From the NCBI RefSeq assembly GCF_029873635.1, contig NC_080425.1:41109390-41173389 (forward strand): a stretch of DNA of 64,000 nucleotides, written 5' to 3'. The position numbers and the translations under genes were made by a program. The notes beneath the pieces were generated by a model. That model was not told the DNA's origin. It did no database searches and saw only the letters and a list, made by a program, of their open reading frames with translations. Shown in pieces: positions 1 to 64,000 of the stretch (positions within the stretch are counted from its first letter, which is position 1; every line of letters begins with the position of its first letter). The stretch comes from Malania oleifera. Its lineage: Eukaryota; Streptophyta; Magnoliopsida; Santalales; Ximeniaceae.

Positions 1-2057
1 AATCATTTCTCAAATTCAATCATTTCCAACACATATTTACCTGTGAAGTTCCTGAGAATAGGGAAGACTAACCATCCATATAGGTAGCTTCCCTCTGGCC
101 TAACATGTTATGCAGCTAGGTATGACCACATCTAATACCTATCAGGGGATTCACCATACTCAGTAAGCCCTCAAGCGGAGAGTTTCACTTCGTCTCAATT
201 ATTTATATTATTAATTCACACGGTTCCATTTCTCAATTTTATCATTCTCTATTTCTCAAATTCCATTATTTCTTTCATTTCTCACTTTAGCCCATTTTAT
301 CATTCTTCACTTTTCATTTCCATTTTACTATCTGACTCATGAGTATCCTTGGTATCTAGTACCAACATCGCGTCTGTAACTCATGGCTACCATGGTGATC
401 TTTCTTTCCACGCCATGCTTCCCCCCATGGTCAAGGTTGTGCGGCCCGAAGGCTGAATCTAACCGCGGTAGGCTGACTCAGTTAGATCAAAATATCATAT
501 CACATATCTCGCGTCTATAGTACAACAGGCTGGCCTATAGCCCTGATCCAGATTCAGGGGGCACAACAACTTTACTAAACAGTTCAGTCGACTGTCACCA
601 TGTTTTTTGCACTACACCACTAGCAATGGTACCGTCCTCAATATCACAACCCATCATTAGGGTTTCCATAACCATCCATCATAGTTATCATTACCACATA
701 CCCACAATCATTATGCAGTATTGGCTTTTCATCAATCACATTTCAATTTTCATATTACAGTATTCACATTGCAATATTCTCGTTTTCTCATTCTCAACTC
801 AATATTCACAATGCCATATTTACGTTTCAGTATACTCATTTCAATATTCATGTTTCAACTATTCATATTGCAGCATTTACATTATGATGTTCGTATTTCC
901 CATTTTCACATTTTAGTATTTACCTTGCAGAATTCTCAATACAATTTTCACATTTCCAATATTAATAATTTCAGAATTTCTCCATCTCAATATACACATT
1001 TCATTCTCATAATAATATATATAACCCATTTCGTGAATTTCCACACTTTTCAACAATACAAATCATATTCTCATATTTCCCCATTTATTATAGACAATAT
1101 TTCTATAATCATATTTCATACTCCAAAATATCACAATTTAATATTACTCAAATGCCACACAATTTATTTGATATTTATATCATAATAATTTTCATACAAA
1201 ATAACATATGCTCATTTTCACATATCAATTCAAACAGTAGCTCTAAAAATGTTGCTATAATTTATTCCCCTTACCTGACTTACTGAGAGTCTCGTTAAAA
1301 CCCCAATCCTATACCCTTGGCGTCCGAAACTCAAATCCTGCAATTCACATTTTTTCCAGATTAATTAACTCATTTTCCAACATAAAACCCATATAACCTT
1401 CCCTAGGATCCATATACCCCCAATTAACATTTAAACTAATATTTAACACCCTCACTTGAGTTTCTGAACTATGCTTGCGGGGTCCGAAAATTACACCTGC
1501 GACGCTCACCTGGGCCCTAAATTTCAAAAACCCTACTTCAATCTCAGAATGCCTAATATTCTAGCATTTCTAAAACAACACTAATTAAATAACAATTAGC
1601 TCCTTAATAACCCCCTTATCCCAAATTTGGGGCTATGTCTACGATGACCACACGACAAATTTGCTTCGTTAGACTTGTAGAGAATTATCCCTAGATTCTC
1701 GTGGTGGTGTCCGATCATCAATTGGACTTAAAATTTACAAAATAATTGAGTAAAAGCAAAAATTTAGCTTACCCCAGGAGATACGCCTACGCCGCTCCTA
1801 CCACCAATCCGCTCTGGTAGAAATGACGGCAGAGGAAAATGGAGTCCAGCGATATCTTCTGATTTTCAATTGGGCGAATATCCATTGAAAAAAATAAGGA
1901 GAGAGAACGAGGAGTGAGAGAGAGTGTATGCAGGAAGCCTACACAGAACAAAACGGAGAACGAGGAGTGAGAGAGAGTGTATGCTGGAGGCCTACACAGA
2001 ACGAAATAGAAAAGAAAGGGGGGGTTAGTCTTCTTGAAAAATTAAGATACTTTAGGA

Positions 2058-2094
<37 letters not shown>

Positions 2095-2328
2095 AAGTTA
2101 ATAATAATAATAATAATATAATATTTAATAATAATAATAATATATTTTATTACTAAAAATAAAAATAAAAATAAATTTAATCATTTTTTATTATTTTAAT
2201 TGGTTAATTAATTAATTTTAAATTTTAATTTTTTAATTATTTTTTAAAATTATTAATTAATTAATTAATTTATTTATTTTTGAAATCACCCCACTAATCT
2301 TTGTATAACCATTTTTGGGGTTATTACA
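1..2328 (-). repeat. 3' LTR of Ty3/gypsy chromovirus copy 1 (cut by window edge)
   Basis: On the minus strand this LTR begins TGTAATAACCCC at 2328, right after a purine tract (plus strand TTATCCCTGC) that would be the polypurine tract. It matches the LTR at 7273-10096 over its length, starting from the window edge. It carries about 110 bases (roughly 301-410) that are absent from the second LTR. The ORF-like stretches near 626-1185 are AT-rich LTR sequence with imperfect repeats of TTCATATT-like words and are not genes. It contains a TA microsatellite at about 2061-2089. Confidence 0.9.
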
Positions 2329-2599
2329 TTATCCCTGCTTTCAAAAAATTTTGTCCTCGAAATTTTCTATCTATCTGTTTCCCATCTTTAGAGAAAATAC
2401 TTCCAATTTTGTTAATTACTCTCACTTATGATGGAGGAACACCGTGGTTACAAATAGGGTTTTGGGAGATTACAACTATTCAAAATTCTCCCAAAGCCAT
2501 TCACGTTCCAAAACTAAAAAACTCTATCTATCCTATGTTACACTATACAAATAAAAATACACAGTATTATTCTCTTTATTTTGACTGGCTCAACTCTAA

Positions 2600-3870
2600 A
2601 TTCCACTGAATAAGTGTGGATATCTCTGACGCATCTAATCCTCTAATTCCCAAGAAGCCTCCTCAATGACATGATTGCGCCATAAAACTTTTATTAGTGG
2701 AATCTCCTTCGTGCATAGCTCCTGTTCCTTCCAATCAAGAATCTACATTGGCACTTCCTCATAAGCTAAGGTATCACCCAACTGCAGTGCTTCATAGCTG
2801 ATCACATGAGAGGGGTCTGAGACGTATTTCCTTAGCATAGAACCGTGGAATACGTCATGGATCCTAGACAGGACTTGTAGTAATGCCAACCGATAGGCAA
2901 CTGGACCCACTATTTCAAGAATCTCGAATGGCCCAATATACCTAATGCTCAGCTTACCCTTCCTCCCGAACCTTATAACCCATTTCATAATTGCCACCTT
3001 CAGGAACACGTGATCTTCTGTTTCAAACTCCAATTCTCGCCGGTGAGTATCTGCATAACTCTTCTGCCGGCACTGTGCTATTTTGATCCTGTCTTTGATG
3101 AGTCTGACTTTATCATGAGTCTGCTGTATTAGCTCTGGCCCCAACATCTGTCTCTCCCCAATCTCATCCCAGTATAACGAGGATCGGCACCTCCTTCTAT
3201 ACAACACCTCATACGGTGCCATCCCAATGCTAGCCTGGTAGTTGTTGTTATACGCAAACTCGACTAGTGGCAAATACTGCATCCAACGGCCTCCAAAGTC
3301 CAGCACACATGCTTGCAGCATGTCTTGTAAAATCTGTATTGTCCTCTCCGTTTGCCCATTTGTCTGAGGATGAAAAGCTCTACTGAACGACAAATGAGAA
3401 CCCATAGCCCCCTGCAGACTCTTCCGAAAACGAGATGTGAACCATAGGCTTCTGTCAGAAACTATGGACACTGGGACGCCATGGAGCCTAACTATCTCCT
3501 GGATATATAACTCAGCCAATCTATCCATGGAGTAGGTAACTTTGATCAGAAAAAAGTGGACAGTCTTTGTCAGTCGATCCACCACTACCCAGATAGTGTC
3601 CTATCCATGCAACGCCGGTAGTAATCCTGTGATGAAATCCATCGCTATATGCTCCCAGTTCCACTTAGGAATGTCCAGTGGCTGCAATGATCTCGTCGGT
3701 CTCTGATGCTCGACTTTCACTTGCTGGGACATCAAACACTGATCCACATACTAGGCTGTCTCGCTCTTTATGTTGCTCCACCAGAAGGACTCTCAAAGAT
3801 CCCTGTACATTTTAGTATTACCTGGATGTACAACATACAGGGACCGATGTGCTTCCTCTAGAATAACCTT
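2600..3870 (-). pseudogene. Ty3/gypsy integrase with C-terminal chromodomain, copy 1
   Basis: This is the integrase end of the polyprotein, which inserts element cDNA into the host chromosome. The N-terminal zinc-binding His/Cys residues lie at about 3680-3870. The core keeps its catalytic acidic residues (AMDF, VSDR and QTERT contexts). The open part from 3585 to 2743 covers the core, the C-terminal domain and the chromovirus ending MLRKYVSDPSHV. A chromodomain follows at 2600-2745 (IKVLWRNH, EEASWELED). Stops interrupt it: TAG before DTIWVVVDRL at about 3600, TAG at the chromodomain entry, and TAG after ELED. All look like CAG to TAG changes. The chromodomain supports the chromovirus (Tekay/Del) assignment. 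Confidence 0.9.
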
Positions 3871-4280
3871 CTTGATCTCAGGGTCGGCAGGAAAGCATAA
3901 CCTGGTATAGTCCCTCAAGGCTCCATCATCTAAGATGATGAACTTTGTTTCGTGACCATCTTGTACCTTCCCCATAAGCTCTACTAGTTCTGCATCATTC
4001 ATCTAAGCTACTTTAATTCTTTCCTGTAGGGTTGATTGTAAAACTAGGTTAGCAATAAACGCCTGGCGATCTCGCTCTACTAGCTCCACTCCGAGCCTCT
4101 CTAGATCCATCTGGATCAGATGCTAAATCTCCACTTTAGACACAAATAAGTCCACTGATTTTCGGCTCAAAGCATCAGCGACCACATTTGCCTTTCCCGG
4201 GTGGTAGCTGATAGTGCAGTCATAATCCTTTATTAGCTCCTGCCATCTTCTCTGCCTCATATTTAATTCCTTCTACGTGA
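3871..4280 (-). pseudogene. RNase H to integrase linker, copy 1
   Basis: This is decayed polyprotein between RNase H and integrase. A readable piece at 3793-4002 (ELVELMGKVQ, then EEAHRSLYVVHPG) leads into the integrase zinc-binding region. Stops include TAG at about 4001 and another within the VEI-LIQMDLER segment. The second of these is also present in copy 2; the first is still CAG in copy 2. Confidence 0.75.
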
Positions 4281-5545
4281 ATAAATACTTTAAGAACATC
4301 TACCCCCATATAGATAGTTCCTCCAAATCTTCAATGCGCAAACAACCGTTGCCAATTCTAGATCATGGGTATGGTAGTTCTTCTCATATTCTTTCAACTT
4401 TCGTGAGGCATAGGCTATCACTCTCCCTCGCTGCATTAACACGCATCCGAGCCCTTTATGAGACGCATCACTGTAAATTATTAACCCTTCTTCTGCTGAA
4501 GGAATCGTTAACATAGGCGCAGTGATGAGTCGCTGCTTCAATTCCTAGAAGCTCTGTTCATATTCATCAGACCACTCAAACTTCACTCCCTTCTTGGTCA
4601 ATTTAGTCAGTGTTCCTGATAGTTTAGAGAAGCCCTCAACAAACCTGTGGTAATACCCAGCCAATCTTAGAAAACTTTTGATCTCGTGCACAGTCTTTGG
4701 CCGTACCCAGTCTACTACCGCCTTAATCTTACCCAGATCAAAAGAAATACCACCTCTGGATATAACGTGTCCAAGGAAGGTAACCTGTTCTAGCCAAAAC
4801 TCACACTTCTTGAGCTTCGCATATAACTTCTTCTCTTAAAACACCTAAAGCACTTAGATGCTCCTCATGCTCATCCGGGCTCTTCGAATACACCAATATA
4901 TCATCAATAAATAATACCACAAATTGATCCAAATACTGGTGAAATACCCTATTCATCAAATCCATAAACCTGCAAGAGCATTCGTCAACCCAAACGTCAT
5001 AACCAGAAATTCATAGTGTCCATACCGTGTTTTAAATGCCGTCTTTGGAACATCTTTCGCCTTTAATTTCACCTGATGATACCCGGAGCGTAAGTCTATC
5101 TTCAAAAAGATCTATGTCCCCTGTAACTGGTCAAACAAATCATCGATACGCAGGAGCGGGTATTTATTCTTGATAGTTACTTTATTTATTTCTCGGTAGT
5201 CGATGCACAACCTCATCAAACCATCCTTCTTCCTCACAAACAAAATCAGTGCTCCATAGGGTGACACACTGGGCCAAATAAAATCTAACAGTTCCTGCAA
5301 CTGTTCTTTCAATTCTTTGAGCTCTACTAATGCCATTCTATACAACGCCTTCAAAATTGGCGTTGTTCCCAAAACCAGATCAATAACAAACTCTACGTCA
5401 CGATCAACAGGTAGTCCCGGCAAATCTTTAGGGAATACATCAGGAAAATCCCTCACCACTAGGATATCTTCCACCCTTAGCTCCCCTTCTGATACTGCCT
5501 TCACACAAGCTAAATATCCCTGACAGCCTTCTAATAGCAATCTAC
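4280..5545 (-). pseudogene. Ty3/gypsy reverse transcriptase and RNase H, copy 1
   Basis: This part copies element RNA into DNA and degrades the RNA strand. Going down from 5540 it reads [18 protein letters not shown], then [19 protein letters not shown], then the DLRSGYHQ fingers/palm segment. The catalytic FIDDILVYS motif at about 4890-4920 is intact in codons but lies in a frame broken by nearby stops. RNase H follows at 4290-4541 with [15 protein letters not shown] and [12 protein letters not shown]. Many stops and frameshifts make it non-functional. LLDFIWPSV (usually LLDKGFIRPS in relatives) is shared with copy 2, so that change predates their separation. Confidence 0.9.
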
Positions 5546-5990
5546 GTGCCTAAATAGCAGATAGTAACTGAGGTGGGGTGTCCACAAATGATCCCATGAA
5601 TCTGTACTTTTGTCTTTCTGGGGGTCTGAATACTACCTCTCTCTGATGGCAATCAATGCTAGCATAGTGGGCAACTAGCCAGTCCATTCCCAAGACTACC
5701 TCGAACCCATGCATATCTAAAACCACCTGATTAGCTAACAAAGACCTCCCCTGAATACCCACTGGATAGTCCTTGAGTACCTTTGTACATATCGCTACAG
5801 CCCCAGTTGACGTAGCAACAGACAAACTAATATTTAACTACTGAGGTTCAAACCCACACAACTTGACATATTCCTGGGCGATAAAAGAATGAGTTGTCCC
5901 TGAATCAAAAAGACAGTAGCTTTAAATGACAGAATTGAAATAGTACCTGTCACCACATCTACTGTCGCCTCAGCATCTCCCAGAGTTAGT
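5546..5990 (-). pseudogene. Ty3/gypsy aspartic protease, copy 1
   Basis: The protease C-terminal part is open at 5550-5825 (VVLDMHGFEVVLGMDWL, then HYASIDC). The active-site region at about 5890-5935 is frameshifted. Copy 2 reads LFDSGATHSF at the matching place, whereas copy 1 has lost one base in the T-rich run just before the Asp codon, so the DSG triad is out of frame. A stop separates this part from the downstream body, and the same TAG-type stop occurs in copy 2. Confidence 0.85.
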
Positions 5991-6876
5991 ACATAAACTC
6001 GTGCCTGAGCAGTATTCCTCAGCTGTCCACCTCGAGGTTCCTGATAGCCTCCTTTATAAGGTCGAGAAGAAACTGCTATCGCTAGTGGTACCTGACAGTT
6101 TCTCGTGATATGCCTAAGCTGGTGGCGCTGATAGTAGACAACCTCCCTTGCTCGGCACTCTCCTAGGTGCCTCTTGAAACATCTCTTCCTTTGGCTCTGT
6201 GCTGCTACGCCTTTTTGTAGGCTGTTCTCAATCACTATAGCCCTGTCTACCATCTCTGAGAAGGTCTGAGCTCGAAAACCTACCACCTGCTCATACAGGT
6301 TCTGCCTCAGGCCCTCCTCAAATTCCTTGCCTTCCTCTTCTCATGTGGCACCAGATACGGGGTGAATCGGGACAGCTCAATAAATCTTGTTGTATACTGC
6401 TACACCGTCAAAGGTCCCTGCATCAGATATAGAAACTCTGATGCCTTTGCACTCTTGAATGTAGTGGGAAAGTACCGTTCGAGGAAAATATCCTTGAAGC
6501 AACTCCGCATCATCGCTATAGGGTCAAGTCTCTCCTCCTCTAGTAATCTCACCGACCTGCACCAGCGCTTTGCTTCCCTAGTCAACTTAAATGTGGCAAA
6601 TAACACCCTCTGCTCATCTGTACATGAGAGAACTGCTAGTATGTCCTCTATTTACTGAATCCAGTTCTCTGCTACTAGTGGGTTTGCTTGTCTAGCAAAA
6701 GAAGGGGGGTCGTATATGCGTGAATTGCTCGATCGTGCAGCTCTCCTCCCTCGAGCTCCTGGCCATCTTAGCCATCACCTACTAGGTGATTCTACTCAAT
6801 ACTGCGTCAGGGTCTCCACCATGGAAGGTCCTACTTCGTCACCTTCTGCACTCGTGTTACTGTTCCCCGGATCCAT
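5990..6876 (-). pseudogene. Ty3/gypsy gag, copy 1
   Basis: Gag forms the virus-like particle. The likely start is the ATG at 6874-6876 (MDPGNSNTSAEGDE), just inside the primer binding site side. The retrotransposon gag core is readable at 6400-6606 (VLFATFKLTREAKRWC). A CCHC knuckle follows at about 6090-6150, with two of its cysteines changed (YYQRHQLRHITRNC). Compared with copy 2, about 130 bases are missing near 6172, between two short CTCTTCCTC-like or CATCT-like matches, which suggests a slip or end-joining deletion. Confidence 0.85.
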
Positions 6877-7258
6877 CCTGCAAAGAGAGCAACTAATCTT
6901 AGTATATCATTGCTATCACACAACCATTACACTACTATAATTAATAAATTACTCTTCTATGACCATATATCTCTATATCCTTAATCCTCATTTAAGATTC
7001 TGTCCTACCACTTAGAAACAAGACGCAGCGATAGTATCCATGGTTTTCCTGAAATTGTCACCCCCAGGAAAAGCACAGAACTAACCTCGGTACTCCTGTC
7101 TCTAGGCCGCAAGATAGAACCCTAAATTCTCACCTCATCCTCTAACAATCACTAACACACATTTCAATATACTCATCTTCTATTTCCTCAAAATCCACTC
7201 CTATACTCTGGAATTGTATTCTACTGTTCACTAAAGTCTACAGAACGTGAAAACCTAG

Positions 7259-7271
7259 GCTCGGATACCAA
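7259..7271 (-). other. Primer binding site of gypsy copy 1 (tRNA-iMet type)
   Basis: The minus strand reads TTGGTATCCGAGC next to the LTR end. This resembles the usual TGGTATCAGAGC complement of the initiator methionine tRNA 3' end, with one change. Confidence 0.75.
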
Positions 7272-7272
7272 C

Positions 7273-7489
7273 TGTGATGCACTATTTTTGTACAATTTTT
7301 TTTATAAACAATAATAAATATTCACTCGTAACCAACAATATTCACCAATTGGCCACATCAACAACCCTGTTACCATTTATATAACCCGACCTGCATTGGG
7401 TACTGGGTAAAAAAGTCATTTCATTTATACAACCTAACTGTGGAAGATAGTATATACTTAACAACCAGAATACAATACCCAGAGTATCA

Positions 7490-7533
<44 letters not shown>

Positions 7534-9851
7534 TACCATTGCATACTCAAAAAAAATGACTAAACTCTAGGGGAATTACACCTCCCCTCATCCAAAAACT
7601 CACCTTGTGTGTCAGGGTCTTAGCTACCTATGGTCTTGGAGCTCTATCGCCTGGCCTATCTCTGTTCCCTAAAAAATTTAGATAATTTGGGTAAGACACA
7701 TCTCAGTAAGAAGGAATAAATTATTTACAGTGTATGATCATGTGAGTTTAGTTATAACATACTTTACTTTTCAAATCAACATTTAATTTGAGAAAAATAC
7801 ACTAATAAACATATTCTCATAATCATATAGATATACAACACAAGCTTTTATAAGCTTTAAAATCATTTCTCAAATTCATTCATTTCCAACACATATTTAC
7901 CTGTGAAGTTCCTGAGAATAGGGAAGACTACTTGCCCATAAAGGTAACTTCCCTCTACCCTAACACGTTATGCAGTCAGGTATGGTCACATCCAATACCT
8001 ATTAGGGCACTCACCTTACTCAGTAAGCCCTCAGGCGGATAGTTTCACTTCACCTCAATTATTTATATTATTAACTCACACAGTTCCATTTCTCAATTTT
8101 ATCATTCTCTATTTCTCAATTTCCATTATTTCTCTCATTTCTCACTTTAGCCCATTTTATCTTTCTTTCCACGCCATGCTTCCCCCCATGGTCAAGGTTG
8201 TGCGGCTTGAAGGCTGGATCTAACTGCGGTTGGCCGACCCGGTTAGATCAAAATATCATATCACATATCTCGCATCTGTAGTACGATTGGCCGACCTATA
8301 GCCCCGATCTAGACTCAGGGGGCACAACAACTCTACTAAACAACTCAGTCGACTGTCACGCCACACACTCCTAGAGTCTATTTGGTTGCACTACACCACT
8401 AGCAACGGTACCGTGCTCAATATCAGAACCCATCATTAGGGTTTCCATAACCATCCATCAAGGTTATCATTACCACATACCCGCAATCATTATGCGGTAT
8501 TGGCATTTCATCAATCACATTTCAATTTCCATATTGCAGTATTCACATTGCAATATTCTCGTTTTCTCATTCTCAACTCAATATTCACAATGCCATATTT
8601 ACATTTCAGTGTACTCATTTCAATATTCATGTTTCAACTATTCATATTGCAGCATTTACATTACGATATTCATATTTCCCATTTTCACATTTCAGTATTT
8701 ACCTTGCAGAATTTTCAATACAATTTTCACATTTCCAATATTAATAATTTCAGAATTTCCCCATCTTAATATACACATTTCATTCTCATGATAATATATA
8801 TAACCCATTTCGTGAATTTCCGCACTTTTCAATACTACAAATCATATTCTCATATTTCCCCATTTATTATAGACAATATTTCTATAATCATATTTCATAT
8901 TCCAAAATATCACAATTTAATATTACTTAAATGCCACACAATTTATTTGATATTTATATCATAATAGTTTTTATACAAAATACCATATGCTCATTTTCAC
9001 ATATCAATTCAAACAATAGCTCTAAAAATGTTGCTATAATTTATTCCCCTTACCTGACTTACTGAGAGTTTCGTTAAAACCCAAATCCTATACCCTTGGC
9101 GCCCGAAACTCAAATCCTGCAATTCACATTTTTTCCAGATTAATAGACTCATTTTCCAACATAATACCCATATAACCTTCCCTAGGATCCATATACCCCC
9201 AATTAACATTTAAACTAATATTTAACACCCTCACTTGAGTTTTTGAACTATGCCTGCGGGGTTCGAAAATTACACCCGCGACGCTCACCTGGACCCTAAA
9301 TTTCAAAAACCCTACTTCAACCTCAGAATGCCTAATATTCTAGCATTTCTAAAGCAACACTAATTAAATAAAAATTAGCCCCTTGATAACCCCCTTATCC
9401 CAAATTTGGGGCTATGTCTACGACGACCCCACGACAAATCTGCTTTGCTAGACTTGTAGAGAATTATCCTTAGATTCTCATGGTGGTGTCCGATCATCAA
9501 TTGGGCTTAAAATTTACAAAAAAATTGAGTAAAAGCAAAAATTTAGCTTACCCCAGGAGATACACCTACGCCGTTCCTACCACCAATCTGCTCCAATAAA
9601 AATGATGGCAGAGGAAAATGGAGTCCAGCGGTATCTTTTGATTTTCGATATGGCGAATATCCATTGAAAAAAATGAGGAGAGGGGGAGAGAGAACGAGGA
9701 GTGAGAGAGAGTGTATGCAGGAGGCCTACACAAAACGAAACAGAAAAGAAAGGGGGGGGGGTTAGTCTTCTTGAAAAATTAAGATACTTTAGGAAGTTAA
9801 TATATATATATAAAGGGGGGGCTTCCTGAAAAGTTAAGATACTTCAGTAAG

Positions 9852-9895
<44 letters not shown>

Positions 9896-10096
9896 GTTAA
9901 TAATAATAATAATATATTTTATTAATAAATTTAAAATTTAAAAATATTTTAATTATTTTTTTATTAATTTAATTGGTTAATTAATTAATTTTTAACTTTA
10001 ATTTTAATTTTTTAAATTATTTTTTAAAATTTTTAATTAATTAATTTTTGAAATCACCCCACTAATCTATGTATAACAATTTTTGGGGTTATTACA
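7273..10096 (-). repeat. Shared middle LTR of the gypsy dimer
   Basis: This is a full LTR of 2,824 bases, with plus-strand ends TGTGATGC and GGGGTTATTACA (minus strand TGTAATAACCCC to GCATCACA). It is the 5' LTR of copy 1 and the 3' LTR of copy 2. The primer binding site of copy 1 abuts its left end and the polypurine tract of copy 2 abuts its right end. A (CA)n microsatellite at 7499-7532 and a (TA)n tract near 9855-9888 lie inside. It is otherwise non-coding and AT-rich. Confidence 0.92.
7499..7532. repeat. (CA)n microsatellite
   Basis: About 17 CA units lie inside the middle gypsy LTR. The ORF of repeated Cys-Val on the other strand is a by-product. Confidence 0.95.
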
Positions 10097-10369
10097 TTAT
10101 CCCTGCCTTCTAAAAATTCTGTCCTCGAAATTTTCTATCTATCTGTTTCCCATCTTTAGAGAAAATACTTCCAATTTTGTTAATTACCCTCACTTACAAT
10201 GGAGGAACACCGTAGTTACAAATAGGGTTTTGGGAGATTACAACTATTCAAAATTCTCCCAAAGCCATTCACGTTCCAAAACTAAAAAAACTCTATCTAT
10301 CTTACGTTAACCTATACAAATAAAAATACACAGTATTATTCCCTTTATTCTGACTGGCTCAACTCTAAA

Positions 10370-11720
10370 TTCCACTGAATAAGTGTGGATATCTCTGGCG
10401 CATCTAATCCTCTAATTCCCAGGAAGCCTCCTCAATGACATGATTGCACCATAAAACTTTTACCAGTGGAATCTTCTTCGTGCATAGCTCCTGTTCCTTC
10501 CAATCAAGAATCTACACTGACACTTCCTCATAAGCTAAAGTATCACCCAACTGCAGTGCTTCATAGCTGATCACATGGGAGGGGTCTGAGACGTATTTCC
10601 TCAGCATAGAAACGTGGAATACATCATGGATCCTAGACAGGACCGGTAGTAATGCCAACCGATAGGCAACTGGACCCACTATTTCAAGAATCTCGAATGA
10701 CCCAATATACCTAGGGCTCAACTTACCCTTCCTCCCGAACCTTATAACCCATTTCATAAGTGCCACCTTCAGGAACACGTGATCTTCTGCGTCAAACTCC
10801 AATTCTTGCCTGCGAGTATTTGCATAACTCTTCTGCTGGCTCTGTGCTATTTTGATCTTGTCTTTGATGAGTCTGACTTTATCATGAGTCTGCTGTATCA
10901 GCTCTGGCCCCAACATCTGTCTCTCCCCAATCTCATCCCAGTATAACGGGGATCAGCACCTCCTACCATACAACACCTCATACGGTGCCATCCCAATGTT
11001 AGCCTGGTAGTTGTTGTTATACGCAAACTCGACCAGTGGCAAATACTGTATCCAACGACCTCCAAAGTCCAGCACACATGCTTGCAGCATGTCCTCTAAA
11101 ATCTGTATTGTCCTCTCCGTCTGCCCATTTGTCTGAGGATGAAAAGCTGTACTGAACGACAACTGAGAACCCATAGCCCCTGGCAGACTCTTCCGAAAAC
11201 GAGATGTGAACCATGGGTTTCTGTTAGAAACTATGGACACTGGGACGCCGTGGAGCCTAACTATCTCCTGGATATATAACTCAGCCAATCTATCCATGGA
11301 GTAGCTAACTCTGATCGGAAAAAAGTGGGCAGTCTTTGTCAGTCGATCCACCACTACCCAGATAGCGTCCTATCCATGCAACGCCGGCGGTAATCCTGTG
11401 ACGAAATCCATCGCTATATGCTCCCAGTTCCACTCAGGAATATGGAGTGGCTGCAATGATCTCATCGGTCTCTGATGCTCAACTTTCAGTTGCTGGGACG
11501 TCAAACATTGATCCACATACTAGCCTATCTCGCTCTTCATGTTGCTCCACCAGAAGGACTCTCAAAGATCCTTGTTCATTTTAGTGCTACCTGGATGTAC
11601 AGTATACAGGGACCAATGTGCTTCCTCCAGAATAACCTTTTTGATCTTAGGGTCGGCAGGAACGCATAACCTGGTATGGAACCTCAAGGCTCCATCATCT
11701 GAGATGCTGAATTTTGTTTC
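10370..11720 (-). pseudogene. Ty3/gypsy integrase with chromodomain, copy 2
   Basis: This has the same architecture as copy 1: zinc-binding N-terminus at about 11560-11720, core at 10953-11354, C-terminal domain at 10512-10916 and chromodomain at 10370-10505. Two lesions are specific to this copy. The second catalytic Asp context VSDR reads VSNR (about 11220-11235, GAC to AAC), and a CGA to TGA stop at about 10951 splits the core from the C-terminal part. Stops before DTIW/DAIW, at the chromodomain entry and after ELED are shared with copy 1. Confidence 0.9.
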
Positions 11721-12039
11721 GTGATCATTTTGTACCTTCCCCATAAGCTCTACTAGTTTTGCTTCATTCCTCTGACCTACTTTAATTCTTTCCTGTAGAG
11801 TTGACTGTAAAACTAGGTTAGCAATAAATTCCTGGCGATCTCCCTCTACCAGCTCCACTCTGAGCCTCTCTAGATCCATCTGGATCATATGCTAAATCTC
11901 CACTTCAGACACAAATGAGTCCACTGATGTTTGGCTCAAAGCATAAGCGACCACATTTGCCTTTCCCGGGTGGTAGCTGATAGTGCAGTCATAGTCCTTT
12001 ATTAGCTTCAGCCATCTTCTCTGCCTTATATTTAATTCC

Positions 12040-13315
12040 TTCTACGTGAAAAAATACTTTAAGAACATCTACCCCCATATAGATAGTTCCTCCAAATCTT
12101 TAGGGTGCAAACAACCGCCGCCAATTCAAGATCGTGGGTATGGTAGTTCTTCTCATATTCTTTCAACTGTCGTACGGCATAGGCTATCACTCTCCCTCGC
12201 TGCATTAACACGCATCCAAGCCCTTTATGGGACGCATCACTGTAAATTATTAACCCTTTTTCTCCTAAAGGAATCGTTAACATAGTCGCAGTGATGAGTC
12301 GCTGCTTTAATTCCTAGAAGTTCTGTTCATATTCATCAGACCACTCAAACTTCACTCCCTCTTGGTCAATTTAGTCAGTGTGCCTGACAGTTTAGAGAAG
12401 CCCTCAACAAACCTATGGTAATACCTAGCCAATTTCAGAAAAATTTTGATCTCATGCACATTCTTTGGTCGTACTCAGTCTACTACCGCCTCAATCTTAC
12501 CCAGATCAAAAGAAATACCACCTCTGGATATAACGTGTCCAAGGAAGGTAACCTGTTCTAGCCAAAACTCACACTTCTTGAGCTTCGCATATAGCTTCTT
12601 CTCTCGAAACACCTAAAGCACTACACTTACATGCTCCTTATGCTCATCTAGGCTCTTTGAATACACCAATATATCATAAATAAATACTACCACAAATTGA
12701 TCGAAATACTGGTGAAATACCCTGTTCATCAAATCCATAAACCTGCAGGAGCATTCGTCAACCCAAACGTCATAACCAGAAATTCATAGTATCCATACCA
12801 TGTTCTAAATGCCGCTTTCGGAACATCTTTCGCCTTGAATTTCACCTGATGATACCTGGAGCTTAAGTCTATCTTCAAAAAGATCTATGTCCCCTGTAAC
12901 TAGTCAAACAAATCATCGATACGCAGGAGCGGGTATTTATTCTTGATAGTTACTTTCTTTATTTCCCGGTAGTCGATGCACAACCTCATCGAACCATCCT
13001 TCTTCCTCACAAAAAAAATCAGTGCTCCCCAGGGCAACACACTAGGCCAAATAAAATCTAACAGTTCCTGCAACTGTTCTTTCAATTCTTTGAGCTCTAC
13101 TGATGCCATTCTATACGGAGCCTTCGAAATCGACTTTGTTCCTAAAACTAGATCAATAACAAACTCTATGTCACGATCAAGAGGTGGTCCTGGAAAATCT
13201 TTAGGGAATACATCAGGAAAATTCCTTACCACTGGGATATCTTCCACCCTTAGCTCCCTTTCTGATACTGCCTTCACACAGGCTAAATATCCCTGACAAC
13301 TTTGTAATAGCAATC
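12040..13315 (-). pseudogene. Ty3/gypsy reverse transcriptase and RNase H, copy 2
   Basis: RT starts at about 13313 ([18 protein letters not shown]) and includes [19 protein letters not shown]. The catalytic FIDD reads FIYD at about 12673-12684 (GAT to TAT), so the polymerase active site itself is lost. RNase H at 12059-12283 has [15 protein letters not shown]. The LLDFIWPSV variant is shared with copy 1. Multiple stops lie between the readable blocks. Confidence 0.9.
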
Positions 13316-13319
13316 TACG

Positions 13320-13745
13320 TGCCTAAATAGCAAATAATAACTGAGGTGGGTTGTGCACACACGATCCCATGAATCTGTACTCTTGTCCTTCTGGGGGTCT
13401 GAATACTACCTCTCTCTGATGGCAATCAATGCTAGCATAGTGGGCAACTAGCCAGTCCATTCCCAAGATTACCTCGAACCCATGCATGTCTAAAACTACC
13501 TGATTAGCTAACAAAGACCTCCCCTGAATACCCACTGGATAGTCCCTGAGTACCTTTGTACATATCGCTACAGCCCCAGTCGACGTAGCAACATACAAAC
13601 TAATATTTAACTACTGAGGTTCAAACCCACAGAACTTGACATTTTCCCGGGCGATAAAAGAATGAGTTGCCCCTGAATCAAACAAGACAGTAGCTTTAAA
13701 TGATAGAATTGAAACAATACCTGTCACCACATCTACTGCCGCCTC
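13320..13745 (-). pseudogene. Ty3/gypsy aspartic protease, copy 2
   Basis: The active site reads LFDSGATHSF at about 13660-13690 and is intact here, unlike in copy 1. The body is open at 13323-13598 (VVLDMHGFEVILGMDWL). A stop between the two (after GFEPQ) is also found in copy 1. Confidence 0.85.
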
Positions 13746-14780
13746 AACATCTCCCGGAGTTAGTACATAAACTCGTGCCCGAGCAGTATTCCTCTATTGT
13801 CCACCTCAAGGTTCCTGATAGCCTCCTTTATAAGGTTGAGGAGAAACTGCTACCTCTAGTGGTACCTGACAGTTTCTTGTGATATGCCTAGGCTGGTGGC
13901 ACTGATAGTAGACAACCTCAGTCTCTCGACACTCTCCTAGGTGCCTCCTGAAACATCTGGGACAAAGAGGGGGCATCTGTTTGCCCTGTACTACTCGATC
14001 TCCTCCTCACTATCGTCGTCTCCCTCTGCTATCATACCTCCTCCATGGCCCTCGACTGGACCCTGCCTAAAAATCAGAAGGCAAGGGCCTCTTCCTCTAG
14101 CTCTGTGCTGCTACCTCTCTTGTAGGCCGCTCTCAATCACTATAGCTCTGTCTACCAGCTCTGAGAAGGTCTGAACTCGGAAACCTACCACCTACTCATA
14201 CAGGTTTTGCCTCAGGCCCTCCTCAAATTCCTTGCCTTCCTCTCCTCATCTGGCACTAGATACGGGGCGAATCGGGAGAACTCAATAAATCTCGCTGCAT
14301 ACTACTGCACCGTCAAAGGTCCCTGCATCAGATATAGAAACTCTTATGCCTTTGCACTCTTGAATGTAGCGGGAAAGTACCGTTCGAAGAAAATATCCCT
14401 GAAGCGACTCCACGTCATCGCTATAAGGTCAGGTCTGTGCTCCTCCAGTAATCTCACCGACCTCCACCAGCGCTTTGCTTCCCTAGTCAACTTAAATGTG
14501 GCAAATAACATCCTCTACTCGTTTGTACATGAGAGAACTACTAGTATGTCCTCTATGTACTGAATCCAGTTCTCTGCTACTAGTGCGTCCGCTCCTCCAG
14601 CAAAAGAGGGGGGTTGTATATGCGTGAATTGCTCGATCGTGCAGCTCTGCTCCCTCGAGCTCCTGTGCATCTCAGCCATCACCAACTAGGTGACGCTACT
14701 CAATACTGCATCAAGGTTTTCACCATGGAAGGTCCTACTCCGTCACCTTCTGCAATCGTGTTACTGTTCCCCGGATCCAT
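13745..14780 (-). pseudogene. Ty3/gypsy gag, copy 2
   Basis: The start ATG is at 14778-14780, in the same context as copy 1 (MDPGNSNT). The gag core and the altered CCHC knuckle (YYQCHQPRHITRNC, at about 13880-13925) are present. This copy keeps about 130 bases at 13960-14090 that copy 1 lost, rich in acidic and Arg codons on the minus strand. Stops break the frame. Confidence 0.82.
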
Positions 14781-15161
14781 CCTGCAAAGAGAGCAACTAA
14801 TCTTAGTATATCATTACTATCACACAACCAATACACTACTATAATTAATAAATTACTCTTCTACGACCATTTATCTCCATATCCTTAATCCTCATTTAAG
14901 ATTCAGTCCTACCACTCAGAAACAAGACCCAGCGATAGTATCCATGGTTTTCTTGAAATTACCACCCCAGGAAAAGCACAGAAATAACTTCGGCACTCCT
15001 GTCTTTAAGCCACAAAATAGAACCCTAAATTCTCACTTCATCCTCTAACAATCACTAACACACATTTCAATATACTCATCTTCTATTTCCTCAAAATCCA
15101 CTCCTATACTCTGGTATTGTATTTTGCTGTTCACTAAAGTCTATAGAATGTGAAAACCTAA

Positions 15162-15174
15162 GTTCGAATACCAA
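15162..15174 (-). other. Degenerate primer binding site of gypsy copy 2
   Basis: The minus strand reads TTGGTATTCGAAC. It matches the copy 1 site except for two transitions. Confidence 0.6.
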
Positions 15175-15176
15175 AT

Positions 15177-16196
15177 TGTGATGCCCCGATTTTTGTACAA
15201 TTTTTTTTATAAACAATAATAAATATTCACTCGTAACCAACAATATTCACCAATTGGTCACGTCAACAACCCTGTTAGCATTCATATGACCCGACCCGCA
15301 TTGGGTACCGGGTAAAAAAGTCATTTCATTTATACAACCTAACTATGGAATATTGCAGTATTCACATTGCAATATTCTCGTTTTCTCATTCTCAACTCAA
15401 TATTCACAATGCCATATTTACATTTCAGTATACTCATTTCAATATTCATGTTTCAACTATTCATATTGCAGCATTTACATTACGATATTCATATTTCCCA
15501 TTTTCACATTTCAGTATTTACCTTGCAGAATTTTCAATACAATTCTCACATTTCCAATATTAATAATTTCACCCATCTTAATATACACATTTCATTCTCA
15601 TAATAATATATATAACCCATTTCGTGAATTTCCACACTTTTCAATAATACAAATCATATTCTCATATTTCCCCATTTATTATAGACAATATTTCTATAAT
15701 CATATTTCATATTCCAAAATATCACAATTTAATATTACTCAAATGTCACACAATTTATCTGATATTTATATCATAATAATTTTTAGACAAAATACCATAT
15801 GCCCATTTTCACATATCAATTCAAACATTAGCTCTAAAAATGCTGCTATAATTTATTCCCCTTACCTGACTTACTAAGAGTCTCATTAAAACTCAAATCC
15901 TACGCCCTTGGCGCCTGAAACTCAAATCCTACAATTCACATTTTTCCCAAATTAATTAACTCATTTTCCAACATAATACCCATATAACCTTTCTTAGGCT
16001 CCATATACCCCAATTTAAAATTTAAACTAATATTTAACACCCTCACTTGAGTTTCTGAACTATGCCTGCGGGGTCCCGAAATTACACCCGTGGCGCTCAC
16101 CCAGGCCCTAAATTTCAAAAACCCTACTTCTACCTTAGAATGCCCAATATTCTAGCATTTCTAAAGCAACTCTAATTAAATAACATTTAGTCCCTT
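15177..16196 (-). repeat. 5' LTR of gypsy copy 2, internally deleted and truncated
   Basis: It begins TGTGATGCCCCG like the other LTRs. At about 15350 it jumps from the sequence matching 7430-7450 to that matching about 8530, an internal deletion of roughly 1.1 kb. It then ends abruptly at 16196 where element A sequence begins. The remaining 0.65-0.7 kb of LTR that should follow is absent. The ORFs at 15345-15877 lie in this LTR and are not genes. Confidence 0.88.
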
Positions 16197-18135
16197 CACA
16201 AACCAAGGGTCTTTCTATGTATTCACAATCCCAATCAAATGTTTAAACAATAAACATAAACATACAGGTACAGAAAGTAAATTGCAAAAAATAAAATCAA
16301 CACCAGATATGTTATCGGGGTTCAGCCAACTATGCCTACGTCCCCGCCTTTAGCTCGCAAGGCCTAGGATTCCACTAATGCTCACTTAACGGGTGGGGCG
16401 GCACCGATTACAGTTAAGTCAATTCACGGGGCTAACCTCAACCAACACGCCTTACCAGGATAGCGCACCTTGCTTTCCTAACCGAATCTAAGCCAATCCA
16501 GGACTATTCCACAGGGCTAGTCTCCCTCTTCAAGCCCACGCCTGGAATACAACAAATGTGAAATACGTACATGGAAATATGCTTCTCAACTAAGCATGTA
16601 TGTACTACAATACGCACAAGTAACAATCAATCCACACCAAACATGTAAGAACTATAAGCTCAGTGGTGTATATGTGCAATCTACACTCAATATAATGATT
16701 ATACTCAATCAAGCACAAGAGTGTTCAAACAAACTAATATTTGAAAGCAAAGTATATCAAATCTCAATATCATATTAGTGTTTCAAAGATGCTAGCAATA
16801 TTATTTAAAAGAACTCAAAAATATTTTCTTAGATTGTGTCAAGCACAAGAGTTGTTTGAAAATATTTTGGCCTGTAGAAAAATATTTTACACAACAAAAT
16901 TAAAGCTATAGGAATCTTGCAATGAAAATGCAAAGGTCCTTAAGTTTGTTAGTTTATCCCAATACAAGATTTATAATGTTCAAATATGTGGGATAAACCT
17001 AGCTAAACTCCCCAAAATAATATCAAATAATCAATCAAACAAGTGGGAGTATTAGCACTATCTAATAAACACAAGAACAATCAATAAACTCTCACAATAT
17101 CAAGATGTATCAAGGGAATGAATATTTGAAAGTATTTTGGGCAAAATGAGATTTTGAGATAGAGAGGATTTTTGTTAATGATTTTGGCTAATCTCATATT
17201 AATCTTCACAAATGAACCCATTTATAGACAAGGTAAACAATATAACCATTTGGGACCTATTGGGTATTCTTAGAAAAGTCTAAAAACACTTAAGAGTCAT
17301 TTATCCATTTTAACCCATATTAACCTCGGGTAAAATAAATTTAACCCGGAAGGTTCGGGTGGTTGAACCGAGGTTCAGTCTCCCGAACATACTCATTTTA
17401 AAAGTTATTTTAAAACAATTCGGTAGCTCGAAAATTAGATCGATAGCCTGAACCAAAGTCAGTAGCATTTGTTCGTAGGTTCGGGTGCCCGGTTCCAAGT
17501 TCAATTAACCGAACTAGCCAATTCGGTCGTCCGAGCCCATTTTGAACGTGATCGTTCAGGCGCCTAGGTAGTTGAAAAGGAACCTGACACAGGTTCGGGT
17601 ACACTAAGGAGATACCCTCAATATAGGTTCGGTTGCCCGATAGCTTGGTCAATTGTTGAATTTCAACAGTTCGGGCGCCCGAGGAGTTTTGAACTCCCGA
17701 AGTTCGATCGCCCGACCTCTCTAAATTTTTTCAATTAAGTCCAATTTTTAATTCAATTATTTTCCCTAATAATATATGTGATATGGGAACTTTGTGCACT
17801 AAGTGTTGGGACCTAGGGTCTTTCTAAGGCCTTTTTAAGTACGCCAAAAAACCTGTCGTCGGTCGACTGATCCCTGAGGTCTCTCTAAGGTCTTGAGTTT
17901 ATAGATCCTACATGCATGCAATGCAGATTATTACAGACCTTTGCTTAAATGAAATTATTACAGACCCAATGATAAAAAATACAACAATAAATATGCTGGG
18001 TCTTCACTTCTCTTCAGATTGCCACATGCCATTATATGAGAATTTGCCAATAAGAACCTGCACGCAAACTTGGCAACCATTAAATGCCTGAGTATTTGTC
18101 ATAATCAAAATAGGGTATGACCCATAGGGTTAACA
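16197..18135 (-). repeat. 3' LTR of element A (end truncated at junction)
   Basis: It matches the right LTR from 22651 on. The first 90 or so bases present there (22562-22650) are missing here, at the junction with the gypsy LTR. The minus strand starts TGTTAACCCTATGGG at 18135. It contains the U5-side conserved block at about 16315-16445, a TATA-like site near 17218 (minus) and a CpG palindrome array at 17338-17705. Confidence 0.9.
17338..17705 (-). repeat. CpG palindrome array in LTR of element A
   Basis: About ten irregularly spaced variants of TTCGGGCGCCCGA lie here, for example GTTCGGGCGCCCGA near 17670 and GGTTCGGTTGCCCGA near 17630. The array ends about 115 bases upstream (in element sense) of the TATA-like site. 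Its partner in the right LTR lies at 23805-24175. Confidence 0.75.
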
Positions 18136-18897
18136 ATCTTCCCCTTTTTGATGATGACAAATACTTGCCTACTTCTCCTCCTTTTGGCAACAGAAAAAAG
18201 GGCTTAAATAAATCATTTAAGTATATAGGAAAATAAAAGATAATTATCAATCAAATACAACTATAGTTTTGGGAAATCTTAAAAAAATTTCGGCAGCATG
18301 CCGTTTTGAAAATAGAATCATTTTCCAAAAGAATATATGTATAAAAATGACGTGATTGAGTTTAAATGTACAATTTATCCTTAACAATCAACTCAAATAG
18401 TCCAGTATGATCACAATAGAAAAATATAACTATCCACATGCAAGGGATATGATGGCTATGCATTACAAACCATAGAATCATTCCCAAAAGAATATATGTA
18501 TAAAAATGACGTGATTGAGTTCAAATGTGCAATTTATCCTTAACAATCAACTCAAATAGTCCAATATGATCAAAATAGAAAAATATAACTATCCACATGC
18601 AAGGGATATGATAGTTATGCATTGCAGACCATAAACGAATTCACAAAGTATAGAGCAATTAAGCACACAGACTATATATAACTGGTCATTTAAAGATTCA
18701 AATGACATGAAAACAGAATTAGACCATAAACATGCACACACCATTGCAATTGAAACATATCATAAGACCCGTGGAAGATATGAGTTTAAAAACACACGGT
18801 ATATGATAGTAAATAGTTGGTTTGAACACAAACACATTCTAACTAGTTTGCATGCATTTTCATATGAAGTTACTGAACCATTTATGCAATTTAAATA

Positions 18898-18928
<31 letters not shown>

Positions 18929-21584
18929 ATGTATATAATAAATATATATCCCCCTTATGATGTTTGCAAAAGGGTATTGGGGGTTGCTTGCTGAAAAAGA
19001 AACTTTAATTTAAAACACATGCAAGCAGAATTTTTCTAGTAAATATTTAAGCATAGAACATCTCATGACCAGAAAAATACAACCATATGAAACTTAAAGA
19101 TATATTCAAAGATAAAAACAAGATCATATGGCAAATACGAATGATTGTGGCAAAACTACAAACTTCAACTTAAGATTTTCGATATAACCATGCCCCATTT
19201 TATTTAAACAACATATCTAAGCTAAACATATGGGTGAGCAAAATAAGGTAGTAATTTAATTCTAGATGCTCCCCCTATCAATTTGAATTATTGCTTAGAT
19301 GAAATAAACTGCTTATACCAGTTAAAGACTAATTTCATTTAACATGTCATGTAGTATAAGCCTTCATATTTAAGTCTTTTAAAAGGAGCATATTGGATTA
19401 AGATTTATTCATTTTACAATGCGTTTAGTATAATCATCCCTATTTATTACACATGCATTAGAAGATATATACTAAGGCATGAAATGATACTCATAACCTA
19501 GAACAATCCATATATATTCATAGACCATTAAGCACATGATATGATGTTCAAGGTTTTCTAAAGAGCCTCGATATTCAAAAGGTGAATTGATGCATATGAG
19601 ATCATTATTCTCTTTCTCTAGGGATGGAACCGAACTTCTCTAAATATGTGATGATTATGCAAGGATGAAAGTTTGATATTTCTATTTAAATTTTCACTCA
19701 TCCTTTCAAAAATATTTTAACGTTTATTTTATCATAATCATCTTTGTTCAAGGTTTTACTTTTGGGAAAAATCCACCAAAATTTCGACAGCATGTCGTCT
19801 ATAAATTGGATGTTTTCCCAGAAAAATTTGTACCTGATAGGTTCAAATAAGCAATTTATAACTCAATTCAAGGCACACGAGAACCTATATCCACTACCAG
19901 CATGCAATACACATCAACTGCATCCGCCATGTAGGAGGCTTTCAATAACAAGCATGCAATCCAGTAGTAAACAACTTAAGATATTCAATATAGCTCAATA
20001 GAAGTTTGTGCCAAAAAAAATATAAACTATCCATCAAAGAAATTTTAATCATTTATTGAATTTTGGATAGTGCAGCAATGTTGTACACATATATAAGCAT
20101 AAGGCATAACCGATATAAGGATATGAGAGCATTTTTATTTATATAGATATGAAGCATAAATGCTCCCCCTGAGTTATGCACACAACCAAGTCATGCCTTT
20201 TCTATTTTTCAAATTCTTTAGCCAAGTGTTTTAAGATTTTCAATTATTATATCTTGGCGGTAGATGCATAGGCTTTAAAGGAACAAAGAGTTACAATCAA
20301 TATTCCTTCAATGAATAAAGCCTATAACTGCCTCTTTTCTTATGATCTTCAAAATGTGTGAGAGGCACAAGTTAGAATGACTTTTAAATCAACTGATCAT
20401 GCATAGGTTTCTTGAAACTTTGCATTTTCATATATGTTGAAACCTATGGCCATAATATTAGTCATTCAACTCACTCTAAGGATATGAAGCTTTAAAGGAT
20501 ATGACTTAACGTTTTGAGAGCTTATGAGACAAAGTAAAGAATAAATACTCTTAATAGTTAAATTTCTATTAAGTTCAGAAGAGTATTTAAGAGAGGTAGG
20601 ACATTATTAAAATAATTTTATGATAGTGAATATGTCCAAACCATTTAGACAAAGAGCAACTAGAAGTATATGAATTTTTGAACACTATTCTTTGGTGATT
20701 GGAAGTATCCTTCAAACATGATCACATAGAGGAGCAAGGATACGAACTAAGGAATGGGTGAAACCTTACTGAATATGATCGTGGTTTGGTAAGGATTTCC
20801 TATGAAGGGATTAAACGAAAATTAAAGGATTTACAATTTAAACTCAAAGGGATCAATCCCCTAGTGGAACCCTCAAATTTGGTTATAGCTATGAGAAGCA
20901 CTCTATATATATTATTCATTTATGATCAATAGTGCTTTAAGCCTAGCGTGATGACTTGATTTTGATTTAGGCTTTTCATATTCAAAAGTGAGTTTAGGGT
21001 ATAGTGATATATGATATAAGATGGATCCCTAACACTCAATCTTGTGCAATGGACAATAGTGGCTCAACTTAAAGTATTATATTTAAGCATGGGTTAAGCA
21101 TTTGAAATTAATTATTTGGCAAAGATGTCATGTCCATTTGGAAGTGGATTTTATTTCAGCAAATTGCCAATGTTTTCATATTTTCACTAATCATTAAGAT
21201 ATATATGCATTAAGTTCAGATTGGATATATTACATATATTTACACACTGACGTGATTCTCTAAAGGTTCTTGGTAAAACAATATTATATAGTGAATGCAT
21301 ATACCAAGATTTGATATTTTAAGCAAATACCACTTCCTAGCCTTTTGGTCATCACTACCCCTAAACCTAAACCTAGGATCTAAGGATGGATTAAATGATT
21401 ATATAATATTAATTTATATCCATTTTTCCAAAGGTCTTATGGGGTTTGCTTTGCTGATTATCCATTTCATTTCTTTTTCTAAGCCTCTGCACTTCTGAGT
21501 AAACAGTTAAACCAGACGTGCCACATAGTTTTAAGCAGGTATTGAATATACAAAAAATATTGTGCTTATTTATTTTGTTTTTAC
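18136..21584 (-). other. Non-coding internal region of element A
   Basis: AT-rich sequence with no readable protease, integrase, RT or RNase H on either strand. It contains purine tracts on the minus strand (near 18140, 18171, 19268, 20164), a TA-rich tract at 18896-18950 and two near-identical 180-base stretches at about 18305-18480 and 18465-18640 (a local tandem duplication around GAATATATGTATAAAAATGACG). It aligns with the internal region of element X, which places the copia insertion in X at the position equivalent to about 20765 here. Confidence 0.75.
18300..18640. repeat. Local direct duplication in element A
   Basis: The stretch from about 18315 (CATTTTCCAAAAGAATATAT) is repeated from about 18478 (CATTCCCAAAAGAATATAT). 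Both continue through GACGTGATTGAGTT, CAATTTATCCTTAACAATCA and AACTATCCACATGCAAGGGA. It is two copies of about 160 bases with few differences. Confidence 0.85.
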
Positions 21585-22508
21585 TCAATGAGGCATGCCA
21601 ATTTTGATGACTATGGGATTTATAAAATGAACCCTTTTTAAACGATTTACTTTGAAAATCATTTCATAATTATCTTCAATCTTTCTTTCTAAGCAAATGA
21701 TTTTCAAAATTCTTCCGACCTTTTTCTTGTCTAGAGTGACATGAAATTCTTTCAATTCATTTAAATGCTTTGCCATTATTTCATTTTCATTTTTCAAAAA
21801 TGTTTTCTTCTTTGATATCTTAAATAGAATTTTATAGATTTTGAATGAAGTCTTTTCTAGTTTTCCACATGAAGGCATCTCATCAAATGATTCATCATAA
21901 GATTTATCAAATTGAATAACACATGAATCATTGCATGCAACAATGGCAATATTTTCACAAAGTTCAATAGATGATTGAACACATGATATTTCATAAGCTT
22001 CAGTATAAGAATCATCAAATGAATTATTAACAGAATTATCATGAAATTCAACAGATGATTCAGCATTTGATATATCACAACATTTAATGTAAGAATCATC
22101 AATTGAATTTGAGTTAGAATCATATACCTCTTCTTTTGTTAATGCCATTTCCCTATCACTTACCACTTCTTGAGTGGTGGTCTCATTCCCTTGGGATTCT
22201 CCATATTTTCTTTCAAGTTCATCTCAGATTTCCTGTGCACTTCTTCATGCCATGATCTCATGAAGAATATCAGTATCTAAAGCACAGTACAATAAATCCA
22301 TGGCATATGAATTTGCATGCATCAAAGTAATATCATTTTCTACGGGCATACAAATTCCCTTATCAATCACCTGGAAGCCCCTCCATTTCATAGATTTTAC
22401 AAATATGCACATTCTAATTTTACAGGCGGTGTAATCAACACCACAAAATAACGGAGGACTGAAAGGTGATCATCCCTCTCTAAATGGGGATGCACCAAAT
22501 TGAGCCAT
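21585..22508 (-). pseudogene. Sirevirus-like gag of element A
   Basis: The frame runs from the ATG at 22506-22508 (MAQFGASPF) to the stop at 21585 without an indel. It is interrupted by in-frame stops, including TGA at about codon 12, TGA replacing a residue before RSAQEI and TGA where EIWDEL would have Trp. The N-terminal part has the UBN2-type copia gag pattern (YTACKIRM, NSYAMDLLYCALD). The rest is rich in Asp, Glu and Ser and ends in a Lys-rich helix-like segment (KKKVGRILKIICLE). The gag of element X aligns over the whole length. No zinc knuckle is readable. Confidence 0.82.
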
Positions 22509-22561
22509 CCCAATCTTTAGAAAAAACGTCTAAGTCAATGCTACGACGCTCTGATACCAAT

Positions 22562-24589
22562 TGTTAGCCTTGGTGTATTCCCAAGAGGGGGTGAATTGGG
22601 TATTTAAAAATTAATCCCCTAGGTTCAACTAATCTAGCAAATAGTATTTCACAAACCTAGGGTCTTTCTATGTATCACAATCCTAATCAAATGTTTAAAC
22701 AATAAACATAAACATAAAGGTGTAGAAAGTAAATTATGGAAAATAAAATCAACACCAGACGTGTTATCAGGGTTTAGCCAACTGTGTCTACGTCCCCGCC
22801 TCTAGCTCGCAAGCTCGAGGATTCCACTAATGCTCACTTAACGGGTGGAGCGGCACCGATTACAACTAGGTTAATTCAAGGGGTTGACCTCAACCAACAC
22901 GCCTTACCAGGATGGCGCACCTAGCTTTCTTAATGGGGTCTAAGCCAATCCAAGACTACTCCACAGGTCTAGTCTCCCTCCTCAGGCCCACGCCTGGAAT
23001 ACAACAAATATGAAATACGTACACGAAAATGTGCCTCTCAACTAAGCAGGTATGTACTACAATACGCACAAGTAACAATCAATCCACACCAAATATCTAA
23101 GAACTATAAGCTCAGTGGTGTATATGTGCAATCTACACTCAATATAAAGATTATACTCAGTCAAGCACAAAAGTGTTCAAATAAGCTAATATTTAAAAGC
23201 AAAGTATATCAAATCTCAATATCAGATTAGTGTTTCAAAGATGCTAGCAATATTATTCAAATGGACTCAAAAATATTTTCTCAAATTGTATCAACCACAA
23301 GAGTTGTTTGAAAATATTTAGGCTTGTAGAAAAATATTTTGCACAACAAAATTAAAGCTATAGGAATCTTGCAATGACAATGCAAAGATCCTTAAGCTTG
23401 TTAGTTTATCCTAACACAAGATTTGTGATGTTCAAATCTATGGGATAAACCTAGCTAAACTCCCCAAAAAAATATCAAATAATCAATCAAACAAGTGGGA
23501 GTATTAGCACTATCTAATAAACACAAGAACAATTAATAAACTCTCACAATATCAAGATGTATCAAGAGAATGAATATTTGAAAGTATTTTAGGCAAATTG
23601 AGATTTTGAGATAAAAAAAATTTTTGCTAATGATTTTGGCTAATCTCATATTAATCTTAACAAATGAACCCATATTTATAGACAAGGTAAAAAATATAAC
23701 CGTTTGGGACCTATTGGATATTCTTAGAAAAGTCCGAAAACACTTAAGAGTCGTTTATCCATTTTAACCCATATTAACCTCAGGTAAAATAAATTTAACC
23801 CAAGAAGGTTCGGGTGGCCGAACCGAGGTTTGGTGGCCCGAACAGACTCATTTAAAAAATTGTTTTAAAACAATTCGGCAGCTCGAAAATTAGATCGGTA
23901 GCCCGAACCAAAGTCAGTGGCATTTGTTCGTAGGTTTATGTGCCTGGTTCCAAGTTTGGTTAACCGAACCAGCCAATTCGGTTGCCCGAGCCCATTTTGA
24001 ACATGATCATTCGGGCGCTCGAGTAGTTGAAAGGAACCTAACACAGGTTCAGGTGCCCGAGGGAGATACGCTTAATATAGGTTCGGTCGCTTGAGAGCTT
24101 GGTCAACTGTTTACTTTTCAACAGTTCGGGTGCCCAAGGAGTTTTGAACTCCTAGGGTTCGGTCGCCCAACCTCTCTCAATTTTTGCAATTCAGTCCAAT
24201 TTTAATTCAATTATTGCCCCTAATAATATATGTGATATGGAGACTTTGTGCACTAAGTGTTGAGACCTAGGGTCTTTCTAAGGCCTTTTTAAGTACGCCA
24301 AAAAACCTGGCGTCGGTCGACTGATCCCTAAGGTCTCTCTAAGGTCTTGAGCTTATAAATCCTACATGCATGCAATGCAGATTATTACAGACCTTTTCTT
24401 AAATGAAATTATTACAGACCCAATGATAAAAAATATAACAATAAATATGTTGGGTCTTCACTTCTCTTCAGGTTGCCACATGCCATTATATGAGTATTTT
24501 CCAATAAGAACCTACACACAAACTTGACAACCATTAAATACCTAAGTATTTATCATAATCAAAATAGGGTATAACCCATAGGGTCAACA
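22562..24589 (-). repeat. 5' LTR of element A
   Basis: A complete LTR of 2,028 bases, plus-strand ends TGTTAGCCTTGG and GGGTCAACA. It contains the U5-side block (GTTATCAGGGTTTAGCC, CTCACTTAACGGGTGGAGCG) at about 22765-22895 and the palindrome array at 23805-24175. The primer site abuts its left end. Confidence 0.92.
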
Positions 24590-24599
24590 TGAGGCTTTA

Positions 24600-25930
24600 T
24601 CATTCTTCGATTATTTAGCTGAGAGTACCTAACAATGGAACACAAGACATGAACAGGCACCAATGGCAGCACAACCTCTCATAGCGATCAGTGGTGGAGG
24701 CAAATACGAGGTTAAAGAGGAAACTAGTCTACAGGCTTTTGTATTGCGTTGTCTAAGAAATTAGAGATTATGAAATCAGAAAAAGTGAAAGCTGAGGATT
24801 GCTCTATTTGTGAGACCTCAGACCACAGAATTCAGGATTTGTCATTTACTACCAGCTTGGCAGGAGAGTATATCTAATCGGGTATAATCAGTAAATTGGG
24901 TCAACGAACCCTAAAATCAGCCATTCTCGAACACTTATAATCCTGGATGGAGAAATCACCCGAACCTCTTATTGAGGAATGATCAGTCTAGTCCATCTTC
25001 CTCACAGTATCAGTAAGTTCCTCAATCTTGTGTAGCCCTCCACAACAGTTGTAGTATCAGTTGCAACAGGTCTCTCAGAGCTATGCACCTCCGTGATTTC
25101 AACCAAATTTAGCTCCTATTCCAGCAAATAAATCTCCTGATGATAGCATGATGCAGATGGCGAATAGGTTTCAATAATTAATGTAGATTTATGTCACAAC
25201 TAACAATCAGTACACTCATGCTATGCATGAATTGCAGGACACCATTAATGAGATGAGCACGCAATTGAATATCTTAGAAAAAGGGGATTTTCTAGTAGAA
25301 CCTCAACCTAATCCTCAAGAATACCAGCACCAATAGCAACAAATGCATAATGTTTCTCTTGAGACAACGGAGGCCATTATTACTCCAAGAAGTAGAAAAG
25401 AAGTTTCCCAGCTTGAGATACTCATCGACAGACCAACAGTTGTCCCGACACCTCAACTTACAACTGAGCTAGTTGAGGTCAAATAAAAATCAGAGGAAGC
25501 GAACCCAGAATTGAGCAAGTTGGTTAACGTGGATACGAAGACCAATAAGGAGTACCAACCTATGGTACCTTACCCTTAGAGATTAACAACCATGGATCCA
25601 TCACTTCCTACTAGAGTAGATGTCAAGGAGTGCAATGCTGAAGCAAATCCCCATAGTGGTAAGGTGATGGGTACACCCGATAAAGAGGGTGAGCAGACTG
25701 GTGAGAGTTTAATTTTCAAATAACTAGGTAAAATTTTTAATATTGATGCTTCTGAAGAACCAAAGGTAACTACTCTAACAATTTTGCCTCAAAGACCGGT
25801 TCTTAAAGAAGTGATTTTCCAAGAAAATATACTAAATAAAGATCCTTTCTTGTTAAAACAAAGAAGGCGGTCTACACATGTTTTGTCTAGTACCTTAGAA
25901 CGTATTGATTTATTTGAGGCTAACTTTATA
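24600..25930 (+). pseudogene. Athila/Tat-type Ty3/gypsy gag relic
   Basis: Translating the plus strand with frame changes gives a CCHC-like segment at about 24800-24840 (CSICETSDHRIQD, last Cys lost) and then QPFSNTYNPGWRNHPN at 24918-24965. The latter is a well-known gag signature of this gypsy group. Further pieces include MHELQDTINEMSTQL at about 25220-25265 and a Pro/Gln/Glu-rich tail. There are many stops, and the 5' LTR and start are not present. The lineage call rests mainly on the NPGWRNHPN signature and on the purine tract and LTR downstream. Confidence 0.75.
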
Positions 25931-26310
25931 CGTCTATACTATATAATATCATCTATATTATATAATAAAAATATAATAAATATAATATATTAAAATAATA
26001 TAATTAAAATATAAAATTACAGAGATAAAGAAAGACCTTTTTCAATCCTTAATTTATTAATATTGATTTTATTATATTTATGTCTAATGTCACTAATTAT
26101 CCCTTTTCAATTGGGAGAGATGGCTGAGTGGCCTAAAGTAGCGGATTGCTAATTTGTTGTACGAGTTCTTCGTACTGAGGGTTCGAATCCCTCTCTTTCC
26201 TTTTTCGTTGATAACTTGGTATTGTATTTATCTTTCGCATTTCTCAAACCCCTTAATTGATTTTTTCATATCTTTCATATCATAGTGAATAGTTAACAAG
26301 ACTGATTCAT
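25931..26310 (+). other. Nuclear insertion of plastid DNA (NUPT)
   Basis: The block around the tRNA reads like the chloroplast trnS-GCU region: an AT-rich leader with TAATTATCCCTTTTCAATTG, the tRNA, then TTTTTCGTTGATAACTTGG. It interrupts a retrotransposon gag relic, so it is a nuclear copy. The boundaries are approximate because I could not align it to a plastome. Confidence 0.75.
26114..26201 (+). pseudogene. trnS-GCU: Decayed chloroplast trnS-GCU
   Basis: The sequence has the long variable arm of a serine tRNA and a GCT anticodon in the loop TTGCTAA. The T-arm reads GGGTTCGAATCCC, and the acceptor strand GGAGAGA pairs with TCTTTCC. Relative to the usual plastid gene, AATCCG became AATTTG and AGCGGCGG became AGTAGCGG. 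These C to T (or G to A) changes leave wobble pairs in the anticodon stem and are typical of a nuclear, methylated copy. It is unlikely to be functional. Confidence 0.85.
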
Positions 26311-26617
26311 TGTGACAACTCAAATTTGGAGACTCGCCGGTTCAATTTATAGACTTGCACCCACTAGATGAAATTCCTCCAGAGCCTCCGCCAAACAGAC
26401 TGTGATGTTATTCTTTCCTTTATTTTCATTTTTTTTTACCCTGTTTTATTTTTAGTTAATTGTCAGTTACATTTTTCCTTAGTTTCAGTTTTTCTTTCCC
26501 CTTACTTCTCCACCCAGGTACGCTCCACTTCCCCCGTGCACATCTTTTCTATTTCCTCTATGCTTTCACATTGAGGACAATGTTACACTTTAGTTTTTTT
26601 TTTGGGGGGGGGGGGGA
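26311..26617 (+). other. 3' end of the Athila/Tat-type element with polypurine tract
   Basis: TTGAGGACAATGTTACACTTTAG followed by a T run and a G run (about 26590-26616) is the typical polypurine-tract context of Athila/Tat elements, just before the 3' LTR. No protein is readable here. Confidence 0.6.
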
Positions 26618-28190
26618 TGATAAATGGTTGAAGCTCTTAGGAATCATTATTGACTTAGAAACCAATTTTTGAAAACCCTGAAAAATGTTTTTAAATAAGT
26701 CTCATTTAAGTTTTTCGAAGATCAAAGGGATAAAGTGTTGAAAATCAAAGATTTTTTGAAAGTTGTAAGTTCAAGCGACTGACCTTGTTAGATCAGTTGA
26801 CTGACATTTTTATGTTTTTTTAAGTATGTAAACAAAACTGCATAAGGTGACTAACCCAGTACTGACTTTCAGAATACGCTGTAATTTCAAGGCACGGGCG
26901 ATTGACCCTTTGGGATCAGGCAACTGACCTTCGTGTTTTAAATTTTAAAACAGCGAGTGAAGTTTTCAAAATTGTTTGCTTGATCCCCAAACTTTGTGAA
27001 AACTTGTGAAACACTCTAAGAAACTTGGGGAATACGAAAATTAAATTTTTCTATCTATAAATACTTGGTAAACATAAAGATCATACATACCTACAAGCAG
27101 CAATCAATCTAAATTCTTCCTACTCTTCAAAGCTTTCTTGCTCAAATAATCTTTGAAGTCTTGCTGTGTTTGTGCTGATATAACTCACGATTTTTTATCA
27201 TTCTCTATTATGATTTTCAAATAAAATTAGAATCCCGGTGATAATAATCTGAGCTTCACTCTTTTATATTGATTATTGATTGAAGTATTTTGATTTTAAA
27301 TTATACTAATCTACTCTTCCTGAGAGAGTTATACTTGTACAAAAAATTATTTTTTTGTTTGTTGTTATTTGACGATTTAGGGTTGTTGAATCATTGGCTA
27401 ACGAGAAGGGGTATTCTTGTTAGAGAGGGATCTCCACCTGATACAGAAAGGTTGTAACTTGCCCTATAAAGAAGTTGGAAAGGAAAATCCTCATAAAGGT
27501 TACTTAGGGCAAGGACGTAGGCCGCTGGCCGACCTTGTAAAAAATACGGTCTTAAGCTCTTCTCCCTACTCTCTTTAATTTTGTGAAAACATATAACCTG
27601 CTTGTATGATTATTTAACACTTGCTAAATATTGAGAGTTGCTAAAGTTTCTTACTTTGATCCATATTTGAAATCAGCATACTATATTGATTGATTGATTG
27701 AAAAATTAGATTATCAAATTTTGAAGCTCACTGAATTATTGAATTTGTTTCATATTTAAAACCAAGAAATATATTGGTTATCATCATTTGGTTGTTAAGT
27801 GGTTTGAAAAATTCAGAAGTAATCTTGAATATTGATTTTACTACACTGTTGAAGTAAATCTTGCTCCATCAATTAAAAGAAAGTTTCAAGTCCTGAAAAA
27901 TCAAATCTCTGAAAATTATTTATTTTAACTGTTCATTGATTAAAAATTCAAATTTTGAATATTCAAAGATTTTATTCAAACTTATCTTTGTTGACTAAAC
28001 TTAAAAGGTTTGTTGGCTGTGCTTGTAAGATTGCAAATCAGTATCATTGTAATTGTGTAATTGCTAAATATTTATTTGTTCGTTTAATTCTTAAATCAAG
28101 GAATTTGTAGAACAAAAGTTTTAAAGAAATTTTAATAAACCCAATTCATCTCCCCCCCCCCCCCCTTAGAATTACTCCTTACTTCTCACA
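26618..28190 (+). repeat. 3' LTR of the Athila/Tat-type element
   Basis: It begins TGATAAATGG right after the G-rich tract and plausibly ends CTTCTCACA at 28190. A TATA-like TATAAATA lies near 27054, preceded by a short array of CGACTGACC/GTTGACTGAC motifs at 26770-26935. A C run lies near 28152-28165. The end assignment is inferred from the TG/CA ends and from the start of element C coding sequence at 28191. Confidence 0.5.
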
Positions 28191-28354
28191 TGGCAGTGGC
28201 ATTTACTTGAACACCTTTCATATCGTCATCAGTAAATTCATCTTCAGTCTTAGGTACTCTCTTTTCTCATACTATTTTCATAGGGACAAAATCTCCTTTC
28301 GAGACAACCCTCCACGCCTTCCAATCAAGGTTTTGAAGAAAAATGTGCATCCTT
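28191..28354 (-). pseudogene. Element C gag, distal fragment (left of element X)
   Basis: The minus strand continues the gag begun at 47902: RMHIFLQNLDWKAWRVVSKGDFV then a TAG stop, EDEFTDDDMKGVQVNATAM. It is separated from its N-terminal part by the insertion of element X. The rest of the gag and pol is missing at the left boundary. Confidence 0.75.
28350..28354. other. Target site duplication TCCTT, left of element X
   Basis: TCCTT at 28350-28354 matches TCCTT at 47806-47810 exactly. The five bases flank the two LTR ends of element X, and removing one copy rejoins element C gag in frame. Confidence 0.92.
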
Positions 28355-28769
28355 TGTTGATCTTATAGGTCATATTCCGTTTTGATTATGACCAATACTT
28401 TGGTACTTAATGTTTGCCAAGTTTGTGTGCAGGTTAATATTGGCAAGATCACATGATGGCATGAGGTGACTTGAAGAATAAAGACCCAGAATAATCATAT
28501 TTGTAATTTATATTATGTTTAATTCGGGTCTGTAATAGTATATAGGAAATGGTTTGTAATAATCTGCATATCATGCATGATAGGAACTGATAAGCTCAAA
28601 ACCATAGAGTGACCTTAGGGATTTTCAGTTGACAGACGTTAGGATTTTGGGACTAACTCAAAAGACCTTAGAAAGACCTTAGGTCCTTGCACACACACTT
28701 AACATAGTCCCCAACATAACATATATTATTAGGGGAATTATTTGGCTTAAGTCTAGACTTAAAGGGTAA

Positions 28770-29150
28770 AAACAGTGAGGCTTCGGACAACCAAACTATA
28801 GTGTTCAAAACACTTCAGGAGACCAAACCCTTGACTAGTCAGAAGGTTGACTTGGTTTCGGGCGACAAAAACATTTTGACCATAGCGTCCATGGGCGACC
28901 GAACCATTACTCTGAATTTTCCCACCAACTCAGTAGCCCAAACTTCACGTTTAAATTTGCCTCGGGCTACCGAACACATAAGTTTGACACACTTAACTTA
29001 GGACTAGGTGACCAAACCGCGGTCTTTTGAAATTTCCTTTGATTCAGTAGATTGGACCCTTATTCAGGCACCCGAATGTTCAAAAATGAGTTTCTCTATT
29101 GTATCTGTTCGGGCGACCGAACTTCAAGTCAGGCTCCCAAAACTCTCGGG
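28770..29150 (+). repeat. CpG palindrome array in LTR of element X
   Basis: Variants of TTCGGGCGACCGAAC recur about ten times with irregular spacing, for example near 29108. The array ends about 115 bases before the TATA-like site. The 3' LTR copy lies at 46165-46545. Confidence 0.7.
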
Positions 29151-29268
29151 TTGCACAATTTTTCACCGCGGTTAAGAGGGGTTAAATGAGTTTAATTTTC
29201 TTAAACAGAATTAAAAAAATTTAATAATTCCCCTGGTGTCCCCCAATGGTCATAATTTGTGCCTTGCC

Positions 29269-29277
29269 TATATATAT
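29269..29277 (+). promoter_or_regulatory. Probable TATA box of element X LTR
   Basis: TATATATATG lies 100-120 bases after the palindrome array and is followed by GAGTTCATTTGCAC. The same layout is seen in other LTRs of the window. Confidence 0.55.
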
Positions 29278-30735
29278 GAGTTCATTTGCACAAATTAGGA
29301 AAGATTAGCAAAAAGGATTAAGCCAAAGCTCTCCCAAATTTCCAAATCCTATTTTGCTCATACTACTCTCATACACTCTCATACACCTATTCCTTTTATC
29401 ATCCAAGCTTTGTGAGAGTGCTTTGAGTGTTTATATTTCACTCCAATTTGCTTAAAACTCTCATTGTGTTATTTGTTAATTGATTTTGATACTGAGAGTT
29501 AAGCATAAGTTTTTCCACTAATTTAATCTAATAAATCTTGTGTGGGGAAAACTTAGTGGCTTATTGGTCTTTGCATTGATATTGCAAGTACCTTAGCCCA
29601 TATTTTTGTGTGCAAAAATATTTTACAAGCTTGATTTAAAACAACTCTTGTGCTTACTACATTGAGAAAATATTGTTGAGTTTGTTTGAACATTATTGTT
29701 TGCATCTTTGAAACACTAATCTGACATTGAGATTTGGTATACTTGGTTTTCAAAGAATAGCTTGTTTGAACACTCTTGTGTATATTTGAGATTATACATT
29801 ATACTGAGAATTATTTGCACATATACACTCTGAGCTTATTATTATTACATTATAGGTGTGCATTGATTATATTGTGCTTAGTGGTACATATCAACTTGTG
29901 TAAGAAAAATTTGGTTGTATGCAAATTTTCATACATTTGTTATATTCCAGGCGCAGGCCTGAAGAGGGAGACTAGGAAAGCTAAGTGCACGATCCTAGTA
30001 AGGTGCGGTTGTAGGTTGGGGTTAGTCCCGTTAATTGACCTGGTTGTAACAGGTGCCACTCCACCCATTAAGTGAGCATTAGTAGAATCCTCTAACTTGT
30101 GAGCTAAAGGCGGGGACCTAGGCAGTATTGGACGAACCCCGATAACATATCGTGTGTGCACTTTACATTTTTACAATTTATTTACTACACGTATATGTTT
30201 TATTATGAATGTTGCGGATGATTTAATTTCTGCATCTTACATTTATCTGTGCATTTGGGTTTGTTGACCTTATTGGTCATATCCTGTTTTGATTATTGCA
30301 AATACTATGATATCTAATGGTTAATGAGTTTGTGTGCAGGACTAATTGGAAGTATCATATGGTGCACGCACATCGGCTTAAAGCTTAAAGAAGACAAAAA
30401 CCCGTTTATGTTGTATTATAATTTATTCATTTATTTGGGTCTGTAATAATAAATAGGATATGGTCCGTAATATTTAATGCATTTCATGCATGTAGGAAAT
30501 ACATAGCTCAAAGACCATAGAATGACTCTAGGTCCCTACACATCTCCTGAAAATCAAATGACCATGGAGAGACTTGGAACACCCTTCAGTCGACCGACAC
30601 CGGATTTTTTCGGTGTCCTCAAAAGGACCTAGAAATGACCCTAGAATACTCACTATTGCTCATGTATGTGTCAGACTTTTGAATAGGGTGTTTGTTGCAT
30701 GAAATAGGACCGAAATGCACAAAATGTGCATACTC

Positions 30736-31055
30736 GGTGGATCGGACCATCAAGTATATTTTCAACCCGGTCGACCGAACTCGGTCCAAGTCAACAAGTT
30801 GACCACGTTCTCGTCTACCAAACTGTATAGTACAATTGGCCCTCGATTGACCGAACCTCCTAGGGAGTCAGTACTTTGACCTCCCGATCGACTGAACCAT
30901 GACAGTTCATTTGACCCTGGTCGATCGAAACCGCTTGAAGTCAACAACTTGACTTCCTGGTCGACCGAGACCTTTTTGAACTACACCAACCTAGTCGACC
31001 GCAACGGTTTAGTCAACCGACCAGGTAGTTCATTTTCACCCTAGCCGACCGAACC
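30736..31055 (+). repeat. GGTCGACCGAAC palindrome array in the solo LTR
   Basis: About eight to ten variants of the palindrome GGTCGACC with flanking GAAC lie here, for example near 30769, 30959 and 31042. The array lies 30-50 bases before the TATA-like site. Confidence 0.8.
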
Positions 31056-31087
31056 ATGCTATTTTTGAAAAATCGCCTTTCTATCTC

Positions 31088-31096
31088 TATATATAG
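31088..31096 (+). promoter_or_regulatory. Probable TATA box of the solo LTR
   Basis: TATATATAG precedes GGCTTCATTTG and follows the palindrome array directly. Confidence 0.6.
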
Positions 31097-31904
31097 GGCT
31101 TCATTTGTAATAATTAGTATGAGATTAGCCAAAATAATTAGCAAAAATTCTCTCAATCTCAAAACCTATTTTTGCCTATTTCACTCGAAATACTCACACA
31201 TACTCATCTCCTTGATACATCTTAGCATTGTGAGTATATTTTGTGTGCTAGTGTTTATTAGGTATTGCTAATACTCCCATTGTCTTGCTTGAATACTTAA
31301 TATTGATTTTGGGGAGTTTGGCATAGTTTATCCCACATATTTTTTATTGATAAAATCTTATGTTGGGATAAAAACATAAGCTTAAGGATCTTTGCATTTT
31401 CATTGCAAGATTCCCATAGCTTTATTTTTTATGTGCAAAACGTTTTACTAAACTAGATTTCAAACAACTCTTGTGCTTGATACAATTTGAGAAAATCCTT
31501 TTGATTTCGTTTGAATAACATTGTTGGCATCTTTGAAACCCTAAGCTTGCATTGAGATATTTTATATTGTGTTTCAAAGAAAACCTTATTTATACACTTT
31601 TGTGCATATTTAAGATTATCCATAATATTGAGTGTAGATTGCACACACACACCACTGAACTTATAGTTCCTACATATATGGTGTGGATTGATTATTGATT
31701 ATAATATGCGTAACTGGGTACATATCTGCTTTACATGAAAGCACAATCACTGTACCATTTGATTGAGCGAATATTGTTGTATTTCCAGGCGTGGCCTGAG
31801 GGGGTGGTAATCTAGCCCGATAAGGATTGTGTAGGTTGAGGTCAGCCCTGTGTTAATTGATCTAGTTGTAAAGGTTGAGGTTAGCCCTGTGCTAATTAAC
31901 TTGG

Positions 31905-32010
31905 TTGTTTAGGTGCCGCTCCACCCGTTAAGTGAATCTATAGTGGTAATCCTTGTGCTTGTTAACCAAGGCGGGGACGTAGGCAACTTGGCCGAACCTC
32001 GAAAACATTT
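31905..32010 (+). repeat. Conserved U5-side block of copia LTRs (solo LTR copy)
   Basis: It contains GTGCCGCTCCACCCGTTAAG, then a gap, GGCGGGGACGTAGGC and GGCCGAACCTCG. Related blocks occur in element A (16315-16445 and 22765-22895, minus), element X (30050-30150 and 47480-47570), the minus LTR fragment (41915-42010) and, in amplified form, element C (48250-48535). Confidence 0.75.
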
Positions 32011-32229
32011 TTGGGTGTCGTCTCGTTTACTACTTTATTGTGCATGCTTGATTAAATTTCCATTGCAATTTAAATTCCATTGTTTATTTGCATTGATTTA
32101 TTTTGCATGCACTAGATTGACCTTAGGCTTGTGTAATACTATTGATTAGTAGATTGACTTAGGGGATAAAATTTTTAAATACCAATTCACCCCCCCCCCT
32201 CTTGGGATTGCACCAAAGCTAACAGGGTT

Positions 32230-32349
32230 TATGAGTATATAAACAGACCCTAGGTTGAGTATTACTGCTTGTGAAATTGAAATCAACCTAGGAAGTTTTA
32301 AATACCAAATTCACCTCCCCCCCCTCTTAGGGATACACCAAAGTCAACA
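32230..32349 (+). repeat. 5' LTR of element X, right end
   Basis: TTATGAGTATATAAACAGACC through CACCAAAGTCAACA continues the LTR after the solo-LTR insertion and aligns with 47691-47805. The primer site ATTGGTATCAAAGC follows immediately at 32350-32363. Confidence 0.88.
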
Positions 32350-32402
32350 ATTGGTATCAAAGCCTCGTCGCATAAACTTAAACGTTTTTTCAAAAGATCG
32401 CA

Positions 32403-33467
32403 ATGGCTCAATTTGGTGTATCCCCATTCGGTGAAGGATAGTCACCTTCTAGGCCTCCTGTATTTTTTGGTGTCAATTACACCACTTGGAAAATTAGAAT
32501 GAGTGTATTTATAAAATCAATGAATTGGATGGCCTTTTGGGTGATTGTTAATAGGATTCGTATGCCCTTGAATGAAAATGATATTAGGTTAATGCATGTG
32601 AATTCATATGCCATGGACATGTTATATCTTGCATTAGATTCTAATATTTTTGTTGAGTTTGTGCCACGTCAGAGTGTAAAGAAAATCTAGGATGAACTCG
32701 CAAGGAAATATGGAGAATCTCGAGAGGATGAGACCACCACTCAAGAAGTGATAAATGATAGGGTAATTGGTTTATCAGACATTGAGGTATATGATTCTAT
32801 CTTAGCCTCTATTGATGATTTTTGTGTTGAATGTTGTGATATAACTTATGATAAATCATCTGTTGTTTTTTATGATACTACTGCATGCAGTGATTCATAT
32901 AATATTGATTATAAGAATACTTGTGATGAATCATGTATTGAATTTGATGTTGAAAGCATGCCTTCAAACAAAGAACTAGAATGCACTTTATCTAAAATGC
33001 ATAAACTTTTAGTTTAGATGTCTAAACAGAAAATTTTTTTGAAGAATGATAATAAGCAAGTGGCAAATTAGTTGAAAAAATTGAAAGAATATTATGCCAC
33101 TCTTGAAAATAAAAAGATTAAGAAAATATTGAAAATTATCTGCTTAGAAGAAGTAATGGATGATTATTCTAGCATAACACCCAAAGCTAAGAATGAAAGG
33201 AATTATCATGGTAAACCCTTAGAAGTTAAAAGAAGTGAAAGTTTCAAAAAGGGTTTATCTTACAAGACTTATTACCATGCCTCATTGAGTAAAAATAGAA
33301 TAAATGAGCACAATCTTTTATGTATATTCAATGCCTACTTATTTTGCAAAACTATGTGGCACGTATGGTTTAATTGTTTACTTAGAAGTGCCATAGGCTT
33401 AGAAAAAGAATTGAAATGGATAATCAGCAAAGCAAACCCCGTAGGACCTAAGGAAAAATGGATTTAA
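32403..33467 (+). pseudogene. Sirevirus-like gag of element X
   Basis: One frame runs from the ATG at 32403 (MAQFGVSPFGEG) to the TAA at 33465 with no indel. Internal stops fall at about codon 13 (TAG), at 32688 (TAG where EIWDEL has Trp), near 33016 and near 33069. Domains: UBN2-type gag N-terminus (YTTWKIRM, NSYAMDMLYLALD), an acidic Ser/Asp-rich middle, a Lys-rich segment (KKIKKILKIICLEE) and a degenerate CCHC knuckle near the end (YLFCKTMWHVWFNC, first Cys replaced). It aligns end to end with the gag of element A and ends in ANPVGPKEKWI. No protease follows. Confidence 0.85.
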
Positions 33468-33980
33468 ATTAAATTTATCAAACTAGTAATTTTCCTTTAG
33501 ACCCAAGGATTAGATTTAGGGGCTAGTAATGTCAATAGGCTTGGGAGGTGGCTTTGGTTCAAAATATAGAAGCTTAGTATACATGTCCACTTCCAAATGG
33601 ACAGGGCAATTATGCTCGGTATATATTTCCAAATGCTTAACCCATGCTTAAATATAAATCTTTAAGTTAAGCCACTATTGTCCATTGCACAAGATTGAGT
33701 GTTAGGGATCCATCTTTTATCATATATAACTATACCCTAAACTCACTTTTGAATATGAAAAGCCTAAATCAAAATCAAGTCATCACTCTAGGCTTAAAGC
33801 ACTATTGATCGTAAATGATTAATATATATTAAGTGTGATTTTCATAAGACATCTTGTTATAATCAATAATAGAGGAAACCACTAAGGGATTCAAATAATT
33901 AAATCAAAATATTTCCTTGGAAATTAAAATATAAAAATCCTCTATTTTGGTTCACCATCCCATCCATAGGAAATCCTTAC
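33468..33980 (+). other. Non-coding internal DNA of element X, first part
   Basis: AT-rich, stop-laden sequence matching element A at about 20765-21350 on the opposite strand. It ends at the insertion site of the copia element, within GGAAATCCTTAC. Confidence 0.75.
33976..33980. other. Target site CTTAC of the pol-bearing copia insertion (right copy TTTAC at 41274-41278)
   Basis: The uninterrupted site in element A reads (on the minus strand) GGAAATCCTTACCAAACCACG. Here CTTAC precedes the left LTR and TTTAC follows the right LTR, with one transition. Confidence 0.8.
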
Positions 33981-35512
33981 GGAAATGAGGAATAGCTTCC
34001 CAAGAGGGGGGGTGAATTGGATTCTTTTAAATTTTAATGATTTTTAAGCCTTTGATTTTAATTACCCAGAAAACAAGATGTAGAAACAATACCCATACTT
34101 AAAAATACTGAAATTTAAATACACAACTCAATTAATGAAATCAAGATAATTCAATCACTCAACCAAGAATATTAGAGTTTTTGTTGATTTCCCTATAAAC
34201 TCTTAGTATGCACTTTACTTGATCAAGATTTCCGCAGATTAACCAACGTACTCCCTTTTTGGGTTTCCGCAAACAATTAATCAAAACGTACTTTTTAAAT
34301 ATCAAGTACCTTTGTTTCTTTCTCACTTAAGAACCTGCAACCTACATTTTTAAGTCATACAACAATAGTAAGTGAACTAGAGAGAAAGACACAAAATTTT
34401 TACGAGGTTTGGCTTCAACACAGCCTACATCCTTGCCTTTGGCAAAACACCAAAGAATTCCACTATATCAGTTCCGTTACCTGGTGGAACAACACCTATT
34501 TACAACCACTCCTTTTGTTAGGATAGAGCCCGCCTCTCCAAACAACAATCCCTTGTTTGGTCCAACAATTCAACAGCTGTGAATCGTCTAAGAATGATGA
34601 TAAAGAAATTTTGTGTACAAAAGAGAACTCTCACAAAAGAGTAAATTAGTACAATGATCAGCACACTTATACTCCATGGTAATTCGAATATAAGAAATTT
34701 GAAGTTCAATACTTAGTATGAATTACCAAATAATTTTTCAAAGAAAATGAAAGATTCTGATTTTTGAAAGCTTTGCTTCAAAGTATAAATCAATAGTAGA
34801 TAAGAAATTTAAGCTCAAAAGAGTTTTAGATACTTTGAGAATTTTGAATACTTGAAGATCGGTTGATCTAAAAACCTTTATAAAAGTTGCTTGATCTAAA
34901 AACCTTTGAAGATTGCTGGATCTGAAAACTTTTGAAGATTGCTAGATCTGAAAACTTTCAAAGATTGCTTAATTTCAAAAACCTTTGAATATTGCATCAA
35001 TGTTAAAATTTTTGAAGATTAGAACTATTTATGGATGTTTTAGAAGCCATCCATTACTCCCAAAGAATCCTAAAAATCATTTCCAGGTATGTTGAAATAA
35101 ATATGTCCAAAAACATGGTTTAAAAAATCTTCCCGTTGAGAGAATTAATGCAAACGTTCAAGCGACAGTTGCCTATCACAAAGCAAACTCTCAACACAAA
35201 ATGCTGGCAGTCGCCTGCCAGAACCAAGGCAGTCGCCTAGCTTGTTCGCGCAGGCGCTTGGCAGGTTAGGCAGTCGCCTATCTAGCTACTGACTTTTTGA
35301 AAAACCATTTTCTTAATGTGGTATTCGCCTGGCCCTTCATTATTTCAAAAAGTTTTCTTTTCTTAAACTCTTTCTTTTTATTGATTTAAAAAATATTCTT
35401 TAGAGTATATATATAAAAACATATTTTTGAATTTCTATGAGCTTCAGACCACTTTATACTTGAGATTAACTTTGAAGTACTTACATTTAGAATATCTTTG
35501 AGAAAAAATAAT
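33981..35512 (-). repeat. 3' LTR remnant of the pol-bearing copia element
   Basis: It matches the 5' LTR from 39507 to about 41013 and then stops. The about 260 bases of LTR that should begin with TGTTGACCTAATAAGG, the purine tract and the last RNase H codons are all gone. RNase H sequence (PVSHSRI) is joined directly to LTR interior at about 35510. It contains a local array of GCAGTCGCCTGGC motifs at 35160-35330. Confidence 0.85.
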
Positions 35513-36720
35513 TCTTGAGTGAGATACTGGATTTTTTGAGATATTGATAGCACTTGTGTTGTCACATTTGATAGGAATAGTTTGGTATTGTATGTGAAAA
35601 TCTTTTAATTGCTATTTCATATACAATGTTTGTGCACAACAACTTCCTGCAGCAATGTATTCTGCTTCTACTGTGGATAATGCTATAGAGTTTTGTTTCT
35701 TTAAAGACCATGAAACTAAAGAATGTCCTAGAAAATGACACGTTCCACTTGTACTTTTTCTATCTATTTTTCATCCAGCAAAGTCTGCATCTGAATAACT
35801 AATCATTTCAAATTCGGATTCCTTTGGATACCATAATCCTAGTTCAAGTGTGCCTAATAGATATCTAAGGATTCTTTTGACCGCTGTTTGGTGTGATTCC
35901 TTAGGAGCTGATTGAAACCTTGCACACATACATACACTAAACATAATATCTGGCCTACTTGCTGTTAAATAGAGTAAGCTTCCTATCATCCCTCGATAGT
36001 GCTTAGTATCAACTTGTTTCCCTTTTTCATCTTTGTCAAGATTAGTTGAAGTACTCATAGGAGTTCCTATAGGTTTACTTTCTTCCATGTCAAACTTTTT
36101 TAACATATCTTTAATGTATTTAGTTTGATTTACGAAAGTTCCATTTTTCACTTGTTTGATTTGTAATCCAAGAAAGTAATTTAATTCTCTCATCATGCTC
36201 ATCTCAAACTCTTTTGGCATACATGTGGGAAATTCTTTACATAGATCTTTATTTGTAGCTGCAAAAATAATATCATCCACATATATTTGAACTAATAGCA
36301 TATCTTTGTTTTTAGTTTTAATGAATAAGGTACTATTAACCTTTCCTCTTGTAAATTCATTTTTAAGTAAAAATTTTACTTAACCTCTTATACCAAGCTC
36401 TTGGAGTTTGTTTCAAACCATAAAGGGCTTTTGTCAATTTGAATACATGGTTTGGATTTTTAGAATTTTCAAACCCTGGAGGTTGCTTGACATATACTTC
36501 TTCATTTATATATTCATTTAAAAATGCACTCTTCACATCCATTTGATATAACTTAAAATTCTTATGGGCTGCATAGGCTAAAAGCATCCTAATAGCTTCC
36601 ATCCTTGCCACAGGTGCAAAAGTTTCATCATAATCAATTCCTTCTTCTTGATTATACCCTTGTGCCACTAGCCTAACTTTATTTCTTACAACAACTTCAT
36701 TTTCATCCTTCTTATTTATA
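35513..36720 (-). pseudogene. Copia reverse transcriptase and RNase H (pol-bearing element)
   Basis: RT begins at about 36720 ([19 protein letters not shown]), with the palm segment MDVKSAFLN at about 36520-36550. A one-base insertion near 36370 shifts the frame. The catalytic YVDDIIF lies at about 36270-36295 and is intact. The thumb and RNase H follow (RGMIGSLLYLTASRPDIMFS, SYSDADFAG). RNase H continues in broken form to PVSHSRI at about 35515 and is truncated there. Confidence 0.9.
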
Positions 36721-37810
36721 ATTGATTTATCTTTGGGTTTTGGTATTAGTTCTCATACTTGACTTCTTTCAAATTGATTTAATTCCTCTTGCATAGCTGT
36801 AATCCAAGAATCATCATTTAAGACATCTTCAACATTTTTTGGTTCATCTTAGTATAAAAAGGCATAATGATTACAAATATTTTTTAATGAGACTTTAGTG
36901 GTTATTCCTTTTCATGTTTCACCAAGAATTTGTTCTTTTGGGTGATTTTTGTCATATTTCCACTCTTTAGGGAGTTCCAGATTCTCTGAAAAGTTTTTAT
37001 TTAGAGCATCCTTATTCTTTTCTTCTTTTATTTCAAGAACTTCTTCCTTTTGTGAAGTGACTTCTTTTTCATCATTCATATCTTTAATGCTATAATGATT
37101 TGATTCATCAAAAGTTATATGAATTGATTCCATAATTGTAGAAGTTCTTTTATTATAAATCCTATAAGCTTTGCTATTTGTAGAACAACCTAAGAAAATG
37201 CCTTCATCTGTCTTTGTATCAAATTTTCCTAAATCATCTTTAGTATTTAATATAAAGCATTTACACCCGAATACATGAAATTAGGATATATTAGGTTTTC
37301 TATCTTTCCAAAGTTCATATGGTGTTTTATCTATTTTTGATCTTATTGATACCCTATTTACAATATAACATGCTGTATTTACAGCTTCTACCCAAAAATA
37401 TTTAGGTTGACTATTTTCATTGAGCATTGTTCTTGCCATTTCTTGCAAAGTTCTATTTTTCCTTTCAACAACTTCATTTTGTTGTGGAGTTCTAGGTGCT
37501 GAAAAATTGTGAGTTATTCCATGTTCATTACAAAATTTATCAACTTCCTTATTTTTAAACTCTCTTCCTTGGTCACTTCTAAAGCTTGTTACATTATAGC
37601 CTTTCTCATTTTGTAGTTTCTTGCATAAGGTTATTAATTGGTTACAAACTTCATCTTTGTTTGCTAAAAAGATTACCCAAGTAAATCTTGAAAAATCATC
37701 TACTATTAGAAAAGCATATTATTTTCCACCTAAGCTTAAGGTTCTAGTTGGATCAAACAAGTCTAAGTGTAGGAGTTCTAGGGGTCTTCTGGTGGATATG
37801 AATTTTTTTC
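36721..37810 (-). pseudogene. Copia integrase core and C-terminal region (pol-bearing element)
   Basis: Reading down the minus strand in the frame set after a shift at 37801-37810 gives HLDLF, then IVDDFSRFTWVIFL, FRSDQGREFKN, and NEVVERKNRTLQEMA, so the D, D and E residues are present. The shift lies in an A run (plus strand TTTTTTT) and looks like a one-base indel. The usual Gly before VVERKN is Glu. A GKLEKFDTK-like C-terminal segment and an acidic, Lys-rich stretch (36912-37133) follow. Several TAA/TAG stops interrupt it. Confidence 0.87.
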
Positions 37811-39450
37811 TTTTTGAAATTTGTTCTTACTTGTTTTCCCTTTTGACAAGCATCACACATCTTTTCTTTTACGTACTTAATATTTGGTAATCCTTTTACA
37901 AGATTTTTCTTAGATAATTTATATAGTAGGCCCATATTGGCATGTCCTAATTTCCTATGCCATAACCAACTTACTTCATTCATAGCTGTTAAACAAGTTA
38001 TGTTTTGATTTGCTATTTTCTCAAGATTTATACAGTAAACATTATTTATTCTATGAGCCATAAACAAGGTTTCTTTATTTTTGGGATTCTGGATAACACA
38101 TTTTTCTTTCATGAACATTACTTCGAACCCTTTATCACTCAATTGACTAATACTTAAAAGATTATATTTTAGTCCTTCTACTAATAGCACATTATCTATA
38201 GTGAGTGAAGATTCTTTACCAATTTTTCCGATACCAACAATTTTACCTTTGGCATTGTCACCAAAGGTGATGTATCCCCCATCCTTTTGTTTTAAGGTAG
38301 TGAACTTGGTCTTGTCACCCGTCATATGCCTTGAGCATCTGCTATCCAAGTACCATTTGTCCGCTGTCGTTGTTGTCCTAAGGCAAACCTCTTCATCGTT
38401 TGCCATGAAGCATATATTTGCCATCTCTTGTTCACTTGATTCGGTTTTAGTTTCACTGGAGCTTGAGTCCTCCCAAGTAGCTTTCATTGCTTCCTTCTTT
38501 TTCTTCATGTCTTTCTTGAATAATGGACACTCCAGTTTAATATGCCCTGACTTTTTGCAATGATAACATATGGGTAGTTCATTCTTACCTTTATTTTCTT
38601 TCCTACTTGTATCTCCTTTTTCACTTTTCTTTTTGTAAAATTTTCTAGGAAACCTTTTATTTCTTCTATAGAATTTTCCTAGTCTCTTAGTAATGAATGC
38701 CAATTCATCTTGATCTAAGTCACTTGTTTCGCTTTCTTCTTCACTAGTGCTATGACTAGATGCTTTTAGAGCTATGGATCTTTTATGCTTTGGTTCAAGA
38801 CTCCTTGCTTTCAATGCCATTTTATATGTAAGAAGTGAACCTATAAGTTCATCCAAAGAAGTAGTCTTAAGGTTTCTACCTTCCGTGATAGTTGTGGCCT
38901 CTGGTTCCCATATTGAGGGTAGACCTCTTAGAATTTTTCTGATCATTTCATATGTAGTATAGGTTTTTCCTAAGGCACTTAAAGAGTTTATTATGTGAAT
39001 AAATCTGGTGTACATGCTTAATATTATTTCATCAGAATTCATTTTGAATGTTTCGTATTCACTTGTTAGCATGTCTATCCTATTGTCTCTAACATCAATG
39101 GTTCCTTCACAAGTTACTTATAGTTTATCCCAAATCTCCTTGGCTGTTTTGCAGGTCATGACTCGATTAAACTCATTAGCATCTAATGCACAATATAATG
39201 CATTTATAGCACTTGCATTTATTTGAAGCATTTTATAATCTAAGTCGGTCATGTCTTTCTTTTGTTTTCCATAAACTAACTTAGTGGGGATAAGATTTCC
39301 ATCCATAACAACTTCCCAAGCTTTCCAATCCATGTGTTGGAGATATATTTCCATTCTCTTTTTCCAAAAAGTGTAATTGTGTCCACAAAAAATTAGCGGA
39401 CGGGTTGAGGATTGTCCTTCACCAAAGGGTGCTACTCCAATGTTTGCCAT
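37753..39450 (-). pseudogene. Copia gag, protease and integrase zinc domain (pol-bearing element)
   Basis: The frame starts at the ATG at 39448-39450 (MANIGVAPFGEGQ). A CAA to TAA stop at 39118 lies between KEIWDKL and VTCEGT; the frame is otherwise open to 37753. Gag domain: UBN2-type body, then RSIALKA and an acidic run, zinc knuckle CYHCKKSGHIKLEC at about 38520-38565. Protease: WYLDSRCSRHMTGD at about 38325-38365, where the usual DSG is DSR (GGA to AGA), which should abolish the active site. Integrase zinc domain: WHRKLGHANMG and CDACQKGK at about 37830-37970. Confidence 0.92.
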
Positions 39451-39506
39451 TAGATCTTTTTATAGTTTCTTGTTAGGAATTTTTATAACTAGGCTCTAAT
39501 ACCAAT

Positions 39507-41273
39507 TGAAATGAGGATAGCTTCCCAAGAGGGGGGTGAATTGGATTCTTTTAAATTTCAATGATTTTTAAGCCTTTGATTTTAATTACCTAGAAAACAA
39601 GATGTATAAACAATAACCACACTTAAAAATACTGAAATTTAAATTTACAAGTCAATTAATGAAATCAAGATAATTCAATCACTCAACCAAGAATATTAGA
39701 GCTTTTGTTGATTTCCCTATAAACTCTTTGTATGCACTTTACTTGATCAAGATTTTCGTAGATTAGCCAACGTATTCCCTTTTTGGGTTTCCGCAAACGA
39801 TTAATCAAAACATACTTTCTAAATATCAAGTACCTTTGTTTCTTTCTCACTTAAGAACCTGCAACCTGCATTTTTAAATCATACAACAATAGTAAGTGAA
39901 GCACAGAGAAAGACACAAGATTTTTACGAGGTTCGGCTTCAACACAACTTATGTCATCGACTTTGGCAAAACACCAAAGGATTCCACTATATCAGTTCTG
40001 TTACCTGGTGGAACAACACCTATTTACAACCACTCCTTTTGTTAGGCTAGAGCCCGCCTCTCCAAACAACAATCCCTTGTTTGGTCCAACGATTCAACAG
40101 CTCTGAATCATCTAAGAATGACGATAAAGAAATTTTGTGTACAAAAGAAAACTCTCACAAAAGAGTAAATTAGTACAATGATCAGCACACTTATACTCCA
40201 AGGTAATTCGAATATAAGAAATTTGAAGCTCAATACTTAGTATGAATTACCAAATAATTTTTCAAAGAAAATGAAAGATTCTGATTTTTGAAAGCTTTGC
40301 TTCAAAGTATAAATCAATAGTAGATCAGAAATTTAAGCTCAAGAGAGTTTTAGATACTTTGAGAATTTTGAATACTTGAAGATCAGTTGATCTAAAAACC
40401 TTTGAAGATTGCTGGATCTAAAAACTTTTGAAGATTGCTAGATCTGAAAACTTTCAAAGATTGCTTAATTTCAAAAACCTTTGAATATTGCATCAATGTT
40501 AAAACTTTTGAAGATTAGAACTATTTATAGATGTTTTAGAAGCCATCCATTACTCCCAAAGAATCCTAAAAATCATTTCCAGGTATGTTGAAATAAATAT
40601 GTCCAAAAACATGGTTTAAAAAATCTTCCCGTTGAGAGATTTAATGCAAATGTTCAAGTGACAGTTTCCTATCACAGAGCAGACTCTCAACACAAAATGC
40701 TGGCGGTCGCCTGCCAGAACCAAGGCAGTCGCCTGGCTTGTTCACGCAGGCGCCTGGTAGGTTAGGCAGTCGCCTGTCTAGCTACTGACTTTTTAAAAAA
40801 CCATTTTCTTAATGTGGTAGTCGTCTGGCCCTTCATTATTTCAAAAAGTTTTCTTTTCTTAAACCCTTTCTTTTTATTGATTTAAAAAATATTCTTTAGA
40901 GTATATATATAAAAACATATTTTTGAATTTCTATGAGCTTCAAACCACTTTATACTTGAGATTAACTTTGAAGTACTTACATTTAGAATATCCTTGAGAA
41001 AAAATAATTCTTTTAGTCTTCAGTCTTATTCTTCCATCATCTTTGGGGTTGCAATCTTTCCTTTGAACTTTTCACAGTATAACTTTGTTGTTCATGCTCT
41101 TTATAATCCATAAGCTTTACTTTGTGTTCTTCAAGGATTCTTTGTAATCCATAAACTTCCTTATGCACTTGAGTTTTGTTATTTTCTTGAAAAACTTTTA
41201 CTTGAAACATATTAAACATATCATTTGATTTGTTATCATCAAAATAAGAATTGTAAGCCTTATTAGGTCAACA
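39507..41273 (-). repeat. 5' LTR of the pol-bearing copia element
   Basis: 1,767 bases, plus-strand ends TGAAATGAGGATAGC and TTAGGTCAACA. The interior carries GCAGTCGCCTGGC-type motifs at 40670-40825 and a TATA-like region. The primer site abuts its left end. The left LTR lacks the part beyond about 41013. Confidence 0.88.
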
Positions 41274-41278
41274 TTTAC

Positions 41279-41800
41279 CAAACCACGTTTATATTCAGTA
41301 AGGTCCCTTCCACTCACCAGCCTATATCCTTGCCTCATAATTATAATTATATCTAAAGGATACATACCACTGTCCAAAAAGCTATATTCAAAAATTCATA
41401 CTCTCCTAGATGCTCTTTGCTTATATCTGGACATGATTACTAAGCACGAAAATATTTTGGAAAATGTCCACCCATTCTGAATGCTCTTCTGAACTCAATA
41501 ATGATTTTATTGTTAAGAGTGTTTAAATTATCTTCATAAGCTCTCAAACTTTAAATCAAATAATTTAGAGCTTCATCTTTGTGAACCTTAAATGGATAAT
41601 ATAATTGCTATAGGTTTCAACATATATGGAAATGCAAATGACTAAGAAACCTATGAATGAATTTTAAAAATGAAAAGCCATCTGAACTCGTGCCTTTCAC
41701 ATATTGAAAATCATAAGAAAAGAGGCAGACATAGGCTTATTCCTTAACGAATAGTCATTGTGACTTTTTGGTTCGATAAGCCTAAAGCATTCTTTGCAAC
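41279..41800 (+). other. Non-coding internal DNA of element X, second part
   Basis: This continues the element A-like sequence after the copia insertion (CAAACCACGTTTATATTCAGTAAGG onward) and ends near AAGCCTAAAGCATTC, where an LTR fragment begins. Confidence 0.7.
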
Positions 41801-43863
41801 CTTATGGTCAATCTAGTGCAAGTAATATAAATATATCAGAAATTAAATGAAGCGATTTAATTAACTACACATGCACTAGAAAAACAATAAAGTAAAAGTG
41901 ACACACATAAATGTTATTGAGGTTCGGCCAATTGCCTACATCCCCGCCTTAGCTAACAAGTACAAGGATTACCACTATAATTGCTCACTTAAATGGGTGG
42001 AGCGACACCTATACAAACTAGGTCAATTAGCACAAGGCTGACCTCAACCTTTACAACAATCCTTATCGGGCTGGATTACCGCCCCCTCAGGCCACGCCTG
42101 GAATCACTTAGATTTACAATTAAATGGTACAATATAAAAGTGCTTTCACGTAAAGCAGATTTGTACCCAAATGCGTTCAATCATATACACGACAAATGAT
42201 TTAATATGTAAGCTCAATGTGGTCCAATAGTTCAACTCTCAAATGTATTTTCTATCAGTGTTGTGAGTACGTGAGAGTGTCAAAAACAATCTGTGTATCT
42301 CAAAATATTCAATCAAACATGTTCACACAAAATATCAGTGAGTTTCAAGTATGTCAATCAATAGGATGTCTCAATCCTGAATATAGTGTATATGCTTGGT
42401 TTGCAAAAGTTATGCAATCTTTGTATTCAGAAAATGATATATACTTGAATAAATAATGCCACAAAGATTAATATAACAAACACAAATATTTGTTCACAAA
42501 TATATCAATATAGATTCCACAAGATATTTGAGTAAATTTGAAAATATTTTTGCAAGCCAAAAAAAATTACAAGCTTCCTAAGATATTGCAATACGAATGC
42601 AACACTCTGAAGCTTAGGTAAGTCTTCTTAGGATAGGCTTATGAGCAAAGGCCCCTAAGAACACTTAGGTTTAGCTCTTAATGAAAAATCAATTCAATCA
42701 CAAGTAATGAGAGAGCAAACCTAATTACAAAAACATTCAAGACACTTACAGAGGATTTAGGAGATAGAGAAGGTAAGTTTGAGTGATTTTGAGAAAGAGT
42801 ATGAGTAGTAGAACATATTTTTCTTGAGAGAAAATTTTGGATTTTTGTTTGCTAATCAAGTTGCTAATTTTCCCAAATGAAGGGGTATATATAGACATCC
42901 CATGAATTATGATCGTTGGGGACATGGTCAGCATTATTAGAAAAGATTAATGGTATTTTAATTAATTTAACCCTGTTTAAAACATTTTAACCATGGTAAA
43001 AAATTAGGGCAACCCGAGAGGTCCGGTTGACCAAAAACCATTTTAGTCGACCGAAGTTCATATGGTTCGGTCGACCAGGTCATTTTTGAACTTGGGACTT
43101 GGTCGACCAAAAGTGCATGTTCTAAGGGTGATTTTTCATTTTACCGAGGTTCGGTTGACCAGGCCATTTTGAATTGAATGGTTCAGTCAACCAGACAGTT
43201 GGAATTTCTCCCGAGGACCCTCGGTCGACCAGGTAGTTGGTATTCAATTTTGACTCGGTCGACCAGGTGATCAAATTGTTGACCTCAGGAGGGTTCGGTC
43301 GACCAGGGGATTTGAACTACAATGATTCGGTCGACCGGGATATTGGTCAACTGTTGACCCAGACCAATTTCGGTCGACTGGGGCAGAATGAACTGCCTTA
43401 GTTGGTCAACCGAAAGTGTACAATGTGTGTATTTTGGTCCTGTTATGATTCACTCAAACCCTAATCAAGTGTCTAACATTCATAGGTGCAATGGTGAGTG
43501 TCCTAGGGTCATTTCTGGGTCCTTTTGAAGACACCAAAAAAATATGGTGTTAATCGACCGAACCCTAAGGTCATTCTAAGGTCATTTTTAGTTTATGGTT
43601 GGTTTGAGCTTACCTATTAGATCATGCATGTGATGTGTGTGATCTTATTAAAAACCAATCCCTATTTACTATTACAGACCAATTTTGCAAATGAAATATA
43701 TATTACAGCACAGAATATAAATTGGTATTCAATCTTCATTTGTTCCATGTGCATGTGCATTATGATATTGACAATTTAGGTTCCTGCACATAACCTCAAA
43801 TACCCATTAGATACAATGAGCATTTGTCATAATCAAAACTGGGTGTGACCTATAAGGTCAACA
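41801..43863 (-). mobile_element. Truncated copia LTR inserted in element X (minus strand)
   Basis: The minus strand begins TGTTGACCTTATAGGTCACACC at 43863, the LTR start of the same broad family. Its other end lacks about 100 bases, and about 30 bases of element X are missing at the left junction, so no TSD can be read. It contains the U5-side block at 41915-42010, a TATA-like TATATATAG context near 42886-42895 and the strongest palindrome array in the window at 43005-43410. Confidence 0.82.
43005..43410 (-). repeat. GGTCGACC palindrome array
   Basis: About twelve copies of (T)TCGGTCGACCAG or close variants lie at roughly 25-45 base spacing, for example near 43068, 43226, 43257, 43297 and 43330. 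The intervening DNA is not itself a simple tandem repeat. Confidence 0.85.
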
Positions 43864-45054
43864 CTTGGCTATAGAACTTGAAAAAGCAAAAGGCATAAAT
43901 GGATAAGTGCATAACTCAGGGGGAGCATATATTCTTTCATGGTTATATTACTTAAAATGCTCTCATAATTCTTGTTTTATGCCTAAATGTCCATATGAGT
44001 ACTGCATTGAATTCCTAACTATCCACGGTCACTTATTGTTCATGTTATCTTGTTGGATGGTTTACATTTTCTATGGACTGTTGATTGTACTATTGGATTG
44101 CATGCGTAGTCTAGAATGCATCCTGCATGGTAGATGTAGTGGATGTGAATTGCATGCTGGTAGTAGAAATAGGTTCTCGCATGCTCAAATTGAATTATTT
44201 TGAATTGATTGCTGGAATCTATTAGGTTTTGATGCATGAAAATTTGGAAAATGTTCAATTTATTGACGACATGCTAGCGAAAGTTCAGTGGAATTTTCCC
44301 AAAACAAATCCATGTACAAAGATGATTATGATAATAAAAATGTTAAAATATTTTTGAAAGGATGAGTGAAAACTTAAATAGAAATATAAAAGCTTCATCC
44401 TAGCATAATCATCAAACATTTAGAAAGGCTCAGATCCATCCCTAGTAAAAGAGCTTAATGGATTCATATGCATCAATTCACATTCTTGAATATTGAGGCT
44501 CTTCAGAAAACCTTAAATATCATATCCAGTGCTTAAATGTTTATGAATAGATATGGATTGTTCTAGGTTATGAGTGATTAGTTCATGCCTTAATATATTT
44601 TCTAAGATGCAACTGTGGCCTATAGGGATGACCATACTAATCATAATATAGTTGATAAATCATTAGTATAGTTATTTTAAAAGATTTAAATTGATAGGCT
44701 TACACTACTAGCATAATGAAATTTGTCTTTAACTAGTATAAGCAGTTTATTGCATTTAAGCTAGGATTTCAATCGAAAGGGGGAGCATCTAGAATTAATT
44801 CCTACCCTGTTATGCTCACCAATATCTCTTAGCTTAGATCTTCTTTGAATCAAGTGTGGCATGTGCTTAAATAAAATGATCTTTGTAAAAATCTTAAGTC
44901 GATATATATTGCTTCGCCACATGTTGTTTGTCTTTGCCATATGATCTTGCATGTGACTGTTAAGATTTTCTTTGGCAAAGTATTGCTTGTATGATGTTTA
45001 AAGTTTCTTTTTCAGCAAGCACCCCCAGTACTTCTTGACAATATCATAAAGGGG

Positions 45055-45133
<79 letters not shown>

Positions 45134-45209
45134 CATATATATCTATTTACATATACTTTTTGGCAAGATCAAATTTCAAAACTAAACTCTTTATCTTTTT
45201 CCTTATTAT

Positions 45210-45299
<90 letters not shown>

Positions 45300-45742
45300 T
45301 TAAAAAAAAAACTGCATAACTGGTTCGATAACTACATATGAAAATGCATACGAACTAGTTAGATTGTTTTATGCTCAAACCTTCTATTCGGTATCATATG
45401 TCATATGTTTTAAAATCAAATCTTTTACGGGTCTTATGATATGATTTGAATTGCATGGTTTGTGGATAATTCTGGTCTAATCATGTTTGTTATGTCATTT
45501 TAAATTTGAATGACTAGTTATATTGTTTGTGTGCTTAATTGCTATATTTTTCAAAGACCAGTTATATTTTACATGCCCTTTTTGCTATTGCCAAAAGGGG
45601 GAGAAGTAGCAAAACTAGGTATTTGGGAAATGCTTGAGCTTTAAATTTCTTTACATTTCCTTATGCATACTTTCAGGGGGAGCCTTTCTTGGTTGTACCC
45701 ACTTTTGCATAAGGTATTTGTCGTCATCAAAAACAGGGAGAT
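43864..45742 (+). other. Non-coding internal DNA of element X, third part, with repeated purine tracts
   Basis: It resumes element A-like sequence at CTTGGCTATAGAACTTG. It has purine tracts CAGGGGGAGCAT (near 43917), AAAGGGGGAGCAT (near 44777), AAAAGGGGGAGAAG (near 45594), CAGGGGGAGCC (near 45675) and the last one AAAAACAGGGAGAT just before the 3' LTR. Matching tracts occur in element A on the other strand. It contains the inverted microsatellite pair at 45057-45296. No protein is readable. Confidence 0.75.
45057..45296. repeat. Inverted microsatellite pair: (AT)n(GT)n ... (AC)n(AT)n
   Basis: (AT) at 45057-45096 and (GT) at 45097-45130, an 83-base spacer, then (AC) at 45214-45260 and (AT) at 45261-45296. 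The right arm is the reverse complement of the left arm in order and composition, so the strand could form a hairpin with a stem of about 70 pairs. The Cys-Val and Thr-His/Ile-Tyr ORFs here are by-products. Confidence 0.95.
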
Positions 45743-47805
45743 TGTTGACCTTATACGTCATATCCTGTTTTGATTATGACAAATACTTTGGTACTTAATG
45801 TTTGCCAAGTTTGTGTGCAGGTTAATATTGGCATGATCACATGATGGCATGAGGTGACTTGAACAATAAAGACCCAGAATAGTCATATTTGTAATTTATA
45901 TTATGTTTAATTCGGGTATGTAATAGTAATATAGGAAATGGTCTATAATAATCTGCATATCATGCATGATAGGAACTGATAAGCTCAAGACCATAGAGTG
46001 ACCTTAGAGATTTTCAATCAATTGACGCCAGGTTTTTGGGACTAACTCAAAAGACCTTAGAAAGACATTAAGTCCTTGCACACACACTTAACACAGTCCC
46101 CAACATAACATATATTATCAGGGGAATTATTTGGCTTAAGTCTGGACTTAAAGGGTAAAAATAATGAGGCTTCGGGCTACCAAACTATAGTGTTCAAAAC
46201 ACTTCGGGTAACTGAACCCTTAACCAGTCAGAAGGTTGACTTGGTTTTGGGCGACCGAACCACTTTTACCGTAGCGTCCACGAGCAACCGAACCATTACT
46301 CTAACTTTTCCCACCAACTCGGCAGCCCAAACTTCACGTTCAAATTTGCCTCAGACTAGGGAACACATGAGTTTAGCAGACCGAACTCAGGACCGGGAGA
46401 CCGAATCGCAGTCTTTTGAAATCGCCTTCGGTTCAACATACTGAACCCTTATTCAGGCACCCGAATGTTCAAAAATGACTTTTTTCTGTTGTGTCTGTTT
46501 GGGCGACTGAACTTCAAGTCAGGCGCCCAAAACTTTCGAGTTGCTTAATTTTTCACCGTGGTTAAGAGGGGTTAAATGAGGTTAATTTTCTTAAGAAGAA
46601 TTAAATAATTTAATAATTCCCCTGGTGTCCCCCAATGGTCATAATTTGTTCCTTGCCTATATATATGAGTTCAGTTGCACAAATTAGGAGAGATTAGCAA
46701 AAAGGATTAAGCCAAAACTCTCCTAAATTTCCAAATCCTATTTTGCTCATACAACTCCCATACACTCTCATACACCTATTCCTTTGATCATCCAAGCTTT
46801 ATGAGAGTGCTTTGAGTGTTTATATTCCACTCTAATTTGCTTAAAACTCTCATTGTGTTATTTTTTAATTGATTTTGATACTGAGAGTTAAGCATAAGTT
46901 TTTCCACTGATTTAATCTAATAAATCTTATGTGGGGAAAACTTAGTGGCTTGTGGGTGTTTGAATTGATATTGCAAGATACCTTAGCCCATATTTTTGTG
47001 TGCAAAAATATTTTACAAGCTTGATTTCAAACAACTCTTGTGCTTACTACATTGAGAAAATATTGTTGAGTTTGTTTGAACATTATTGTTTGAATCTTTG
47101 AAACACTAATCTAACATTGAGATTTGGTATACTTGGTTTTCAAAGAATAGCTTGTTTGAACACTCTTGTGCATATTTGAGATTATACATTATACTAAGTG
47201 TTGCTTGCACATATACACCCTTGAGCTTATAGTTCCTACATTATAGGTGTGCATTGATTTTATTGTACTTAGTGGCACATATCAACTTGTGTAAGAAGCA
47301 TTTGTTGTACGTAAATCTTCATACATTTTTTGTATTCCAGGCGCAGGCCTGAAAAGGGAGACTAGCCTTGTTGAATAGTCCCGGATTGGGTTAGACTCGA
47401 TTAGGAAAGCTAGGTGCACTATCCTGGTAAGGTTCGTTTGTAGGTTGAGGTCAGCCCCATTAATTGACCTGATTGTAACTGGTGCCGCTCCACCCATTAA
47501 GTGAGCATTAGTGGAATCCTTAGGCTTGTGAGCTAGAGGCAGGGATGTAGGCAGTATTGGCTAAACTCCGATAACATATCATGTGTGCACTTTACATTTC
47601 TACAATTTATTTATTGCACGTGTATGTTATATTATGAATTTTGTGCCTGATTTAATTTCCGCATCCTACATTTATCTGCGCATTTGGGTTTATGAGTATA
47701 TAGACAAACCCTGAGTTGAGTATTACTACTTGTGAAATTGAAATAAACTTGGGAAATTTTAAATACCCAATTCAACTCCCTCTTGGGAATACACCAAAGT
47801 CAACA
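45743..47805 (+). repeat. 3' LTR of element X
   Basis: TGTTGACCTTATACG to CACCAAAGTCAACA, 2,063 bases, uninterrupted. It matches the 5' LTR, including the palindrome array (46165-46545), a TATA-like site near 46658 and the U5-side block (47480-47570). It is followed by the TSD TCCTT. Confidence 0.92.
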
Positions 47806-47902
47806 TCCTTTGTTTTCAAAAGGTGTAATTAACTCCAATGAAAATCGGAGGATGTGTGGACGATTGTCCCTCACCAACAAAGGTTACACCAACTTGAGTC
47901 AT
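47806..47902 (-). pseudogene. Element C gag, N-terminal fragment (right of element X)
   Basis: It starts at the ATG at 47900-47902 and reads MTQVGVTFVGEGQSSTHPP and then IFIGVNYTF with a TGA where Trp is usual. The frame continues at 28354 on the far side of element X. The primer site (minus ATTTGGTATCAGAG) lies at about 47944-47956. Confidence 0.8.
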
Positions 47903-48323
47903 TGCGATCTTTTACAAAAATGGTTAAGTCTAATGCCACGAGTCTCTGATACCAAATGTGATTTTTGGTGTAATCTCAAAAAGGGGCGGGGGGGGGGGGG
48001 GTGAATTGGATATTTTAAAATTTGTATGTTAAATTAAAATCGAAACCAGTGTTACACAACCTAGGGTCTTTCTAATCAAACACAAATCAATCAAATATAT
48101 GAACTTTCAAATAATTTAAATAAGTATGACAGTTCAGGTATTTCCCAATCAACCACAAATCAGTATTGAAATGCAACTTTAGTAATCTCAACAGATAAAG
48201 ATAAACAAGCAAATACAGAAATGTAAAGAGTATAGGGAAAAAGTGACACTTGGTTTCTACGAGATTCGGCAAATCGTGCCTACGTCCTCACCTCAAGCCA
48301 ACCCACTTGAGGATTCACTATAT

Positions 48324-48535
48324 GCTCACTTAACTGGGTGGAGCGACACCGTTCACAAGTTCTCCTTACAGGGTGGAGTCCCCCTAACTCACTTACCGGG
48401 TGGAACCAAACTGTTACACCTTACAGGACGATGCCTTCCTAGCTCACTTAACTGGGCAGAGCTAAACCAGTTCTCTTTCCAGGACGGAGTCTCCCTAGCT
48501 CACTTACCGGGTCAAGCTAAACTGGTTCTCAGATA
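48324..48535 (-). repeat. Tandem repeats of about 55-63 bases in element C LTR
   Basis: Four diverged units each begin CTCACTTA(A/C)C(T/C)GGG and continue with a GGAGC/GGAACC-like part and ACAGG(A/G)(T/C)G(G/A). Their starts are near 48325, 48388, 48443 and 48499. They amplify the CTCACTTAACGGGTGGAGCG part of the conserved U5-side block, which is single-copy in the other LTRs. Confidence 0.8.
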
Positions 48536-49317
48536 TGAAATTATTGTGTGCAAATAAAGTGCTTCTACAATAAGCAAATGTGTACAATATTAAGCTTAAT
48601 GCACTCTTATATGATGGGAGTTTATGGTCAATAGAGTATTTTTTGTTTATCTCTCAAAAATATATTTATGAAATAATGTGAGAGATGATAATGAAAATGA
48701 TCTTTGATTCAAATATGAAATATTCACTAAGTGTATTTCAAAGATCAAAAACCCAAATAATATCTCCAAAAGTATTTTTAAAATATGAAGCGTAAGAGAT
48801 ATTGGATATTAGCTTATAAAAATATTTTTTTCAATAAACACAATATAAGCTTTTGAATCTTGCAATGGAATGCACAAAGATTCACTAGCTATAAGGAGTC
48901 TTCCCAAAAATATTTATCAACAAAATAATATGGGAAGAACTCAAAGCTTACTCTCAAAAATAATTATCAAAAATAAATGAATAAGTGAGAGTGTAAGCTT
49001 TTAGATAAAATGTATGTTCAAACAATCTTCAATTTGCAATAAATTTTCAAATGAAGAAGATAAATTAATGCTCTCTTTCTAAGATGATTTTGCTAATGAG
49101 TATAAGAAAGAGAATGAAAAATATGCTTGTATGTGTGAGAGTAGAAAAATAATTGCACAAAACATTTGAGAGAATTTCAATGCTAATCAAGTTGTTAATT
49201 AAGCTTATAAGTGGTCTATATATAGATTCTTGAAAAATTTTGACCGTTAGGGACACGCTGGACATTTTAGAATTTGTTTAATCAAAGAATTAATGATGTT
49301 TAGCGCTTAAATTTTGC

Positions 49318-49640
49318 CCAACCCGAGAGATCCAATCGACTAGGGGCTGCTTTGGTTGGCTGGCCTTAAGCAATTTTTCAAATTCCAGAGGGACCCGGTC
49401 GACTGGGCAACATTCCGCTTGGCTGGCCCTAAGTGATTTCCTAAATGTCCAAGAAATAGCCTACTAGCCTGATGATCCGGTCGACTGGTCTTTGAAGGTT
49501 GGTCGGTTCGGGATTTTCTGTTCTAAAATGGCTGGTTGCTTGGAGTTGTAGAAACTGGTCGAGTACTAAGGCCGGTCAGTCGGGGCTATATGACATTGCC
49601 CAAATGTTAAGGTCGGTCGACTGGGGCTTATAACACATAA
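49318..49640 (-). repeat. GGTCGACTGGG motif array in element C LTR
   Basis: About eight variants of CCGGTCGACTGGG/GGTCGGTCGGCTGGG lie here, for example near 49397, 49480, 49612 and 49646. The array lies about 105 bases upstream, in element sense, of the TATA-like site. Confidence 0.75.
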
Positions 49641-50289
49641 TGGGGTCGGTCGGCTGGGCTTAGTTAAACTAATATTTTAGCCCTGTTTTTTATCCAAAAA
49701 ACTTATCAAACCTTTGTGTATGAGTTATGGCATTTTAAATGGAGGGTTTTGGATCCTAAGGTTAGTCTATGGTCATTTTGAGCATCAAACCACATCATGT
49801 ATGATATGCATTATTATAGACCAAATTTAATGCAATGATAATTTAAATGAAAAAAATGTCTTCATTTTTCAACTCTTGCTCTTCACATTGCCATGTCACA
49901 CGCCAGGTGAATTAAGCTTTCAGTTCCTTATGACCTCCATTGTACCTCGACTCATCGTGCCTTCTAATAAAAATCTGTTCAAGCACTAGATGCACAAGTG
50001 AGATACTTAAGATTTGTCATAATCAAAATGGGACAGGACTCTTAAAGTCAACAATCTTGCATTATTACAAATTAAATATAAGACACGTGCCAAAAGGAAG
50101 GCCCAAATTCGCATGGGGTCTATGGAGTCATATGGGGCCCACATGCGTCTTGAGGTGGATCTTGCTTCACTTGGGTCTTCAAGCACCTAATAGTCTTGAA
50201 ACAACATATCCAAGCAAAATACAAAATCAACATAATTATAAAGTCTTCAAAAAAAGTCTTCCATCAAAAGTCTTCCAATAATCCCATGT

Positions 50290-50700
50290 GTACCTACAAA
50301 ATAGTTACGAACAATAGTGGACATCGGGATGCTGTACACGTGTCACCATATCTGCAAAGAAAATAGGCAAGGCATGTTGATCCCCATCACCAAGTGTTCC
50401 TTTTTTGAGTTCCGTAAAATCATCTATTTGATGAAGCTCCAGATTAAAATGAGCCACCCAGACCATCAGAACATAGAATGAATTATTCTTGGATATTGGA
50501 GAGAAGGTTTCTTTGTGATAAATGCCCTTTCGTTGGTTATAGCCTTTAGCTACTAACCTGACCTTGAATCTTTCAATCTCACCTCTAGAATAACATTTGG
50601 TTTTGAAGACCCATTTGCAACCAACTGCTTTACACCCACTAGGTAGCATTACCAAGTCTCAAACTTGGTTGTGATCCATTGATGCTAGTTTTCATAGCAT
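50290..50700 (-). pseudogene. Copia reverse transcriptase fragment (second lineage)
   Basis: The minus strand from 50655 reads GCKAVGCKWVFKTK, then RFKVRLVAKGYNQRKGI and KETFSPISKNNSFYVLM, ending at LELHQID. These are the N-terminal RT motifs of a copia element different from the Sirevirus-type ones. It is truncated just before the catalytic palm. The remaining 50305-50400 segment is not recognised. Confidence 0.82.
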
Positions 50701-51620
50701 CCATCCACTAAGGAACTTGGGGGCTATTTGTAGATTCTTAGAAATTAGCTAGATCATCATGAATTCCTATGTCATATTCATATTCTTGTACATACAATAT
50801 GAAATTGTCTGAAATTGTAGGCCTTCCAATTCTTAAACTTATAATAGTCTATCTTTTTATGTCTAAGTTTATGGCAGAAATTTCATTTTACTTTAAAGGG
50901 TATTAGACTTAAAATTCAACTAATTGTTGAGGTTTCCCAAAATCCTTCTTCTTGTTCCCAAATCTATAGTTTTTTCAAACATTTCTCCCAAAACTCTTTG
51001 TCCCAATAGAAGAAGATGAACTATGAGTGACAACTTGAACCAAGTTTATCTTACCCTTTCTCAACATCTCTTCCTCTTGAACCTCTATTTTCGTCATCTC
51101 ATTCAAACTCCATTCCTTTTACTATGCATTATAAAAGGTTTTCAATGCATCGAAATGAGAATGTAAGGATTCTAGAATTTACCAAACTAGGAAACTTTGA
51201 CTTAGAGATACTTTCATCTTATTCAGTTTATTATAATAATAAGTGAGCTTCATGGTATGCTATCACACTCCACTAGAACCATAATACTTGTTGGAACTCA
51301 GTAGCCTCATGTCTATCCCCTTCTGAACCTTGTCAAATTTAGTAAATTTTTTGAAAACTTCTTTCGGGAAATCCTTAGCATTTCCTGTTTCAGGAACACT
51401 TTGCCCAATGAATTTCTCTATTGTATACTTCATAAGCATTAGACACACTCGATTTAAGTGTTCCCATCTCTCATAGTGAGTTTTATCAACAGCATATGCA
51501 TTCTCATTCGGTGTCAAGGGTTCATCCTCTCTCATTGCTAGATCCATATTCACGATAGCAAGATGAACCCTAGTAGACTCAATCCAATCCTCATAATTTG
51601 TCCTAGACGGTATATTAATG
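50701..51620 (-). pseudogene. Copia gag fragment joined to pre-RT region
   Basis: The gag is readable from about 51600 (YEDWIESTRVHLAIVNMDLAM) through the ORF at 51263-51553 (HYERWEHLNRVCLMLMKYTI) and in degraded form to about 51000 (REEMLRKGKINLVQVV). It then passes to an RT-linker-like segment (IGRPTISDNFILYVQEYEYD) at about 50780-50840. Protease and most of integrase are missing, so this is an internally deleted element. No LTRs were found for it. Confidence 0.75.
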
Positions 51621-52197
51621 GCAGATAATTGTAGAAGCAGAGTATTTGAGGAAATGTTAAATAAACATATTCATTATGCATGTAAATAATAGAAGACATG
51701 CTAAACAAAACTTTCCTCTCTATTTTATTCAAATATGGGCAATATCAACCCCTTTGCTATTGCAGTTCCGCCTAAGCTTCCTGAACTATAATTTTAAAAT
51801 AGTTCATCTCATAATAAAGCAAATTAATCAAATATTATCCATTTGAAAATTAGATATCAATAGGGTATTTGAATCTTCAAGTGTATAATACCCAATCCAC
51901 TTTCTTTATTCCCATCAAAATATTTCACAACTAGCGACATACCAATAAGGTACAAGCACCAACCATGAAATTTCTAGCACCATTTGCAATCTGCTTGAAG
52001 AGAAATTTACATGACTAGTTTCACTTTAGAAGAAATAATTTCTTCCTAATGAACAACATTGATTATGTACCACTATAGATAAGGACACAATCAATTATGC
52101 TCACTAATTTTCTAAGATAATTATGGTCATTTTAGATTGCTTAATATCTGATCCAACTTCACAATCAATTAGAATGTCAACTACATAAATATTATAT

Positions 52198-52237
<40 letters not shown>

Positions 52238-53450
52238 GAATACATTGCAATCAAAATTTCGAATCATGTCAAAATAATGTCAACATTGAGAGTATGAATT
52301 TAGTGTGTTTCTTACAAGTTCCATAAAGAATAAAAAAAAAAAAATATTATCCCTAGAATTGGAGATTATAACATAAAATACGCAATTAAAATTTCTAATT
52401 TTGAGAGACTAATTTCTTGACAAGTCAAAAGATTATGGTATATATCCTAGAAATTCTGAAAAATTTTGAAAAAAGTGAATAAAAAATTCATAGTAGGACA
52501 CTAATTTTATGATGAATTCACACTTGATTTGTACCCAATTTCATAACCCCTTTTATTAAATTTGTGAAAAAACATGAAAAAAGAAATTTTTTGAGAGAGC
52601 ACTTATTTTCATGAATGTGTCGTTCAAGATCTTCTACCATAGGAAAACAATGCTAACCAACTCTTCAATCAATCTATATATATAAACGAATTCAAGAAGG
52701 CATGAAAGGGAAAAAGAAAAACGAGATTTAATCAAAATTTTTATTTCATGAACAGGACTATGAAATATTTTGAGAACGACATAGCAAAGAACTAATGATG
52801 GTTGGCTTGATGAATTGGTAATGAGGAACTTAACAACATTGATAGGTGGCATTAAGTGGAAACTAACAAGGGAGCAACTTAAAGGGTTCGTCGAGGATGG
52901 TGTGTTTGCAGCAACTTGAAGGTAGTGAACTATAGTAGTTAGTCATTGAAGTTGATGACATTGTTTGATAGCAAGTTGACGATAGTTTCGAAAGTCAATT
53001 TCTACAACAATAGTTAGGTTTTGACGAAAAGTGACAGCAATCAACAATAATTAGTCAAGAAGAAAATATAAATGCAAATAATGTTAGATGATGATGATGA
53101 TAACGAGGAATATACCCTATACCTTTTTCTTTCCCACATCCATCGAATGTTTTTTAAAATTGGACTGCATATTAGCAAGTCGTCTATCTCCATCTCATGC
53201 CTCTTCTTACTCTAACAAAGAACTTAAAAGCTACAATATGAAAGTCATAAAGGTCTAATCGATTAAATCCCCTTCTAACTCTAATATCACATTCATACAC
53301 ACAAACAACAAAAATAATATTATTTGTAAGTTTGAAATGATACAAAGAGTTTACATACACATTAAAAAATACATCAAGCATTAAAAATTTTATGTAGGTA
53401 ATAAAGTCATAGAAAAAACAAAAGATGAAAAAAACTTTGATAAATTATGG
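51621..53450. other. AT-rich DNA without recognised genes
   Basis: No protein family, tRNA or LTR ends recognised. It contains a TACA/CA microsatellite at 52197-52236. Short ORFs here have no recognisable motif. Confidence 0.5.
52197..52236. repeat. (TACA)n(CA)n microsatellite
   Basis: Compound TACATACA then CACACA repeat of 40 bases in AT-rich DNA. Confidence 0.92.
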
Positions 53451-53454
53451 GGAG

Positions 53455-53860
53455 AGTTGTGGGCGCGTGGGTTGTATTTTCTAAATGCAATAAAGGGCAG
53501 CCCACGCGCTTTGATCACATTCCAGTGGTACAAAGAGCAATACCAGAAGCGCACTTAGCATGCCCATGATTGGAGCACGTGAACCCCGTGGACCTCATCC
53601 TCTCCTCTACTTTTTCATTTCATATAATACATTATATTATATATATTCCATAAGATATAAAGTCATACGTACCACAAAGCATATATCATATCCCACTATC
53701 CCACACATTTTTATTTATAAATCCTCACCGTCCTTCCCCCCTTTACAATAATACCGATGACGGTCCAGATCTCCTCGCTTGTCCCTTCACAAAGCTCTTC
53801 GCTGTCACAACAACCGTCCGATCGCCTAGGGTTCTTATTTTCATTTCTTCTCTAACGAGA
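53455..53860 (+). promoter_or_regulatory. Promoter-like or 5' UTR-like segment, no gene identified
   Basis: Unlike its AT-rich surroundings this stretch has an inverted repeat GCGCGTGGG/CCCACGCGC (53463-53471 and 53501-53509), a CACGTG box near 53576, TTTATAAAT near 53710, and then a GC-richer, CT-rich leader with CTAGGGTTC near 53828. An ATG at about 53757 opens only 32 codons (MTVQISSLVPSQSS). It could be the 5' end of a lost or intron-split gene. No product is recognised. Confidence 0.25.
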
Positions 53861-54612
53861 AGATATGTGGAGCTACATTTTAATCTTCTTATATAATGTT
53901 GTTTGAGTTTGAGTGACCCAAAGGTGAAAATATCAAAGCCCAACGAAAGGGTAGGATTTTTGGCTCCGGAAATTACGGCACAGTGCTTGAGCGCCTGGCA
54001 AAGTCCAAACTTAAAGAGGCGGGAAGATTTAAGTATAGATAATATGCTTCCCGTTAAAATACTATATATATATATATATATATATTTCTCAAGAAATCTT
54101 TAGTGAAAGTCGAGTTTTGTCTCATTTCGTGAGCATGAAATAAAATGGGTTGACCTGAAATTCAATAGATAACCAACCATCAAATTAAATTTTATCTTAG
54201 TATTATGACTATAGAAATATCAATACAACTAGTTTTTTACTTATCACATGTTAATTATGCGCATTTAAATATTGTTAAGCACTATTTTGTAAGACTTATA
54301 TATATATTTAGTATTTTTCATTTATGCAACTTAAATTTAATCCTAAATTCATTAGATTATATATATAAAAAAAAAAGGTACATAACAAGCTGTAGTTTCA
54401 AACTTAATGACCTAATTTTATGTAATAAAATTTAGCATTTGTTGAGAATTCAACTCGTGAATTTGTCTCACATTGAAAAATTTGAGTAAATGATGGGTCA
54501 ATATATACATAGTTGGGTCCAAAACTCAATACGCTTAAACTTTTGGGTCAATTTAGTGTTCAATCATATGCATCAAGTCCATTTATGGATTCCTCCGATG
54601 CTAACACGTTTA

Positions 54613-54803
54613 AGAGAGAAATTATTAGGTTTTTTGAGAAATTATTAGGTTAGTTTACCCAATCACTTCATATTTTATCCTTTTATTTTGAATGATTTTG
54701 AGCTTAAAATTATTTGTTTAATTTAAACTTAAAATCACTCAAAATCATTCACAAAATATTAATGATCTAAAATATTTAAATGACCTAATCTAATAATTTC
54801 TCT
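54613..54803. mobile_element. Fold-back (MITE-like) element
   Basis: GAGAAATTATTAGGTTAG at 54636-54653 is matched in inverted order by CTAATCTAATAATTTCTCT at 54785-54803. An inner inverted pair (GAATGATTTTGAGCTTAAAA and TTAAAATCACTCAAAATCATTC) extends the hairpin. The left end is itself duplicated (AGAGAAATTATTAGGTT also at 54614). No clear TSD, and the superfamily is not assigned. Confidence 0.6.
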
Positions 54804-55317
54804 GACTTTAATTGGCGTTTTTTTTTGGTTAAACACCTCTTTTCAATAGGGCTAAATGCACTTTAAATGCTTGACTTCAATTTTTTCCCATAAATTTTAA
54901 AGTGCATTTAATCTTACTTTCAATTTTAGTTCTACTAGTCTATTCTCTTTAAGTATGAAAAGTAATTGTTTTATTTTTATTTTTAAAAAAAATTCAATTT
55001 CTTTCCTAAACTAAAACATTTTTTCCCTTTCCAATATTGAGATATTGCTATTGAAATTTAATATTAGATTTTGAAACCTAAACTGCTATGAAGTCCATAG
55101 ATTTTGGGCTATAGATTAGATTTGAAATTTTAGGTAGTCTTTCTCAACTTGTATTTAGATCAAATCATGTGATTAGAGGCATGGATTAGAACTCATACGT
55201 ATCCTTTTTAGATTCTCCAATAATGACCCTAACCTACTAAAAGAAATTTATTTTATGGATGATCTTGGCATTTCATTGAGCCATTTCATATAATATTAGA
55301 ATAGATCTAGAAGCCAA

Positions 55318-55372
<55 letters not shown>

Positions 55373-55930
55373 TATTATAAATACACAACCATAGACGGGA
55401 TGAGCATTAGTGAGGCTAAATGATTTTATTGTTTACATAGTTGATTTTGAAGGGTAGAAATAATTTGATGAAAAGAGAGAATTGTCATTTTAGAGTAGGG
55501 TTTGAGATGTGGCCAAAAATTATTTCTGTTTATTCTTTGACAAAAGTTACTTAATAAATTAATGACCTTTATTTAAAAAAAATTTAATGACCATTATCTC
55601 AAGTATATATACATTATTAGTTTTTTTTTTTTAAAAAAAATTGATCTAATGTTACTAATTGAAAACTATATTAATAAGAAGTCTACTTGGTCATTTGTTA
55701 ATGCTATAGTTTTACAACAATCTATACCAATATAAAATGACAACAATATTTACTAAACAAGTTTTCAAGTGAAAAATCATAACACTTCTTCAAAGTGATT
55801 TTTTAGTAACAATATTTTTTGCATATATGGGTTCAACATTACTAAATGAGTCTAGGTAATATAGATGATAAAAAAAAATTTGGAAATCCTGCAAAATGGC
55901 ACAGAGTAGGTAAAAATGACAAAATAATAA
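54804..55930. other. AT-rich DNA without recognised genes
   Basis: No conserved coding signal on either strand. Contains the TA microsatellite and short A or T runs. Confidence 0.5.
55321..55370. repeat. (TA)n microsatellite
   Basis: Twenty-five TA units in AT-rich DNA. Confidence 0.95.
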
Positions 55931-55937
55931 AATACTA

Positions 55938-56121
55938 TAATGCTCTTTGGTGACCCCAAGGTCACGAGTTCAATTGCCCATTGAGAGTTTATCCCAATGA
56001 ATTATCAAGGGTGTGTCAATGGACGGATGACTTTCACTCTCCCGGATTTGGTACTGCACCATAGTGTCCTAAAGTGGCACGATAGTAACTAGAGTCGTCA
56101 GGTTATCAAAAAAAAAAAAAA
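55938..56121 (+). mobile_element. SINE-like sequence with poly(A) tail
   Basis: GGTCACGAGTTCAATTGCCC near 55964 resembles a tRNA-type B box. It is followed by a 120-base body (CGGATGACTTTCACTCTCCC, GGTACTGCACC, GAGTCGTCAGGTTATC) and an A run at 56108-56121. An A box is not obvious, so it may be 5' truncated. No clear TSD. Confidence 0.6.
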
Positions 56122-57300
56122 CCATTATAATTAATTATTTTCACATTTATAAATGTCAATTATAAGAATCTATATCATTTAGATTGACTCAAAATAAAAG
56201 TCAATTAAGAGTGCGGGTTCCGTATGGTATATATATAATTTTTCACAAGGAATGATATTTTCAATTCAATGTGGTTTTGTTAAATCCAAGAAAAGGCATA
56301 AAGCCTTTTTATTTTTATTATTTATTTATTTTCTAACTTTGGCTTAGTATTAGCATCACTAGTCTAATAAGTGGAAGAAATCCCCTTAAAATATGGAAGA
56401 TATTCAGGCAAGTGGGGCTACTTCAAAAATAAATAAATATTTGCTCATAACAATAATGATCATAAATAAGAGGCATGCATGATTATTTTCCTTAAATAAA
56501 GAGAAAAAATAATAAAAAAATATATATAAGTAATGAAAAATAATTATTTTCTACTGCCTAACCCAAATAAAAATTAAATCGCTTTTTTAGGTCTGGGATA
56601 CAATAAATAAATAAATAAATAAATAAAAATCAAGTCCTAAAACGGATACTATGCATAACCTGCTATCAATGCATAGGGGAAAGAGAGAAAGCAAATTATT
56701 AATTTTGAAAAATTGATGAAATAAAAATCAATTATTTAATTTTCCTTTATTTTTTGGGCTTGTTTTCCATTTTACTTACACAAACAAAGCAAATAGCAAT
56801 CCTATAATTACAAATACATGCAAACAAATTCTCCTTCTATACAATCTTTCCCTCTCTCTCATTCGTCCCTTTGGACCAAACTACATAAAACCCCTCACCT
56901 TCATGTTCTAGGAAAATTCCAAAAACCAAAAGAAAAACCAATATATAAAACCAAGACAACAAAGAAAAACAAATTCACAAACAAAACTAAACGGAGTCTG
57001 GAACCTCTCTCTTCTTTTCTGAGATGATCATCATCATCATCATCCCTGTCGTAACATTATCAACCACTCCACTCGTCATCACAAACTCAAATTCCAAATC
57101 TGCAATTTAAAATCCAAAATCAAACCGAACAACCCCTTCCTTCCTGCTACCTCCTATAACAAATTAATCTCATACTGAAAGATTTTAATAAACCATACTG
57201 CTATATATATATATATCTATATTTAAATATAATATATGAAGAAGAAGCAATCTAATTAATTACCAACCATCTTATAATTAATATTCAGACGTACGTACTA
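56122..57300. other. AT-rich DNA downstream of TCP8
   Basis: Probably the 3' flank of TCP8 on the minus strand. The part next to the stop codon (about 57030-57300) is a candidate 3' UTR. It has an (ATA)n-like AAAT run near 56605-56625 and a TCATCA run near 57027. No gene recognised. Confidence 0.45.
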
Positions 57301-58887
57301 TCATTGAGAACTATTCGGGTTTTCTTCCCCGCTATCGGCTGCTTGAGGCTGCTGCTGCTGTTGCTGATTCTGCAATGGATGGTTTTGCTCCGTGTTCACA
57401 TTCATTCCGCCCCTTGAATAAGCATTGAGGGCTGCCAACATCCCCAAATTGGTGTCCGAGACGCCTAATCCGAGATGCTGCGACGGCTGCTGCTGCAACA
57501 GCATGGAACCCAACTGCAGGGCGCTGGCACGGCTGCCCTGAAATTCCAAACTGCTCGGAAAATTGACTCTCGGCATGAAATGCAAGGGTGCTTGGAGGGT
57601 ATTGCCGCTTGCGCTGGGTGCCGTGGGGAAGGTCCACATCTGAGTTTCAGAAGATGGACCCGTCCCGGAAGCGCCGGAGGCCACCGTAGGATGGCCATCC
57701 GCAGCCCCACCCGTTACCGGCAGCATCCAGAACGCGCTGCCAGCTGCGGCCCCACTGGTGGGGGCGGGCGCCACCGCCCACATGGCAGTGGCGGGCACCA
57801 TGTTCGATGTCCGAAGTAAGCTTGCACTCTGACCTGAAGGGCTTGATTCTTGTTGCTGTTTCGGCATTGGGATTGCGCTTTTAAATGCCTTGTTCGCGGA
57901 AGGAGACGCTGCGCTACTGCCCGGACCGCCTTCTCCCGGCGACTGAGATTCTTCCTTGAACAAATCTTCTCTGAACCGCTTCCTCATGAAACCATCGGTG
58001 GCGGAATCTCCGCCCCCAGGCTCGCTGCCACCGCCGCCGCCACTGCTGGGAAGTGCTTCGGCAATCTGATCTGCAGTGAGGAGATGAGGCTGATGGTGTT
58101 GGTGGTGGAACCCCAGCATAGAGGAATGAGGGAAGCCTTCTTCGTAGTGAGTGTGGTGCGCCTGAGCCAGGGCCAAGGCGTTGTGGAAGGAATGCGGTGC
58201 TGATTTTGACGGTGGAGCTGACAGAGTGGAGCCACTGCTTCGAAGAGAGACGTTGAGGGTGGAGAAGTTAGCTGGGATCGTGCCCGTGCCGGTGGCGGCG
58301 ATGATCGCCGGCTCAGCTTGCTGGAGGAGCCACTCAATTGTCTCGCCGTCGGATTTGTGACCTAATTCTCTGGTCAATTGGAAGACTCGTGCGGCGCAGG
58401 TCGCCGGCATTCGGATGCGGCGGCCGCGGCCGTCGACCTTTGTGTGGCGGTCTTTGGTGGATCGCTTCGTCGTTTGCAGCGCTGACGGCGGGGTGGTGGC
58501 GATAGTGAGCTGCTGCTGGTTTTTCTTGGAGGGATCGAGGAGAGGGGAGGAGCGGGAGGAAGGGTGAGTTTCGGATCTGGTGGCGATGGCAAGGGAGGCG
58601 TCCACCAGTTGCGGCGGGGGGGCGGCGGAGGGAGTAGAAGCGGTGGTGGGGGAAGAGGTGGAGGAAGATGAGGAGATGGAGGGCATGAACGGGGGTTGGG
58701 ATGGTGCAGATCGGCCATCGAAGGGGATGGAGAGCTGCGAAGAGGAAGACTGCTGAGTACTCTGGGCGTGGTGGAGATGGTGGTGGTGGAGGGAAGGTTG
58801 GTGGTGGTGGTGGTGGTGGTGGTGGTGGTGGGGTTGTGAAGTGTTGTTGGAGTTTTGCTTATTACTCTGCAAATCTGTTAGTTCCAT
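57301..58887 (-). CDS. TCP8: Class I TCP transcription factor, TCP8 orthologue
   Basis: A 528-residue, single-exon DNA-binding regulator acting in the nucleus. The class I (PCF) TCP domain spans residues 143-200: basic region [17 protein letters not shown] (145-161), helix I (162-175), loop GHKSDG, helix [14 protein letters not shown]. It includes the class I Cys at 164. The family binds GTGGGNCC-like sites as dimers. TCP8 identity rests on motifs outside the domain: QLVDASLAI (93-101), [25 protein letters not shown] and FWMLPV (369-391), [28 protein letters not shown] (472-494) and the acidic end GEENPNSSQ. The N-terminus is unusually long, with a ten-His run (20-29), HHHHLHH, and Ser/Pro-rich sequence. 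The ATG is the first in a GC-rich island; the T in MPATCAAR replaces the more usual L or A. Antisense and frame-shifted ORFs here are shadows. Confidence 0.95.
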
Positions 58888-59069
58888 GTCTGTGGGGTTT
58901 AGTGGGGGATTGGATTGGATTTGTCTTTTTTTTTTTTTTTCCTAATTTTTTTTTCTTGGGGTTCAAAGCTGATACTGGGCTGTGCCCTTTTTCAATCTCT
59001 GGTTGATGATCAACCCCATCTTCTCTTCTATCTCACCCCTCCTCCACCCCCTTCCTAGAGAGAGAAAGT

Positions 59070-59107
<38 letters not shown>

Positions 59108-59300
59108 AGAGAGAGAAAACCCCAAACTATATTGCAGGCAAGCTTGGACCTTACTATGACTTGTAGTTTGTGGGGTTGCTTTGCTTTGCTTTGCTTTCTA
59201 TTGACTGTTGTCTTAATTTGCTCAGAGAGAGAGAGAGAGAGAGGTGCGTAGGTTAAGATGGTGGAAGCAGATGGGGGACCTGAGAAAAGTAGCAGAAGCC
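58888..59300 (-). promoter_or_regulatory. TCP8 upstream region with GA/CT repeats
   Basis: On the coding strand the leader is CT-rich: a poly-A run (plus poly-T at 58928-58940), then GA tracts on the plus strand at 59071-59105 and 59224-59243. CT/GA repeats are common in 5' leaders of plant regulators and are targets of GAGA-binding BPC proteins in this gene class. No TATA box or transcription start can be fixed by eye. Confidence 0.5.
59071..59105. repeat. (GA)n microsatellite upstream of TCP8
   Basis: About seventeen GA units, about 185 bases upstream of the TCP8 start codon. A second GA tract lies at 59224-59243. Confidence 0.95.
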
Positions 59301-59605
59301 CACTCGTGGGGTCTCGTAAAAGAATGTTAAAATGGGCTTTGTTTTTTTACAGGGACAAACACACACACAAATACCTAAGAAAGGCCAGCTTACCATACAA
59401 CTTATTGACACAGGAAAGACTGCTAATATAATGGGCCTCTAGGGTCAGAATTACCCTTTCTTGGATTGACAGAATTGGCAAACTATAAGGACACCACTGT
59501 CTTTTTCACCCCACAAGTGCCCCTCCATTAAATCAAAATGAAGGCACCCAAATCAATTCAGGAGCCTAAAATATTTCAATTACTACTCCAGAATGTGGTT
59601 TATAA

Positions 59606-59607
<2 letters not shown>

Positions 59608-59645
<38 letters not shown>
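59608..59645. repeat. (TA)n microsatellite
   Basis: About nineteen TA units in the far upstream region of TCP8. Confidence 0.93.
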
Positions 59646-59647
<2 letters not shown>

Positions 59648-59756
59648 GTCCTCTTTAGCTGAAAACTGCATAGATGCAGTGGCAGCAGGGAGCCAGCAAA
59701 CTGCAGACCAGAAGGCCTTCTTAAGGCAGGAGGAGAGACCAAATGATACCCTCAAC

Positions 59757-59785
59757 CTTCTTCTTCTTCTTCTTCTTCTTCTTCT
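59757..59785. repeat. (TTC)n microsatellite
   Basis: About nine to ten TTC units. Confidence 0.9.
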
Positions 59786-60723
59786 ATCATAAAGCCCTAA
59801 GTAAGCTGACATGCATGAGCACCATACTTCAAAAACAAATTTCACTGCCAATTAAACAAGACAAGTGTTATAAACAGTGCTCATGGTTCTAAAGGCAGGG
59901 GAATTAAATAAGGAAAGCAGGGCGGGGGGGTTCAAATTGTGTGGTAGAACTGAGGTTGGATTTGAGGGAGTCCAGCCAGGGAAGCAGCCAGACAGCGCAG
60001 GTAAGCATCAGATAAAGCATCTAATGCCGTGGGACAGCTCATCTCTTTTCTCAACCCCAACCCCACCTCTCTTGTCTTTAGATATTCATATTTTTTTTTT
60101 CTCCTTTCCCTTTGGGCTTTTCTCTATCGGGGCACCCCCCCCCAACCCAAAACTTTTGATATATGGACCCCCATCCTTCTTCGGCAAAGACAAAATCGCC
60201 CTTCCAATATTTAAGATTTACTTTTTACGCCATGCTACTAATTAATTTATATAATGTAAATGAGCTCTTAAGATTCCTAATTGGGGAGCTAATAGAGTTT
60301 TGAAAGCTTATTTTAGGGTATATTTTAAATTTTTAGTTGTCTTGTTATTCTTATTAGTGTAGTTCTCTATTTTAATTTCAAGTTCATTGACACCAAAATC
60401 ACACTCCAACCTGCATGTGCACAGATTGTAACTATAACTTGCAAGTAAAGGAAAAATAATAGAGTTTGGAAGACTCTCAGTAGTGTATGGAGACCACCTT
60501 TAATACTTAAGTCAGCAATTGCGTTAAATAGATGAATTCTAAATGATCTATCTTCTCCACAAGTTATCTTTTTGTGTGTGAGATAGATGAATATTTAGTG
60601 TCAAGTGTCTTTACGTGAGAGATGATAGATAGGCTTAATTCCAAGGGTTTATACTCTATGTTGTGCAACACGCCAATAATCACTACCTACACTAATAATC
60701 ACTACCTGGGATTGATACCAATT

Positions 60724-61204
60724 GTTGTTCTCAACATTTAGCCCTTAGAAATCAATTGTTGTCGCCGAGTGTGCGTAGCGGAATAACTCACTCAAACACC
60801 CATGAATAATCAATGCAAAAAGCAAGCAAGCACTCGACAATAAACTATACAAATCACTCAACAATGAGAATCAATGAAAGTAATAATAAAATAACAAAAA
60901 TTTATGTGGTTTGACAATTTGTCTACATCTACGGGAGCAGCAAATATTTTCATTATCAATGAAGCTTACACCAAACTTAATCCCTTCTAGCTAGGGTTAC
61001 ATAATAATCATTATATAACAATCTTATGTGTACAAATGACCTATAATCCCTCAGAGGAAATCCTTCTGATTAGCCCAATCTACTGATCTCGGATTTGAAA
61101 ATATGTAACTTGCACCGACTGAAACCATTGGTAGTTTGGAGTAGAAAGAAACACCTTTACATTCTGTCTGAAATCGTCGATGGCTAGAGCCCAAATTGTC
61201 GACA
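60724..61204 (-). repeat. Possible copia LTR next to a primer-site-like sequence
   Basis: The plus strand reads ATTGATACCAATTG (60711-60724), the complement of a primer binding site, directly followed by TGTTGTTCTCAACA. On the other side, at about 61204, the minus strand has AAGGGGATAAT then TGTCGACAATTTGGGC, like a purine tract and LTR start. The boundaries are tentative because no second copy is in the window. Confidence 0.4.
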
Positions 61205-61379
61205 ATTATCCCCTTGCCTGCAAACTCCTCTCATGCTCTTGCTCCTCGCTTCACATAACTTTCCCCGGTGCATGCACTACTGATCAAAATATGAGCCACA
61301 ATCTCTACCTTGGAAAATATTCACCACCTAGGAGAAATCCAAAAAGCATAATCCCCGCCGCTCCACCCAAGCCAATAAA

Positions 61380-61760
61380 TTGGGATTCGCCTCCCTTTTA
61401 ACACCTGGAGACGTAAACCAAGTCCAAGCCACGCTTGAACTTGACCGTAGTAACAGGAACTCCACCTAGTTGAACACCGAACTCCTTGAACTATCCTTTA
61501 AACCACAATGCTACCTTGGCAGCCTCAGCCACTACCAAGAACTCCAATCTAGTTGTAATCAACGCACCCTGAGACTATACCCTAGACTTCCAATAATTAG
61601 TCTTTCCTACAACATACCCCATTGTAAGCCTCCAATCATCCAAGTCCCTTGTGTAGTCTCTATCTGCAAACCTCACAACTAATGAAACCCTCTATTGTCC
61701 ATTTAAGTACTCAACTACACTGGCATAGGAAACCTTTGACTTGACCCGAACATCACTGTT
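61380..61760 (-). pseudogene. Decayed copia RNase H
   Basis: Reading down the minus strand gives FADRDYTRDLDDWR, then LTMGYVVGKTNYWKS, SQGALITTRLEFLVVAEAAK and ALWFKG. These are the copia RNase H motifs (usual DSDYAGDLD, TTGYVF, EAEYMA) with many substitutions and a few stops. It belongs to the RT fragment on its right. Confidence 0.82.
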
Positions 61761-62226
61761 CAACCTTGAGTACTGAGCGGTAAAATGTTTACTTAGATTC
61801 ACCAATGTGTACTGGTGACCGGTTTAACACTAACCGTGCTAAACCTCACCAACACCTGATCCCCAAAACAACCCTAAGATAATCACAATCTCCATATAGT
61901 CTTGTACATACAATTGCCCTGAGATAACACCAATCTCCTCACTGCTATGACTACAAGTCACCTTGAGATAATCTCAATCTCTATGTAACTTTATCCTTGC
62001 GAATCTCCAACCCAATAACACTCTTGGGAGCACTCAACACCTTCATGTCAAATTCCTTTCTCAATTGAGTCCCCGATTGATTTATCTCAATCGGAATCTT
62101 CCCAGCAATCGGCATGCCACTCATATAAAACAATAGAATACTTGCCCACTTGTAGCCTATCTCCCTCTCCCCCTCTAGGAGCACCACCAACCCCTACGTC
62201 TGATTCTTATACAGTACCTCCATCTC
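61760..62226 (-). pseudogene. Decayed copia reverse transcriptase, internally deleted
   Basis: The segment starting at about 62215 reads LYKNQT, then VVLLEGEREIGYKW (N-terminal RT) and passes within a few codons to YMSGMPIAGKIPIEIN. The latter corresponds to the YVDDMLIA catalytic region, now lost. Then KEFDMKVLSAPKSVIGLEIRKDKV follows (ORF 61981-62190). So most of the fingers and palm are deleted. The 61760-61980 stretch is stop-rich. Confidence 0.8.
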
Positions 62227-62240
62227 CTACATCATGGCAC

Positions 62241-62838
62241 TGTTGACTTTTTGAGTCCTATCCCGTTTTGATAATGACAAATCACAGCATCTCATTTGTG
62301 CGTTAAGTGCATGAACATGAATAAGTTTCGAAAAGCCATGAAGCACTCAAATTAGCACATCATTTGGCACATTCCATGGTAAATTAAAGAGCAAAGCTTG
62401 AAGACGTGTATTTTTTAGTTGTAATATATTTAGATTTCAATTGTACATGCATGTCTCAATTGATTTGATATGAAGCTCAAATATGACCGTTGGGGAGTTT
62501 AAAGAATATTTTATAATAAAAAAATATGACCATTTTCTAACTAATTTGGTCAATACTCGAGAGTTCCGGTCAACGGAACTGAGGTTTAGTCGATTGACTT
62601 AAAGGCGATTTCCATTTTAGCGCTATTCAGTCAACTGACCCAAGGATCTGGTCAACCGAATCATATACTGATGAACTTTGGTCGACTGGGCTATACATCC
62701 GGTTGACTGAACCCCTAATAAAATTGAGTTTTTCAGCCGTTTTCGAGTTCAAACTCATTTCAAACCTTTTGAATTAGTTTATCATTTTTAATAAAAAAAT
62801 TTTTTCATAAAAACTTGAGTTCCTAAGGTCAATGTATG
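62241..62838 (+). repeat. Truncated copia LTR (element C-like start)
   Basis: It begins TGTTGACTTTTTGAGTCC and CCCGTTTTGATAATGACAAATC, the start shared by the Sirevirus-like LTRs here. It carries a short array of GGTCAAC/GTCGACTGGG motifs at 62565-62715 and is cut off at 62838 by another LTR start. Confidence 0.75.
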
Positions 62839-62963
62839 TGTTAGCCTAACAAGGTTTAATCTCGTTTTGATGATAACAAATCAAGGTTACTTAACATGAT
62901 TGCTTGAGTTAAGTTTCAGGGCTTAAGTGTTTTTATAAAATCAAGTAGATATGCTTAAAGAGC
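62839..62963 (+). repeat. Short LTR start fragment of another copia family
   Basis: TGTTAGCCTAACAAGG then TCTCGTTTTGATGATAACAAATC is an LTR start related to that of the pol-bearing element (TGTTGACCTAATAAGG). It continues for only about 125 bases before a third LTR-like sequence. Confidence 0.65.
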
Positions 62964-64000
62964 TGATGAGTCCCTAAAATGCACTATTTTGGGCTCTCAA
63001 TTACCTTTGTTAATCCTCATTTATCTTGTAGGTAACCCTTTGTTAATTTAGTCCGGAGTTATGCAAGGTTTATTCATGTTTCAGAAAATACAGGTTAAAC
63101 CCAAGGAGTTAGGCATTACAAGAAACCAAAGGAGAAATTGGAGTGCAAAAAGCCAAATCAAATGTTCAGTCAAGCTCCTAAAGCCTCAACACACAACAAA
63201 AGAGAAGAAGACTCTGTTCGACCATGTGATGCGACTAGCAACACAAGGAGCTACCAAGTCTCAAGTTAAAGACTCCAAGGTGCGACTGAAGAAGAATTGC
63301 TACAAGGTTTGACCAAGTGATTGACCAAATGACCCTCCCGGGCAACCAAGTTAAGATACTGAAGCTGACTGAGCTAAGACATATCGAGAGTCTTGATGAA
63401 ATGTTTGACCAAGAGACCTTGAGGGGCGCCTATGTCGAGTTCCTGAGATTTCCTGAAGATCGAGATCCTACAAGTCTCAACCATTAACTTGACTAGCAAG
63501 AACCATTGGCATGACTCAGTTGATGATGCCGAGGATTTCAAATCCCTGATTTCTCGCAAGCCTCAACTAGAGCACGACCAAGGGAAAATAGGGGTGTGAC
63601 TTGGTCAACAATGTCGATCTTCTGCATGAGATTTGCTGCAAACTTTCCTATTTTAAAATTCAAACCTTGTACTCCCTAATGGGTATAAATAGTAACTTCG
63701 AAGTTGTTCTTAGGGTTCCTTTTTGGCCTCTCTTAGGTTAGTGACAGACTTAAGACACCATTGAGAGCCAAAATAGATTAGACTTAGATTAGATTTACTG
63801 CTTTCCTAGTCTTCCATTGTATTTTTTTGGCATTAATGACAGACGTCTTGATTACAATAGAATAATCTTTTACACGCTTTCCATTTACGTGTTTTGATTT
63901 ACATGCTTTGATATAATTACTTTCCTTTACTGCTTTGATTGTGATGAAGTCTTAGAGATAGGATAGCACTACTACCGATTCAGTCAGATGTACGTAATAG
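62964..64000 (+). repeat. Possible LTR running off the window end
   Basis: It starts near TGATGAGTCCCTAAAATGC and has a TATA-like GTATAAATAG at about 63683-63692, followed by a CT-rich leader. No coding motif was found; the ORFs at 63061 and 63374 are not recognised. The family is uncertain (gypsy-like by appearance). The other end lies outside the window. Confidence 0.4.

Follow-up and report, generated by a model that had tools for sequence, protein, structure and literature searches.

Helically phased box arrays in the LTRs of Sirevirus-like elements: candidate sites of a one-faced DNA-protein assembly

We identified arrays of a repeated, quasi-palindromic box in the LTRs of nested Sirevirus-like elements, and the boxes cluster at a period of 10.5 bp in all seven LTR copies of families A, A', B, B' and D (A5, A3, A'5, A'3, B, B' and D; R 0.69–0.85, p 0.0003–0.0032). 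We think it reasonably probable that these arrays, the RM boxes of the Sirevirus U3 region, act as a one-faced DNA-protein assembly with shifting specificity. A dimeric DNA-binding factor would occupy the boxes cooperatively along a single face of the U3 DNA, and the occupied array would serve the LTR promoter as an enhancer. The words would track the specificity of the factor, with the boxes mutating separately under selection when that specificity shifts, and CpG methylation would be the likely off switch in silenced copies. If the register holds, the arrays are DNA-protein platforms, and small-RNA matches to them may be a by-product. The helical register also makes the role of the boxes directly testable. 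There are few lineages in this window, and the weight of the phasing depends on its replication in other genomes.

Elements in the window

The window is the whole 64-kb stretch that was analysed. It is plant-like, with a match to a TCP transcription factor at 57301–58941 (Pfam) amid nested LTR elements. The layout of the elements was obtained from self-comparison of the window and reading of the junctions. In the labels A5/A3, A'5/A'3 and C5/C3, the numerals denote the 5' and 3' LTR copies of elements A, A' and C.

16195–24589, minus strand: element A, Sirevirus-like, with LTR copies at 16195–18136 and about 22562–24589 and PBS ATTGGTATCAGAGC at 22548
about 26617–28175: F, an LTR-like stretch with RM-like boxes
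28355–47805 (3' end approximate), plus strand: element A', host to the B, B' and C insertions, its ends placed from the LTR start and the poly-C signal
30262–32224, plus strand: B, a solo LTR within the A' 5' LTR, with GGGTT at both flanks (junction read by eye)
33982 to about 41250, minus strand: element C, a copia element in which Pfam matches gag, integrase and RVT_2, with a PBS-like ATTGGTATTAGAGCC at 39493
41797–43863, minus strand: B', an LTR inserted in the internal region of A', with TATA at 42894
47957–50053, minus strand: D, a 5' LTR, followed by a PBS-like TTTGGTATCAGAGAC at 47943
near 62242–62830: E, an LTR fragment

The start of the C 5' LTR near 41250 comes from an arm match with four mismatches. 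A poly-C signal was not found in the B' LTR, whose 3' end is provisional. No pol was obvious among the listed ORFs of element A, and its internal region (18137–22547) holds a 212-aa ORF without a Pfam match. Element A is perhaps a non-autonomous Sirevirus-like element.

A Sirevirus LTR start was not found for F. We rejected F as a gypsy LTR, as its upstream ORFs, which may resemble gypsy gag, have no Pfam family at the family cut-off. A tRNA-Ser(GCT) gene was identified at 26113–26202, upstream of the F array, with a match to the Plastid-psbl-rps4 3' UTR family overlapping it on the opposite strand; this segment is probably an insertion of plastid DNA. The nested repeats at 398–16204, which include an 862-bp stretch in three copies and an SH3_Tf2-1 match, are probably gypsy-type elements.

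The Sirevirus PBS is TATCAGAGC after CA-ATTGG (Bousios et al. 2010, BMC Genomics 11:89, PMC2829016). Among the elements to which this comparison applies (B, B' and E are solo or truncated LTRs), the match is exact in A (22548); A' (ATTGGTATCAAAGCC, 32350) and C (ATTGGTATTAGAGCC) have one mismatch, and D (TTTGGTATCAGAGAC) has two. Multiple AGGGGGAG octamers before the 3' LTR, followed by AT-TG, are another Sirevirus trait (PMC2829016). We identified four exact octamers in A' (43918, 44778, 45596 and 45675), two in A, none in C and two elsewhere (9681 and 62167), and the terminal PPTs are degenerate (CAGGGAGATTG, AGGGGAAGATTG). The poly-C integrase signal near the LTR 3' end, also a Sirevirus trait (PMC2829016), is exact to pattern in A5, B, C5 and C3, and has two mismatches in A'3 and four in A'5. 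A C-rich run is present in D, by eye, and the signal was not found in the truncated A3. Both arms of the PPT/3' LTR inverted repeat are present at the 3' ends of A and A' (0–2 mismatches), and the right arm occurs near the LTR starts of B (two mismatches), B' (one), D (two), E (three) and, weakly, C (four). Because this repeat is also found in almost half of classic copia elements (PMC2829016), it is not exclusive to Sireviruses.

With PBS, poly-C signal and inverted repeat exact or near-exact, the junction sequences point to Sireviruses, which makes the boxes the "RM boxes" described by Bousios et al. (2010). The original prediction related them to the palindromes of Sirevirus LTRs, and this is borne out by the junction marks, by the same architecture and by a word from Vitis (see below). 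Its assignment of the LTRs to copia stands for C, by Pfam, and for A, A', B, B' and D, by junction marks; for F no Sirevirus LTR start was found, and the array of E is probably inverted. As RM boxes are termed Sirevirus-specific in passages of PMC2829016, the element class of F matters.

Box arrays

Eleven arrays were analysed.

17338–17716, minus strand: A 3' LTR array, 12 shared columns, words around CTCGGGC(G/A)(A/C)CCGAAC, TATA 17227
23805–24175, minus strand: A 5' LTR array, 11 boxes, TATA 23681
26770–26930, plus strand: F array, 4–5 weak boxes upstream of TATA 27055
28770–29150, plus strand: A' 5' LTR array, 11 boxes, TATA 29268
30733–31055, plus strand: B array, 10 boxes, word type as in B', TATA 31087
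35160–35335, minus strand: C 3' LTR array, 5–6 boxes by threshold
40670–40830, minus strand: C 5' LTR array, 5–6 boxes by threshold, word GCCAGGCGACTGCC
43005–43414, minus strand: B' array, the region originally flagged, 12 called boxes (11 in shared columns), most frequent sense word CCTGGTCGACCGA
46165–46545, plus strand: A' 3' LTR array, 11 boxes, TATA 46657
49318–49658, minus strand: D array, 10 shared columns (9 boxes called at threshold 8), words around CCCAGTCGACCGACC, TATA 49225
62563–62713, minus strand (probable only): E array, 5–6 boxes

The boxes are variants of a quasi-palindromic superword around TTCGGKCGACCGAACC, on the sense strand about (C/T)TCGG(G/T)CGACCGAACC (weight matrix, 80 words). 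In A, A', B, B' and D the array begins about 400–470 bp into the LTR. The core is CGG-CCG in 10–12 boxes of A, A', B and B', and mostly CAG-CCG in the 9–10 boxes of D. Taking an RM array to hold at least 8 dyad-word copies, A, A', B, B' and D reach this number and C, E and F do not. In A, B and B', a lone box-like word precedes the first box of the array by about 150 bp (17856–17871, 24310–24325, 30585–30600 and 43547–43564). Isolated box-like words were also identified at 53815–54000 and 63335–63352, and may be remnants of further arrays.

The gaps in E (20, 41, 21, 30 and 21) resemble those of the last six A boxes. Alignment scores of E on either strand are around the top of their nulls. Going by the flank sequence, this array has probably been inverted with respect to the start of its LTR.

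To score repeated words, we took the best 12-mer neighbourhood on both strands and compared it with 200 dinucleotide shuffles per region. The repeated word exceeded all 200 shuffles in 10 of 11 regions, and the remaining one (35160–35330) was matched by a single shuffle; the 11 regions were the choice of the original prediction from 64 kb, and the comparison is uncorrected for that selection. Raw repeat scores reach up to 25, higher than in the arrays, in AT-rich or simple-repeat windows elsewhere, so it is the shuffle comparison that counts. By that comparison, boxes are present at all 11 predicted places. The two predicted weaker versions at 62565–62715 and 26770–26935 were recovered by a matrix whose training set was limited to 80 words from A, A', B, B' and D.

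Perfect 8-mer palindromes exceeded all 500 shuffles in one of 11 regions (43005–43410), and CG-centred 10-mer palindromes exceeded all shuffles in two (43005–43410 and 40670–40825). In the remaining regions, some palindrome measures were at a nominal level and others at chance. The predicted palindromes are thus partly borne out, clearly so in one or two regions, and we rejected strict palindromy as the defining feature of the arrays.

Helical register

Every LTR copy of A, A', B, B' and D is phased, that of D among the best (R 0.85). The boxes of C are phased as well, with R 0.88 (p 0.0032) in C3 and R 0.86 (p 0.0138) in C5, and p is 0.0006–0.014 over re-calling of the boxes. In E, R is 0.73 (p 0.057, and 0.01–0.04 upon threshold re-calling); in F the clustering is not significant (R 0.60, p 0.22–0.25). 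An open scan of periods from 6 to 60 bp placed the top peak at 10.4–10.5 in A5, A3, A'5, B' and D. This period gave the second-ranked peak in A'3 (with 6.7 higher) and, at 10.6, in B (8.3 higher). Peaks for the other arrays were at 10.4 (C3), 10.3 (C5), 10.2 (E) and 11.2 (F).

Pooling six of the 11 arrays (A3, B', D, C3, E and F) in a scan of 8–14 bp gave a peak at 10.5 with a value of 4.61, compared with a null mean of 0.91, and 0 of 3,000 nulls reached it. When one array each of A/B/D, C and E was combined to represent the lineages, not one of 20,000 nulls reached the observed value, whichever of five choices was made. The phasing is stable at four box thresholds, and leave-one-family-out calling of boxes gave p ≤0.02 in 7 of 7 LTR copies at both thresholds. 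The main phasing threshold dropped one E box (score 8.0; included at threshold 6), and the main phasing set kept one A3 box outside the shared columns.

For phasing, A, A', B, B' and D count as one lineage, to which E probably also belongs. Near-multiples in the A and E spacings were noticed before testing, and C is therefore the only near-independent test. Outside the window no relative was found, either by protein or by pattern in viral_contigs, or in genome_contigs and plasmids; these are not plant-genome collections.

The TATA box lies downstream of the boxes, as predicted, at distances wider than the 30–115 bp first given. From the end of the last box it is 31 bp away in B, 103 bp in D and 123–125 bp in A, A' and B' (7 of 7 LTR copies; range 31–125). 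In C the centre-to-centre distance is about 140 or 182 bp, by box threshold, and in F the TATA is 136 bp beyond the last box centre, as in A. In A, A', B, B', D and F the TATA departs from the face of the boxes by no more than 0.18 turn, and B and D keep this register despite their shorter box-to-TATA stretch. A universal TATA register was rejected, as that of C is out of phase by 0.34–0.44 turn.

Shared columns and descent of the arrays

An alignment of the seven LTR copies (A5, A3, A'5, A'3, B, B' and D; five families) has 12 common box columns, each occupied in 5–7 of the 7, with the caveat that the aligner may anchor on boxes and so inflate both the columns and the cross-family box identity. 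There are 16 groups in all, and the four with one or two copies each (at 602, 722, 767 and 1056) were excluded from the 12. The first gaps are 33, 43, 34 and 38 in A5; 33, 42, 34 and 39 in A3; 32, 43, 33 and 39 in A'5 and A'3; 33, 43, 33 and 41 in B; 32, 43, 32 and 40 in B'; and 33, 41 and 40 in D, where one box is missing. Those of C differ (51, 20, 21, 22 and 42). Spacing that had been described as irregular is instead common to families and helically phased.

We scored the spacers alone for a common register in 11 pairs out of more possible. Support was found for A-A' (p 0.0014 and 0.0086), and the other nine pairs gave p 0.04–0.33. Plain spacer identity is lower in the common register than in other registers in 8 of the 9 non-A-A' pairs. 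Outside A-A', therefore, it is spacing and the alignable LTR flanks that carry the case for shared descent. The LTR families are separate, as predicted, in that cross-family identity outside the arrays is 0.52–0.76 (8 pairs); the arrays of A, A', B, B' and D themselves appear to go back to a single array. Tandem duplication was rejected as the origin of the boxes, as spacers in other registers score about zero.

Common descent raises the question of whether the phase is inherited only, an ancestral array having happened to have these gaps with no constraint on helical phase. A, A', B, B' and D do share much of one spacing vector, and the arrays have taken up indels at rates no lower than their flanks, for which reason we rejected protection of the spacing from indels. 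However, C is phased too with other gaps, and the register is kept in the shorter box-to-TATA stretches of B and D. We regard inheritance only as unlikely, and prefer a one-faced assembly on the DNA.

Word difference between families

Position 6 of the box word is T in 20 of 21 boxes of B and B', whereas of the 23 boxes of A3 and A'3 one has T there and 17 have G (Fisher p 3.7e-10, in which the boxes are not independent events). One LTR each of A and A' was used here, avoiding double-counted pairs. Across 11 shared boxes, A3 and B' agree at this position in one. As G versus T is a transversion, the difference is not due to CpG decay or deamination. Over all 16 word positions, A3-B' identity is 0.64 within LTRs and 0.62 within shared columns, a small contrast, and the block change is therefore mainly one letter.

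Part of the lettering has thus changed together across boxes between families. The original statement that the same layout was reached with different words is misleading, for the words all vary a single superword, and A, A', B, B' and D have box columns and spacing in common. Turnover of a regulatory target is supported in narrower form, as a block difference at one word position that is small over all 16. Very short gene-conversion tracts could also have produced the block word change. Tentatively, the geometry of the array may be more constrained than its lettering, and word switching in place, upon a change in the specificity of the factor, may record an arms race between the retrotransposon and the host factor that it uses, a possibility that we rate as modest. 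The sites of PRDM9 and CENP-B offer a comparison for such an arms race.

Constraint and CpG decay

Between the LTRs of the same element, box cores are less alike than spacers in 2 of 2 pairs (A, 0.77 vs 0.90; A', 0.75 vs 0.90), whereas in all eight cross-family pairs compared (out of more possible) it is the spacers that are less alike. The lower identity within elements is in keeping, with caveats, with CpG decay of inserted copies. The cross-family result supports constraint on the boxes in active lineages, with the caveat that the aligner may anchor on boxes.

The CpG observed/expected ratio is 0.70–1.23 across the 11 regions, compared with 0.52 for the window. In the A and A' LTR pairs, transitions affect 19 of 66 and 17 of 52 array CpG positions, compared with 24 of 299 and 25 of 311 other positions. 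These values would fit boxes that serve mainly as CpG-island or methylation targets rather than as sites for a factor. But CpG positions of the flanks have changed too (11 of 54 in A, 9 of 36 in A'), as in any silenced plant element, and methylation targeting leaves the cross-family word and the register unexplained, the main position-6 difference being a transversion. We consider it very unlikely that the boxes are chiefly methylation targets.

RNA folding and W-boxes

In transcripts containing U3, self-complementary boxes could pair with one another and so supply small-RNA silencing, as has been reported for maize Sireviruses (Bousios et al., 2016). Compared with dinucleotide shuffles, folding is strong in B' (z -5.84), A3 (-5.21) and B (-3.23), with 0 of 100 shuffles as good, and in A5 (-3.53; 0 of 80). 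Folding beyond shuffles was not found in every array, and 4 of 11 lie below z -3. The other seven, at z -2 to 0, are A'3 (-1.82), D (-0.08), A'5 (-0.45), C3 (-1.46), C5 (-1.98), E (-1.24) and F (-0.12). The predicted silencing target, judged by RNA structure, is accordingly confined to B', A3, A5 and B. Pairing also gives no reason for a 10.5-bp DNA register, and D is well phased. Action at the RNA level thus seems rather improbable to us.

No A+T phase was found in the spacers of the eight arrays tested (those of A, A', B, B', D and E), and bent or nucleosome-phased DNA was rejected on this result. Strong folding in only four of 11 arrays, phasing of D without folding and the lack of spacer phase together favour a one-faced array of protein bound to DNA.

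Such a protein might be a WRKY factor if the boxes were stress elements of the W-box type (TTGAC). On either strand, TTGAC occurs eight times in B (expected 1.15), eight in B' (1.59) and five in E (0.56), with 0 of 300 shuffles each reaching these counts, and A'5 has four copies (7 of 300). No enrichment was found in 7 of 11 arrays (A5, A3, A'3, C5, C3, D and F), and a W-box enhancer for all families was rejected. TTGAC can also arise from TCGAC by deamination in T-type words. We find it highly doubtful that the boxes are W-boxes.

Comparison with known systems

Helically phased enhancers line up their sites along one side of the DNA, spaced by multiples of 10.5 bp, and usually combine several factors. 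Unlike these, the arrays here repeat one word 10–12 times, so the likeness is in working and not in membership.

Closer relatives are found in Sireviruses, which make up 21% of the maize genome (PMC10760457). The LTRs of maize Ji, Opie and Giepum are reported to have a palindrome-rich, highly variable regulatory region (Bousios et al., 2016), as here. That palindromic region is a small-RNA hotspot in the account of Bousios et al. (2016), whereas RNA structure here is not common to all arrays. In the passages of Bousios et al. (2010; PMC2829016) that treat RM boxes, repeated dyad words are given for 13 elements of monocots and eudicots, each element having its own word and all but one of the 13 showing a CGG-CCG signature (Table 3); whether the boxes have any role was left open. 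A layout with differing words had thus been published in 2010 beyond maize, and is not new here as the original prediction supposed.

The arrays here resemble those RM boxes in being mostly CGG-CCG dyads clustered in the upper half of the LTR, with a TATA shortly after, and in CpG richness (observed/expected values here, CpG islands in PMC2829016). The Vitis word CGGTCGACCG (PMC2829016) is the core of the B/B' word. Unlike the elements of that paper, the LTRs here are about 1.7–2.1 kb long, C lacks the strict CGG-CCG signature, and the distance from the last box to the TATA mostly exceeds the 37 bp given there from the CpG island. In the titles and abstract openings searched, we found no published report of helical phasing in Sirevirus boxes. 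The passages of PMC2829016 are silent on box spacing, helical phase, shared columns and block word change, all four of which are present here. Thus, we conclude that the arrays are further examples of Sirevirus RM boxes, to which phasing, shared columns and the block word difference are, relative to those passages, new additions.
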